From Neoarius graeffei (Eukaryota > Chordata > Actinopteri > Siluriformes > Ariidae), in assembly GCF_027579695.1 (NCBI RefSeq), contig NC_083579.1:68644871-68708870 (forward strand): a DNA stretch of 64,000 nucleotides, read 5' to 3'. The notes beneath the pieces were generated by a model, which worked only from the letters and a program-made list of their open reading frames with translations, searched no databases and was not told the origin of the DNA. This document shows, piece by piece, positions 1-64,000 of this stretch. How positions within the stretch are numbered: position 1 is the first letter of the stretch; the number at the start of each line of letters is the position of its first letter. Position numbers and translations under genes: made by a program.

Positions 1-299
1 ACAACACTGAACATCTGGATGCAGCGTGCATTCAATTTCCTCAGATGTTCCAAGAAGAGTGCACACTTCACCGAGTTCACTACGCCTTTAATGGTGTCCA
101 GGCTGTTACCCATAATTCCGTGCTTTGTTTCCAGCTGCCTGTCTAATGGCCTGTTTGGAGAGACAGACAGACAGTGGTGTGGGACTGCTGTGAGACACTT
201 TTATTCGCATTCTCATGACACACACATGCTGAACAGTGAGCGAGATAAATAAAGATGTGTTTTTGTTCTTGAAATGCTTATAACGCTGATAGTTAAGCG
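1..299 (+). promoter_or_regulatory. ANGEL1 5' flank and presumed 5' UTR
   Basis: This stretch lies directly upstream of the ANGEL1 start codon. I see no TATA box at a usual distance and no CpG island; it is AT-rich near the start. The transcription start cannot be placed from sequence alone. The bases before the ATG (AAGCGATGA) are an acceptable but not strong initiation context. Confidence 0.4.
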
Positions 300-363
300 A
301 TGATTGGGAGCCTTATTTATTATGGGCTGTATCCTCTAACCCAACTCTTCATTAGGCTCTCAG
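300..363 (+). CDS. angel1: ANGEL1 coding exon 1
   Basis: Encodes 21 residues starting [17 protein letters not shown], matching the conserved hydrophobic N-terminus of ANGEL1 (human begins MIASCLCYLLLPATRLF, from memory). The exon ends at TCAG followed by the donor GTAAGC, phase 1. Joining to 9588 gives the codon GAG and then a WWKRR basic stretch, typical of a membrane anchor followed by positive charge. This exon is 9.2 kb from the next one. Confidence 0.88.
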
Positions 364-3300
364 GTAAGCTTTACGTGTGTACATGTTCCAGTCTCACACT
401 CCTCTCTCAGCTAGCTAACTTTTATGAGCTTAGCAACACTGCTAACTGCTTTGCTTTGCTTTACTTTACATTCTTCTCATTACATTTACTCTCACGCAAT
501 ATCAGTTATTAAATTCGTACGGAATTAAATAACCACGTGTAAAAATATCAGCTTTACTGGTGTCTTTTCACACGCTTTTGTTTGACAAGAAAACAAGCGA
601 TGAGCTAATAAAAGCTAGCTACATGGCCAAACACTAGGGTTGTGTTCCAAACGGCGTCCTATTTCCTGTACGAGTGCACTTGATAGTGTATGAAATAATG
701 ACTTGTACACACTCGTTATAGCACTACATGGCCAATAGAGGGAGTATTTGTGATTCGTCCTGGTTGTGGTGTTTTTACTCAGAAAATGGAGATAAATTGC
801 TTTTATTATTCTTTCTGCAGCTGCCTGTGGTTGTTTTTAATAAACATGGGTGTTTTTAAAGTCAACAATGCGATGAAAAATAAAGATCTGAATTAAATTT
901 AACCTGTTGAAAGTACACACAGTGGTATGCAAAAGTTTGGGCACCCCTGGTCAAAACTGCTCTTACTGTGAACAGTTAAGCAAGTTGAAGATGAAATGAT
1001 CTCCAAAAGGCATAAAGTTAAAGATGACTCATTCCATTTATATTTTAAGCAAAAACTTTTTTCATCTTTTACGTTTTCAAAATGGAAAAGGGTCCGAAGC
1101 AAAAGTTTGGGCACCCTGCATGGTCAGTACCTAGTAACACCCTCTTTGGCAAGTATCACAGCTTGTAAACACTTTTTGTCGCCAGATAATAATCTTTCAG
1201 TTCTTACCTGGGGGATTTTCACACATTCGTCCTTGCAAAAGGCTTCCAGTTCTACAAGTTTCTTGGGCCGTCTTGCATGCACTGCTCTTTTTTAAACAGA
1301 TTTTCAATGATGTTTAGGTCAGGGGACTGTGAGGGCCCGGGCAAAACCTTCAGCTTGTGCCTCGAGGTATTCCATTGTAGATTTTGAGGTGTGTTTTGGA
1401 TCATCGTCTTATTGTAGGACCCGTCCTCTTTTTAACTTCAACTTTTTTACAGATGGTGTGATGTTTGCTTCCAGAGTTTGCTGGTATTTATTCGAATCCA
1501 TGCTTCCCTCGACCGATGAAATGTGCCCTGTGCCACTGGCTGCAACACAACCCCAAAGCATGATCGATCCACACCCATGCTTCAGAGTTGGACAGGTGTT
1601 CTTTGTGGCCAAAAAGTTCTATTTTGATTTCATCAGTCCACAGGACTTGTTTCCAGAATGCATCAGGTTTATTTAGATGTTCATTTGCAAACTTCAGACG
1701 CTGAATTTTGTAGCTAGGACGCAGGAAAGGTTTTCTTCTGGTGACTCTTCCATGAAGAAGAAACCTTTATTCGTCACATGCACATTTCAAGCACAGTGAG
1801 ATTCATCCTCTGCATTTAACCCGTCTGAAGCAGTGAACACACACGTGCGCACACACTCAGAGCAGTGGGCAGCCGCACTACAGCGCCCGGGGAGCAGTCA
1901 GGGGTCAGGTATCTTGCACAAGGGCACTTCGGCCCAAGGCCGCCCCAGGTTAACCTAACTTTGGACTGTGGGGGAAACCCACGCAGACACAGTGAGAACA
2001 TGCAAACGCCACACAGAAAGGCCCTCGCCGGCTGCTGGATTCGAACCCAGAACCTTCTTGCTGTGAGGCGACTGTGCTAACCGCTACACCACCGTGTCGC
2101 CCTGGTCATATTTGTTTAGGGTCGCTGCATAGTAGAACAGTGCACCACCGCTCCAGGGTCTGCTAAATCTTTCTGAAGGTCTTTTGCAGTCAAACAGGGG
2201 TTTTTATTTGCCTTTCTAGCAATCCAACGAGCAGTTCTTCCAGACCTCACCTTGATCTCCACTGTTTCTGTTAACTGCCATTTCTTAATAACATTACAAT
2301 CTGAGGAAACAGCTACCTGAAAACACTTTGCTACGTTCTTGTAGCCTTCTCCTGCTTTGTGAGCATCAATTATTTTATTATTCAGAATGCGAGGGAGTTG
2401 CTTAGAGGAGCCCATGGCTGTTGATTTTAGGGACAAGTTTGAGGAGTCATAGAATTTATACAGCTTTGAAATCTGCATCATCTGACCTTTCCTAACGAAG
2501 AATTTGAACAAGCCACAGCTCAATAAGCTAATTAAGGTCTGGAACCTTGGTAAAAGTTACCCGAGAACTCAAATGTATTGGGGTGCCCAAACTTTCGCAT
2601 GGTGTTCCTTTTCTTTTTTTCACACTCCAATTGTAGAAAACAAAAATAATACGCAAATCTTGCAGAAAACGCTGAAAAGAAATGTCGTCTTTACCTTTAT
2701 GCCTTTTGGTGATCAGTTCATCTTCTGCTCACTGAACTATTCACAGTAACAGACATTTTCAGCAAGGGTGCCCAAACTTTTGCATGCCACTAATACAATA
2801 ATTTGTTTACACAATACATAAATAGTCTAGCAAGTACAAATAATTTTTTTTTCTTGGACTTTTAAAACACCTTTTAAAAACACTTCACATGCATGACAAG
2901 TGAATATTTATATAAGAGTAGAAGGCCACTTTTTTTCCTCTTGAAAAATGGTATAAATAATGCGATTTTATTAAGTGTAATAGACCAAGCAAGCACAAAT
3001 TAACTGGCATCAAATCCAATGATAAAAGTTCAAGAGTTTTCCAACAAGTTCACTTTTTTACAGTAGAGTTTATTCCCTACGGGGTGAGGCAGTCCAGCAG
3101 AAGAGTCCAACTTTCAGTTTCTATTTTATTTTATTGGGTTGCGTTATCTCACATTCACCCTGGTTCCTGAGTAATCTGCAGGACTGTCTGACATCCTGTT
3201 GATAAATACCATTTTTTTTTCAACGTAGTGAGGCCGAATACCCCCTTTCCCCAACTGTAATATTTCACTGGACCGTCTTTAGCTTTAATTACAGTGCGCG

Positions 3301-6300
3301 TTCACCATGGCATTGTTTCAACAACTCTATGCAACATCACAACACTTATTTCCATCCATAGTTGCACTATGAGAGAGATGAAACACTGCGTAAAGTCTTC
3401 TCCAGCACATCCCAAAGATTTTCAATGGGATTAAAGTTATCCTGCCTTTCAGATTTTTCAAGTGTAGGTCAGAAAAAGAATTTTCCCCAGGCTTTCGTCT
3501 AAACGGGGGAACAGGGGCGCTGCGCCCTCTTACTCTCGGCGTGCGCCCCCTTACCGACTCCGTGAAAACATCCCAGCAACACTACGTGACAATGTGTCTG
3601 ATCATCAAATACGTTATAATTGCTCCAAAAATATTCCAATCATAGTAGATACACCGCCAGACGGTGCAAAAACAATCCGAATTGGCGTTTTCCAGACTGA
3701 GGCTCCATGTTGTTTAGTTGTTTACTTGTCGCGGCTGCTCTCGCGAGATTTGACATGGGTTACATACAAGGTCAGCTGACTTGTAGAGCGAGATTTCTCG
3801 AGACTGAATGACCTTTCACCCACCGGCGCGGGAGCTTTTGACAGGAGTAGTTCGCGAGTTGTTTTTGTTGACACTTGGGCATTTAAAGATGTCATCCCGC
3901 GGCACGAAGCGGAAGAAAGCCAAAGACTGTCCGAGGCAGAAGAAGATTACTTCTTTCTTTTTCAATGTTGACAGACAATTTGTTACAATTTCCCTCTCAG
4001 ATAGCCTCAGAATGTCCCATTGGAGCATTTTTCAAAGGCTTTGCACGGCGGGGGGGGACAACCGGCACCATCTCCCCCCCCCCCCCCATCCCCTGCTTCG
4101 CTCCCTCGCCATGGTGAGCGCCCTCATACTAAATTTTTCTAGAAAAAACCCTGTTCCCTGACACCCAATTATTTTTGTTTAGTGGACTGAAAGCTCCTCA
4201 ATTCGAATCACTGACTTACAATTTTATTAGTTTTTTTTAAAAATAGAACAATTAATGAATTTATGCTGACAACCCAGTCCTCGCAGATAGCGTCGCAGAC
4301 AGTGTCTGCATAGCCCCCCCACCTTCGCAGACGCTCTGCGCGCACCTCCCAAAAATTGTGACCACCGCAGAAGCCTCGCAGACAGCGTCGCAGACAAGAG
4401 GGCTCTGATTGGTCCACTCTACATCTGCTGTACACGCACTTCCCTACTTTCCCGGTTTGGTTTGTTTTCACGACCGCCATTTTTAAAAACATGAGCGAAG
4501 ATGGAGCAGCACGAAGAGCGGTTGATCGAGGAAGTATGTACATCTATACAACTCCAGTTCTAGTCATTATTAAAAAAAAAAAAAAGTTCTAGTCATTATA
4601 AGTAACCGGAGGATAAACACTCCACTAACCACACCCACCAACTACTCCTAGCGACTTCGCGCCCCCTTGCGTTGTGGCGGTGAATAACATCGCGCACGCC
4701 TATTACTCCCCGCTCAACGATAAATTACAACTGTCTGCGAAAAGCTATCTGTGAAAGCCTTGTCGCAAGAGCATGCAGAGGCCTTTCAAGTGCATATCAC
4801 GGGTAAATTCAGGAGCAAGATCAATGCAATTCTCCTATTTTAGATTAAACTTTGGTCAAATATCTGTAGCATTCTGCATTTTGTGCAGTTTTTTTCCCTT
4901 GCGCAATACCAGAAAAATTCAGTTGAAATCAAGCCATTTGAGGCGAATTCATCCACCTCTGAAAAAACTTGGCATTTGGATTTCCCGGCAAACATCGATT
5001 TTCATGACGTCACGTGCGGGACGCCTCCTTCTGAATCCTACGTCAGCGCTGGTTTGTTTATGAGAAAACGACCGTATTATTTACATCCCCGGTGTTGTCT
5101 CCGTCGTCTTCACTACTAGAATCATCATCAAATCCAAACACATGAAGCCCCAGTTCTGACATCTCGTTATATTCTTCATCCAAAGGTGAAGTAACATTGC
5201 GCTCCGGTGACAATTCCATATTTCAATGCAAAATCGCTCGCTGCTAAACTTGGTCTACACAGGCTGTGCACTGAAACCGTGTAAAGCTCTCGCAGCCTGC
5301 CGGCGCTTCCGCAGGTCACGTCACGAATCTGGCTCCAGACTCCCTTGGGATTTTTCCAGACGCGTTTTGTTATTTTATTTTTTTTCTGCTGTAGACAGAT
5401 GGCCTTGTGCAAAATTACCCTTCTGGATGAGTGTGTAAAGGGACATACTTTCATATAAAAAAAGACGAAATTGGTCCAGAATATGCACTTTAAATTCTCT
5501 GCTATTTTTTTCCTGCTTCACCATGACCCAGTTCAAGATACTACATCATGCATCACGTAGTGGGCTTTCCCTGTTTGCACAAGGATACAAATTTGAAACA
5601 GGAGAGGAAAATTGAGGACGCGAATGAAACGTGAAAGATTGACTACAGTAACGGAAAGCGAGAAGAAGAAAAGACGTTATATGTGAAGGAAAAGAAACCC
5701 AGGACGAAACTAATAAATATCGGCGCTCAGCGAGCACCTCGGTGTGATCAGCTGTTCGTTTAGTGACAGAATGATGGAACTGTCAGTGCGCGGTCAAAGG
5801 TAAACCTGTAGATGGCAGTAATGCAACACTGTGGACGCCAGCTGCCTTAAAACCCAAAAGAAGAAGAAGGTGGTAAACTGTCTGCTTGACTGCACGAAGC
5901 GAGTGATTGCATGCACATTATTTGCTTTAATCCCCTCAAATAAAATAACTTCCCAACCACAGAATGGCCTGTTTTTTTTTTTTTTGAGATATTGCAGTAA
6001 TAAACATACATCACAGTGACCAAATTTCAGCAGGAACTAAATTTCACTGATTTTATGAAATTGAAAGGCCATCTAGCTTTAAGGTCAGGACTCTGTGGTG
6101 GCCAGTTCATCTGTGAAAAATGATTCCTCGTACTTCCTGAACCACTCTTTCACAGTCTGAGCTCTAATTTTATGCCCGTGCCTTCAGGAAAGAAAAAAAA
6201 TCTATAGATGTGGTGATAACCTGGTCATTCAGGTCGTCAGTTTTTATTTTATTGCCCCATAATGTTGCTGAGCCTCGACCTGACCAACTGAAGTAACTCC

Positions 6301-9300
6301 AGATCATCACACTGCCTCCAGAGGCTTGTACAGTGGCCATGCGTTTCCCTTCTTACCCTGACACACCCATCACTCAGGAATAAGTTAAATCTGGACTTAT
6401 CAGACCACATGACGTTTTTCCGTTGCTCCAGCATCCGGTCTTTATTCTCCCTCGCAAACTGAAGCCTTTTCTTCGGATTAGTCTTGCTAACAAGTGGTTT
6501 TCTTTTGGCCACACAGCTGTTTAGTCCCAATCCTGTGTGTTCTTGTTACATTGAGTGTGGAAATGCTCTTACTTTCACTATTAAACATAGCCATGAGTTC
6601 TACTGTCAAATTTTTATGATTCGTCTTCACCAAGCATTTAGGTGATCTCCAATCATGGTCTCTCACGATTTTATTCCGACCACATTTCTTCAGCGAAGTT
6701 GACAGTTCGCCACTATCCTTCCAGGGTTTAATAATGCATTGAACAGTTCGTAACCCAATTCCAGTAACTTTAGCAAACTCCTTAGTTGTTGTCTTTGAGT
6801 TATTTTAGGCGAATAGTTTGACTCTTCTGGAACGTCTTTTCCACGACCACAGGACACATCTTCCGACATGGTTGTTTAAGGGTGTTTTCACACTTGGTCC
6901 CTTTCAGCCATCTAACCGAACTCAGATCGATGACTCAGCATTTTTTGCGCATATGTGAACACTCCAACCGTACCCAGACCCCTTTAAAGCGAACCGAACT
7001 GAGACCACCTCAGGAGGTGGTCTCAGTATGGTTCGCTAAAAATCAACGGTACGGTTCACCTAATCTGCGCATTGTGAACAAAAAGCGCACCGGGTTCACT
7101 TCGCCTTTTTCACTGTAGTTTAACCTTCTTCGTTTGCTGTAGTTGGTCACGTGACTGTAGCAGGGAAACTCAACTTCCTTTTGGAACTTACCACAGCCGC
7201 TGGAATAAATTTATTTTCCTTAATCTGCACTATTTTGCTCAAAGAATACAGCAGGGCAAGCATGGCAGCAGACATTTTGATTCAAGAGAAAATTACCCAG
7301 AATTCCGTGCACTGGGGGTCTGAGGGCTCCAGAGGACCTGGTGTGAACAGAAAGAGGACTGAGGCCCCATCAAAGCTTAACTGGACCAGAAAGAGAACCC
7401 AGTCCTCTTTGTAATAAATTCACAGTGTGAACACAAAAATAACGGAGTTCTTTTTCTGTTGGTCCACTTTTTGATCCACTTAAAGAGGACTGAGTCTGGT
7501 TCCTTTAAAGGGGACCAGGTGTGAAAACACCCTAAGAAATGAGAAGCTACTCACTGCATCAGTTAGGGGTAAAATAATTGTTGCCAGCTGAAACATATTA
7601 ATCACTGCAGTAATTATACAAAATATTTGCTTATTTGTTCAGTGTATGAAGTTTGGCTTTGACTTCTGAACCACTGTGTCAAATTATATGGATCTAATGA
7701 AGTGTCTATCCATAGACTACATAACTTTTAGGTTCAAGGAAACGAGCTTTCCAAAAATATATGATCCAACATCCGAGATTTAAAATAATTCTCAATTTGC
7801 TTGATCACACAAAAACCCCCAGACCAAAATAAGTGTTTGTGTCTGTGATCTGCAAAGTTCTTTTGTAATAAAAGTACAACCCCGATTCCAAAAAAGTTGG
7901 GACAAATTGTGAATAAAAACAATGCAATAATTTACAAATCTCAAAAACTGATATTGTATTCGCAATAGAACATAGACAACATATCAAATGTCGAAAGTGA
8001 GACATTTTGAAATTTCATGCCAAATATTGTCTCATTTGAAATTTCATGACAGCAACACATCTCAAAAAAGTTGGGACAGGGGCAATAAGAGGCTGGAAAA
8101 GTTAAAGGTACAAAAAAGGAACAGCTGGAGGACCAAATTGCAACTCATTAGGTCAATTGGCAATAGGTCATTAACATGACTGGGTATAAAAAGAGCATCT
8201 TGGAGTGGCAGCGGCTCTCAGAAGTAAAGATGGGAAGAGGATCACCAATCCCCCTAATTCTGCACCGACAAATAGTGGAGCAATATCAGAAAGGAGTTCG
8301 ACAGTGTAAAATTGCAAAGAGTTTGAACATATCATCATCTACAGTGCATAATATCATCAAAAGATTCAGAGAATCTGGAAGAATCTCTGTGCGTAAGGGT
8401 CAAGGCCAGAAAACCATACTGGGTGCCCGTGATCTTCGGGCCCTTAGACGGCACTGCATCACATACAGGCATGCTTCTGTATTGGAAATCACAAAATGGG
8501 CTCAGGAATATTTCCAGAGAACATTATCTGTGAACACAATTCACCGTGCCATCCGCCGTTGCCAGCTAAAACTCTATAGTTCAAAGAAGAAGCCGAATCT
8601 AAACATGATCCAGAAGCGCAGACGTCTTCTCTGGGCCAAGGCTCATTTAAAATGGACTGTGGCAAAGTGGAAAACTGTTCTGTGGTCAGACGAATCAAAA
8701 TTTGAAGTTCTTTATGGAAATCGGGGACGCCGTGTCATTCGGACTAAAGAGGAGAAGGACGACCCAAGTTGTCGTCAGCGGTCAGTTCAGAAGCCTGCAT
8801 CTCTGATGGTATGGGGTTGCATTAGTGCGTGTGGCATGGGCAGCTTACACATCTGGAAAGACACCATCAATGCTGAAAGGTATATCCAGGTTCTAGAGCA
8901 ACATATGCTCCCATCCAGACGACGTCTCTTTCAGGGAAGACCTTGCATTTTCCAACATGACAATGCCAAACCACATACTGCATCAATTACAGCATCATGG
9001 CTGGTAGAAGAAGGGTCCGGGTACTGAACTGGGCAGCCTGCAGTCCAGATCTTTCACCCATAGAAAACATTTGGCGCATCATAAAACAGAAGATACGACA
9101 AAAAAGACCTAAGACAGTTGAGCAACTAGAATCCTACATTAGACAAGAATGGGTTAACATTCCTATCCCTAAACTTGAGCAACTTGTCTCCTCAGTCCCC
9201 AGACGTTTACAGACTGTTGTAAAGAGAAAAGGGGATGTCTCACAGTGGTAAACATGGCCTTGTCCCAACTTTTTTGAGATGTGTTGTTGTCATGAAATTT

Positions 9301-12300
9301 AAAATCACCTAATTTTTCTCTTTAAATGATACATTTTCTCAGTTGAAACATTTGATATGTCATCTATGTTCTATTCTGAATAAAATATGGAATTTTGAAA
9401 CTTCCACATCATTGCATTCCGTTTTTATTTACAATTTGTACTTTGTCCCAACTTTTTTGGAATCGGGGTTGTATAAAAGGTGAACACTGATGAAAACATT
9501 TTAAAAAAAATCTAGGAAATCTGAAATGAAGAAAGGAAAAGTTTCTTTATGGAACTCGACATATTTGTAATTGTCTCTTTTCTGCAGAGTCTTGGTGGAA
9601 ACGTCGTCCGGTGATCATTAATGGTAAAGCGGTGTGTGATGGTGGTGCATATTCTTGCAGAAGCCTTAATGAGCAGCAAACTGCTTTGTTGGGTCAGTGG
9701 TGCAACGCTGGATCGGACGCTTCAGAAACCCCTGCGAGAAACATTCAGCGTGAAAGGAGAGAGACTGAGGGACTGGTGGAGAGCAGATCTCTTCTGGAAG
9801 TCAGGGAGGTGGTAGTGGAGCAGAAGAGTGACATGGACGAGGACAAAGAGAACATTAATTCAGCAGACTTGATGGATGCTAATCCAGAATCGGAGATGGA
9901 AGGGGAGGCGGTCTGTGTATCGGAATGGACCAAAATCCAGACCGCTGCTGATGAGCGCAAATGGAAGTCTAGTTCTAAGGAGGAAAGGCAGAGATTTCAA
10001 GGGATGGTGACCGAGACTGGAGGTGTCTGTCCGTTCATGCCAGCAGGTGGGTTCTCGTGTCACTTAGGTTCTTGTATAGCAGCGCCATTCAGCACACTGA
10101 TGCGTCTTGGCTCTGATAACCATGACCTTCTTAAAAGCCCACAAGAATCCCAAGCTTGCACTAACAGAAACGAATCTTTCGAACCAGCAGCAGATGGTGC
10201 TGAAGAGAGTGAGCTTGATGGTTCTGATGTCCCACTACAATTGACTTCTGGGCTGTTTACTAGTCAGAATGTGTATGGCGATGACTTGGGCACCACAGGA
10301 AGTGATGCTCAGGTCAGTAATGGCAGGCTTGCGTATGACCCGAGTGGACTCCTGGTGGACAGCCATGTACAGTCCTTAGCTAATCACATATGGCTCCAGT
10401 CTATGCCCACTGGTTGGCATTTTCCAACGGGACTTGGACTGTCAGATGTAGTGTATCATCCCTTGCAGATCTCAGGCACAAGCTACTACCATGGATTTCA
10501 AGAAAATACAAATTTTGAAGGTAATTTTTCCCACAATGCATTTTATTATTCCCTGCTAATCATTTGTCCACCAAAAGGGCTTAATTTCAGTCTTCTATTT
10601 TGGTTTTTGACATTTTACTCAAATGTTAAAGGAGAACTGAAATCATTTTTAAACTCGCTTTATTTCTCAATTAATGTGTTATTCAATTACGTTTTCGGTT
10701 TTAGTAACCTTATATCGTGACTTGTATTGGCAACTAATTGCAATTAAGTAGCTATTATACTTATCGGCCTGTTCGGTTTTTAGCCGTGTTGAATTTAGTT
10801 CATTTGGTCCACGGCAGGCGTCGCTTATCCGCGCGATCTTCACGAGACTTGTGCGAGACTTCGAAACGTGACGTGTCAGCCAGGCGTCAGTACCGCCATT
10901 TTGAAAACTGTTTTCCAAACGAAATCTTGCACAAAAACGAGTTTAAATGACGATTACTGCCTACTTTTTTTTCAAACTTTCCTGATTGCTATCAAAACAA
11001 ACAAAACTTCTGGCTCGATTACATCAGCATTCGAAAGAGGGCGTGCGCGTCTTTTGACAACCCCTGTGTCCGAAATCGCTCCCTACTCACTATATAGTGA
11101 GGACGCCATTTTGTAGTGCTGTCCGAAACTTTAATGAGGATAATTTACACTGTATATAGTGCACTCAAAGTATCCCACAATGCATGAAAACTAGTGTACA
11201 ATGATGGTCACTAACCAAAGCAATATATCCCATCATGCATTGCGGTCGCGCTGAAAGAAATCAAATTAAAAGTCTCAAATCGGATTTAATCAAAGGCAGC
11301 GGCAAAGAAGAAAGTGTTCAGCCTTGATTTAAAAAAAAGAACTGAAAGATGCAGGTATCTGTGAAGATACTCAGTCATCCAGGTACATAGTAATCTGTGG
11401 TTGGTAGAAGAGAGCAACTGGACTTGCTTGAAGATTCTTGAAAATGTTTCGCCTCTCATTCCTAAAGGCTTCCTCAGTTCTGTCTGACTAAAGGGAGTAT
11501 CCAGTATTTATCCTCTCATGGATCATCATAGAATCCGAATCAGAATGCTGATGGCTGCATTGTAGGTGGCTGATAAAAGATGTCTTAGGCACCCACCTCT
11601 GTTCAATGATGGCCGTTCCAGGTTGACAAAAATGAACGATCCTGTCTGGCTAAGATGTCTGCCAATTTTCTGGAAGTCCTCTCGTACTCCCGCACCAGTC
11701 GAAGGGATCTCATCCCAAAGTGCGTAGAAACATATCTGTGAAGATACTCAGTCATCCAGGTACATAGTAATCTGTGGTTGGTAGAAGAGAGCAACTGGAC
11801 TTGCTTGAAGATTCTTGAAGACGTTTCGCCTCTCGTCCGAAAGGCTTCCTCAGTTCTGTCTGACCAATAGGGAGACAGAAGGGGAGGACTTGATCTTCAA
11901 GCAAGTCCAGTTGCTCTCTTCTACCAACCACAGACTACTATGTACCTGGATGACTGAGTATCTTCACAGATATGTTTCTACGCACTTTGGGATGAGATCC
12001 CTTCGACTGGTGCGGGAGTATGAGAGGACTTCCAGAAAACTGGCAGACATCTTAGCCAGAGAGGATCGTTCATTTTTGTCGGCCTGGAACGACCATCATT
12101 GAACAGAGGTGGGTGTCTGTGACATCTTTTATCAGCCACCTATAATGCAGCCATCAGCATTCTGATTCGGATTCTATGATGATCCATGAGAGGATAAATA
12201 CTGGATACTCCCTATAGAGATCTTGCATGTGACGTTACAGCCGATCCAGATTGTGACAGACGCCATTTTGTCGGTCAAACGCCATATTTCCGCCTTCTAC

Positions 12301-15300
12301 TTCTGGTTCTACTTCTACCTTTTCTTCTGGAAAACCCTACTATATATAATTCTACTATAACGGCTGCGGCTACAAGCTTTCCCTACCTGTGCACGTTTTT
12401 TATGTCTTTTGTGTGTATTTTTGCGTGTTGTTCATCTGTATCAGACTTCAATATCCACTACAACCGTATGGACTTACTGGACATTGGTTTCCAGCAGAAA
12501 ATGACGGTTTGTAGCGATTTCCATCGCATGCACAACATTTCCGGACGAGATAGCGAGACCAGCGGGGTCTCCGTGGATTGTTATCGGAAGCAAAGCGAAG
12601 GAGGCGGCATCAGGAGCGGAAGCAAAAGCGAGGCTGCAGGCAGAGCCGGCCTGTTGACTAAGCTCAGAAAACAGCCACTCAAACCTCCACTGCTAAGCCT
12701 CTAACTCTTCAACGCCAGATCCATGGTAAACAAGACGGACGATTTGGAATTACAGCTGGAATTACCTTATTCTATTCTATTCTATAATCGGCTGGTCAGT
12801 GCTAGCTACTACTGATATATCTAGTATTAGTACTCAATACTTAAGTGACTTACCCGTCCAATGAGGATTATTTTCTTGTTTACAAGATGCCGCGGCTGAC
12901 AAATCCTGAATTTCTGTAAAGATAACTGTCCAGAGATTTATAAGCACGCAGTGCTTCACCACTGAACAGCGAGTGAAAGTTGATGAGGTAATTATACACG
13001 TCTGGGTATTCCACCTCTGGCAGTTCCATATCCACTGACACGGTCGTGAAAACTCCGTCCGGTAAGCCATAAGGGTCACTAATCTGTAGATCGTTTATTT
13101 TAGCCATATATATCTAGTTATCTGTTCATTAGAAAAATGAGCCGTGTAGTCCGTCGGTTGAAATTGATCCATTCTGTACACGAGTGCAGCAGTATTCAGC
13201 TGTGTTGTTTGCCGACAAGATGGTGGCTGTTAACTTTCCGGTCACGTGACTGCAAGATCTCTATTGGTCAGACAGAACTGAGGAAGCCTTTAGGATGAGA
13301 GGCGAAACGTTTTTAAGAATCTTCAAGCAAGTCCAGTTGCTCTCTTCAACCAACCACAGATTACTATGTACCTGGATGACTGAGATTCTTCACAGATACA
13401 AATTAAAAGTCTCAAATTGGATTTAATCAAAGGCAGCGGCAAAGAAGAAAGTATTCAGCCTTGATTTAAAAAAAGAACTGAAAGATGCAGGTACTTTGTA
13501 CTGATTAATGTACTGTAGGAAATGTGCTCAGTATAATACGGATTTATCACAAAAACACATGCAGGTATTTATTTTGACTGATCTGGCATGTTTTAATTGT
13601 GCGACAGTAATAGTGTTGCCACACGTCCAGGTTTTTCCGGGATTGTCCTGGTTTTTTTGTGGAAAATGGAAAATGTCCAGGAAAATGGAATAACCTTCCC
13701 GGGACACGTTTTGCCCCGTTTTTTTACTTCCTCACATTATCCCCCATTGAAATAAACACAAATCATTAATGTTTCTCGCAGCCACTTAACATATTAATAG
13801 TTTTCACGTAAGCGGGCATATTGTAGGCAGCTACTTGTGTGGCCTCACCGAATCTTTGCGCAGGCAGCCAGTCGCCGTTGCTAGGTGATCGTGGTCAATA
13901 CAACGGCGGCCGCGCGAAATCAAAGATACTGGAATACCGTAATACCAAACAATAGGTGAGAGTTCCCTTGGTCGGTGCGCGAGTAGGCTGGCTGTCTACT
14001 TCCTATGTTCTGATTCTGATAAAGGCTGGTTCTAAAGCCTGGGCCAATTTCATCAATAAATGAATCATTAAATAAATCATTAAATATATCAAAAAAGAAT
14101 GCCTGAACACTGGCGTGAGAAATGAATAAATCAGTTGTCCCAATAACATAGCACCTCTCTCTTGTGATTAAAACAAAGGATTAGGGCTATTTGGTATGAT
14201 ACGGTAGTCTAACTTTTAAAGTTCAGTTCTCCAGAGAAAAGGCTAAAACAACAACGAAGCAGACTGAGAGAAATTATATTGATTATATTTGTATTATTTT
14301 GATTTGGAAACGGAATGGGAGGAGAGACAGACGATGAGGGAGTCGGACAGAATGAAGTAGAAGATCCGGTACCTGTCAAAAAGAAAAAAAGACATGTGAC
14401 ATTCAACGAGGGATGGGCAAATTTTGACACATTCAGCGAATGGGTAAGACCCACACAGGGCGACCCTTTTTCCGCCGCCTGCATTGTGTGCCCTGCGAAG
14501 ATAGTGATAAAGCATGAAGGAAGACTGGCCCTCGAGAATCGCACCAAGATCACGCTGTTAGCCTACTATTAAATATTTTGTTAAAAAAAAATATTGGCGT
14601 CCAAATAAGATCATTCCTATATGAAATTATTTTTTGTAATAATATTTGTGGTAGTGCCCATTTAAGGGTTAAGAAGACAAAATGAATTTTAACTAAACGC
14701 CTAACTGTACCAGTTGAACCGTTTTATTTTTAAACGTGAACATTCACATAAGGCATAAGGCATCGTAGATGTGCGTGTCCGCAGCCCTCAACCCCCGCGC
14801 TCGTACGTGCACGCAGGCGCGGCCGCCGACCGATGTGTCCCGGTTTTTTACAACTCAGATGTGGCAACCCTAGACAGTAATGATGTAAATACCAGCATGA
14901 CGGAGTAGTGTCCGAAAGCGTTTTTTTTTTTTTTCATTTTACCAATGAGCTCACTATATAGTCCTCTATATAGTAATTCCCTATATAGGGAGTAGTGAAC
15001 GAGTGCGATTTCGGACACAGGGAACGTTGGCACATGTCGGTCACTTTGATTTCCGCTGTACGTTTTACTTCCGTCCTACGATGTCTCGCACAGGTCTCAA
15101 CGGATCTCGTTTATGGCCATTGCTTTGACATGGACTGATATATTACAGAGCATATTTCAAACACTCATAACTTGCTATAGCAGCGACAAAATAGCGATCA
15201 AAAATGCATTCCGATATTTAATAAAATGAGAAATAGAATTTTGATGATGATGATAAATTTGCCTTCGGTTCTCCTTTAAATACAGGCTATGTACTGAACC

Positions 15301-18300
15301 AGTACATACATACATACCAACTATCTGATTTTCTAGCATAATTAACATTATATTTTCCTTCCTAGTGATGTGGAGGATATGGGAGGACCTTGGTAAAACT
15401 TCCAGTCCCTGTAGCTCTCTCCACACACCCTGTGTAGATTCTGGGCTTAAGTTTGACTTCACAGTTATGTCCTACAACATCCTGGCCCAAGATCTGCTCG
15501 AGGCTAACTCGGGGCTGTATGCACACTGCTCGGAGGACGTGCTAGCATGGGAGAACCGTTTACAGAACATTCTCAAACAGCTGCAGACCTGGGAACCTGA
15601 TGTGAGTTAAAGCTCAACACTGATACCTTTTTTTTTTTTTTTTAAATGTGTGAATAATTTCTAAAGTAGTTGTTTATAGGTCGAGAACCATGAATGAAGG
15701 TTCAGAAAAGGTGTAAAGAATAAATGTGAATCAGCCAGGCCACAGAAACTCGACTTCCTGTTTTTTCAAATTGCATTTGTTTAATTTTTTAAATTCGGGT
15801 TCTGTATATTGTTCCATCCACAGATTATTTGTCTTCAAGAGGTGCAAGAGAATCACTTCCAAGAGCGGATGTATCCATCCCTGATTGAGATGGGTGAGAA
15901 TATTTTATATAAACATTGCTACAATCTGGAACCGAAATGGACGTCATGTTAGGTTTTATTTCATGAAAACATGCAAAAGCACTGATTATAGTGAAGGGGG
16001 GGGCGGTATGGTTTGCAAAATTATTTACAAGCGAAAATGGAAAGTTAGATTCAACATGGGGCGGCACGGTGGTGTAGTGGTTAGCGCTGTCGCCTCACAG
16101 CAAGAAGGTCCTGGGTTCGAGCCCCGGGGCCGGCGAGGGCCTTTCTGTGTGGAGTTTGCATGTTCTCCCCGTGTCCGCGTGGGTTTCCTCCGGGTGCTCC
16201 GGTTTCCCCCACAGTCCAAAGACATGCAGGTTAGGTTAACTGGTGACTCTAAATTGACCGTAGGTGTGAATGTGAGTGTGAATGGTTGTCTGTGTCTATG
16301 TGTCAGCCCTGTGATGACCTGGCGACTTGTCCAGGGTGTACCCCGCCTTTCGCCCGTAGTCAGCTGGGATAGGCTCCAGCTTGCCTGCGACCCTGTAGAA
16401 CAGGATAAAGCGGCTAGAGATAATGAGATGAGATGAGATTCAACATGGTCATCGCTAATCCTCACCAAGAGTTTTCCACTGACGTGAAACTCCTAAATTA
16501 GTTCTTGTGCAACCAGACATTACCACCAACATTAGCTAATAGTGATGCGCGGATCGACCCATAACCCGCGGGTTGACCCGCGAGTCGGGCGGATTTGGGT
16601 ATTAATTTTTCTAAATAGTGCGGGTGCGGGCGGGGCGGGTCAGAAATAGCGAAAATTTCTCTCATACATTTCTCAGTTGGGAATTTTATGAGATATAGGT
16701 GCAATAAACATTTTGCATTATAGATGTTCTAAATCGCATGCAACAATCTATGACTGTTACAAGTGCAGACCTGCAGTATCTTGCACTCAGAGCTCTCACA
16801 CGTACTGTTCTCAGTCTGGATAAACGGAGGTATTAGATGTCTATCTTGGGTTTCCTTCTCACATTTTATTCTGTATTCTGTGTTCTGTAATATTTTTTCC
16901 TTTTGAAACGGAGATATAAATTATGTAGCTTACTGGCGTAGTTTTTAATAACGTGTTTTCAATGGTTTATCCCAAAACGGTATCCGTTAGTGATGCGCGG
17001 ATCGACCCATAACCCGCGGATATCCACGGGTTGACCCGCGAGTCGGGCGGATTTGGGTATTAATTTTTCTAAATAGTGTGGGCGGGGCAGGTTGGAAGTC
17101 CTCACGGGTCGGGTTGGGGCGAGTGTTAAAAAAAGCCGACCCGCGCATCACTATTAGCTAATATACTTGCCAACTTTTCAAAATTCTTATGGGGGAGAAA
17201 AGCGCATGAACATTTTCAATTGGACGAGGGTATGATGCGCGGTTGAAATGGTAAAAACAGTGGATCCCAATTAATTGCAAACCATTTGAAATTTATGCAA
17301 TTAAAGAGTTTTTGAATTGTTGATCGTTCTATCAGTTATTATAGGTTATGGGATTCATGTATCAGGCATGAGAGAGCTCAGAGTGAAAAATCTGAAATAA
17401 TACTCATCTTGAATTTTAATATAACAACAATGAAAGGGAAGTCTTAAATCAGATTTTTAGCTGAATATTGTATACGTACAGAGATCCACAGAAAATAACA
17501 CAAGTGATGCTTTAGAAGAATGTTTATCATTTCTTAAAATAGTCACAGTGAATGAAAGTATTATTGGATTGCATCAAATGTGTTTTCCTTCTGTAAGCTC
17601 ATGTAAAAATACAGAGATCTCATCTCATTATCTCTAGCCGCTTTATCCTGTTCTACAGGGTCGCAGGCAAGCTGGAGCCTATCCCAGCTGACTACGGGCG
17701 AAAGGCGGGGTACACCCTGGACAAGTCGCCAGGTCATCACAGGGCTGACACATAGACACAGACAACCATTCTCACACTCATTCACACCTACGGTCAATTT
17801 AGAGTCACCAGTTAACCTAACCTGCATGTCTTTGGACTGTGGGGGAAACCGGAGCACCCGGAGGAAACCCACGCGGACACGGGGAGAACATGCAAACTCT
17901 GCACAGAAAGGCCCTCGCCGGCCACGGGGCTCGAACCCAGACCTTCTTGCTGTGAGGCGACAGCGCTAACCACTACACCACCCCAAAGTGAGATTGAGAT
18001 AAGGATTTTTCCCCCACTAACATGTCTGTTTACATTTCACCATTGCCACTACTGTATTCATAACTGTACTGTGGGTTCTGCGTAATCCTCGTGTCCTCCT
18101 ATTGGTTGCTTTCATATGACTATCATGACCAGGGTTCTAACTCGGCCTTTTCAACGTATCAGGCCGATATGCAATGTTTCCTTACCACTACGCCCACAAT
18201 GTTAACGAGACACCTGTAAAAGTTGCAGCTACACTCATAAAATGACTCGTCAATCTTGAAAATGTGGTCTTTTTGTTTAATTTTCTCTTGCTATCACCAC

Positions 18301-20902
18301 GCGGCGGCGGCGGCACACCGTCATGCGAATGTTCTACATTCAGACATGCTCCACTCATCACTCACATAAGTGCCCAGTGCATAGCTGCCCGAGTCGTTCT
18401 GTGTGGCGACCGTCACTGATCATGCTAGTCCAGTTTACCTCCTTCCGTGGCTATCCGTGTTAAGAGGCGCTTACATGCCATGCAAGTAATACGTACCAGT
18501 CTGAGTTCGATCTGGATAGCCATGTATTGTAAAGCCTGTGGAAAAGTTCAAGGTGTGTGAATACTAATCCAAGACGCTGTATATGTAGTGACCCATAAGC
18601 ATTCATGGTTGATGAACAGAACATGAGTTTGGTGTGTAGTGTTTTGGAAACCAAGACTTCTTACACGATCATCACTAATTCTCGCTCTCTTTCCTCCCCA
18701 GGATACGACTGTGTGTACAAATGCCGCACAGGCACCAAAACGGACGGCTGCGTGGTGTGTTACAAAGCTAATCGCTTTACAGCGCTGTCTGTACGCCTGC
18801 TTGAGTTCTATCGTCACGACTGTGAACTGTTGGACAGGGACAACGTGGGCGTCGTGCTGCTCCTCCAGCCAACCACAGCGCCTGGTGAAGGCAGTAGGTT
18901 CCGGCCCATCTGCGTAGCCAACACGCACCTGCTTTTCAACCCCAGGAGGGGAGATGTGAAACTGGCCCAGCTGGCTATAATGCTGGCAGAGATTGACAAC
19001 ATAGTCAAGCAGTGTAAGGTCAAAGGGCATGAGTGCGAGATCATTCTGTGTGGGGACTTCAACTCCTTACCCAACATGCCACTGTATCAGCTGATCGTCA
19101 TGGGCCAGCTCTACTATCACGGACTGCCAAACTGGATGGTGCGTCTCAGTCCTCACTTTCTCGCAGTGTTCTTCTGATCACATCCTGCACTTGGGTTCTC
19201 GCTCACCTGTAGAACAGTTGCTCCTTGCTTATTCCTTACACATCACAATAATTCACATGCATCGCGGTCACTGACTGTGCACCATCAACCACAATTCCCA
19301 ACACTCTTTCTTTATTGATGGCTTTCCATTGAATCTGCATACAAATGCCGTTTAGCTCTCCATCCAGCCATCCGTTTTCTTCCGCTTATCTGAAGTCGGG
19401 TCACGGTGGCAGCAGGGTGTTCCAGACGTCCCTCTTCCCAGCAACGCTTTCCAGTTCCTCCTGGGGGATCCCAAGGCGCTCCCAGGCCAGAAGATAAATA
19501 TAATCTCTCCAGCGTGTTCTGGGTCTACCCCGAGGTCGCGTCCCAATCAGACGTGCCCAGAAAACCTCCAAAGGAAGGCGCCTGGGTGGCATCCTAATCA
19601 CCACCTCAGCGGACTCTTTTCAACATGAAGGAGCAGCGACTTAACTCCGAGATCCCTCTGGATGTCTGAGTTCCTCACCCTACCCTGCTGCTGGAGAGAT
19701 TATAGTTATCATCTGGCCTGGGAGCGCCTTGGGATCCCCCAGGAGGAACTGGAAAGCGTTGCTGGGAAGAGGGACATCTGGAACACCCTGCTGCCACCGT
19801 GACCCGACTTCCTCACCCTATCTCTAATGCCGCTTTTCCACTACAAACGCGGCTGAGTCGGGCTGAGCCGTGCCGTGCTGAGTCGGGCTGAGCGGGGCTG
19901 TTGGAGTTGCATTTCGACTACAACCGCGCTGAACCGTGCTGGCTGGAAGTGGGTGGACACATTGGGTGGAGTTAGCGAAAGTGGGTGGACGTCACGTGAT
20001 GTCGTTAAGCAGCGCAAACAGTGACATCAGTGAGCTTTTAAGCGGTAGTCTCACGACCCGAATAGTAAACAATAAACATGGAGGACATGGAGTCGTTAGT
20101 GTTGCTGGTCTTGGTGCTGTGGCTTGTTGTCACCGACAATGCGGGCAGATACTGGCAAGAGCGTATAGATGAGGCGAGGCGCATAAGGCTTCAGAAATTC
20201 TCGTAATTCGGAATTCTTCTCCTTCCGGGTTTACGGTGTTTACAGATCCCAGCGCGCTCGCGGGGCGTGTGTGGGCATGTGAGGACACTCCTCCTCACCA
20301 ATCAGTGCACAGGGGAGTGCCTGCTCATGCCCCCAACCTCACTCGGCACGGCTTGGCTCGCTTCAGCCCCACTCCAAAACGGTGCGAGTTTTAGGGGCTA
20401 AGCAGGGCTGAAGCGAGCCGAGTCGTGCTGGTTTTTGGTAGTCGAAACGCGAGCCGTGTCGGGCTGAAGCGAGCTGAAGTGAGCTGAAAAAGGGTAGTGG
20501 AAAAGGGCCATATGATGAGCTCCCCTCCCAGGTCTGGCTCCAGGAGGAGGTCCCAGTTTCCCGCTCCCGGGCGAGGTGCTGCAGCTCCTTCTTTGCCGTT
20601 TCATCAGGGTCTTGAATCGCTCTTAGTCTAGCCCCTCCTGAGCGGCACGGTGGTGTAGTGGTTAGCACGGTCGCCTCACAGCAAGAAGGTCCAGGTTCGA
20701 ACGAGGCGAGGGCCTTTCTGTGTGGAGTTTGCATGTTCTCCTCGTGTCTGCGTGGGTTTCCTCCAGGTGCTCCGGTTTCCCCTACAGTCCAAAGACATGC
20801 AGTTAGGTTAACATGGGGTGGCCTTGGGCTGAGGTGCCCTTGAGCAAGGTACCGAACCCCTGACTGCTCCCCGGGCGCTCTGGTGTGGCTGCCCACTGCT
20901 CT

Positions 20903-20935
<33 letters not shown>

Positions 20936-23900
20936 CACTGCTTCAGATGGGTTAAATGCAGAGGATGAATTTCACTGTCCTTGAAATGTGCATGTGACGA
21001 ATAAAGGTTTCTTCTTCTTCCCCGGAGCTAAATTTGCCTTGGGAGACCCTACGAGGGGCAACAACACAGCTCCCAGGATCACTGGGGGACACAAACGTCT
21101 CCACCATGTTAAGGTGGAGATTCTTCAGAGCGACATTTAGATCCCTGGGATCTTTATTCACCCTTCCTGTTGAAACACACTTTGTGAAGCTGTGGCCCAA
21201 TAACCAACCTTCTTTCAAAGTCATGTCTCTTCATCTTGCTATTTGAACCCAAAATCAAGGACAACTGGGTCTGATCAGTATTTTTTACGTGCTCCAGGAC
21301 ATCAGGGTATTATTTTAATTGCTTAATTGTATCATACAGTGCGCAAGCAAGCAATTTTAGTGCAAGTTTACACTTTTCTCAAACACACACACACGCACAC
21401 TAGTTAATTCAAACATCATTAACAGCAAACCTACTTTTTCATAAAATGCTAGAGAATATTTTTCGCCAAGAATAGAGGAAATACAGGGAATAAAATCTGT
21501 TCTTTAACACTCAAATGTTTTAAAGTGCATATTCTGGACCAATTTCGTTTTTTTGTTTTTTTAATATGAAAGAATGTCCGTTTACACACTCATCCAGAAG
21601 GGTAATTTTGCACAAGGCCGTCTGTCTACAGCAGAAAAAAATAACAAAACGCGTCTGGAAAAATCCCAAGAGAGTCTGGAGCCAGATTCGTGACGTCACC
21701 TGCGGAAGCGCCAGCAGACTGCGAGAGCTTTGCCCGGTTTCAGTGCACAGACTGCGTAGACCAAGCGCTCCCATTTCTCTCTCATTGTCCGGTCTTTTGG
21801 GAAACGATGAGTACTAATCCCAGCAGGATTGGTGTTGCTACACCCTCCTATGGTACATCTGTTAACCATTTTAATAATTACTCGATAACGTTGAAGAAAT
21901 TTGCAGAAAACCACCAGGTCGTTTTCTCCTAAACAAACCAGCGCTGGCATAGGATTCAGAGGGAGGCGTCCCGCACGCGACGTCACGAAAATCAATGTTT
22001 GCCGGGAAATCCAAACGCCAAGTTTTTTCAGAGGCGGACCAATTCGCCTCAAATAGCTTGATTTCAACTGAATTTTTCTGGTATTGCGCAAGGTAAAAAA
22101 ATTGCAGAGAATGCAGAATGTGACAGATATTTGACCAAAGTTTAATCTAAAATAGGAGAATGACATTGATCTTGCTCCTGAATTTACCCGTGATATGCAC
22201 TTTAACATGGTTAAGAAATGATTGATTGCCATGTTGGTGTATTGTTGCAGGTGTCTGGTCAGGAGGACTTGTCCTATAAAACCCATCACCGGCGGCTTTA
22301 CGCACCTTTGTGGCCCAACAGCTTGGGTATCAACGATAACTGTCAGTACTATGACGTCTGTGAGCCTCAAGGCAAAGAATCAGGTCAGCCAATGTATGTG
22401 TTTCCAGAATACCTACAAGTGTGAGTGAGAGATTTTATTTATAAGCGTGTACCATTTTTGTGGTTAGAGTTTTGGTTTTCATTCTCATATCCTGTGTACG
22501 CGTTTGTGTTTATACAGTCCATACATAGGGGAAATTACTTTTTTCCACCCCTTTTTGCAAAATGTCTGTCATATTTGTTTGATATATATATATTATTGCC
22601 AAATAGCCTTTAAGAAGAACATATTGAAATCATTCTCATGGCTACAGCACAGAGATCACGAACACATTCGAAGTGCAGTTACAGATCTATTCCATTCAGC
22701 TAACATGATATTGAACAAGTCGAAGACGAGTATCTGAATGGAATATATCTGATATACCATGAAAAAAGCCAGCTGTTTATTATTATTAGAGTCATTCTAT
22801 AATTAGGGGTACATTTCATGTAAAGCAAAATCTCAAAATATCAGTATTCTTTTTCAATAAATGACCTATATGTTTCCATGGTATATACCCTCAAGTTCCT
22901 AAACAAATTAATTGCCAAACTTAATCTTAAATTACTTTTAAAATATTTTAATGAAAATGAACATTTGATTGTTTATTTTGTCAACCGTGTTACGGACAAA
23001 TGTTATGTCATCTTAAACACACACAAAAATACTACACATTTGAAAACACATTTGTTTGAAAGTGCTTAAGTCCATTAACAAGATGTTTTTAATTAATCTG
23101 TACAACTGTTATGGAAAATATGAATTTTGAGCTTCATAAATAGGATTTTATGGTTCACTGTGATGCAGAATGACACTTTTTTCAACATAAATCCTTGTTA
23201 CGTCGAATTTAGAGTTGTTCTCCCTCCTTATACAAGACTTCCCTATCCAGAGATAATCCCCAATCTTTTATTTTACAGTTCATCAAACACATAAGAGATT
23301 TATAGCACAAAAAACACTTGCAACACAGTTGACAGGCAATGTAACACAATTGACGGGAGTAACACAGTTGACAGGATAAAAAGAGCTTTTTATTGTTTTA
23401 AATTTAACTACAAATAAGCTGATGAATTCAGGTGAACTGTTAAAACAACATTTAGACACAATTTCAGAGAAACGTAGCTTATTTAACAAATTGAACATAT
23501 TAAATCGTTTGTTTGTCTGTCAATATGAAGATTAAGTGACAAAAACATCCTCCTCCTCAACTGTGTCATAGCTGATGGGTAACACAGTTGACGGTAACAC
23601 AGTTGACATTTCGGCCATTTTTAGAGTGTTGTGCTAACTGCAGACCTCAGAGCTCTCACTACAAGACCTTAATCAATTCATATTTTTATTATCTTTAGCT
23701 GTATACTTTGTAAATACAATTTCTAAATCAGGTTTATATGAATATGTTGACAACACAGTTGACAGACAGTTAACCCTCTCTAGGACTATACAACAGTATT
23801 GATGAAAATATTGAAGAGGTGAACTCAAAACTTACCACACGGTCTTCAAATTTCCCACCAAAGAGGATATGACATCACATGATGTTGGTCACATGACTTA

Positions 23901-26900
23901 GGACCAAACCATTTGCCGATTTATTGGGGGGGGGGGGGTTCAGTGGGTAACACAGTTGACATAAGTTTCTCGGACGCACACAAAATTCTTCATTTAATTT
24001 ATAATATAAAGCATTTTAGGCTTTTAAACACTTTTGTCATATTATTATAATAATTACCATGAATAAATATTTGTAAAAATTTTAAACAAAAACCTTTTTT
24101 TAAAATGTAAATATGAAGACCAAACCTGACCTTTGGAAAATCGGACAGCATAAAAACACCAAATTCCAGTATTATATATGCGTTTTTGCAGAGTAAAATG
24201 ATGTAATTTGTTGACTTTTTGTATTATATAAAAGAGAAATGTGTGCTAATGTACAAAAGATCATTGGCTGAAGTTAATAGTTAGTGAAATTGACAAATAC
24301 AGCACATGGACTTGAGATGTACCCCTAATTATAGAATGACTTATTATTATTATTATTATTATTATTATACACACACTTCTTATCAGCATTCTCAAAGGTC
24401 AATGCTAGCTTACCCCTGACTCGGTGCTGTTAGTGCAGCAGTGGAGTTACCTTCCAGACAGTGTGGTGTTAGCGAAGCCCAATGTTAGCGCAGTCGAGCC
24501 AAATATTATTATTATTTTCCCTGTGTAATTTACTGAGCTACTTTTAAAATCAACATCAACTACACACTGTACGGAGCAACCTGGCAGCCAAAATTCTCTC
24601 AATTTTCCGCTTTTAATGAAGAAACCTCGCGGCCATGTTTGTTTGCAAGTTGTCAGTCATTTGCTAGCACGGAAGTTTTACACCTCTGACGTCTCTTTTC
24701 TAGTTTTTCGATATCAGTTTTTTTCCCTCTTGTAAATATGCATGAAGAATATATAATGAAGTTTTGGTAGCCTTTCGGGTGTTCAGCACGTCTTCAGTTT
24801 TCAGTTTATTTATATTGTGCTTAATTATAGCATAGCTAATCCTAGCATGCACCGTGAGTTGGCCTAGTGGTTAGCGTGTCCGCCTCTCAATCGGGAGATC
24901 GCAAGTTTGACTCACGGTCAGGTCATACCAAAGACCATCATAAAAATGGTACCTACTGCCGTCTGGCAAGGCACACTGCAATACAGATGTGAGTGTGGAG
25001 TCAAACTCTCACGGTTACCAGAGGACACGCCCCCCCACTGTACCCCTAGCTATGTAATAGGCGAGAGGCTGAGGGCTACGGAAACGGAGATCGGCACCGC
25101 CCTATGCGCCTCTTGGCGTGGGAAGGACTTTTTTTTTTTTAAATCCTAGCATGCGCACCAGAAAAGTTTAGTCATTGGACCTTCGCATGAGCTCTGACGT
25201 GTGGCGTCATGATGTTGTGTTGATAATGTGCAATATTGTAACAATATTGCACGCTCATTCTCCATTGGGGAGAGTGGTGTAATACACAGAGGATAAGCGA
25301 TATGATAATAATATTGCATGCCATCAGTAAACCCACCAGAAGGGAATGGAATGCATGTTTTTATTCCATGGAAAAAGTGGCCCGGATGTATAATAATTCC
25401 CGATATTTCACTCTGATGATGTCACTCCCAATTGACTTGATGTGTGTTGTCAAAATAGCGAACCGGTTCAAAGTTAGAATTCTTTTGATTAGCTTGCGTG
25501 TTTTTTGTGGATGTGTCTATATAATTGTGGCAGCGGGGGCGTGGTCAAGTGTCGGTCTGTGACCGGAGGGCGGAGTCAGGGAAGGTAAGTGGCAGAATCA
25601 CTGCACCTGATGTTAATTAATGTGTTTGTGTGTCTTCCCCAGTGACCGCGCCCTATTTAAGGAGAGCGAGCGAGAGCAGAGGGAGGTCTCTCCCCAACCA
25701 GACGACTTGTGTGTGCGTGCGTGGCTGGGAGAGTCAAAAGTTTGCACTGAAAAGTGAAAATAAAAAGAGTTTTGTGAACTCAGTTCTGGCCTGCCGTCCT
25801 TCTGTGCTCGGTCCCGGGTTTCAGCACCACTGGGACAGTTCGTATGGGTGGGTGGAGCACAGAAGGACGGCAAAACTCCTTTTTATTTTCACTTTTCAGT
25901 GCAAACTTTTGACTCTCCCAGCCACGCTCGCACGCACACACAAGTCGTCTGGTTGGGGAGAGACCTCCCTCTACTCTCGCTCTCTCTCTTTAAATAGGGC
26001 GCGGTCACTGGGGAAGACACACAAACACATTAATTAACATCAGGTGCAGTGATTCTGCCACTTACCTTCCCTGACTCCGCCCTCCGGTCACAGACCGACG
26101 CTTGACCACGCCCCCGCTGCCACAATTATATAAAGAGCATTACATGGTGGTGCGAAGATATGAAGTTTATCTTCTCCCGTTGAAAAATATAATCGCTCAT
26201 ATATTTCACCGCTCGAAGATAAACTTCATGTCTTCGTGCCACTGTGTAATATCCTCTGTACGGTACATATGTGGAGATTTTTGGAACACCTTATGTATCA
26301 GAAAAAGTACTTTTGTGTGAGGGTAGGCCTGAATGCAGCTTTCTGTATCGAAGGGAAGTGGATTTTTAAAGTTGATGAGTGTGCATATCCTGGTGACAGT
26401 GTGTAGCTCCATTTTAAAGGAACAGTCCACCGTACTTCCATAATGAAATATGTTCTTCTCTGAATTGAGACAAGCTGCTCCGTACCTCTCTGAGCTTTGC
26501 GCGACCTCCCAGTCAGTCAGATGCGCTGTCACTCCTGTTAGCAATGTAGCTAGGCTCAGTATGGCCAATGGTATTTTTTGGGGCTGTAGTTAGATGCGAC
26601 CAAACTCTTCCACGTTTTTCCTGTTTACATAGGTTTATATGACCAGTGATATGAAACAAGTTCAGTTACACAAATTGAAACGTGGCGATTTTCTATACTA
26701 TGGAAAGTCCGCACTATAATGACAGGTGTACTAACACCTTCTGCGTGCTTCGGCAGCGCGTTGATACCTTCACTCGGAGTTGTACCATTTTTTTTTTAGA
26801 CAGGGCGGACGGACCAGGGCATTCGCCCGCCTGGTCGTGCCCGACGAGGAGCGCTCTCGGCCGGCTTGGGAGGCAGACGGCAGCCCCTCCTGGAAGCGTG

Positions 26901-29900
26901 GTTTTACCATGGGCCTCATGCGGAAAAATGACAAAGTCCCAATTTTACCATGGGGCTCGAGTTGTACCATTTTTTTTTAGACAGGGCGGACGGACCAGGG
27001 CATTCGCCCGCCTGGCCGTGCCCGAAGAGGAGTGAAGGTATCAATGCGCTGTCGAAGCGCGCAGAAGGTGTTAGTACGCCTGTCATTATAGTGCGGACTT
27101 TCCGTAGCATAGAAAATCGCTACGTTTCAGTTTGTGTAACTGAACTTTGTTTCATGTCACTGGTCATATAAACCTATGTAAACAGGAAAAACGTGGAAGA
27201 GTTTGGTCGCATCTAACTACAGCCCCAAAAAATACCATTGGCCATACTGAGCCTAGCTACATTGCTAACAGGAGTGACAGCGCGTCTGACTGACTGGGAG
27301 GTCGCACAAAGCTCGGAGAGGTACGGAGCAGCTCGTCTCAATTCAGAGAAGAACATATTTCATTATGGAAGTACGGTGGACTGTTCCTTTAAGGCATATG
27401 TGCTGGTGTGTGTGTGTGAAGCTATATTTATTCCCACTGCAGGGAAATTGCAGTATAATCATGACTTCCTGCGGCAGCTGCGTTACTGCCCAGCAGCCTG
27501 TGAGCGGCCCCCTGACCTGGAGCTCATACCAGGTGTCACCGACAACAGTCCAAGTAATGATCGAACCTATTTTTAATCATTTTGACTCTAAGCACCAAGT
27601 GTGGAAAATAAGTAGTGACGCTGACTGACTTCTCACACCAGCTGAGTCATGAGCCTCTACAATGGGATCATCTCGGTTCAGTTCAGTGATGCATAGAGCT
27701 ACTCATTGGGTGGTGGTTGTTGTTGTTCTATGTTTCCCTGATTCAAAATGAGTCGGCGTATACATATAATTTACTGTCAGGTCCTTTAAGGATTGCTAAA
27801 AACAAAATCCTAGTAAGCAGAGATGTATAGAGGGGGAAAAACCCCAGAATATTAGCACAAATTAGCCTGTGTGGACACCCTGGCCATTGAACCCATCATT
27901 CCAAAACCCTGGGCATTAAAGTGCTGATGACACGAACATGACTCTATACAATTTCTTAAATAAACTATACAACATGGCAAACATGTTAGATTTCTGTTAT
28001 AATTACGTGAAAAGAAGCTGTTGTTACGCGAATATCCAACTTTTAATTGCACAGCGCAAGAAAACTGGGTCCGTGGCTCACGGCCATGTTGTGACGTCAG
28101 CGGAAGAACACGCTGTGGTTCACTGGCTGTTCTACTCTGGTTCTACTCAATGGAAATGGCGCATGAAAACGCCGGTGAACTCTCTAGTGCTAGCTCTTCC
28201 TCTTCTGGGAGTCTAGAATTGTGTTGATCTCTTCCGAATAGAATCTATGATAACCTACCCTCTTTACCCTTTGCCTCTCGTTGCTAGGCGGCAGTTACAT
28301 GAAAGCCGCAAGCTTTCACAAGCAAATACATGACTGATATCACGCCGACTTTATGATTACATTTATGATTATCATGTAGAATCTATAGCTCTACGTACCT
28401 TTATCTTATGTCGTTTCACAACACATGTTCTGACAGGAGGACTGTCTTTGGATCTGGCATAGCTACGAGTAGACCCCCTCCGGAATACTGGCAGTGTTGC
28501 CAGATTGGGAGGAATCCCGCCCAGTTGGGCGGTTTCAAGTGCATTTTGGTGGGTTTTGAACATATTTTGGGCTGGAAAACGTCAGCAGTATCTGTTGCCA
28601 GCCCACGTTTTCCCGCCCAAAATATGTTCAAAACCCACCAAAATGCACTTGAAACCGCCCAACTGGGCGGGAAACCTCCCAATCTGGCAACACTGTGTAG
28701 GCACTGCTGATGGTAGTAACAGACGTTTGTGCTGAACTGCACACCCAAGAGATTCTTTTAAGCTGGGAAGGGTGTCAAAACAATCCAAATCGAAGTGTTC
28801 AGAGCACAGGACGGATGTTGGTGAGGGCTCCCACTTGTCACGAGTGCGCCTGACTTGCTTCACTCACTTCGCATGCAGCTCAGGATCTCTGGGAAACTTG
28901 ACTAAACTTACCCCATCCTTGGGGGTTTTGGAGCAAAAGCCGGCAACACAACGCGAAGGCATAATAACTATATATATAATAATGTATAATAATAATACTA
29001 ATAATGATAAAGTGAACACCTGTCGCATCAACAACAAACTGGTAAGTTAGGAGGAAGGTTCTTTCGCTGACGTCATATAGCTCCTCCTCCTTCATCTCCT
29101 GGGTGCTGCAGCCCTGTCAAATTTGCCCAAATAGCCGCATTTATCATCATACGTGTAAAATAGGCGCCTTCGTGAATTAATATATGGATCATCGGGAATT
29201 ACTTTTTACGTTATAAAACATCGCCAAAGATGTCAAAAATGTGTCATCAGCACTTTAATATTGAAGTGTTTTCTGCTATAATAGCCTCCACTCCTCTGAG
29301 AAGGTTTAGATTTTGGAGCGTGGCTGTGGATATTCGTGCCCAATCACCCACAAGAGGTTGGGCACCAGTGTCTGGCAAGAAGGTCAGGGCCACTGGAGTT
29401 CTTCCACACCAACTTTGCAAACCATGTCTTTATGGATCTCCTGTTTGTACACCGGGCCATCGTTATACTGGAACAGGTTTGGGCCTTATAGTTCCACTGA
29501 AAGGAAATCGTAATGCTCCGGTGTACAAAGGCTTTCTAGACAATTGCATGTTTCCAGCATTCTGGAAACAGTTTTGGGATCCACACATGGCCGATGGTCA
29601 GTTGTCCACAAACATTTGGCCACATAGTGCAAGTACTTGCCCAGATAATGTTGCACTTGGAGTATCAAACAAATCAACTTCTCAGATAGGAACACAATAT
29701 AGCTCAATAAAAAATAATTATGAAATAAATGATGCATACTGAAAGATGATGTTAAACAGTGACGTACAGAATACTTTTACTCTCTTCTTTTACAGGCCCG
29801 ATTCTAAAAAAGTTGGGACGCTGTGTAAACTGTAAATAAAAACAGAATGCAGTAATTTTTCAAATCATGGAAACCCTATATTTCATTGAGAATTGTACAA

Positions 29901-32900
29901 AGACAACATATCAGATGTTGAAACAAACTTTTTTTTTTTATGTCATCACATTTCAAAAAAGTTGGGACAGGGGCTCTGTTGCATCACCTCTACCTTTACC
30001 AACACTCTGTAAATGTTTGGGAACTGAGGAGACTGACTGCTGTAGTTTTAAAAGAGAAATGTTGGCCATTCTTACCTGATATACAATTTCAGTTGCTCAA
30101 CAGTTCGGGGTCTCCTTTGTCATATTTTGCGCTTCATAATGCGCCAAATGTTTTAAATGGGAGGCAGGTCTGGACTGCAGGCAGGCCAGTTTAGCACTCG
30201 GACTCTTTTTTACTATGGAGCCATGCGGTTTTAATATGTGCAGAAAGCGGTTTGGCATTGTCTTGCTGAAAGAAGGAAGGCCTTCCCTGAAAAAGATTTT
30301 GTCTGGATGGCAGCATATTGCTTTGAAGCGTGTATGTATCATTCGGCATTAATGATGCCTTCCCAGATGTACAAGCTACCCATGTCATGTGCACTAATGC
30401 ACCCTCATACCATCACAGATGCTGGCTTTTGAACTGTGCACTGATAACAAGCCAGATGGTCCCTCTCCTCTTTAGCCTGGAGGACGTGGTGTCCGTGATT
30501 TCTAAAAAGAATTTCTACTTTTGATTCGTCAGACCTCGGGATAATTTTCCACTTCGCCTCAGTCCATCGTAAAAGAGCTCGGGCCCAGAGAAGATGGCAG
30601 TGTTTCTGGATATTGTTTATATCTGGTTTTAACTTGCATCTGTGGATCCAGTAATGAACTATTTTCACAGATGATGGTTTTCTGAAGTGTTCCTGAGCCC
30701 ATACAGTGATTTCCACTACAGACACGTGTCTGCTTTTAACGCAGTGTCGCGGCATCCAGTGTCAGTTTTCAGCCTTGTCTCTCGCATACAGAGATTTCTC
30801 TAGAATCTTTTAATGATATTATGGACCATAGATGATGTGATCCACAAATTCTTTGCAATTTTACATTGAGGAACGTTATTCTTAAATTGTTCCACTGTTT
30901 GCCCGCACAGTCTTTCACAGAGCGGTGAACCCCTCCCCATCTTTACTTCTGAAAGACCCCACGTCTCTGGGATGCTCTTTTTATACCCAATCATGTTACT
31001 GACCTGTTGCCAGTTAACCACATTAGTTTTTTTTTTTTTTAAGCATTACACAACTTTTTCAGTCTTTTGTTGCCCCGTCCCAACTTTTCTGAAATGTGTT
31101 GCTGACATCAAATTCAAAATGAGCGCGCATATATTTTTCAAAACACAATAAAATTTCTCAGTTTCAGCATTTGATATGTTGTCTTTGTACTATTTTCAAT
31201 GAAATACAGGGTTTCCATGATTTGCAAATATTCACCTTCTGTTTTTATTCATGGTTTACACAGTGTCCCGACTTTTTTGGAATTGGGGGTGGGTGGGTTG
31301 TATTTTTGAGTACCTTTTTTCAGTCAGTACTGCGGAAAATGCATAATAATCAACACTCACAAGAGGTTTGCTAATTCACTCGTGAAACTTCATCTAGATA
31401 GTCAGCACAAAGTGAAAGTAATGGAAAAGGGTCTATCCTGTCCTGTGTCCTTTACCCTTCGGTGAATTGGCTTTTATTGCAGGGGAATTTTAGTCTGACA
31501 GTTTTAAGGTTGTCTACTGTATCACCGTAGCTTGACGTCAACAATGGCACGATCTGCTAACTCTCTTATCAGGGTGTTTTGTTTATTAAAAAAAAAACCC
31601 ACCATGGCTACATGCTATACTGAACAGTTTTCTAAGGATTTATCAGTGTTTTGATATTTTCGCACTGTTGGTACGTTTTGTAACCTTTGTCTTTATATAA
31701 TAAGAGCTTTAACAGTTCCTTCAGTCATTTAAAACCAGGATACTGTTATACTGTCCAGTGAGATGATTTTTTTTTAAATTTTTTTTGTAAAACATATCCA
31801 CACGTTCTCTGTTCCAGCTCCTGAAGAAACACAGCCAGTTCCTCCAAGGTGAACTTTACTCTTAAAACTGTTTTAAACTATGATGCTTAAAAATAATGTT
31901 ACTTACTGTAAGGATACTGCATACATTTTTTATTTATTTTTTTTTTTTTAGTAACAGATGTTTTTGGTTTGACAGGCATTTCAGAAACACCATATGCCAT
32001 GGCTTTAACCTAAGCTCCGTGTACAGCCAAAACATACCGGGCACTGACCGCTGTGTCGTCACCACTCTGCACTCGCATGGAGCTGCCATGGTCGATTACA
32101 TCTTCTACTCCACAAGAAGAGGACACGCGTCGGGTTGTGATGGTAGGCCATAGGACATGGTTTCTAATTTCATTTGAAATCAGTGAAGTGGAATACACGC
32201 ACAGCTGTCTCATATGAAGAACCATGTGTGCAGGGGTGGACAAATGATCCGTTTATTAGCTAGCTTAGCAATTCAGTTAAAGCTGGTATGCTGCATGGGG
32301 TGGCACGGTGGTGGAGTGGTTAGCGCTGACGCCTCACAGCAAGAAGGTTCTGGGTTCGAGCCCAGCGGCCTTTCCGTGTGGAGTTTGCATGTTCTCCCCG
32401 TGTCCGCGTGCTCCGGTTTCCCCCACAGTCCAAAGACATGCAGGTTGGGTTAACATGGGGCGGCCTTGGGCTGAAGTGCCTTCGAGTATGGCTGTGTGCT
32501 CATTACTCACGTCTGTTCACTACTTCAGATGGGTTAAGTGCAGAGAAGAATTTCACTGTGCTTAAAGGAGAACTGAAGGCAACTCTTTTTAATCAAAATT
32601 CTATTTATCTCACTGCTATAGCAAGTTATGAGTGTTTGAAATGCGCTATGTAATATATCAGTCCGTATGTCGAAGCAACGGCCGTAAACGAGATTCGTTG
32701 AGACCTGTGCGAGACATCGTAGGACGGAAGTAAAACGTACAGCGGAAATCAAAGTGACCGACATCTGCCGACGTTGTCAAAAGACGCGCACGCCGTCTTT
32801 CGAATGCTGATGTAATCAAGCCGGAAGTTTTGATAGCAATCAGGAAAGTTTGAAAAAAGTAGGCAGTAATCGTCATTTAAACTCGTTTTTGTGCAACATT

Positions 32901-34319
32901 TCGTTTGGAAAACAGTTTTCAAAATGGCGGCACCGACGCCTGGCTGACACTTGACATTTCGAAGTCTCGCACAAGTCTCGTGAAGATCGCGCGGATAAGC
33001 GACGCCTGCCGTGGACCAAACGAACTAAATTCAACACGACTAAAAACCGAATTAGTGGGGCAGCATAGCTAACCTATTGTGCATTTTGTGATACAAGCAC
33101 CAAATTTGGCACAAATGTACATTGACATATGGCGAACATTTTCAGATATTGAGCCACTCGGAATTCTCTCTTCATGTCCGCCATATTGGAATTCAAAATG
33201 GCCGCCATTTGAAATCTACATTTGCGCTTATCTGACCTAAACTTCACTTCCCTGTTGTTTCCATTCTGTGGACTATTACATGAAGAATAGATATTTTTAT
33301 ATTCCAATTAAATTTAAGGTAATACTAGCACTGTGTTTGCCATCCAGACTGGTCCTACTGCAAGAGGATAGTGATGATCACATCAGTGGATTTTATACTT
33401 TTCCTCATTAAATAATATTTGGTGCAGGTGATGACCTAATCAATACCTCATTAAGTAAAATGAGATGTGTTGGAATCCCAGCACAGACACTGGAATGAAA
33501 TGGCTGCCGTACACAGAGATGCTGATTTAAGAAAAGATTTAAGTGGTCTCTTATTTCTTTCCTCCCAAAACATACATTTGGACACCAGAATCGAGTCAAT
33601 AGCAGCATTAGACCCAAGGATAATCGAAAATGTAGATTTCAAACAACGGCCATTTTGAAATCCAATATGGCGGCTCATTGGTACAAAATATGCGACGCAG
33701 ATTGTTACCATTGGATTCCTTGCCCCCCAAAACGTACATTTAGACATCAGAATCGAGTCAATAGCAGCATTAGACCCAAAGATAATCGAAAATGTAGATT
33801 TCGAATGGCGGCCATTTTGAATTCCAATATGGCGGACATGAAGGGAGAATTCCGAGTGGCTCAATATCTGAAAATGTTCGCCATATATCAATGTACATTT
33901 GTGCCAAATTTGATGCTTGTATCACAAAATGCACAATCCTTTTGAATATTCGAGCTAAACCGCCCCACTAAATAGGCTGATAAGTATAATATTAGTTGCC
34001 AATATGAGTCACGATATAAGGTTACTAAAACCGAAATCTAATCGAATAACACGTTAATTAAGAAATAAAGCAAGTTTAAAAATGACTTTAAATCTGTAAG
34101 TCTTGTGTACGTGTTACTAATTTGTCCACCCCGGTGTGTCTGTATGAATATCGTTTTTGTCTTATTTTGCACCCACCTACAGACACAGACAAGGGTCTGA
34201 AGTTGCTCGGACGTCTCGCTCTGCTGTCCGAAGCTGAGCTTTGGTCGCTGAACGGAATCCCAAATGAAATCTTCCCATCAGACCACCTCAGTCTGCTGGC
34301 CAAGTTTCAGCTCTGCTGA
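300..34319 (+). CDS. angel1: ANGEL1, complete ten-exon gene (span of coding region)
   Basis: Encodes a 772-residue ANGEL1-like member of the CCR4/Nocturnin exonuclease-endonuclease-phosphatase family. Family members are RNA 3'-end enzymes; ANGEL2 is a 2',3'-cyclic phosphatase and ANGEL1 is an eIF4E partner at the ER/Golgi. Ten exons join in phase with GT-AG introns and no stop. Motifs visible: hydrophobic N-terminus (residues 2-21), SYNILAQ with N370, LQEVQ with E417, NTHLLFNP with H510, CGDFNS with D553 and N555, VDYIFYS with D712, and SDH at 760-762. These are the metal-binding and catalytic positions of the fold. Human ANGEL1 is about 670 residues; the extra length here is mostly in exon 2. 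A YxxxxLL motif at 271-277 could bind eIF4E. The gene is tail to tail with VASH1, as in human. Identity is firm; the enzymatic substrate is inferred from the family. Confidence 0.95.
364..915. other. ANGEL1 intron 1, first part
   Basis: Starts with a consensus donor (GTAAGC). Mostly AT-rich unique-looking sequence. Around 635-745 there is weak resemblance to the ends of the GTGTCC-type TIR elements seen at 11062 and 41258. No gene seen. Confidence 0.5.
916..2793 (-). mobile_element. Decayed Tc1-like transposon (minus orientation), interrupted by a SINE
   Basis: Both ends carry the inverted repeat GCAAAAGTTTGGGCACCC next to TA dinucleotides (914-915 and 2794-2795). The minus strand retains two transposase pieces. 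At 2116-2523 lies an N-terminal helix-turn-helix part, and at 1409-1612 a part reading [15 protein letters not shown], typical of Tc1 proteins. A SINE at about 1755-2101 splits the frame. Frameshifts and stops make it inactive. Confidence 0.85.
1755..2101 (-). mobile_element. tRNA-derived SINE, type B (TTTCTTCTTC tail), inserted in Tc1
   Basis: Read on the minus strand it has the tRNA-like head GTGGTGTAGCGGTTAGC, then a box-B-like GGTTCGAA region (here GGTTCTGGGTTCGAA). The HE1-like core is shared with the other SINEs here (TTTGCATGTTCTC). The 3' end is GAATAAAGGTTTCTTCTTC, with no (GAGAT)n tail. It lies inside the transposase of the flanking Tc1 copy. Confidence 0.8.
2796..3190. other. Intron 1 spacer without recognised feature
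   Basis: AT-rich sequence between two Tc1-derived blocks. No convincing reading frame, RNA gene or element ends recognised. Confidence 0.4.
3488..4153 (+). mobile_element. hAT-like non-autonomous element with first coding exon
   Basis: Ends CAGGCTTTCGTCTA and the complement of CAGGGTTTTTTCTAG are imperfect inverted repeats in a hAT-like CAGG style. Flanks TTTTCCC and TTCCC suggest a damaged 8-bp duplication. Inside, an ATG at 3889 opens a lysine-rich start ([14 protein letters not shown], then KKITSFFF). This resembles the N-termini of hAT/zinc-finger transposase genes. No catalytic region remains. Confidence 0.6.
4274..4765 (+). mobile_element. PIF/Harbinger-like MITE with short MADF-like start
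   Basis: The ends share an imperfect inverted repeat (CGCAGATAGCGTCGCAGACAG against CACAGATAGCTTTTCGCAGACAG, each read inward). At 4503 an ATG opens [12 protein letters not shown], the usual beginning of a MADF/Myb-like domain of the second Harbinger protein. It ends shortly after (CTSIQLQF). Assignment rests on this short match. Confidence 0.5.
4789..5489 (-). mobile_element. TTAA MITE, family GTGCATAT, copy A with acidic coding cassette
   Basis: Ends AGTGCATAT in inverted orientation; the right flank is TTAA (5490-5493) and the left is TTCA (mutated TTAA, 4785-4788). It is homologous to copies at 21524-22201 and 63688 onward through both arms. The middle segment differs: this copy holds a forward-oriented frame at 5058-5219, while the others hold a THAP frame. 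Confidence 0.8.
5058..5219 (-). CDS. 53-residue acidic ORF inside TTAA MITE copy A
   Basis: Open from ATG (5219) to TAA (5058). It contains the acidic runs [13 protein letters not shown] and [12 protein letters not shown] do not recognise the protein with certainty. Acidic, serine-rich N-termini of this style occur in transposon-linked proteins of fish. It is probably a first exon captured from, or left by, an autonomous element rather than a working gene. Confidence 0.4.
   Translation of the reverse strand: MELSPERNVTSPLDEEYNEMSELGLHVFGFDDDSSSEDDGDNTGDVNNTVVFS
6880..7532. mobile_element. PIF/Harbinger-type MITE, 3-bp TAA duplication
   Basis: Inverted repeats GGGTGTTTTCACAC at both ends, flanked by TAA (6877-6879 and 7533-7535). 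The 3-bp TWA duplication is the mark of PIF/Harbinger. An internal palindrome sits near 7000-7027 (GAGACCACCTC against GAGGTGGTCTC). No transposase recognised. It interrupts the old Tc1. Confidence 0.75.
7877..9471 (+). mobile_element. Near-intact Tc1/mariner element (1595 bp)
   Basis: Flanked by TA (7875-7876 and 9472-9473). The inverted ends begin CAACCCCGATTCC and contain AAAAAAGTTGGGACA, which recurs inside each end (about 8056 and 9256). This gives the IR/DR arrangement with two transposase sites per end. It carries a transposase gene broken by one frameshift, and lies in ANGEL1 intron 1, 116 bp before exon 2. Confidence 0.93.
8176..9251 (+). pseudogene. Tc1 transposase with a single frameshift
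   Basis: The first frame (8176-9027) has an N-terminal paired-type helix-turn-helix ([21 protein letters not shown]) and the catalytic part with LWSDESKF and [12 protein letters not shown] one-base indel near 9010-9020 shifts to the second frame (8997-9251) with [18 protein letters not shown], which gives the third acidic residue. DD34E catalytic residues are all still encoded but in two frames. Initiation is probably at 8176 or at the second ATG at 8230 (MGRGSPIPL). Cut-and-paste transposition is the family function; this copy should not make full-length protein. Confidence 0.9.
9588..10520 (+). CDS. angel1: ANGEL1 coding exon 2
   Basis: Acceptor TTTTCTGCAG, then 933 nt encoding residues 22-333, ending at GAAG before the donor GTAATT (phase 1). 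The region is acidic and low in conservation. It includes DEDKENIN and ends in the conserved [18 protein letters not shown] block that precedes the nuclease domain in ANGEL1. The segment AYDPSGLLV (residues 270-278) contains YxxxxLL, the eIF4E-binding consensus. The open frame continues into the intron to 10720, so intron retention would add 66 residues. Confidence 0.92.
12570..12770 (+). mobile_element. Short LINE ORF2 fragment (start of endonuclease domain)
   Basis: A plus-strand reading gives [18 protein letters not shown], a stop, then [18 protein letters not shown]. This matches the usual entry into the endonuclease domain of L2/CR1-like LINEs (N-RS--NK-DEL). It has one stop and is truncated. 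It lies inside the ISL2EU-like element. Confidence 0.5.
12880..13107 (-). pseudogene. First exon of transposon YqaJ/SWIM-type protein
   Basis: Reads [16 protein letters not shown] and later [36 protein letters not shown]. This is the N-terminal block of proteins from ISL2EU-type transposons that continue into SWIM zinc-finger and YqaJ nuclease domains. The same block, more degraded, is at 42331-42576. Downstream domains are absent here, so no function is expected. Confidence 0.6.
13612..14873 (+). mobile_element. hAT-type internally deleted element (1262 bp)
   Basis: Flanked by a perfect 8-bp duplication ACAGTAAT (13604-13611 and 14874-14881). Ends are AGTGTTGCCACA and TGTGGCAACCCTAG. The 8-bp duplication and short inverted ends indicate hAT. 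A frame at 14315-14572 encodes a [13 protein letters not shown] stretch and a CIVC motif, like the zinc-finger-containing N-terminus of hAT-linked proteins. The catalytic region is missing. Confidence 0.85.
14315..14572 (+). pseudogene. N-terminal piece of hAT-associated zinc-finger protein
   Basis: 85 codons. Acidic start ([17 protein letters not shown]), basic KKKKRH, then [18 protein letters not shown] and a CIVC pair. This layout is seen before the C2CH finger in hAT-derived proteins of fish. It stops before any catalytic domain. Confidence 0.5.
15366..15601 (+). CDS. angel1: ANGEL1 coding exon 3
   Basis: Acceptor CCTTCCTAG, 236 nt, donor GTGAGT, phase 1 to 0. Encodes residues 333-411: RIWEDLG, then [18 protein letters not shown]370 of SYNILAQ is the first metal-site residue of the nuclease fold. 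It lies 90 bp after the right end of a TTAA element. Confidence 0.95.
15824..15893 (+). CDS. angel1: ANGEL1 coding exon 4
   Basis: Acceptor CATCCACAG, 70 nt, donor GTGAGA. Encodes [20 protein letters not shown]417 in LQEVQ is the catalytic glutamate that binds metal. Phase 0 to 1. Confidence 0.95.
16060..16435 (+). mobile_element. tRNA-derived SINE, type A, with 13-bp target duplication
   Basis: tRNA-like head GTGGTGTAGTGGTTAGCGC (box A) and GGTTCGAGCC (box B), HE1-like core, tail of GAGAT units. Flanking duplication AGATTCAACATGG at 16047-16059 and 16436-16448. In ANGEL1 intron 4. Confidence 0.9.
16540..17153. mobile_element. hAT MITE rich in CCCGCGGGT motifs
   Basis: Ends TAGTGATGCGCGG and CCGCGCATCACTA, flanked by the 8-bp duplication TTAGCTAA (16532-16539 and 17154-17161). 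The left end sequence recurs internally at about 16989-17035, so the element contains a second start, either a nested copy or a tandem. No coding frame. Confidence 0.85.
17162..17612. other. ANGEL1 intron 4 spacer
   Basis: AT-rich sequence with no recognised repeat ends or reading frame. Confidence 0.4.
17617..17984 (-). mobile_element. tRNA-derived SINE, type A (minus)
   Basis: Starts with the complement of the (GAGAT)n tail and ends with the tRNA-like head (complement GGTGGTGTAGTGGTTAGC). Same core as the copy at 16060. No clear target duplication. Confidence 0.88.
17985..18701. other. ANGEL1 intron 4, 3' part
   Basis: No gene or clear element. Ends in a good polypyrimidine tract and acceptor (TTTCCTCCCCAG) for exon 5. 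Confidence 0.45.
18702..19138 (+). CDS. angel1: ANGEL1 coding exon 5
   Basis: 437 nt encoding residues 435-580, the core of the nuclease domain. It holds [48 protein letters not shown] (H510) and [10 protein letters not shown] (D553, N555). Donor GTGCGT, phase 1 to 0. These blocks are nearly identical in spacing to human ANGEL1. Confidence 0.96.
19350..19825 (-). mobile_element. LINE 3'-end fragments in inverted arrangement
   Basis: The minus strand at 19401-19604 encodes [20 protein letters not shown] and continues [14 protein letters not shown], the C-terminal tail of a non-LTR reverse transcriptase ORF2. The same region appears in sense orientation at about 19710-19805. The family is not settled (RTE or Rex type). 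No intact domain. Confidence 0.6.
19828..20510 (+). mobile_element. PIF/Harbinger MITE, TGCCGCTTTTCC ends, copy 1
   Basis: Ends TGCCGCTTTTCCACTAC and GTAGTGGAAAAGGGCCA with flanks TAA and TAT (TWA-type). Relative at 52682-53354 has a perfect TTA duplication. It carries a 42-codon open frame at 20078-20206 that is conserved in the second copy, and GGGCTGAGTC-type subterminal repeats. Confidence 0.75.
20078..20206 (+). CDS. 42-residue conserved ORF in Harbinger MITE
   Basis: [18 protein letters not shown] followed by a charged tail ([14 protein letters not shown]) and a stop. The same frame with the same length is at 52932-53060. It resembles the first-exon start of PIF/Harbinger transposases of fish (short acidic MED, hydrophobic, then Arg-rich). 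Likely an exon remnant. Confidence 0.4.
   Translation: MEDMESLVLLVLVLWLVVTDNAGRYWQERIDEARRIRLQKFS
20511..20640. repeat. Dispersed repeat fragment between MITE and SINE
   Basis: GC-rich sequence with the minus-strand reading [16 protein letters not shown]. It is probably part of the same LINE-related block as 19350-19825, displaced by the MITE insertion. Confidence 0.35.
20641..21020 (+). mobile_element. tRNA-derived SINE, type B
   Basis: Head GTGGTGTAGTGGTTAGCAC, damaged box B, core shared with type A. The 3' part contains (GT)n (about 20907-20933) and GTGACGAATAAAGGTTTC plus TTCTTC repeats. It differs from type A after the core. Confidence 0.8.
21021..21519. other. ANGEL1 intron 5 spacer with repeat fragment
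   Basis: The first ~150 bp (CTCCCAGGATCACTGGGGG, GGTGGAGATTC) look like part of a dispersed retroelement. The rest is AT-rich with no recognised feature. Confidence 0.35.
21524..22201. mobile_element. TTAA MITE, family GTGCATAT, copy B with THAP cassette
   Basis: TTAA at 21520-21523 and 22202-22205; ends AGTGCATATTCTGG and the complement of AGTGCATATCACGG. Arms match the copy at 4789-5489. The middle carries a THAP-type frame on the minus strand. Its right end is 49 bp from ANGEL1 exon 6. Confidence 0.87.
21696..21869 (-). pseudogene. Partial THAP zinc-finger exon in TTAA MITE
   Basis: Starts [17 protein letters not shown] and continues [19 protein letters not shown]. The C-x4-C pair, the FPKD block and the invariant Trp match the first half of a THAP domain. 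The second half (C-x2-H and the AVPTI-like end) is missing; the frame runs on as [16 protein letters not shown] and then stops, next to a possible donor (CGCAG/GTGACG). DNA binding would need the missing half. Confidence 0.7.
22251..22383 (+). CDS. angel1: ANGEL1 coding exon 6
   Basis: Acceptor TTGTTGCAG, 133 nt, donor GTCAGC, phase 0 to 1. Encodes [20 protein letters not shown] then [13 protein letters not shown], the ANGEL1-specific block (human VSGQEDFSHQ..). Confidence 0.94.
22384..22790. other. ANGEL1 intron 6, first part
   Basis: AT-rich with no recognised element; ends in a (TTA)n run that adjoins the next element. Confidence 0.4.
22791..24340. mobile_element. 1.55-kb TIR element with seven AACACAGTTGAC motifs
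   Basis: Terminal inverted repeat GTCATTCTATAATTAGGGG at both ends, each bordered by TTATTATT. Inside are seven copies of AACA-CA-TTGAC (23322, 23343, 23361, 23581, 23596, 23752, 23949), all in one orientation. No transposase frame. The TTA-rich flanks hide the exact duplication. Confidence 0.72.
24341..24837. other. Intron 6 spacer with (TTA)n microsatellite
   Basis: (TTA)n at 24341-24368, then sequence with no recognised gene or element ends. Confidence 0.4.
24851..25141 (+). mobile_element. Second tRNA-derived SINE family (T-run end)
   Basis: tRNA-like promoter with TGGCCTAGTGGTTAGCG (box A) and GATCGCAAGTTTGACTC (box B). The body is unlike the other SINEs. It ends in a run of T. Flanked by a 13-bp duplication AATCCTAGCATGC (24838-24850 and 25142-25154), one side perfectly matching the other. 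The T run could also act as a Pol III terminator. Confidence 0.85.
25270..26262. repeat. Foldback MITE (GTGTAATA..CACAGAGGATA ends) hosting an LTR-like palindrome
   Basis: The outer sequences GTGTAATACACAGAGGATA and its near complement (CACTGTGTAATATCCTCTGT) face each other, and inner parts include the palindromic GAAGATATGAAGTTTATCTTC type. A relative piece occurs near 58590-58700. Limits are approximate. Confidence 0.5.
25526..26124. mobile_element. Inverted pair of LTR-like sequences
   Basis: The left arm starts TGTGGCAGCGGGGGCGTGG and contains CCTATTTAAGGAGAG (TATA-like) and an AATAAA signal, the layout of a retrotransposon LTR. The right arm repeats most of it in inverse, to CCACGCCCCCGCTGCCACA. 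The two arms are separated by about 50 bp. No internal retroelement genes. Confidence 0.55.
26418..27388. mobile_element. TTAA palindromic element, family AGGAACAGTCC, copy 1
   Basis: TTAA at 26414-26417 and 27389-27392; ends AGGAACAGTCCACCGTAC inverted. Arms of about 340 bp are near-perfect complements. The centre (about 26775-27035) holds a smaller insertion with two copies of AGACAGGGCGGACGGACC. The right end is 54 bp before ANGEL1 exon 7. Confidence 0.85.
27443..27553 (+). CDS. angel1: ANGEL1 coding exon 7
   Basis: Acceptor CCACTGCAG, 111 nt, donor GTAATG, phase 1 to 1. Encodes [20 protein letters not shown] and a tail ending GVTDNSP; human ANGEL1 has the same RF-C--AC-RP---L--GVTD pattern. 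Confidence 0.92.
27554..27915. other. ANGEL1 intron 7, first part
   Basis: No gene or element ends recognised. The TTAA element begins right after. Confidence 0.4.
28492..28695. repeat. Nested foldback CAGTGTTGCCAGATTGGG, copy 1
   Basis: Arms of about 95 bp are almost perfect complements, from CAGTGTTGCCAGATTGGGAG to its complement. The same foldback occupies the same place in the second THAP element (60261-60470). It was therefore there before the two THAP elements separated. Confidence 0.8.
28696..28962 (-). pseudogene. THAP-domain frame with internal stop
   Basis: Starts at 28962 and parallels the intact frame at 59994. The codon for the invariant Trp (residue 33) has become TGA (28864-28866). 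The rest ([12 protein letters not shown] and the LLPSAVPT end) is readable. Not expected to make a functional zinc finger. Confidence 0.75.
29259..29802. repeat. Degenerate dispersed repeat in intron 7
   Basis: Contains stretches typical of Tc1-adjacent fish repeats (AGATTTTGGAGCGTGGCTG and CACAAGAGG). No ends or transposase clearly defined. Confidence 0.35.
29803..31310 (-). mobile_element. Decayed Tc1-like element, relative of 7877-9471
   Basis: TA at 29801-29802 and 31311-31312. Inverted ends contain CCCGATTCTAAAAAAGTTGG and its damaged partner. Internal AAAAAAGTTGGGACAGG repeats give the IR/DR layout. Minus-strand transposase pieces at 30800-31021 (VKMGRGSPL), 30405-30755 ([13 protein letters not shown]) and 30191-30394 ([14 protein letters not shown]) are out of frame with each other. 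Confidence 0.88.
31313..31817. other. ANGEL1 intron 7, 3' part
   Basis: AT-rich sequence without a recognised element; ends with a pyrimidine-rich acceptor (CTCTGTTCCAG). Confidence 0.4.
31818..31848 (+). CDS. angel1: ANGEL1 coding exon 8 (31-nt micro-exon)
   Basis: Acceptor TGTTCCAG, donor GTGAAC. Encodes [10 protein letters not shown] plus two bases of the next codon. Inclusion is needed to keep exon 7 and exon 9 in frame: phase 1 enters and phase 2 leaves. Short and poorly conserved, so placed mainly by splice sites and phase. Confidence 0.75.
31976..32142 (+). CDS. angel1: ANGEL1 coding exon 9
   Basis: Acceptor GTTTGACAG, 167 nt, donor GTAGGC, phase 2 to 1. Encodes [11 protein letters not shown] and [16 protein letters not shown]712 in VDYIFYS is a fold residue of this nuclease family. 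The preceding intron is only 127 bp. Confidence 0.94.
32296..32564 (+). mobile_element. Truncated SINE, type B
   Basis: Head GGTGGTGGAGTGGTTAGCGC and box B GGTTCGAGCC, shortened core, ends TTTCACTGTGCTT where the TTAA element begins. The usual CATGTGACGAATAAAGG tail is lost. Confidence 0.75.
32566..34087. mobile_element. TTAA element, family AGGAGAACTG, copy in intron 9, split by a foldback
   Basis: TTAA at 32562-32565, left end AGGAGAACTGAAGGC. The sequence follows the intact copy at 53976-54642 to about 33053, is broken by a 0.9-kb foldback, and resumes at about 33971. The right terminus is damaged: AATGACTTTAA stands where the complement of AGGAGAACTG is expected. Confidence 0.72.
33054..33970. 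mobile_element. Foldback element AGTGGGGC (about 0.9 kb)
   Basis: Ends AGTGGGGCAGCATAGCTAA and its partial complement (GCCCCACT). Long complementary arms contain GCCATATTGGAATTCAAAATG and related CCGCCATTTTG motifs. The interior has a tandem duplication of a segment beginning GACACCAGAATCGAGTCAAT. No transposase. Confidence 0.7.
34183..34319 (+). CDS. angel1: ANGEL1 coding exon 10 (last)
   Basis: Acceptor ACCCACCTACAG. Encodes [20 protein letters not shown] and ends [14 protein letters not shown], then TGA at 34317-34319. The SDH at residues 760-762 carries the catalytic histidine at the family C-terminus. Confidence 0.96.
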
Positions 34320-34900
34320 TTGTTCAGCGTTCCAGAAAGGCTGACACATCCAGGAGGTGCATACATGACCCCAAGTTCAAGTTACCAAAGTTGCATTTTG
34401 GACGTGGCCACAACACGGTGCACTTTGTTATAAACCCAAGCACTGTCGTAACAACTTTGAGGCCTTAATTAAGAAATGTGTTTCTCATTGTTCTAGCGAC
34501 TTAACGTCAAAGACCAGTCGTAAAAGTTTTCTTCCCATCAAAGGTTATGTCCTAACTCTCTGAAAGTTCTCTCATTTTAAACGGCTTCTTCCTTTTGACT
34601 GAATTTCTAAAGGATGTTTTAGGATTATGGGTTTTTTGTTTTTTTAATATCTGCTGTCTAAGACTGATAAGGTTCTCAACACTTTGTGGTTTTAAAGCTT
34701 GACTTGTGTACACGAGGCATTTTCTCAAATAATCAGCATTGACACTGAGCCGAGCAGGCTTGTTGCCAAAGCATTTTTAACATGAAAAATGCTGAATGTA
34801 CTTTTCGTTTTGTTTATTTTGTCTGCTTTTGTTTTGAGCAGCTTCATTTTCTTTCAGTGGAAGAAAACACAAATGTCTTACGAATAAATAGTCTTGTTGT
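34320..34900 (+). terminator. ANGEL1 3' UTR and polyadenylation signal
   Basis: AATAAA at 34883-34888, followed by a GT-rich stretch (GTCTTGTTGTGTGGCAGTG) typical of a downstream element, so cleavage is expected near 34900-34910. A second AATAAA-like run lies at about 34973. No repeat is inserted in the UTR. Confidence 0.75.
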
Positions 34901-34910
34901 GTGGCAGTGT

Positions 34911-35782
34911 TGTCTGCTTCATTTGATATTTTTTAAGTGGTAGTGAATGTTATAAAACACCTCTGTTCAAAAAAATAAATAAATTTCTGAAATGTCTACA
35001 TTTTGCCCTTTCAGGGTTAATTATTTGGGGGGAAAAAAAGCTTGGAATGGTGATTTCAGTGGTCCGTAAACAAGCCGATTTAATCTGGCTTCTTTTCAAA
35101 CACTGGGGCTGTTTTTACACGTTCGTGGTGCAGCACGTCCAGATGATGGTGGTGTCTGGAAATCAGTGCTGCGCTGCTGCAGGCTGGAACACATCGAGTT
35201 CCCCAGTTGCTTCCACTGAAGCAGGAGAACCCTGAGGAGTTACGCAGCATGAGTGCATTATTCCTGCATCTAAGGAGGCACTACAGCTATTCACATGTCT
35301 CACTATAATAGATAAGTGGTTCGGCCTGCTGCCCTGCCTGCCTGCTTCCATGAGCCTTTTATTTTTCACCATGTACGTGCTCCGAACCTGTGAACTTCAC
35401 CTACGTAAGATAGATCCGAAAAGACGGATTACACAACACCGGGCGCTGGTTTTAATACTGTTATTCTCCAGCTAATACTGATTAAATCTTTGCTGAACAA
35501 AGACTGTTATGGGAGCAAAGCCTGGTAACGTTTTTCAGCTAAGATGGACATGAGCAGGAGTTGTGATTTGAAAGTTATAAAGGAAGAAGTGGGGGGAAAA
35601 GCAGCACAAGTGTTTAGTACAAAATATGCTGCTATTCACATGCAGTTGCTCCTAAAGTTTAGTGCGTGTAAGCAGATATTTCCCAAAGGAGAGCATACCT
35701 GTTCAGGTAGAGCTGTGGGTTAGTAAGTTTTTAAAGTAGGGCAACAAATTAAAAAAAAATATATATATATATATATACACAC
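34911..35782. other. ANGEL1-VASH1 intergenic, first part
   Basis: No gene or element ends recognised; (AT)n at about 35756-35776 adjoins the Tc1 element. Confidence 0.4.
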
Positions 35783-37270
35783 ACTAGTGCATCTCAAAAA
35801 ATTAGAATATTGTGAAAAAGTTCAATATTTTCCATCAGTTATTTAAGAAAGTGAAAATGTTATATATTATAGACTCATTACATAAACTAAAATGTTTCAA
35901 GCATTTTTCTATTTTAATTTTAATCAGTATGGCATACAGTACAAAAACATAAAAAAAACATCTCAAAATATTAGAATATTTCATTTCGAGTTTGAGTAAA
36001 ACAGTATGAACACAGTGTATCTCTCGGTCTAGTTCAGTACACACAACCACAATCATGGGGAAGACTGCTGACTTGACTGTTGTCCAGAAGATGATCACTG
36101 ATGCCCTCCACAAGGAGGGTAAGCCACAAAAGGTCATTGCTGAAAAGGGTGGCTGGAAAAGGTGCACAAGCAACAGGGATGGCCGCAGTCTTTAGAGGAT
36201 TGTCAAGAAAAGTTGATTCAAGAACCTGGGAGAGCTTCACAAGGAGTGGACTGAGGCTGGTGCCAGTGTATCAAGACCCATCACGAACAGACATCTTCAA
36301 GAAAGGGGCTACAACTCTCGCATTCCTAATATCAAGCTACTCCTGAGCCAGAGACAATGTCAGAAGTGTCTTATCTGGGCTAAGGAGAGAAAGAAATGGA
36401 CCGTTGCTCAGTGGTCCAAAGTCCTCTTTTCAGATGAAAGTACATTTTGCATTTAATTTGGAAATCACAGTTCTAGAGTCTGGAGGAAGAGTGGAGAGGC
36501 ACAGAATCCAAGGTGTTTGAAGCCCAGTGTGAAGTTTCCACAGTCTGTGATGATTTGGGGTGCCATGTCATCTGCTGGTGTTGGTCCACTGTATTTTATC
36601 AAGTCCAAAGTCAACACAGCCATCTACCAGGAGATTTTAGAGCGCTTCATGCTTCCATCTGCTGACAAGCTTTTTGGAGATGCTGATTTCCTTTTCCAGC
36701 AGGACTTAGCACCTACCCACAGGGTCAAAACTACTACCAAATGGTTTGCTGACCATGATATTACTGTGTTTGATTGGCCAGCCAACTTGCCTGACCTGAA
36801 CCCCATAGAGAATCTATGGGGTATTGTCAAGAGGATGATGAGAAACACCTGACCCAAAAATACAGATACGCTGAAGGCCACTATCAAAGCAACCTGGGCT
36901 TCAATAACACCTCAGCAGTGCCACAGACTGATCACCTCCATGCCACACCGCACTGATACAGTAATTCATGGTAAAGGAGCCCCAACCAAGTACTGAGTGT
37001 ATAAATGAATATACTTTTCAGAAGTTGGACATTTCTGTATTGTAAATCCTTTTTTGATTGATCTTAGGGAATATTCTAATAATTTGAGATACTGGATTTC
37101 TGATTTTCATGAGCTATAAGCCATAATCATCAAAATTAAAACAAAAAAGGCTTTAAATATTTCACTTTACATGTAATGAATATAGAATATATGAAAGTTT
37201 ACCTTTTTGAATTAAATTATGAAAAAAAGGAACTTTTTCATGGTATTCTAATTTTTTGAGATGCACTAGT
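35783..37270 (+). mobile_element. Tc1-like element, ACTAGTGCATCTC ends
   Basis: Inverted repeat ACTAGTGCATCTCAAAAAAT at both ends. Plus-strand transposase relics: 36101-36346, and 36517-36852 with VMIWGAMSSAG, LFQQDLAPTH and LPDLNPIENLWGIVK (second Asp and the DD34E Glu). Stops and frameshifts interrupt it. A SINE lies directly at its right end. Confidence 0.9.
36517..36852 (+). pseudogene. Tc1-like transposase, C-terminal catalytic piece
   Basis: 111 codons covering the second and third catalytic acidic residues (QQDLAPTH; DLNPIENLWG), then a stop in NT-stop. The upstream N-terminal half is out of frame, and the first Asp region reads LFSDES around 36427. The usual protein is about 340 residues. 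Inactive. Confidence 0.8.
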
Positions 37271-37274
37271 ATAT

Positions 37275-37644
37275 CTCATCTCATTATCTCTAGCCGCTTT
37301 ATCCTTCTACAGGGTCGCAGGCAAGCTGGAGCCTATCCCAGCTGACTACGGGCGAAAGGCGGGGTACACCCTGGACAAGTCGCCAGGTCATCACAGGGCT
37401 GACACATAGACACAGACAACCATTCACACTCACATTCACACCTACGCTCAATTTAGAGTCACCAGTTAACCTAACCTGCATGTCTTTGGACTGTGGGGGA
37501 AACCGGAGCACCCGGAGGAAACCCACGCGGACACGGGGAGAACATGCAAACTCCGCACAGAAAGGCCCTCGCCGGCCACGGGGCTCGAACCCAGACCTTC
37601 TTGCTGTGAGGCGACAGCGCTAACCACTACACCACCGTGCCGCC
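37275..37644 (-). mobile_element. tRNA-derived SINE, type A (minus)
   Basis: Begins with the complement of GATGAGAT repeats, ends with the complement of GGCGGCACGGTGGTGTAGTG. Directly next to the Tc1 right terminus. No clear duplication. Confidence 0.88.
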
Positions 37645-37857
37645 TCTTTTCTTTTCCACTGAATGGCATTTCTATACCCAAAAAGATAAAAACAAAAAAC
37701 ATCATTAAACATAAAATTTTGACCTGTCTCCACACGTTGTTAAAATTTGAGGTTGATTGAATTATTATTAGATTATTATTAGATAGCAAAATTATTAGAT
37801 TGTGAAATGATCTCAAATTTTGTGAAACACCCTGTATATTCTATAAGAAACCTTTTC

Positions 37858-37893
<36 letters not shown>

Positions 37894-38056
37894 GAAAAAA
37901 ACATAACACTGAACTCTGACATTTCAGTCATGTTCTTGTCTTTTAAATATTCTCTATCCAAGATTGAATGTGAGAACCTTGTGTTTTAAAGCTTAAGCCA
38001 ACACATGGGACATTATGCGAAATAACCACCATTTTGACAAATAGAGTTGTGCTGTT
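37645..38056. other. Intergenic spacer with (GA)n
   Basis: (GA)n microsatellite at 37860-37890. Otherwise AT-rich with no recognised feature. Confidence 0.5.
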
Positions 38057-38430
38057 GGTGGCACGGTGGTGTAGTGGTTAGCGCTGTCGCCTCACAGCAA
38101 GAAGGTCCGGGTTCGAGCCCCGTGGCCGGCAAGGGCCTTTCTGTGCGGAGTTTGCATGTTCTCCCCGTGTCCGCGTGGGTTTCCTCCGGGTGCTCCGGTT
38201 TCCCCCACAGTCCAAAGACATGCAGGTTAGGTTAACTGGTGACTCTAAATTGACCGTAGGTGTGAATGTGAGTGTGAATGGTTGTCTGTGTCTATGTGTC
38301 AGCCCTGTGATGACCTGGCGACTTGTCCAGGGTGTACCCCGCCTTTCGCCCGTAGTCAGCTGGGATAGGCTCCAGCTTGCCTGCGACCCTGTAGAACAGG
38401 ATAAAGCGGCTACAGATGATGAGATGAGAT
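38057..38430 (+). mobile_element. tRNA-derived SINE, type A
   Basis: Full-length, with intact box A (TGGTGTAGTGGTTAGCGC) and box B (GGTTCGAGCC) and a short GATGAGAT tail. Among the best preserved copies in the window. Confidence 0.9.
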
Positions 38431-38449
38431 ACCTAGAAGGGTAATTGCA

Positions 38450-38845
38450 GTAAACTTCAAGACTAAAAAGTGGACTAGATGTATATAACCAGTAACTAAT
38501 AGTATATTTCCAGTATGCTATAAAGTACGCTTTTGTAAACTAAAGAGTGGACTACAAGTATAGAACTAGTAAATTATTAGTATACAAGTTTACTTGTGGT
38601 ATACTTGCAGTACAAAATAAAAAATACTAATTGTATACTCAAAGTATACTTTTTATAAACTAAAAGTGGGCCAATTTAGTCCCAAGAAGTATTAGATTAG
38701 TTTACTTACACGTATACTGTAAGTACATTGATATCAGTATACTTGGGACACAAAAGTATACTTAAGGGAATATACTTTAACTTTACTTAAGTATACTAAA
38801 TAAAATGAACTTGAAGTATACTTCTTTTTGATAAGGGTAGTGTCT
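38450..38845. repeat. AGTATACTT-rich dispersed repeat
   Basis: Many overlapping copies of GTATACTT and AAGTATAC with AAACTAAA-GTGGAC units, a degenerate tandem arrangement. No frame. Probably a MITE body or satellite-like repeat. Confidence 0.5.
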
Positions 38846-39221
38846 AAATGCAGATCATCTTCAGCGGAAAGTAAATATTACAGCGCTATAGCATGTTGAT
38901 TTCAAAGTTTTCTTTGTTCTTCAGACTTGCAAACAGCTTCCATTGTGGAAAAGGAAAAAAAAAAAACGAAACACAATAGAGCTGCCTTTTCTCTCTAACG
39001 CCCAGCACTCGGCTACTTTTTCCACAGCTTTTCTTAGTACTTCGCTGAGGGAAATGCTTTGGCGGCTCTCTGATCATTGTTCCATGACTGAAGGGCTCAC
39101 AAAATGTTGTAAGCAGGTGCTAAGAGACAGAAACGCACCCGAATGTGAAATCTTATTCTGTGTGTTCTTGGCTGTAATGACTTGATTAAAGGTATGTTGC
39201 ACTTTAATAGCTGTAGTCTAA
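38846..39221. other. Intergenic spacer
   Basis: No gene or element recognised. Confidence 0.4.
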
Positions 39222-39892
39222 GGTGGGGTTTACATTAGACCGTATCAGCGGATCATCAGATTAACGTTTTTAAAACGATTCGCGTGCACACAGCAACACC
39301 AATACACAGATACACTCGGCTCCGCAGGCATCCCGCGCTCCAAATCACTCCGCCCTGAACAGCGAGTGCCCTCTGGAGGGTGCGCACTCCGGCCCTGCGC
39401 AGCTCACAGAGCGCGCGAGTGAAGCGCACGAGCAGTGATTCGGGACTGAGCCGCTGTGTGTGTGATCCCAGCGCATATCACTTACCACTTGCAAGTGGAA
39501 GGATGGCAAGCCTAAAGACAATCATAACTACACAATGGGCAGTATTTGCATCAGTATTTGCAGTATTTTCATACTTTTATACTCTTTAATGAAAGGTGAT
39601 ACAAGGTGGAAGTCCGCGCCGTTTTTCAGCAGTCGCGTCACATGACCAACACCAGCGAATCAGAAAGGTGGATGTCACAGTGACGTTGTCCAATGACGAC
39701 GTCAGCTAGAGCTCAGCACAGCGTATCCGCGTATTCTCAATGTTTACACAGCACCGGAGCTGACACGATCTGGATTGAATACGTGGACCCTGGCGGATTC
39801 CCGTTTCCCGGCGTTTCCAGGCGTTTTAATGTAAACGGACAGTGCATCCGCGAAGAAAACGAGACAGATACGGTCTAATGTAAACTTGGCCT
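39222..39892. mobile_element. TIR MITE with GTTTACATTAGACCGTATC ends
   Basis: Ends GTTTACATTAGACCGTATC face each other across about 650 bp. Contains a small frame starting MASLKTIITTQW at 39502 that I cannot assign. The flanking duplication is not obvious, so the superfamily is open. Confidence 0.65.
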
Positions 39893-40089
39893 CAGTATAG
39901 TCCAGTGGTGGCTAAAATGTCTCAGTAGTGATGTGGATTTCAGTCCCAACCCACCAGTAACACAAATCAACATTGTGTTTGTAGGTTCAACTGTAACTTA
40001 GAAAAATGTTTAACAATGAGAACCTAAATGACAGTTTAGATTTCTAGTTTCTAAACTTTCTTTCCTTCCCTAACTCTGTCTGTCCTTCT

Positions 40090-40615
40090 GAGTTACATGT
40101 CAATCCTGACCTCTCCTGCGCCTCGGACCGGCCTGATCCATCCTGGTGCCCTACGTCTGGTTGGAGTCTCATCGCATCGCTCCTGCAGAGGACGGCCCCA
40201 TGAGGACAGTCGAAAGCCGCACTTGGAGGACGCTCGGACTCTTACAGTAATGCTTTTATGGCTGAGGACTACAGTTGGCTTGCTAACTTTAGGACTGCAG
40301 TCGTCATGAACAGTTTAGTTTCCATCAATGAACAGTTATAACATCAACAAAACAGACTTTATGTTAAAACTGTTAAAAATATTATAAAAATCACCCAAAT
40401 GAGGATGGGTTCCCTTTTGAGTCTGGTTCCTCTCGAGGTTTCTTCCTCACGTCGTCTGAGGGAGTTTTTCCTCGCCACCGTCGCCACAGGCGTGCTCATT
40501 GGGGATAGATTAGGGATAAAATTAGCTCATGTTTAAAGTCATTAAAATTCTGTAAAGCTGCTTTGCGACAATGTCTATTGTTCAAAGCGGTATAAAAATA
40601 AACTTGACTTGACGG
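40090..40615 (+). repeat. Dispersed retroposon-like repeat with TTGACTTGAC tail
   Basis: Contains GAGGATGGGTTCCCTTTTG, CCTCTCGAGGTTTCTTCCTC and ends in GGTATAAAAATAAACTTGAC followed by TTGAC. I know this 3' end as a frequent repeat in several fish genomes. No coding frame. Confidence 0.55.
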
Positions 40616-41257
40616 TTGCAGTATATGGTGCATTTTGGGTGCCATGTCTAATCATGAATGTCAACCAAAAACACGTTCGTTCATATTTCTCAAACTGATG
40701 CTCCATAGGATTCAAATCTCCACAACTTGACAAATCTCATTGTTCTAAGCAACTGCATCCGAGAATGGTTAGAAGGTCAACGTTTAATACAAAAAACAAA
40801 CAAACAAACAAAAAAAAAGAATGACATCATCTGCATTTAGTGCTTAAAATAACATCTATTATAAAAGTAACAAAAACTCAGTCAAATGTGGCTGTGTAAA
40901 TAGTGGAGATTGGTAAGGCGAATGTTTGGCCACACTGGTATTTTCAGTCCAACTCCTAAACTTTTCTGTCCACAATTAAAATGGTTAAACGATGGAAAAA
41001 AAAAACGGTATGCTGGGAGTCTAACCCATGACCTTATCGTCAGTCATCTTCATTCCTTTTGATGATTACTGTACAACTCGTAACTCTGCCTGTTATCCAA
41101 TGGTCTGCGACAATTAAAAACATTTAAAAACTTGGTTACACGGCACAGCGTTGCTTGTGTACTATACAAAGCAGTGAAATGACATTTAAAAAGCTAATAC
41201 AGAAAACAGCATCAGAACAGGTTCTGCTTTCTTAGAATTGTGGCGATCACAAGACGA
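40616..41257. other. Intergenic spacer
   Basis: A-rich stretches near 40793-40818. No gene or element recognised. Confidence 0.4.
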
Positions 41258-41348
41258 CGTGTCCGAAATCATTCACTACTCGCTATATAGCGAGTTCGCC
41301 ATTTTGTAGCGCTGTCCGAATGTATAGTGAGAATTATTACACCCTACA

Positions 41349-41714
41349 GAGGCGGCACGGTGGCGTAGTGGTTAGCGCTGTCGCCTCACAGCAAGAAGGT
41401 CCGGGTTCGAGCCCCGTGGCCGGCGAGGGCCTTTCTGTGCGGAGTTTGCATGTTCTCCCCGTGGGTTTCCTCCGGGTGCTCCGGTTTTCTCCACAGTCCA
41501 AAGACATGCAGGTTAGGTTAACTGGTGACTCTAAATTGACCGTAGGTGTGAATGTGAGTGTGAATGGTTGTCTGTGTCTATGTGTCAGCCCTGTGATGAC
41601 CTGGCGACTTGTCCAGGGTGTACCCCGCCTTTCGCCCGTAGTCAGCTGGGATAGGCTCCAGCTTGCCTGCGACCCTGTAGAACAGGATAAAGCGGCTACA
41701 GATAATGAGATGAG
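41349..41714 (+). mobile_element. tRNA-derived SINE, type A, with 13-bp duplication
   Basis: Intact boxes A and B, core and ATGAGAT tail. Duplication ATTACACCCTACA at 41336-41348 and 41715-41727 is perfect, indicating a fairly recent insertion. Confidence 0.92.
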
Positions 41715-42330
41715 ATTACACCCTACATAATGGACTCGAAGTATCCCACAATGCATCGTGAAAAGTAGTGTAAAAAGTTAGATGGTCACTAACCAAGCAA
41801 TATATCCCATCATGCACTGTGGTCACACTGAGAAAAAGTGTGTTGGGGCGAATGGACGGAGGAAGAAATACATTATAAACAGACATTCGAGTAAAATTAA
41901 AAAGAGTAAGAGAGTAGAAAATAAGCTAAAATAGAATCAGACAGATAAAATATAAGAATAAAAGTTACAGCGAGGAATTAATCAAAAGCCTCAAATTTGA
42001 TTTAATAAAACGCAGCGGCAAAGAAGAAAGTATTCAGCCTTGATTTAAAAGAACTGAAAGATGCAGCAGATACAAAGTACTTTGTATTTATTAATGTGGG
42101 AAATACGCTCAGTATAATATGGCACATTTTAATTGTGCGATAGTAATGATGTAAATAACGGCGCGACGGAGTAGACGTGACTTTTCTTAGCGATTTCACT
42201 TCCGGTAAAACAGCAGGTGGTCTAGCAAACCAAAACGGCTGCCGTAGTGCAACCAACTAGTGATAAGTTATCAGAGTACGCTCGTAATCTAGAAGCCACT
42301 GCTCGCTTTCGATATATTCATTAGATTGCT

Positions 42331-42963
42331 ATGTGCAATGGAATCGACCTCTACAGTCTGGGAAAGAAGGATGTGTCATACGATCTCGAAAACTACCCTT
42401 CGGTCGAGTTCCCCGACATCTCGAACTATCTGGTGTTGCAGACGTCCTTCTACACCGCAAAACGGATGAAAGCGTGGAAGAGTACGGAGGCTTACGACTG
42501 TTTTGTATGTGGCTGGGTAAAGGACCTCGCCATCAAGTCGCTGCTGAATGAATCCTGTATTGTTTTTTTTTTTTAAAGCTTTTCGTTCGCGTCTTTACAA
42601 CGAAGCGCTGCAAGTTGAAGTGTAAACAAACAACAGTTGGCTTGATTCTGACTTGTCTTGGCTCTTATCTCTCAGCTAAATCATTCACAAAGATCATCAG
42701 AAACCCCTGTAAAGACCTGGATCTTAGTTAAACAAGACGGAGAAGAAGTGATCACGGCGCATTGTAACTGTACGGCTGGGGAAGAATTTTGTCGCGACCT
42801 TCACGCGTATGGACTTTGTGAGGAGGAAACAAAGAAACAGCTGGGGACTTTAGCGCTTCGTGACTCAAAAAAGTGCCGTATAATAACAACATATAGCAAG
42901 AAAAGTACTCGGAAAACGCTAAGGACAGAGCTGAGACGGAAATGCAAACCTTTCACCAAGTGA
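42331..42963 (+). pseudogene. Transposon YqaJ/SWIM-type protein, first two exon pieces
   Basis: The first piece (42331-42576) reads NYPSVEFPDISNYLVLQTSF and KRMKAWKSTEAYDCFVCGWV. After an intron-like gap ending in TCTCTCAG, the second piece (about 42674-42963) reads LNHSQRSSETPVKTWILV and VITAHCNCTAG. The AHCNCTAG is the start of a SWIM-type zinc finger, but its C-x-H partner is degraded. The YqaJ nuclease part is absent. Found as the accessory protein of ISL2EU-like transposons; not a host gene. Confidence 0.65.
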
Positions 42964-43348
42964 TCGCTGCAAACTCGAGCGTGCTTTGACCTGGCTCCCT
43001 TCGATTTCGGCGAGAAGTTCACTGAAAAGCACCTTTCTCGACGTCTTTTTGTGAAATCCTGTGTTCGTTCACCCTTTATTAGTTCACGGGGAACCCTGAA
43101 GGAACTTTGATCAGTTTCACGGTTTGATCGATTTGAACAACGCAAGCGTAAGGCGTTTTTCACGCGAGCAATGCACCTTCTCCGTACAAACGCTTTGTCA
43201 GTTGAGCTTTGGTAGACCACCAGCTAAAGTTCTGAATAACTAATGAGGTGGATGTGACGTCACGTGAAACCCAAGAATAGTCCTCTATATAGAATTCCCT
43301 AGATAGTGAGTAGGGAGTAGTGAATGGGTGAGTGATTTCGGACACAGC

Positions 43349-44033
43349 CGTCAGCTTTTCCAAAAGCGCTCCTTTTCCCCTTATTCTATCCACACGATGC
43401 CATTTTCAGATTTATCTACACTGGAGTGTGGATTCAAAAAGCAATTTTAAATTGACCCATGTTAACACAGACTAGGTCTAAATAATATTCAAACACTGTG
43501 AAGGAATAAACCAGGGACACTATAAGCTGGCTTTGCCTCTTTTACACATATTTTGTAGATCTGGTACAGATTATTGGCGTAACCAGCAGCTGCCTGCCTT
43601 CAGACGATCTGAAAGATGTGTTGAGTGTCGAGCGAATCAAACCTGCGAGCCATGCTAACAGCAGGGTGGCATGATGGCGAGGCGTTTACAAGGCACCTGA
43701 CAAGTGGATTAAAAACTACAGGGGGAAAAAAAAAAGAACAAGATAAACAAGTACACACATTGAAATATTTACAGAGTTAGGAAGCAGCTGAGAGCAGTGA
43801 ATTTACAACTCGGTTCGCTCAGCTGATCTGTTAAAAGTGACACTGGCATCACGTTTGCACAATGTTATATTTCTATTACTTTGCGAGACAGTTCACCCAT
43901 GGTGTGTTGTCCTGTGTGTCTAAAAACATTGTCCTTTAAAAGGTCGTCTTCAGACATTTCTGTCCCGTGTCATTACCCAGAACGGTCAGAGTGCTCATTG
44001 TGAATTGTAGGGTTGAAACAGAAGCGACCTCGC
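43349..44033 (-). other. VASH1 3' UTR side and intergenic
   Basis: Sequence downstream of the VASH1 stop on the minus strand. No standard AATAAA is evident on that strand here, so the 3' end could not be placed. No element recognised. Confidence 0.4.
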
Positions 44034-44106
44034 TCACACCCTGATCTGGTATCCATTCATATCAGCCGAGGCTTTCGGATCCACAGACTTCTTCTCACCT
44101 GATAGT
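44034..44106 (-). CDS. vash1: VASH1 last coding exon
   Basis: Acceptor TTGTAG before ACTATCAGGTGAG, 73 nt. Completes an Arg codon split from the previous exon, then LSGEKKSVDPKASADMNGYQ and IRV, with TGA at 44034-44036. The NGYQIRV end is the vasohibin-1 C-terminus. Confidence 0.93.
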
Positions 44107-47100
44107 CTACAACAAGATAGAAAAAAAAAAAAAAGACAGAAATTTGATCAATGCTCAGAAATGAATCTTCTCCCTCACTGAACCACAGCAGCCCGGCTCA
44201 CAATGTTTGGTTAGCAGAACTTTTTCTGAATTTTACAGGTCTGAGAATGCTTGGTTACTTACCGTTTATAAACAATCCTTTAATACTGTTGCAGCATTTT
44301 AGTTGTAACTACATTAAAGGAACAGTCCACCGTACTTTCATAATGAAATATGCTCTTATCTGAATTGAGACGAGCTGCTTCGTACCTCTCCGAGCTTTGC
44401 GCGACCTCCCAGTCAGTCAGACGCGCTGTCACTCCTGTTAGCAATGTAGCTAGGCTCAGCATGGCCAATGGTATTTTTTGGGGCTGTAGTTAGATGCGAC
44501 CAAACTCTTCCGCGTTTTTCCTGTTTACATAGGTTTATATGACCAGTGATATGAAACAAGTTCAGTTACACAAATTGAAATGTAGCGATTTTCTATGCTA
44601 TGGAAAGTCCGCACTATAATGACAGGCGTACTAACACCTTCTGCACGCTTCGGCAGCGCATTGATATCTGAGCTCCGTATCAATGCGCTGCCGAAGCGCG
44701 CAGAAGGTGTTAGTATGCCTGTCATTATAGTGCAGACTTTCCATAGCATAGAAAATCGCTACGTTTCAATTTGTGTAACTGAACTTGTTTCATATCACTG
44801 GTCATATAAACCTATGTAAACAGGAAAAACGCGGAAGAGTTTGGTCGCATCTAACTACAGCCCCAAAAAATACCATTGGCCATGCTGAGCCTAGCTACAT
44901 TGCTAACAGGAGTGACACTGCGTCTGACTGACTGGGAGGTCGCGCAAAGCTCGGAGAGGTACGGAGCAGCTCGTCTCAATTCAGATAAGAGCATATTTCA
45001 TTATGGAAGTACGGTGGACTGTTCCTTTAAGGACCCGGTCCCACAACACCAAGAACCAGGCCCGCCGACGGGGGGACGACACAAACGGGTATGTTGTCCC
45101 GGGCCCAGGAATGGGGAGGGCCCAGAACTGGGCTCTCATGAAGTTGCGATTAAATTATTTTATTTCATTTCAAAATGTGTTGATTTGGGGGAGAAATGTG
45201 CTATATTTGCATTCAATAAATGATTTCTAGATCTTTTGCCTTTATTGTCTTTGAAAAAGGTGTCAAGAACCCCCTACCACCCCTAATGCAAAAATGGTTT
45301 GGTCTGACTCTTTGATTAAGGGGAAAAAAACGACATCGTTCGATCATAGCGCTTCGACAATCAGTGTGCGTGCCATTTGCCAACATGCACAAGTCAGGAG
45401 CACAGAAAAGAAAAGAAAAGAGAAAAAGAGAGGAAGAAACCAAGAGACTCAGGGGCTCACTGCATAAATATTTTAAAAAAGATTCGGATGATGCAGCAGG
45501 TACTAGCAAAGGCAGTGGGGCAGCTGAGCCAGGTAAGACACAGCCAACTTTTTCCAGCCCCGTAAAGTAACCCCAACCAAGGCACGCGCGGCACGCAATT
45601 CATGTTACAAAAGAGGGGAGAGCAAGTCACACTGAACACTATATCAAACGCACAGGGCATTGAATCATTTCATAACCACAACGGCTTAATAACATTGTGT
45701 TTCATATATCTGACTGAAGCTAAAAATATTCACATTAGCCCGCAATCATATCCCGCCGTTTCTCGAGCGGTGTGTTCTTCTCTGCTTTTCACACTGGACA
45801 GTACGCACGCACAGTATACCATGTTCGCCCTCAGCCCTGCCCGAAATCCCCTGTCCATCGCTGCTCCTTCAAGAGCACCCCAATCGTGTGATTATAGTAG
45901 ACTATCCACGAGTTTAGGAATACCTTTTTGAATACCTGTCATTTAAGGGTTGGAGTGAGTAGAGACTGGGATAAGAGAGGTGGGTGTGTGTGTGGGTTGG
46001 CCCAGGGGGGTGGGGGGGTTGTTAGGGGGGGCCCATTCAGAGCATTTTGTCCCGGGCCCAGCCAAAGCTGTCAGCAGCCCTGCCGAGAACTATACCTATA
46101 ACTACAACTATGACGATACCTACACTACCGTTCAAAAGTTTGGGGTCACTTTGAAATGTCCTTATTTTTGAAAGAAAAGCACTGTTCTTTTCAATGAAGA
46201 TCACTTTAAACTCATCAGAAATCCACTCTATACATTGCTAATGTGGTAAATGACTATTCTAGCTGCAAATGTCTGGTTTTTGGTGCAATATCTCCATAGG
46301 TGTATAGAGGCCCATTTCCAGCAACTCTCACTCCAGTGTTCTAATGGTACAATGTGTTTGCTCATTGCCTCAGAAGGCTAATGGATGATTAGAAAACCCT
46401 TGTACAATCATGTTAGCACAGCTGAAAACAGTTTAGCTCTTTAGAGAAGCTATAAAACTGACCTTCCTTTGAGCAGATTGACTTTCTGGAGCATCACATT
46501 TGTGGGCTCGATTAAATGCTCAAAATGGCCAGAAAAATGTCTTGACTATATTTCCTATTCATTTTACAACTTATGGTGGGAAATAAAAGTGTGACTTTTC
46601 ATGGAAAACACTAAATTGTCTGGGTGACCCCAAACTTTTGAACGGTAGTGTATGGCTGAATTTAGTTCCAGTCTGGAGCAGTCGCACCACAACTATAATA
46701 TCGCTTGGTCTTGCCACTCAGGTAAATCAACACATGCAACTTAGGAATAGTCATGGAAGTTTTTTCCAAGTAGTAGCACAATATTCGCATGGGTCATTCC
46801 ACGTCAATTCAACCGGAGCCCGCGCACTTAGGTCTCAAAAAATTCTGAAAAAAAAAAAAAAAATCACCAGATGTACCCATGTTACCTAGGAGCATACATG
46901 TCAACCTATCCGGAATGTCCGTATTTTATACGGACTTGATTCAATAAACGTAGTATACGGGCGTATAAATAAAGTTATACGGATTCTTTAAAAAAACTTC
47001 AATATTTATTTAGAGCTATAATCAATTCCCACGATGATAAAAGCGCGCATAACATTTACAAACGTACTGTACACCACAGACAGCCAGTAAAGAGTCTTAT

Positions 47101-50100
47101 GAAATCGCGCGTTATCTTGTGGTAGCGAGACTTCGTTCCACTTTTGATCATGCGCACACCGCATTGCGAGAATCCCGCCAACCGTGAAGTCATAGACATA
47201 TAAACAGACACCGCCTTCTGCGTAGAATCATACGTCATCCTCGCTGCCATATTGGATGTGGCAAAGTGGAGATTCTTCAACCGTCTCTGGTATAGCGTCT
47301 AGACAGTAGCCGAGAATAAATATGCCTCATTCATGTGCTGCGTTTAACTGTACCAACAGGTTTACCGTCCAAACGAGATCACATGGGATTACCTTTCACA
47401 GGTGAGACTGGAAAAATACTTTTCATTGTATTTGGTCATTATAACGTAATTTTATGAACAGATTTTCCTGACTTTGTGGCTAATATGAAGTCTCGCGCAT
47501 AATAGCCGCTCGGTGAAACCTGTCTCCAAACAACGAAGTATTTCCTTCGTAACTACGCTGATAACACTTTGTGTTTTTGTCAAACATTGGAGCTTTGTAT
47601 TCATTCTGAAGGTTTATTGTTATTAATATTGAATAAAAAGTAACTGGGATATATCATTGTTAATTATCATTCAAATGTGAGGTAAATTATTTTAATTTGC
47701 ATCTTATACGGATTTTATAAGGGAAATACGGATTTTGGAGGTTGGTTATACAGGTTTGATTGACCAAAGGTTGACATGTATGCCTAGGAGAAACGCTGTA
47801 AATTTATTTGAAATGTAAGATGTATACTTTCCATGTTACAGCCAGTTTTACTGGGGGAGCCGGGTGTCAATTCTGTTCAGACTCTTTTTTTTTTTTTTTG
47901 TCAGTTCACAAGCCCATAGCTCGAGAACTAAACCATATAGGAGGCTCTAATTTTGCATGCTGGTACATAAATAGGAACAGTATGTAGCAAAACTGTCATT
48001 TTGGGTCTGGATGATCCTGCATGGTCATAGCACTCCCTCAAAGATGATCAAAATTTTATTGGAGTTTTTGGCTGTGCTCTGTTTAGGCCTTCAGAAGACA
48101 TATTTTTACCCAACATGGGCTCTTGATTTTTTTCCCCTTATTGAGAAGTAGAAACACTCTCAAAAAAAAGCAATAAACAGAAAGGAAACTCTATCAGTGT
48201 TTGAACAGAAGACCTCGCAAGTCTGACGAATCATTTTGGATGTCATTTTCAGAGCACCGTAACACCTTGTGCGAATGTGCGCAGATTTTTTAAATATTTT
48301 TTTCTTTATTCTCCATGATCCCTTCTTTTTAAAAACACCAATTTGGCTTGTCTTACTCGAATCTTTCTTTTTTATTTTCCACCCTGAACATGCACCATTG
48401 AGAGCAATATGTTTTCTATAACATTAATCTCATCTCATCTCATTATCTCTAGCCGCTTTATCCTGTTCTACAGGGTCGCAGGCAAGCTGGAGCCTATCCC
48501 AGCTGACTACGGGCGAAAGGCGGGGTACACCCTGGACAAGTCGCCAGGTCATCACAGGGCTGACACATAGACACAGACAACCATTCACACTCACATTCAC
48601 ACCTACGGTCAATTTAGAGTCACCAGTTAACCTAACCTGCATGTCTTTGGACTGTGGGGGAAACCGGAGCACCCGGAGGAAACCCACGCGGACACGGGGA
48701 GAACATGCAAACTCCGCACAGAAAGGCCCTCGCCGGCCACGGGGCTCGAACCCAGAACCTTCTTGCTGTGAGGTGACAGTGCTAACCAGTACACCACCGT
48801 GCCACCCCTATAACATTAATGTAAAGAGTAAATAACCAAAGGCCAATTTTGCCGTGACATGATCACCTGAGCGTGCCTGTGTAGGGGTGGAGGGATCCTT
48901 TTCAATTTCAATGATTCAGTGATTTTAGGGGCACCTGTGGTTACTCTCGATATTGAAAAAATGACATCCAAAATGATTCGTCAGACTTGTGAGGTTTTCT
49001 GTTCAAACACTGATAGAGTTTCCTTTCTGTTTATTGCTTTTTTTGAGAGTGTTTCTACTTCTCAATAAGGGGAAAAAAAAATCAAGAGCCCATGTTGGGT
49101 AAAAATATGTCTTCTGAAGGCCTAAACAGAGCACAGCCAAAAACTCCAATAAAATTTTGATCATCTTTGAGGGAGTGCTGTGACCATGCAGGATCATCCA
49201 GACCCAAAATGACAGTTTTGCTACATACTGTTCCTATTTATGTACCAGCATGCAAAATTAGAGCCTCCTATATGGTTTAGTTCTCGAGCTATGGGCTTGT
49301 GAACTTTGACAAAAAAAAAAAAAAAGAGTCTGAACAAAATTGACACCTCGCTCCCCCAGTAAAACTGGCTGTAACATGGAAAGTATACATCTTACATTCA
49401 AATAAATTTACAGTGTTTCTCCTAGGTAACATGGGTACATCTGGTAATTTTTTTCAGAATTTTTTTAGACCTAAGTGCGCGGGCCCCGGTTGAATTGACG
49501 TGGAATGACCCGGGTCATAACGTACAGCTTGGACTTCAAAACAACCCATGTATATACTCCGGTGGTTGATCTAATATGGATAGGTCACGGACTAAAAGGA
49601 TACGAAATACGGAGTGGTTATGGATGCTAGTAATTTACGGACTAGTCACGGACACTTCGGTATATTACAGATTGGTTACTGATTTCATACAGATGATGCA
49701 TCATGGATAAAAAATGAAGTCTAAAACAATTAAATGTTTGGACTGCTGAAGTTTATAACAAGATCGACTGTGAGTTACTGCTCACTTACGTATCTCCCCC
49801 GCTCTCGCTTATATCAGAATGCAAGCGATCGAAGGAACAGGAAACGTATTATGAATGTTAACTGTGGGTGGTAGAAAAGGGCAACTGGACTTGCTTGAAG
49901 ATTCTTGAAAACGTTTCACCTCTCGTCCGAAAGGCTTCCTCAGTTCTGTCTGACTAATAGGGAGTATCAGATATTTATCCTCTCCTGGATCAGAATCAGA
50001 ATCCTGATGACCAGCTCATCTGTCATTGAGGCATCATGTTGGTGTGGGTCACTGGAGGCTGGGTGTGAACGGCGAGTCATTAGGGTGATCAATGGAAAGC

Positions 50101-53100
50101 TGACTCTCTCTGTCCTCCTGCGAGTCACCGAAAACAGCTGGGTCCTGGCGTACACCCAGCCGTCTGGGAAGAGTGTCCAAGACCGCATTGTAGATGGTTG
50201 ATAAATGGTGTCTTAGACCACCACCTCTGTTCAGCGATGGCCGTTCCAGGTTGACAAAAATGGCTTCTTTAACTCCTCGCTCATACCAACGATCCTCTCT
50301 GGCTAAAATGCGTACGTTACAATCCTGAAATGAGTGTCCTTTGTTGTTAAGATGAATGTAGACAGCAGAGTCCTGGCCTGAGGAACTGGCTCTCCTGTGT
50401 TGAGCCATGCGCCTGTGAAGCGGTTGTTTCGTTTCTCCAATATACGAGTCCGTGCAATCATCACTGCACTGAATTGCATACACTACGTTGTCCTGTTTGT
50501 GTCTGGGTATTCTGTCCTTAGGATGGACCAGTTTCTGCTTCAAGGTGTTACTGGGTCTGAAATGTACCAGAATGTTGTGTTTGTAGAAGATCCTCCTGAG
50601 TTTCTCAGATAGACCAGAAATGTTGGGAATGACAATGTTCTTGCGTTTGTTCCTGTTATCATCCTTGTCAGTTATGTTCCTTTTTATGCTCTTTAGGAAA
50701 GCCCATTTGGGATAACCGCAATTCTGAAGTGCTTTTCTTGATGTGATTGTGCTCCTTCACTTTTCCCTCTAATGTTGTAGGAATGTTCTGAGCCCTGTGT
50801 TGCAAGGTCCTAATGACCCCCAATTTATGTTCCAGTGGGTGGTGAGAGTCGAAAAGTAGGTACTGGTCTGTGTGTGTGGGTTTCCGGTAGACCTCGATAC
50901 TAAGGCTTCTGTCTTGTCTAATGTGTACATCACAATCCAAGAAGGCTAGATTATTCCCACTGACATCCTTCACTCAGTTGCCCTTTTCTACCACCCACAG
51001 TTTACTATGACCTGGATGATTGAGAATCTTCACAGACGTATTATGAATGTTGACTTCAACAAATAATTAACCCTGAAACAAGTAAGTAAAGAGCAGTGCC
51101 TCCCCCCAGGGGTTTCAAATAGCATCCTGGTAAACTGTCATTTTGAAAAAGCATTTTGCTTCTTGAAACGGAGTCAAAATCCACCCTATATGTTTCGCAA
51201 ATACATTCAGTCGGTAAACAGGAAGTCAATGTGCGACAGACCTGAAAACGGTACACACGGTATAGAACCCCAAGCTGAAGCTCAATACCAAATATCAAGC
51301 AGTTGTGATTTGTAGTTGCTGAGAAAAAGGGTGTTTCGGACGGACGGACAGAGGTAAACCAGTATCCCCCCCCCCCCCCCCCCCCCTTTCAGAGTGCGGG
51401 TATTATAATAAAAAATAAATAATGAAAATATCTCACCTGCATTTTATTAATTTACTATTGATATTTCATGGAAAATTACTCATCTGTGAATCAAATATCT
51501 GTGCTTTGTATTATATTTTTTATTTTCCGTGACTTCATGATGCAACAACTTACCATATTTTCTGGACTATACGTCGCTCCGGAGTTTAAGTCGCATCAGC
51601 CAAAAAATGCATTATGAAGACGAAAAAAAACATATATACGTTGCACCGGACTACAAGTCGCACTTTTTTGAAGGGTTATTCTATCCATAGAATCTGTGAT
51701 TCTATCTGATGAGCGGCGCGTGGTTACTGCGCGACTGCATTGTTTATTTAATAAACGAACAGCTGAGCAGTGATAACGCGCCCTTTGCCCTGTATGTAGC
51801 CTAGTCTGATTATTTTAAATATCTACTACTATCTTTAATACTATCACTATCGTTATTACTAATAGCCTATATTATTATTATAACTAATATTAGTAGCCTA
51901 TTACTAATCGTTACTATCGTTATTACTCGCGGTGAAAAAAAATATATATATATATACGTCGCACCGGAGTATAAGTCGCATGGCCAGCCGAACCATGAAA
52001 AAAAAAGTGCAACTTATCGTCCGAAAAATACCGTACTTACTTACTTATCCTCTTTGTCCCTAGTAAGACATAAGGCCATGACTTTTTCTTTCCATCTGGG
52101 TCCATCCTGCGCCATAGTCTGTGCGGATTGCCAGGAGAGCCCCATGGACGCCGGGTCGTCTGACACTGTTCTCCTCCACGTCGTTTTAGGTCTTCCTCTT
52201 TTTCTTTTCCCATCTGGTCTCCAGTTTAGGGCGACTTTGGGTATTCTGTCGTCCGTCATTCTTAGTACATGGCCAAGCCATTTCAACTAGAGCCCTGCAC
52301 TCCCGCGGGACCCGCCGCAAAGCAGTGCAGCGCGGGACAAATTTTGAAAGCTCATTGCGGGCGGGAGTGCACATATGCGGGCGCGGGCAGTGATAAGCTG
52401 CAGTCCCGCTAACTAAAAACGTGTTTAAAATAAAATTTATAAATTATTAATTTATGTCTATCATATATAATTTGTGCTGGATATTTTATTTGGCATTAAT
52501 AAAAACATTTTAAGATGCCTAAATTTGCAGAGAGAGTCAGATTGCCAGATTGAGTGAGGAATGGCATCTTAAATTTGCCATTGATCACCCTAACGGGCAA
52601 TCCTTTGATCACTCTCATGACTCGCCGTTCACACCCAGCCTCCAGTTACCCACACTAACATGATGCCTCAATGACACCTTATGCCGCTTTTCCACTACCA
52701 ACGCGGCTGAGTCGGGCTGAGCCGTGCCGTGCTGAGTCGAGCTGAGCGGGGCTGTTGGAGTTGCATTTCGACTACAACCGCGCTGAACCGTGCTGGCTGG
52801 AAGTGGGTGGACGCATTGGGTGGAGTTAGCGAAAGTGGGTGGACGTCACGTGATGTCGTTAGGCGGCGCAAACAGTGACATCAGTGAGCTTTTAAGCGGT
52901 AGTCTCACGACCCGGATAGTAAACGATAAACATGGAGGACATGGAGTCGTTAGTGTTGCTGGTCTTGGTGCTGTGGCTTGTTGTCACCGACAACGCCAAC
53001 AGATACTGGCAAGAGCGTATAGATGAGGCGAGGCACATAAGGCTTCAGAAATTCTCCTAATTCGTAATTATTCTTCTTCCGGGTTTACGGTGTTTACAGA

Positions 53101-56100
53101 TCCCAGCGTGCTCACGGGGCGTGTGTGGGCATGTGAGGACACGCCTCCTCACCAATCAGTGCACAGGGGAGTGTCTCCTCACGCCCCCAGCCCCACTCGG
53201 CTCGGTTTGGCTCGCTTCAGCCCTACTCCAAAACCGTGCGAGTTTTGGGTGCTAAGCAGGGCTGAAGCGAGCCGAGTCGTGCTGCTCTGAGGTAGTCGAA
53301 ACGCAAGCCGTGTCGGGCTGAAGTGAGCTGAAAAAGGGTAGTGGAAAAGGGCCATTAGTGGAAAGCCCTGATCCTTGCTGTGTAATTTGTTTCTTTGCCC
53401 AGTTGTAAACTTCTTTTAGCTTAAGAGATAGTAACAGTCAGCCACTGGATGACTAATTCGGTGTGTTTCTACGCATTTCTGTATTTGGACTGAAGTGTGC
53501 TGCATGCTTTTTTGAGTAAACACCCATATTGTGGCTTTCTGTTTAACTGTCCATCAAACGAGGGGGCGGGTACTAAAGTCTTCGTACAGTACAGAGAGTC
53601 TATGAAAGCTCAGCAGTTTTCTAAACTCTACTCAGCTCTTATAATCAGTTCTAATTAAGGATAAAGCTTTTAGTGCATAGTATGCAGCCTTAAATTCTCT
53701 TTTCAAGTATGAGGTTGAAATCAAGTCATACATGAGCTGATAGCCGACGAGGCGCCGAGTCGGGTATAATCCATGTACGACGAGATTGAGTGGAATAACT
53801 ACTTTATTCTATCCGCATTCACTGGATTTTGAGAAATGGAGTATTTTTAAAAATTTTTATTGTTTGCAAATTCGACAAATAAAAACTTTATACAAAACAT
53901 CCGACAAAATCATTTCCTCTTAGAATGTAAACCAACCGGCGAAATGACAGGAGCAATTTGTGAAAAATGCTTTAAAGGAGACATGAAGGCAAATTTTTTA
54001 TTATCAAAATTCTCTCGTTTTATTAAATATCGGAATGCATTTTTGATCGCTAGTTTGTCGCTGCTATTATAGCAAGTTATGAGTGTTTGAAATATGCTCT
54101 GTAATATATCAGTCCGTATGTCAAAGCAACGGCCGTAAACGAGATTCGTTGAGACCTGTGCGAGACATCGTAGGACGGAAGTAAAAAGTAAAGCGGAAAT
54201 CGACGTGACCGACATTTGCCAACGTTGTCAAAAGACGCGCGCGCCCTCTTTCGAACGCTGATGTAATCAAGCCGGAAGTTTTGTTTGTTTTGATAGCGAT
54301 CAGGAAAGTTTGAAAAAAGTCGGCAGTAATCGTCGTTTAAACTCGTTTTTGTGCAATATTTCGTTTGGAAAACAGTTTTCAAAATGGCGGCGCTGACACA
54401 TCACGTTTCGAAGTCTTGCACAAGTCTCGTGAAGATCACGCGGATAAGCGACGCCTGCCGTGGACCAAACGAACTAAATTCAACATGGCTAAAAACCGAA
54501 CAGGCCGATAAGTATAATATTTAATTGCAGTTAGTTGCCAATACGAGTCACGATATACGTAAGGTTACTAAAACCGAAAATGTAATTGAATAACATGTTA
54601 ATTAAGAAATAAAGCGAGTTTAAAAATAACTTCAGTTCTCCTTTAATAATAATAATTCTTGTGGAAAAAAAAAATTTCTTACCATTTCATTTTATATTTG
54701 GTTGCTTGTTTGTTTTTTTTTTATTTTTTGGGGTTTTGTTTTTGAGTAAAGTTTTTATTTTGTCCTTGGTTCGTTCAGCAAAACGCTCCGCCATTTTGTT
54801 TTTCTTTACTCACAGTATATGAGCTGATATCCTAGTAGTAGAGTAGCCAATCAGAGCATGCGATTGCTCATATCCAGTGAATGTGGATAAAATAATAATA
54901 ATACGTGTGCATGTAGAAACTAAATATGAGTGTATGCAGTGTCTTGGTTGGAGTGAAATGCAGGGCGTAATACCTCCTCTCACTGCGGCTGTTCTTGCGC
55001 ATGGGGCTGCCTGGATTACGGAGAGGAGATCCCATGTCTTTCCTTCTGTCCTTGGTGGGTGAAACAGGTGCTGGCTTGCCAATCTGCAATACATTCATTC
55101 CCTTCATTTAATACTGGCAGACTGCTACGTCCATCATGCCCTTTTTTTTTTTTTTTTTCAAATCAGAGCACTAAAGCAAAAACTATATTGAAAACTTGTA
55201 TGTTCTCTTAAAGCTACAGTCTTGAGAATGTCATTATGGTTTTCAAAACGAATACCGACAGATGCACTCGTGCCTGAAGGCAGATACACATCAGGATTTT
55301 AGAAGGAAGATATAACTATACACTGTAACCTCTCCTCCAGCCACACACACACACCAATCACTTGAAAGTGATGGAGGAGAGCATGCAAGCTGAGTTGTAC
55401 ACAATCACATCACGAGAGCAGCAGAGGGAAAGTGCTGAAGGTGGCACCAGGAGAAAAGCTGACATAAACTCCTTGGCTCTCGAATGGTATTACATCTATT
55501 CAGCGAGATTACTTTCTTAATTAAATCAGTTATCGGTTGATGTTACCAGTCATGTGTGATGCAAAAGAGAGGAAAAGCAATTAAATTAAGTACATTGCGT
55601 GTGAGTGGAATTTCTTCATAACTACCTAGACTGATGGATAAATAGGAAACACTGCTAGGAAACGATGAGTGCATAAAACACATGATGTCAGCACGCATCA
55701 AGATCAAATATACGCACGCAACACGCGCTCTTCGGATTATCCGACATTTTTTCCTCGAGCGCTGTTCAGATCAAGACTACTATTGGTGCTTTCTGTCTCC
55801 CGTGCGTTTCGTACATAGTGTGCCCAAGGTCGAAGCTTTCTACGGCTTCCTTAATTAATTTACTGACCCTGTTGCATTAAACTACGAGCTTTCCATTCAT
55901 GTGTTTTTGTTATATACTCAACAAAAATAAAAACTTTACACTCGTTTCAAAGTCAATAATTTGAACATTTTGGAAAATAGGTTTGAAATAACGATTGTAT
56001 TGAATTATCTTGTCATTAAAGATGCTATAGCATACAGATCATGTTTGTCATGGAATCGGTTCCACTGGAAATGCGACGACAATGTCCATGATCAAAAACT

Positions 56101-57704
56101 GTGAGTCACAACTTAATGAAACCATGTCAATATCGGGTGTGTCCTCCATGGGCGTTCACAACTGCGATACAACGTCTCCTCATGGATTGGATGATGCGCC
56201 GCCATATTTGTACCAACATGGCACCAAGCTCCTGCAAGTTCTGTGGAGGGTTCCTTACAGTCGGCTGTGGTGCCAGTTTGATGGAGACGTGTCTGGAGAT
56301 TATGGATGGTCTGTCGACTGCATCCCATAACCCTCGCAACGTCAGTGACGGATGTTCCCGTATTCAGCATGCCAATGGCACGTTCACGCTGACAGTCGTG
56401 GCATTGCAAATTAACGAATAATTAACCATAAAACCTTGTTTTTCTGAGATGACACTCTACTCTGCTACCGTGAGATCAATTGCACGTGTATCAATAGGTC
56501 ACGTCACTTGTGTCACGTGGAAACGTGATTTTAGCGTGCAGTGCTCTCACTGTAGGCCCGACCAGTAGAATGAATGTGTGACGTAATGCCCTTGACAATG
56601 CATTTAACCATAATCACAACAAGAACTCTTTCAAGAAAAGTTTCTAAACACGATTTGAAAAATAATGAGTGTCAAGTTTTTATTTTTGCTGAGTATATAT
56701 TAGGTTGTATGTTATGGTGGCAGATTAATCAGTCAATTATTTCAAGTAATTTTGTTTATTTTTATATATATATGGTGGCACGGTGGTGTAGTGGTTAGCG
56801 CTGTCGCCTCACAGCAAGAAGGTCTGGGTTCGAGCCCCGTGGCCGGCGAGGGCCTTTCTGTGCGGAGTTTGCATGTTCTCCCCGTGTCCGCGTGGGTTTC
56901 CTCCGGGTGCTCCGGTTTCCCCCACAGTCCAAAGACATGCAGGAGTTATTCTTTTTGCAGAACCGCGAGCATCATCTGTGGAACTGTTTAATAGACTTGG
57001 ATGGATTCCAGTACACGAACAGTTTAAGATAAACAAATGCGCTCTCGTTCATAAGCGGATTTATGGTAACGTTCCTACCTTTTTAAGTGAGCAACTTGTT
57101 CTAAATAGCTACGTCAATAAAAGACGCACGCGCTATGCTGATCTTAATCTTCGCTGCCCGAAATACAGAAGGGAGACAGAAGGCGGGCGCACTTTTTCTG
57201 TTTCTGCTACCCGCCTTTGGAATACTCTCCCTCTCTCTACAAGGCGAATCGAACAGCTTATGCCCTTTAAGGAATCTCTCAGAGAGCGGGCGTTTTCTGA
57301 GCAGCGTCTTTTATATCATTTTGTAATATGATTTTATAATAATTTGTTTCTTATTTATATCTATTAATATGATTATCGTATTGTTTTTATTGTAATTTAG
57401 TGTAAATAGTTTTTATAGTTTATATTGTATACATTTATTTTAGGGAGGGCCACAAGTTCATTAGCATCGCTATTTAGTGCTACCCTCATTATAAATAAAG
57501 TCTGAAAAAAAAAAAAAGGTTAGGTTAACTGGTGACTCTAAACTGACCGTAGGTGTGAATGTGAGTGTGAATGGTTGTCTGTGTCTATGTGTCAGCCCTG
57601 TGATGACCTGGCGACTTGTCCAGGGTGTACCCCGCCTTTCACCCGTAGTCAGCTGGGATAGGCTCCAGCTTGCCTCCGACCCTGTCGAACAGGATAAAGC
57701 GGCT

Positions 57705-57755
<51 letters not shown>

Positions 57756-59564
57756 CGGAATATGGAAATGAGCATTTTACTGGGAAATACACCACTCTTT
57801 TTTTTTTTTTTTTTTTTATACGAGCTCCATCCAGGACATGGAGAACCAAAACTGAGACATCTTTTCCTTCTGGCTGCTCCCGATTAGGGGTCGCCACAGC
57901 GGATCTTTCATCTCCATTGCTCCCTGTCTTCCGCATCCTTCTCTACCAAACCTGCCACTTTCATGTCCTCTCTCACCACATCCATGTATCTCCTCTTTGG
58001 CCTTCCTCATTTTTGTTTGCCTGGCAGCTCCATCCTCAACATTCTCCTTCCCACATGCTCTGCATCTCTTCTCAGGATGTGCCCGTACCATCTCCGTCTC
58101 ATCTCTCTTAGCTTAATTCCCAAGCTCTCTACATGTGCTGTCCCTCTGATGTGCTCGTTCCTTATCCTGTCCAACCTCCCATCGCAAACCTTAACATCCT
58201 CAACTCCGCCACCTCCGACTTTGCCTCCTGTCTCTTCGTTAAGGGTACGGTCTCCAATCCGTACATCACAGCTGGTCTCACTACTCTCTTTTATACATCT
58301 TACCTTTCGCTTCTGCTGGTCACAAATGACTCCCGAAATCCTTCTCTAACTGCTCCACCCTGCCTGCGCTCTCTTCCTCACCTCACTATCGCAGCCCCCA
58401 TTTTCCTGCACAGTTGACCCCAGGGACTTGAGTTCACCAACTTGCTTTACGTCTACTCCTAGAACCAAAACCGTGACATCAATCTCGATATGTCACTCGT
58501 GAGCAAATCGATGAATTGTTTTGATAAATTTGGGTACTTTTTGTTTGGGAATGTGTCGATATAATAAAAAGAAAAAAAAAAATCACACATTGGCTTGAAG
58601 ATATGAGGTTTATCTTCTTATGTTGAAAAATGACTGGATAAAATGATTACACAGAGGATATTACACGGCTGCGTGAAGGCATGAGGTTTATCTTCGAGTG
58701 GTGAACGTATTTTCAACACAAGCCTCAGCCTGATAAAAGAAAGAGCCATTTCTACACTGCGGAGATAAACAAGTCACTGTACTTCTCAGTACCCCACAGC
58801 CGTTACTGCTGCACTGTCAGTTTAATTCCCAGCTTTCTAAGCTACTGATGAGGCTCACAATGCTGTGTTTACACTGTGGCTGAGGCAACTGGAACTCAAG
58901 CCAGGTTTGTTCCTCCCTCTAATAGATACTGTAGCAAGCACGTCTCCGGGCCGTCACGCTGTCAGAGTGCTACACCCTTAAATAGTCCCAAAGCCACTTG
59001 CCCACCACATCTGTGCTTACACTTTGGCTGAAGCAGTTGATCACACCTCTGTTCTAAAATAAACTAAGAATCGAACATAGCTTGGTTGTTTATTTACTTG
59101 GTGATGATTGAGAACACAAATATATACCTTTTACGACGGTACACCATGAGGCAAAGAATCGTGACTCGGATTTGTTGCTCACCTTGAGCCTCATGTCCCG
59201 TGTATGCCTCTCCAGCTCCTTCCTCAGCTCTTCTTTCGACAGCTTTTCAACGTCCAGCACCGAGTGTTTCCATTCAATCTGCTCCACGCTGTGTGGGTTG
59301 TGCGACACGTACTGGCCGATCTTCACTTTGCGCAGCTTGTGCCAGTAACCCTTATAGGCAGTCTGAAACTCCTGCAGCAAGTCAGCGAGCGTGCGGTACT
59401 CCAGCGGCTTGAACATCAGATCCACGCGTCGGCTCATCCCGAGAGCCCCGAACCGGCCGCCGCTGTGGATCCCCAACACGATGTGGTGGAAGTGACTCCC
59501 TGAGAACTGAGTTTTAAAGCTGATGGGGAAGCGCTCCACAGTTGGCATACTGTTGGTGAGGTAA
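44034..59564 (-). CDS. vash1: VASH1 (vasohibin-1), 3' part of the gene, three exons
   Basis: Vasohibins with their partner SVBP remove the C-terminal tyrosine of alpha-tubulin; VASH1 is also an angiogenesis inhibitor. Three minus-strand exons join in phase: 59183-59564, 54974-55083 and 44034-44106. They encode YLTNSMPTVERFPISFK, through FHHIVLG and GALGMSRR, to KIGKPAPVSPTKDRRKD and the end MNGYQIRV. By alignment with human VASH1 recalled from memory, the catalytic His204 and Ser221 equivalents are present. Cys169 lies in the previous exon, which I could not find upstream of 59564 in this window. The SPTKDR and NSRSERR blocks distinguish VASH1 from VASH2. It is convergent with ANGEL1, as in human. 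Confidence 0.93.
44318..45026. mobile_element. TTAA palindromic element, family AGGAACAGTCC, copy 2
   Basis: TTAA at 44314-44317 and 45027-45030. Two arms of about 345 bp are near-perfect complements around GATATCTGAGCTC. The same family occurs at 26418-27388. Each arm has an open frame reading [19 protein letters not shown] into the terminus. Confidence 0.88.
45057..46082 (+). mobile_element. hAT-type internally deleted element (1026 bp)
   Basis: Ends CAGGCCCGCCGAC and the complement of CAGGGCTGCTGAC, flanked by CCAAGAAC (45049-45056) and CCGAGAAC (46083-46090), an 8-bp duplication with one mismatch. Starts about 25 bp from the palindromic TTAA element. Contains an exon at 45385-45570. Confidence 0.8.
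45385..45570 (+). pseudogene. First exon of hAT/ZMYM-like transposase
   Basis: From ATG at 45385: MHKSGAQKRKEKRKREEE, then GSLHKYFKKDSDD. This basic start with a LHKYF motif opens ZMYM1/TTF-type hAT proteins of fish. It stops soon after; the zinc-finger and RNase-H-like catalytic parts are missing. Confidence 0.6.
46123..46650. mobile_element. Tc1-type MITE (528 bp), CACTACCGTTCAAAAG ends
   Basis: TA at 46121-46122 and 46651-46652; inverted ends CACTACCGTTCAAAAGTTTG continuing GGGTCAC. No transposase frame. Its ends match the common fish Tc1 with GTTTGGGGTCAC. Confidence 0.92.
46893..47782 (+). mobile_element. P-like element with THAP first exon (890 bp)
   Basis: Ends CATACATGTCAACC and GGTTGACATGTATG, flanked by a perfect 8-bp duplication CCTAGGAG (46885-46892 and 47783-47790). 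The 8-bp duplication, the CA start and the THAP exon together point to the P superfamily. The catalytic part is missing. Confidence 0.75.
47322..47401 (+). pseudogene. THAP-domain first exon of P-like element
   Basis: ATG at 47322: MPHSCAAFNCTNRFTVQ then HGITFH, ending at CACAG before GTGAGA, a good donor. The C-x4-C pair and the ITFHR turn are the start of a THAP zinc finger. Later exons with C-x2-H are not seen in the 380 bp before the right terminus. Confidence 0.68.
48429..48807 (-). mobile_element. tRNA-derived SINE, type A (minus), 13-bp duplication
   Basis: Complement of the (GAGAT)n tail at the left, tRNA head at the right. Duplication CTATAACATTAAT at 48416-48428 and 48808-48820, perfect. 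Lies in the centre of the large foldback. Confidence 0.92.
49512..49843. other. VASH1 intron spacer
   Basis: No gene or element recognised; several ACGGACT and TACGGA motifs occur near 49590-49670. Confidence 0.4.
50049..50543 (-). CDS. GIY-YIG endonuclease domain of Penelope-like element
   Basis: 164 codons, open upstream without a Met as well. Contains NVVYAIQCSDDCTDSYIGET (the Y..YIG core), LHRRMAQHRR with the catalytic Arg, and [20 protein letters not shown] with the metal-binding Glu. In Penelope-like elements this nuclease nicks target DNA for retrotransposition. The domain appears uninterrupted, but the element is 5'-truncated, so expression is unlikely. Confidence 0.85.
   Translation of the reverse strand: MKQKLVHPKDRIPRHKQDNVVYAIQCSDDCTDSYIGETKQPLHRRMAQHRRASSSGQDSAVYIHLNNKGHSFQDCNVRILAREDRWYERGVKEAIFVNLERPSLNRGGGLRHHLSTIYNAVLDTLPRRLGVRQDPAVFGDSQEDRESQLSIDHPNDSPFTPSLQ
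50668..50973 (-). pseudogene. Penelope reverse transcriptase, C-terminal piece
   Basis: Reads NNLAFLDCDVHIRQDRSLSI, VYRKPTHTDQYLLFDSHHPL and EHKLGVIRTLQHRAQ. This is the thumb-side end of Penelope-like reverse transcriptase. The catalytic YADD palm region would be upstream and is absent. The frame shifts before the endonuclease. Confidence 0.85.
51055..51550. other. VASH1 intron spacer with C-run
   Basis: Poly-C run at about 51367-51386. The sequence before it (GTGTTTCGGACGGACGGACAG) is common in degraded fish repeats. No gene. Confidence 0.4.
51551..52035. mobile_element. MITE with TACCATATTTTCTGGAC ends
   Basis: Inverted ends TACCATATTTTCTGGACTAT and the complement of TACGGTATTTTTCGGACGAT, with subterminal AAGTCGCA repeats. 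A widespread vertebrate hAT-type MITE by its ends. The 8-bp duplication is not clear here. Confidence 0.65.
52041..52286 (-). pseudogene. LINE ORF2 C-terminal fragment
   Basis: Reads KWLGHVLRMTDDRIPKVALN and KRGRPKTTWRRTVSDD, ending in a stop. This is the C-terminal tail of a non-LTR reverse transcriptase (LGH--RM-D-R-P-----W--.G.R..GRP..W). 5'-truncated. Confidence 0.75.
52287..52680. repeat. GC-rich hAT-type repeat fragment
   Basis: GAGCCCTGCACTCCCGCGGG and related CCCGC motifs near 52290-52420 resemble the left end of a hAT MITE. A matching right end was not found. A short stretch at 52580-52650 is related to the Penelope segment at about 50030-50100. Confidence 0.4.
52682..53354 (+). mobile_element. 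PIF/Harbinger MITE, TGCCGCTTTTCC ends, copy 2
   Basis: Perfect TTA duplication (52679-52681 and 53355-53357), same ends and body as 19828-20510, and the same 42-codon frame at 52932-53060. Confidence 0.82.
52932..53060 (+). CDS. 42-residue conserved ORF in Harbinger MITE, copy 2
   Basis: Same start ([18 protein letters not shown]) and length as 20078-20206, with a few substitutions near TDNANRYWQ. Likely a retained first exon rather than an independent gene. Confidence 0.4.
   Translation: MEDMESLVLLVLVLWLVVTDNANRYWQERIDEARHIRLQKFS
53358..53971. other. VASH1 intron spacer
   Basis: No gene or element ends recognised. Confidence 0.4.
53976..54642. mobile_element. TTAA element, family AGGAGAACTG, uninterrupted copy
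   Basis: TTAA at 53972-53975 and 54643-54646; ends AGGAGACATGAAGGC and the complement of AGGAGAACTGAAG. 667 bp. This is the reference copy for the split ones in ANGEL1 introns 2 and 9. It contains GGAAAACAGTTTTCAAAATG and GCGGATAAGCGACGCC blocks; no long conserved frame. Confidence 0.88.
54974..55083 (-). CDS. vash1: VASH1 internal coding exon (SPTKDR block)
   Basis: Acceptor AATGTATTGCAG, 110 nt, donor GTATTA. Encodes IGKPAPVSPTKDRRKDMGSP, LRNPGSPMRKN and SRSER plus two bases. The basic, Ser/Pro-rich tail is the VASH1 C-terminal region downstream of the catalytic core. Confidence 0.93.
55084..55914. other. VASH1 intron between the two last-but-one exons, first part
   Basis: Poly-T at about 55141-55159. 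No gene or element ends recognised. Confidence 0.4.
55915..56695 (-). mobile_element. Tc1-like internally deleted element (781 bp)
   Basis: TA at 55913-55914 and 56696-56697; ends TACTCAACAAAAATAAAAAC and its complement. The minus strand at 56113-56409 keeps the N-terminal helix-turn-helix (RERAIGMLNTGTSVTDVARV, CSRQTIHNLQTRLH). The catalytic half is absent. Confidence 0.87.
56773..57754 (+). mobile_element. SINE type A split by a LINE end, tail turned into (GATA)n
   Basis: SINE head and core 56773-56942, interrupted by a LINE 3' end, resuming at 57509 with GTTAGGTTAACTGGTGAC. The usual GAGAT tail is replaced by (GATA)n at 57705-57754. Confidence 0.88.
56943..57508 (+). mobile_element. 5'-truncated LINE end inserted in SINE
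   Basis: The frame 56945-57331 encodes SVELFNRLGWIPVHEQFKIN, then HKRIYGNVPTFLSEQL and TFSVSATRLWNTLPLSTRR: the C-terminal region of a CR1/L2/Rex-type ORF2. A 3' UTR, an AATAAA and a poly-A run follow, right up to the SINE sequence. No target duplication is seen. Confidence 0.82.
57862..58460. repeat. Retroposed dispersed repeat with ~20-bp flanking repeat
   Basis: Begins near GGGGTCGCCACAGCGGATC, a common fish retroelement end. Flanked by AGAACCAAAACTGAGACATC (57842-57861) and a copy with two differences at 58461-58480. No clear coding frame on either strand. Poly-T lies upstream at 57799-57817. Confidence 0.55.
58481..59182. other. VASH1 intron, part next to the catalytic exon
   Basis: At 58595-58700 there are pieces of the GAAGATATGAGGTTTATCTTC MITE also seen near 26150. 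The rest looks unique. The VASH1 donor lies at 59181-59182. Confidence 0.45.
59183..59564 (-). CDS. vash1: VASH1 catalytic-core exon
   Basis: Acceptor CACTCCAG, 382 nt, donor GTGAGC. Encodes YLTNSMPTVERFPISFKTQF, FHHIVLG (His204 equivalent), GGRFGALGMSRRVDLMFKP (Ser221 equivalent), and on through SHNPHSVEQIEWKHSVLDVE to RHTRDMRLK. Two of the three triad residues of the transglutaminase-like peptidase fold are in this exon. An acceptor is present, so the exon is not the first. Tubulin detyrosination is the family function. Confidence 0.96.
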
Positions 59565-59993
59565 CTGGAGTGGAGGTCAGGTTAAGAAATGGAAAGTTCA
59601 GTCGTCTTAGAGAGTCTTTATTTCTCGGTAAGAATGTAGGTCCAATTGGCGTAGCACTAAAGCAGATTTCTCGCATAAAACTAGCTTAAAGTGCTGATGA
59701 CACGTTTTTGACATCTTTGGCGATGTTTTATAACATAAAAAGTAATTCCCGATGATCCATATATTAATTCACGAAGGCGCCTATTTTACAAGTTATGATA
59801 AAAAACGCGGCTATTTGGGCAAATTTGACGGGGCTGCAGCACCCAGGAGACGAAGGAGGAGGAGGGGCTATATGACGTCAGCGAAAGAATCTTCCTCCTA
59901 ACTTACCAGTTTGTTGTTGATGCGGCAGGTGTTCACTTTATCATTATTAGTATTTTTATTAGACACTATTATACATTTTATATATTAGTTATT

Positions 59994-60380
59994 ATGCCTT
60001 CGCGTTGTGTTGCCGGCTTTTGCTCCAAAACCCACAAGGATGGGGTAAGTTTATTCAAGTTTCCCAGAGATCCCGAGCTGCATGCGAAGTGGGTGAAGCA
60101 AGTCAGGCGCACTCGTGACAAGTGGGAGCCCTCACCAACATCCGTCCTGTGTTCTGAACACTTCGATTTGGATTGTTTTGACACCCTTCCCAGCTTAAAA
60201 GAATCTCTTGGGTGTTCAGTTCAGCACAAACGTGTGTTACTACCATCAGCAGTGCCTACACAGTGTTGCCAGATTGGGAGGTTTCCCGCCCAGTTGGGCG
60301 GTTTCAAGTGCATTTTGGTGGGTTTTGAACATATTTTGGGCTGGAAAACGTCAGCAATATCTGGCAACAGATACTGCTGA
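59994..60380 (+). CDS. THAP-domain ORF in TTAA element (intact finger)
   Basis: Starts [18 protein letters not shown] complete THAP zinc finger: C5, C10, C53 and H56 as the C2CH ligands, Trp33, FPRDP, Phe57 and an LLPSAVPT end like the AVPTI box. The domain fills residues 1-89 (59994-60260). The frame then enters the nested foldback and ends at 60380 without a transposase domain. THAP fingers bind DNA in P, Kolobok and host transcription factors. Here it is likely the targeting domain left from an autonomous element. Confidence 0.8.
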   Translation: MPSRCVAGFCSKTHKDGVSLFKFPRDPELHAKWVKQVRRTRDKWEPSPTSVLCSEHFDLDCFDTLPSLKESLGCSVQHKRVLLPSAVPTQCCQIGRFPAQLGGFKCILVGFEHILGWKTSAISGNRYC

Positions 60381-60470
60381 CGTTTTCCAGCCCAAAATAT
60401 GTTCAAAACCCACCAAAATGCACTTGAAACCGCCCAACTGGGCGGGAAACCTCCCAATCTGGCAACACTG
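60261..60470. repeat. Nested foldback CAGTGTTGCCAGATTGGG, copy 2
   Basis: 210 bp, near-perfect complementary arms, same position as 28492-28695 in the other THAP element. It truncates the THAP frame. Confidence 0.85.
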
Positions 60471-61046
60471 CCAGTATTCCGAAGGGGGTCTACTAGTAGC
60501 TATGCCGGATCCAAAGACAGTCCTCCTGTCAGAACATGTGTTGTGAAACGACATAAGATAAAGGTACGTATAGCTATAGATTCTACATGATAATCATAAA
60601 TGTAATCATAAAGTCGGCGTGATATCAGTCATGTATTTGCTTGTGAAAGCTTGCGGCTTTCATGTAACTGCCGCCTAGCAACGAGAGGCAAAGGGTAAAG
60701 AGGGTAGGCTATCATAGATTCTATTCGGAAGAGATCAACACAATTCTAGACTCCCAGAAGAGGAAGAGCTAGCACTAGAGAGTTCACCGGCGTTTTCATG
60801 CGCCATTTCCATTGAGTAGAACCAGAGTAGAACAGCCAGTGAACCGCAGCATGTTCTCCCGCTGACGTCACAACATGGCCGCGAGCCACGGACCCAGTTT
60901 TCTTGCGCTGTGCAATTAAAAGTTGGATATTCGCGTAACAACAGCTTCTTTTCACGTAATTATAACAGAAATCTAACATGTTTGCCATGTTGTATAGTTT
61001 ATTTAAGAAATTGCATAGAGTCATGTTCGTGTCATCAGCACTTTAA

Positions 61047-61841
61047 CGCTATCCTGCTTTTCAGATTTTTCAAGTGTAGGTCATAAAAAGAATTCTCCCT
61101 GACGCCCAATTATTTTTGTTTAGTGGACTGAAAGCTACTGAATTCGAATCACAGACTTCCAATTTTCTTATTGTTATTTTTTACAATAGAACAATTAATG
61201 AATTTAGCGCCACGTGGCCCTAAATTCTCCGCTATTTTTTCCTGCTTCACCATGACGCTATTCAAGATACTACGTCATGCATCATGTGGTGGGCTTTCCC
61301 CGTTTGCGCAAGGCATTGTGGGATACAAATCTGGGATACAAATCTGGGACACAAAAGGAGAGAAAAATGGAGGACGTGAATAAAAAACTATAGTAACGGA
61401 AAGCGAAAAGACGTTATGTTATATGCGAAGGAAAGGAAACACAGGACCAAACTAATAAATATCGGCGGTCAGCGAGCACCTCGGTGTGATCAGCTGTTCG
61501 TTTAGCGACAGAATGATGGAACTGTCAGTGCACAGTCAAAGGTAAACCTGTAGATGGCAGTAATGCAACACTGTGGATGCCAGCTGCCGTAAAACCCAAA
61601 AGAAGAAAAAGAAGGTAAACCTGCGCATGCGCACACGGACTTCCTCTGTCTGCTTGACTGCGCAAAGCGAGCGATTTCATGCACATTATTTGCTCAGGAA
61701 TCTCCTCAAATTAAATAACTTCCCAGCCACAGAATGGCCTGATATTTTGTGAGATATTACAGAAATAAACATATCACAATGACCACATTTCAGACGGAAC
61801 TAAATTTCACCCATTTTATGAAATCGAAAGGCCGTCTAGCT
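61047..61841. mobile_element. TTAA element, family AGYTA, uninterrupted copy
   Basis: TTAA at 61043-61046 (shared with the THAP element) and 61842-61845. Matches the split copy at 3435-6078 and the partial one at 63466. Contains a possible hairpin-rich centre but no recognised gene. Confidence 0.78.
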
Positions 61842-61915
61842 TTAATGCTTTTGATATTATATTATAGCCTTAGAATTTTTGCATTTCTGTCCATCATCGT
61901 TCTGTGACTACAATA

Positions 61916-62903
61916 CGATGTCCTCCACGATTATGGGCACCCCTTGTAAAGATCAGTAAAACAAACAAAAAAAAAATCAACAAAAAAACAAAAGGGGTTA
62001 GGGGAAAAAAATAAAAATAAAAAAAATCACACACCTTTTGGTGAAGTAGCTTCATCTCATACCGGGAAAAAAAAAATCCAACCTTTTAACTGAAAAAATG
62101 TATTCACAGAAACGTCCCACCAAAAAACATTTTTTTAACTTAAAAAAAAATATATATATATATCACGTGCCACTATTATTGGCACCCCTGGAAATGATAG
62201 TGAACACAGTGTAACCGAAGCATGTTTCCTGTTTAAATTGTACAGTTTTGAGTTGATTGGAGTGTGTAGGAACTTTCAAGCTGTAATCCATGACTTCCTG
62301 ATTAGATGGCATACAAATATGAGGTGACACAGAGGCCAAATTCCCTTAGTAATCCATCAACATGGGAAAGATAAGAGAACACACAAACCAAATGAGGGAG
62401 AAGTGTGTTGAACGTCATAAGTAAGTCAGGGAACGGTTATAAAAACAAAAAATAGCTACTCGCCTGAAAATGTCCATTTCTACTGTTAGGGCAATAATAA
62501 TAATAATAAAAAAAAAGTGGACACCAACTGGAACGGTTACAAACTTGCCTGCCAGAGGACACGAGGATTCTGCACAGAGGAACGTGATACCCCGCTCTGT
62601 ATCTCCAACTTTATAAAATGTTACAGGAGAAGACTCAGTGCTGTTTTACTGGCAAAGAGAGGTTGTACAAAGTATTAAATGGCAGGGGTGCCAATAATAG
62701 CGCCACATTATTTTCAACAAAAACATTTCTTGGTAAGGGATTTGTTTTTCCCTGAACAAATTTATTTCAATTAAAGGCTGGATTTTTCTTTTTTTTTTTT
62801 TCAACGTGAGATTAAGCGACTTCACCAAAAGATGGATTTTTTCCCCCACCCCCTTTTTTTTACTCATCTTTACAAGGGGTGCCAATAATTGTGGAGGGCA
62901 CTG
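61916..62903. mobile_element. Tc1-like deleted element, CAGTGCCCTCCAC ends
   Basis: TA at 61914-61915 and 62904-62905; ends include TGGCACCCCTTGTAAAGAT and a mutated partner (GGGCACCCCTTGTAAAGAT). About 988 bp, internally deleted; fragments such as GAACACACAAACCAAATGAG recall the N-terminal part of Tc1 transposase genes, but no frame is open. Confidence 0.8.
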
Positions 62904-62905
62904 TA

Positions 62906-63461
62906 TTTAGAATACATTATGTCTAACATCATAAATGAGCAACCAGTCACAGCACTTAAATAAGGACTGAATGAACAGAAGCAAAATTTGCTGCAGTACA
63001 GGTAGAGAAACAAAGATTTACTCCAAGTGGTTATAATTCCATATGATATAATTTTTAACTCCAAGATGCTTCATCAAAGTTTTTTCCAGTATTCAAACTA
63101 GAAAATCTTGCCATAATGTTCCTTTAACTTCATTTCCCATGTAGCAGTACGTATGAAAATCAAACATAATCTTAGCAATTCAGTGAAACCAAACTGCTGT
63201 TGTTCCTTCAAATAATATTTAGTCTTTTCGGTGCTTTGTTCTAAAAATCTACGCAAACGTTTCCTATATTAACTTTAGACGTGAGGTTTGGCAAGAATAT
63301 CAGTCTTGTGTTTGAGTTTTGTTTTACCTACATCTTGGATCTCAAGGGCTACGGTCCTGGAGGTTACAAACCTTATGGAAGGATTCCCAGTAATGGGAAA
63401 TATGGGTTTGTATTTCCAGCACAACAACATACAGTAAAAAAAAACTCATCATCTCGCAGCT
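62906..63461. other. VASH1 upstream intron, unassigned
   Basis: No VASH1 exon or element ends recognised. A short open stretch at 63336-63420 reads GYGPGGYKPYGRIPSNGKYG on the plus strand; I cannot assign it. Confidence 0.35.
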
Positions 63462-63465
63462 TTAA

Positions 63466-63683
63466 AAGTAGACGGCCTTTTGATTTCGTAAAATTTAGTT
63501 CCCTCTGAAATTTGGTCATTGTGATATGTTTATTTCTGTAACATAGAAAAAAAAATATATCAGGCCATTCTGTGGCTGGGAAGTTATTTAATTTGAGGGG
63601 ATTCCTGAGCAAATAATGTGCATGAAATCGCTCGCTTCGCGCAGTCAAGCAGACAGAGGAAGTCCGTGTGCGCATGCACACGC
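63466..63683. mobile_element. TTAA element, family AGYTA, partial third copy
   Basis: TTAA at 63462-63465, end AAGTAGACGGCCTTTTGATT, homologous in inverse to about 61620-61841. Cut by the next TTAA element. Confidence 0.65.
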
Positions 63684-63687
63684 TTAA

Positions 63688-64000
63688 AGTGCATATCCTG
63701 GACCAATTTTGTTTTTTTTTTATATGAAAGTATGTCCCTTTACACACTCATCCAGAAGAGTAATTTTGCACAAGGCCATCTGTCTACAGCAGAAAAAAAT
63801 AAAATAACAAAATGCGTCTGGAAAAATCCCAAGGGAGTCTGGAGCCAGATTCGTGACGTCACCTGCGGAAGCGCCAGCAGGCTGCGAGAGCTTTACACGG
63901 TTTCAGTGCACAGCCTGTGTAGACCAAGCGCTCCCATTTCTCTCTCATTGTCCGGTCTTTTGGAAAACGATGAGTACTGATCCCATCAAGATTGGTGTTG
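63688..64000. mobile_element. TTAA MITE, family GTGCATAT, copy C (cut by window end)
   Basis: TTAA at 63684-63687, end AGTGCATATCCTGGACC. It follows copy B (21524-22201) closely up to the window end, including the start of the THAP-type middle segment. It interrupts the AGYTA-family copy. Confidence 0.8.

Follow-up and report, generated by a model that had tools for sequence, protein, structure and literature searches.

Elements of five families in the window

The window is the 64-kb stretch of DNA analysed here (G000:C11:68644871-68708870). It contains ten complete copies of elements that belong to five families, which we call E1 to E5 and which are about 0.7-1.4 kb long when free of inserts. 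All five of the TTAA-flanked end families described in the first-pass annotation are present, and its estimate of about a dozen copies is reached when three partial copies (E3c, a single E4 end and a diverged E5 end) are counted with the ten complete ones. The ten complete copies have TTAA at 19 of their 20 flanks, the exception being TTCA on the left of E3a (at 4789), and 19 of their 20 ends start with AG, the exception being the left end of E5b (at 61047), which starts with CG.

E1a (59690..61042, plus strand) is a non-autonomous, Kolobok-type element of 1353 bp with ends AGTGCTGATGACACG and TTAA at 59686-59689 and 61043-61046. The second of these TTAAs also serves E5b (61047..61841, plus strand), which adjoins E1a directly. 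The interval 59690-61841 spans two abutting elements with one common TTAA. The other E1 copy, E1b (27920..29254, minus strand), is 96% like E1a and has a THAP frame that is broken after 32 aa. Both window E1 copies have AG...CT termini (5'-RR...YY-3').

The remaining families are spread across the window, and no strand is assigned to the E2 and E4 copies or to E3c. E2a (26418..27388) has ends AGGAACAGTCC and long inverted arms, and E2b (44318..45026) is a foldback copy of the same family. E3b (21524..22201, minus strand) has ends AGTGCATAT; E3a (4789..5489, plus strand) is nested in E5a and is without a THAP start; E3c (63688..64000) is cut by the end of the window and has a THAP-half frame at 63999-63862 on the minus strand. 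E4a (10630..15275) has ends AGGAGAACTG, E4b (53976..54642) has ends AGGAGACATG/AGGAGAACTG, and the single E4 end is at 32566. E5a (3435..6078, plus strand) has ends AGTTATCC/AGCTAGATGG, and the diverged E5 end is at 63466. E4a and E5a owe their length to inserted DNA, about 4 kb of it in E4a and several inserts including E3a in E5a. At about 59300-59540 on the minus strand there is a stretch with the look of a host exon, perhaps vasohibin-like.

TTAA as the target duplication

When the window is scanned without selection for 12-base inverted ends flanked by TTAA, 9 pairs are found, versus 1,0,0,0,0,0,0,0,0,0 pairs in ten Markov-simulated windows. Several of the 9 pairs lie inside longer inverted repeats, and for this reason other palindromic 4-mers equal or beat TTAA in the scan. 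The scan is weak on its own because palindromes within long inverted repeats mislead it.

Copies elsewhere in the genome (2.34 Gb in 38 contigs) and empty sites are more direct. In a search with E1, the best 40 of 3603 candidates were scored; 39 of these run end to end (1-1361) and one covers 1-1354. At all 20 loci that were fetched, one of them the window copy, there is TTAA on both sides, a count favoured by a query that itself included the TTAAs, and the 8 bp beyond the TTAA differ from locus to locus. Five insertions into other repeats (four of the E1 family and one of the family of L022) allowed seven comparisons with unfilled, paralogous copies of those repeats. A single TTAA stands at the empty site in five comparisons, CTAA in one and TTCA in one; the alignment of empty sites, which the annotation had proposed as a check, bears out a TTAA duplication for the E1 and L022 families. 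We conclude that TTAA is a true target duplication for E1. For E3a, the right flank can be set beside E5b, as TTAAATTC versus CTAAATTC.

The THAP exon of E1 and its palindrome

The THAP frame that had been placed at 59994-60380 in E1a is real. It is an exon frame of 128 aa (59994..60377, plus strand) that matches the THAP profile PF05485 with 58.9 bits, and it encodes THAP until 60260, where it enters a palindromic insertion. This palindrome (60261..60470, no strand) is about 210 bp long and near-perfect, and it lies within the AVPT-F box of the THAP exon. A palindrome self-match is seen in all of the best 40 E1 copies scored of the 3603 candidates. It is absent from the longer E1 relatives L024 and L033-L036, whose THAP exon is unbroken and reads on as ...SAVPTVFRRG. 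An AVPTIF-like box is thus interrupted in the window E1 copy and is present as AVPTVF in copies without the palindrome. At the palindrome, a 2-bp CA has possibly been duplicated, and the palindrome has been co-amplified with the E1 subfamily. One of the longer relatives, L024, has a second, different THAP-like frame within 3654-6982 (NTCVIVGCSSRG...CSDHF), which by eye is a nested element.

Many E1 copies keep the frame open. Among 21 copies, 16 have the full 128 aa, three are broken inside THAP and two stop early after it. The 49 substitutions found in these 21 copies over 267 positions comprise 10 synonymous changes, 36 replacements and 3 stops, or 20/73/6% versus 28/69/4% expected without selection; 19 of the 21 copies are among the best matches to the window copy, and the count is biased to young copies.

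Kolobok loci with a transposase-like gene and KolX

Elements of the Kol0 lineage (Kolobok-1_XT type) are described, in the available portion of PMC9587614, as having a TTAA duplication, RR...YY ends, a transposase gene and a second gene, KolX, with similarity to the P2X7 ballast. We find matches to both genes in this genome. The locus L041 (C7:14743700-14752300) was picked for THAP and KolX matches 4.6 kb apart. It is bounded by TTAA at 277 and 7162, with ends AGGGATACAG and, as the probable right end, AGGGGAATGG. Its THAP exon scores 63.6 bits, and KolX (PF20478) on the other strand scores 44.6 bits. A transposase-like exon reaches 25.2 bits with the Mutator family PF20700, below the cut-off of 26.5, and finds no match up to E 1 among solved structures; one further exon is without a Pfam match. 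Judged from these profile matches, we read L041 as a nearly complete Kolobok that has both KolX and a transposase-like core.

The THAP of E1 and the THAP exon of L041 share 56% identity. In a tree of 23 THAP rows, L041 and seven E1-family rows are joined at 85/86, which is under the tool's strong mark, and L041 is flagged as a long branch whose placement is unsure. The leader is also alike. Counted from the element end, the THAP start codon lies at 304 bp in E1, 332 in E3b, 300 in L041, 330 in L030, 328 in L027, 311 in L038 and 293 in L042, that is, 293-332 bp at seven loci, with L028 (1524 bp) as the exception. L041, L042 and L043 were considered as the autonomous partner of E1 and rejected, since none carries E1 ends.

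A genome-wide search with the L041 exon gives 89 transposase-like matches (all 109 candidates scored), and a search for KolX gives at least 144 matches among the best 150 of 245 candidates, some of which may be host genes, for instance P2X7 itself. Of the 89 transposase-like matches, 37 lie no more than 20 kb from a KolX match (35 different ones), and in 37 of 37 cases the two are convergent, tail to tail; chance alone would give about 0.22 pairs. The other 52 are without a KolX match within that distance. As a control, none of 119 piggyBac rows has a KolX match within 20 kb. In the E1 family, THAP and KolX matches within 6 kb of each other are likewise convergent (17 of 17, 871-1478 bp apart, among the best 150 THAP and 150 KolX places). 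Separately, KolX and transposase-like matches cluster on G000 C1 at about 85-96 Mb, with 8 of the 144 for KolX lying at 85.0-93.9 Mb and 13 of the 89 transposase-like ones at 86.2-96.3 Mb. The cluster contains no KolX/transposase-like pairs within 20 kb and may represent an expanded or a domesticated group.

Remnants of Kolobok genes in E1 and, probably, in E3

E1 has a remnant of the second gene. A KolX-like first-exon stub in E1a (60735..60812, minus strand) encodes 25 residues and then a stop, and longer relatives read on. The stub is kept in 21 of 21 aligned E1 copies with at most single changes. L033 is a 1739-bp copy of the E1 family, and its frame opposite THAP reads, in part, ...IQPYRFEPV. 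By blastp among four first exons, that of L033 matches those of L041 (E 5.5e-5), L038 (0.002) and L028 (0.06), and the exons of L041 and L038 match each other (8e-5); taken alone, neither the L038 nor the L041 first exon reaches a Pfam family. In the element L028, which is flanked by TTAA and has AGGAGTACGCC as its ends, the frame opposite THAP matches P2RX7_C (PF20478) at its cut-off with 23.5 bits; its relative L022 scores 17.4 bits, under the cut-off. In the E1 family, KolX is represented by its first exon, in the longer copies and convergent to THAP, and the ballast part is not seen in the E1 copies read. Of the best 150 KolX-like first exons of the E1 family, 11 lie within 3.4 Mb (G000 C6, 98.9-102.3 Mb).

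A second THAP frame had been claimed at 21696-21869. There is no match on the plus strand of this interval, but its minus strand (21869-21696, in E3b) encodes the N-terminal half of a THAP domain, which covers profile positions 1-38 of 87 and scores 27.1 bits, above the cut-off of 23.9. Over 37 aa this half domain is 54% identical to L030 and 49% identical to L027, two loci that also match the L041 transposase exons. In E3a, a 48-aa acidic frame (5219-5074, minus strand) is found where KolX would begin, and by this position and its acidity it is a candidate KolX start.

It might be argued that the THAP frames are pseudogenes of host THAP genes, or pieces of P-superfamily elements, and that the TTAA flanks are coincidence. 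THAP domains do occur in host genes, and the closest solved structure is THAP2 (43.5 bits). P elements make 8-bp target duplications, in contrast to the 4-bp TTAA seen at E1 empty sites. The empty sites together with TTAA flanks at 20 of 20 loci, the KolX-like exon in the E1 family and a THAP domain that is nearest to a Kolobok THAP exon all speak against such an origin, and we consider it hardly credible.

The transposase itself is another matter. Neither the 20 E1 loci nor L024, L033-L037 or the window contain a match to the transposase exons of L041. The first-pass annotation had proposed a search for an open transposase frame beside a THAP exon; none of the 89 transposase-like matches lies within 15 kb of the best 150 of 2564 E1 KolX-like exons or of the best 150 of 1118 E3 frames. 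Among the exons scored and the loci read, there is no autonomous copy bearing the ends of E1 or E3. The enzymes of E1 and E3 may have been lost, may have diverged or may be supplied by a relative.

Superfamily assignment

Based on these results, we conclude, with a probability of roughly 0.88, that E1 to E5 are non-autonomous TTAA transposons, that E1 and probably E3 are deletion derivatives of Kol0 Koloboks, and that E2, E4 and E5 most likely belong to the same superfamily. The Kolobok assignment made from the first pass holds for E1, which has the TTAA duplication, AG...CT ends, a THAP exon nearest to that of L041 and a KolX-like first exon. E1 lacks a DDE core and is therefore filed as a non-autonomous derivative only. 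E3 is likely a Kolobok as well, as its half THAP is closest to two Kolobok-type loci with transposase-like exons (L030 and L027).

For E2, E4 and E5 the assignment is backed by TTAA and AG...CT ends alone, and they are probably Koloboks. Their copies have TTAA at 12 of 12 flanks and AG at 11 of 12 ends, and a tblastn search with 13 exons (E 0.001) gave no THAP, KolX or transposase remnant in them. These three families, in contrast to E1 and E3, could instead have been mobilised by piggyBac, a different class of transposase with the same TTAA target. The genome has 119 piggyBac transposase rows above the family cut-off, a few of which are fragments of a single frame. Many are open across 500-600 aa and several have equal scores, which suggests a probably recent spread, and no protein remnant links E2, E4 or E5 to Kolobok. 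However, the AG at 11 of the 12 ends gives 5'-RR...YY-3' termini, which is the difference between Kolobok and piggyBac termini given in the available portion of PMC9587614, and E2 and E4 fit the rule TTAA + AGGRR for T2-MITEs (PMC6004289, in part). We regard mobilisation of these three families by piggyBac as unlikely and favour their membership in Kolobok.

Relation to known elements

The elements most similar to those described here are Koloboks of the Kol0 lineage, both of whose genes are matched in this genome and are convergent where paired. E1 to E5 differ from them in being without the transposase core, and E1 keeps first exons only. The XKol elements of Xenopus have TTAA and AG-starting TIRs that vary by subfamily, e.g., AGTGATACTGAC and AGGAGAAGG, and their Kolobok THAP domains carry an AVPTIF-like box (PMC6004289, available portion); TTAA, AG-starting TIRs, and THAP with an AVPTIF-like box are found in the E1 family too. 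In contrast, the elements in Table 5 of that source are 6.8-13.9 kb long and have a transposase, whereas E1 to E5 are about 0.7-1.4 kb. E2 (AGGAA) and E4 (AGGAG) resemble the T2-MITEs of Xenopus, which are short, non-autonomous and of high copy number, but the starts of E1 and E3 (both AGTGC) and of E5 (AGYTA) are outside AGGRR (PMC6004289, in part). Elements of the piggyBac type likewise target TTAA and are abundant in this genome; they differ in the absence of KolX within 20 kb of their 119 rows and in the AG ends of E1 to E5. We found nothing further of use in the literature on T2-MITEs or Koloboks in catfish. E1 to E5 are new non-autonomous members of a known superfamily, newness being judged without comparison to a repeat library.

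Proposed origin and possible function

We postulate that Kol0 Koloboks with two convergent genes, a THAP-bearing transposase gene and KolX, lost their catalytic middle by internal deletion and gave rise to E1 and probably to E3. Such derivatives retain the terminal inverted repeats, a roughly 300-bp leader and, from one gene or from both, the first exon. Mobilisation would occur in trans, with a transposase that recognises the derivative's own ends cutting at TTAA and duplicating it. E2, E4 and E5 are most likely further deletion derivatives, each with its cognate ends and, we suspect, its cognate transposase.

In many copies of the E1 family the THAP exon and the KolX-like first exon are both open, and the catalytic and ballast parts are missing. 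Truncated P-element proteins damp transposition. By analogy, an open THAP-only protein, if expressed, would occupy Kolobok ends and damp transposition, and the E1 family would act as a regulator of the superfamily. We found no paper in the literature on THAP repressors, and the pattern of substitutions in the E1 THAP is near that expected without selection; the repressor idea is therefore unsupported by sequence, and we consider it improbable.

E1 provides a clean and checkable case of the shrinkage of a Kol0 Kolobok, in which a leader of about 300 bp and a first exon are kept and the middle is lost. Our results also lend weight to the view that, in this genome, the transposase and KolX move together as two convergent genes. 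TTAA together with a THAP frame can reveal the right superfamily from raw sequence, and TTAA alone is unfit for merging families.

One machinery or several

It had also been suggested that a shared machinery mobilises all five families. A single Kolobok transposase acting in trans would account for the common target, the common first two bases and the similar leader up to the THAP start at seven loci, and since no transposase-like match lies near the scored E1 and E3 exons, the enzyme of another element may act on them. However, the ends of the five families share only AG and differ beyond it, and five other THAP-bearing TTAA families (L041, L042, L030/L027, L028/L022 and L038) have their own ends, with one end read for L042 and L030/L027 and no transposase seen in L038. 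The subfamilies in Xenopus likewise have their own ends (Table 5, PMC6004289, in part). We therefore doubt very much that one enzyme moves all five families, and the suggestion of a single machinery finds no support here.

The ages of the families point the same way. Identity to the window copy, taken over the best 40 matches per family, is 97-98% for E1, 96-98% for E2, 93-95% for E3, 91-93% for E4 and 86-89% for E5; these are best matches and not averages, and they suggest ages without dating the families. The differences between 86-89% and 97-98% argue for bursts that probably occurred at different times. E5 looks older than E1, and therefore E1a was probably inserted into E5b's own TTAA.
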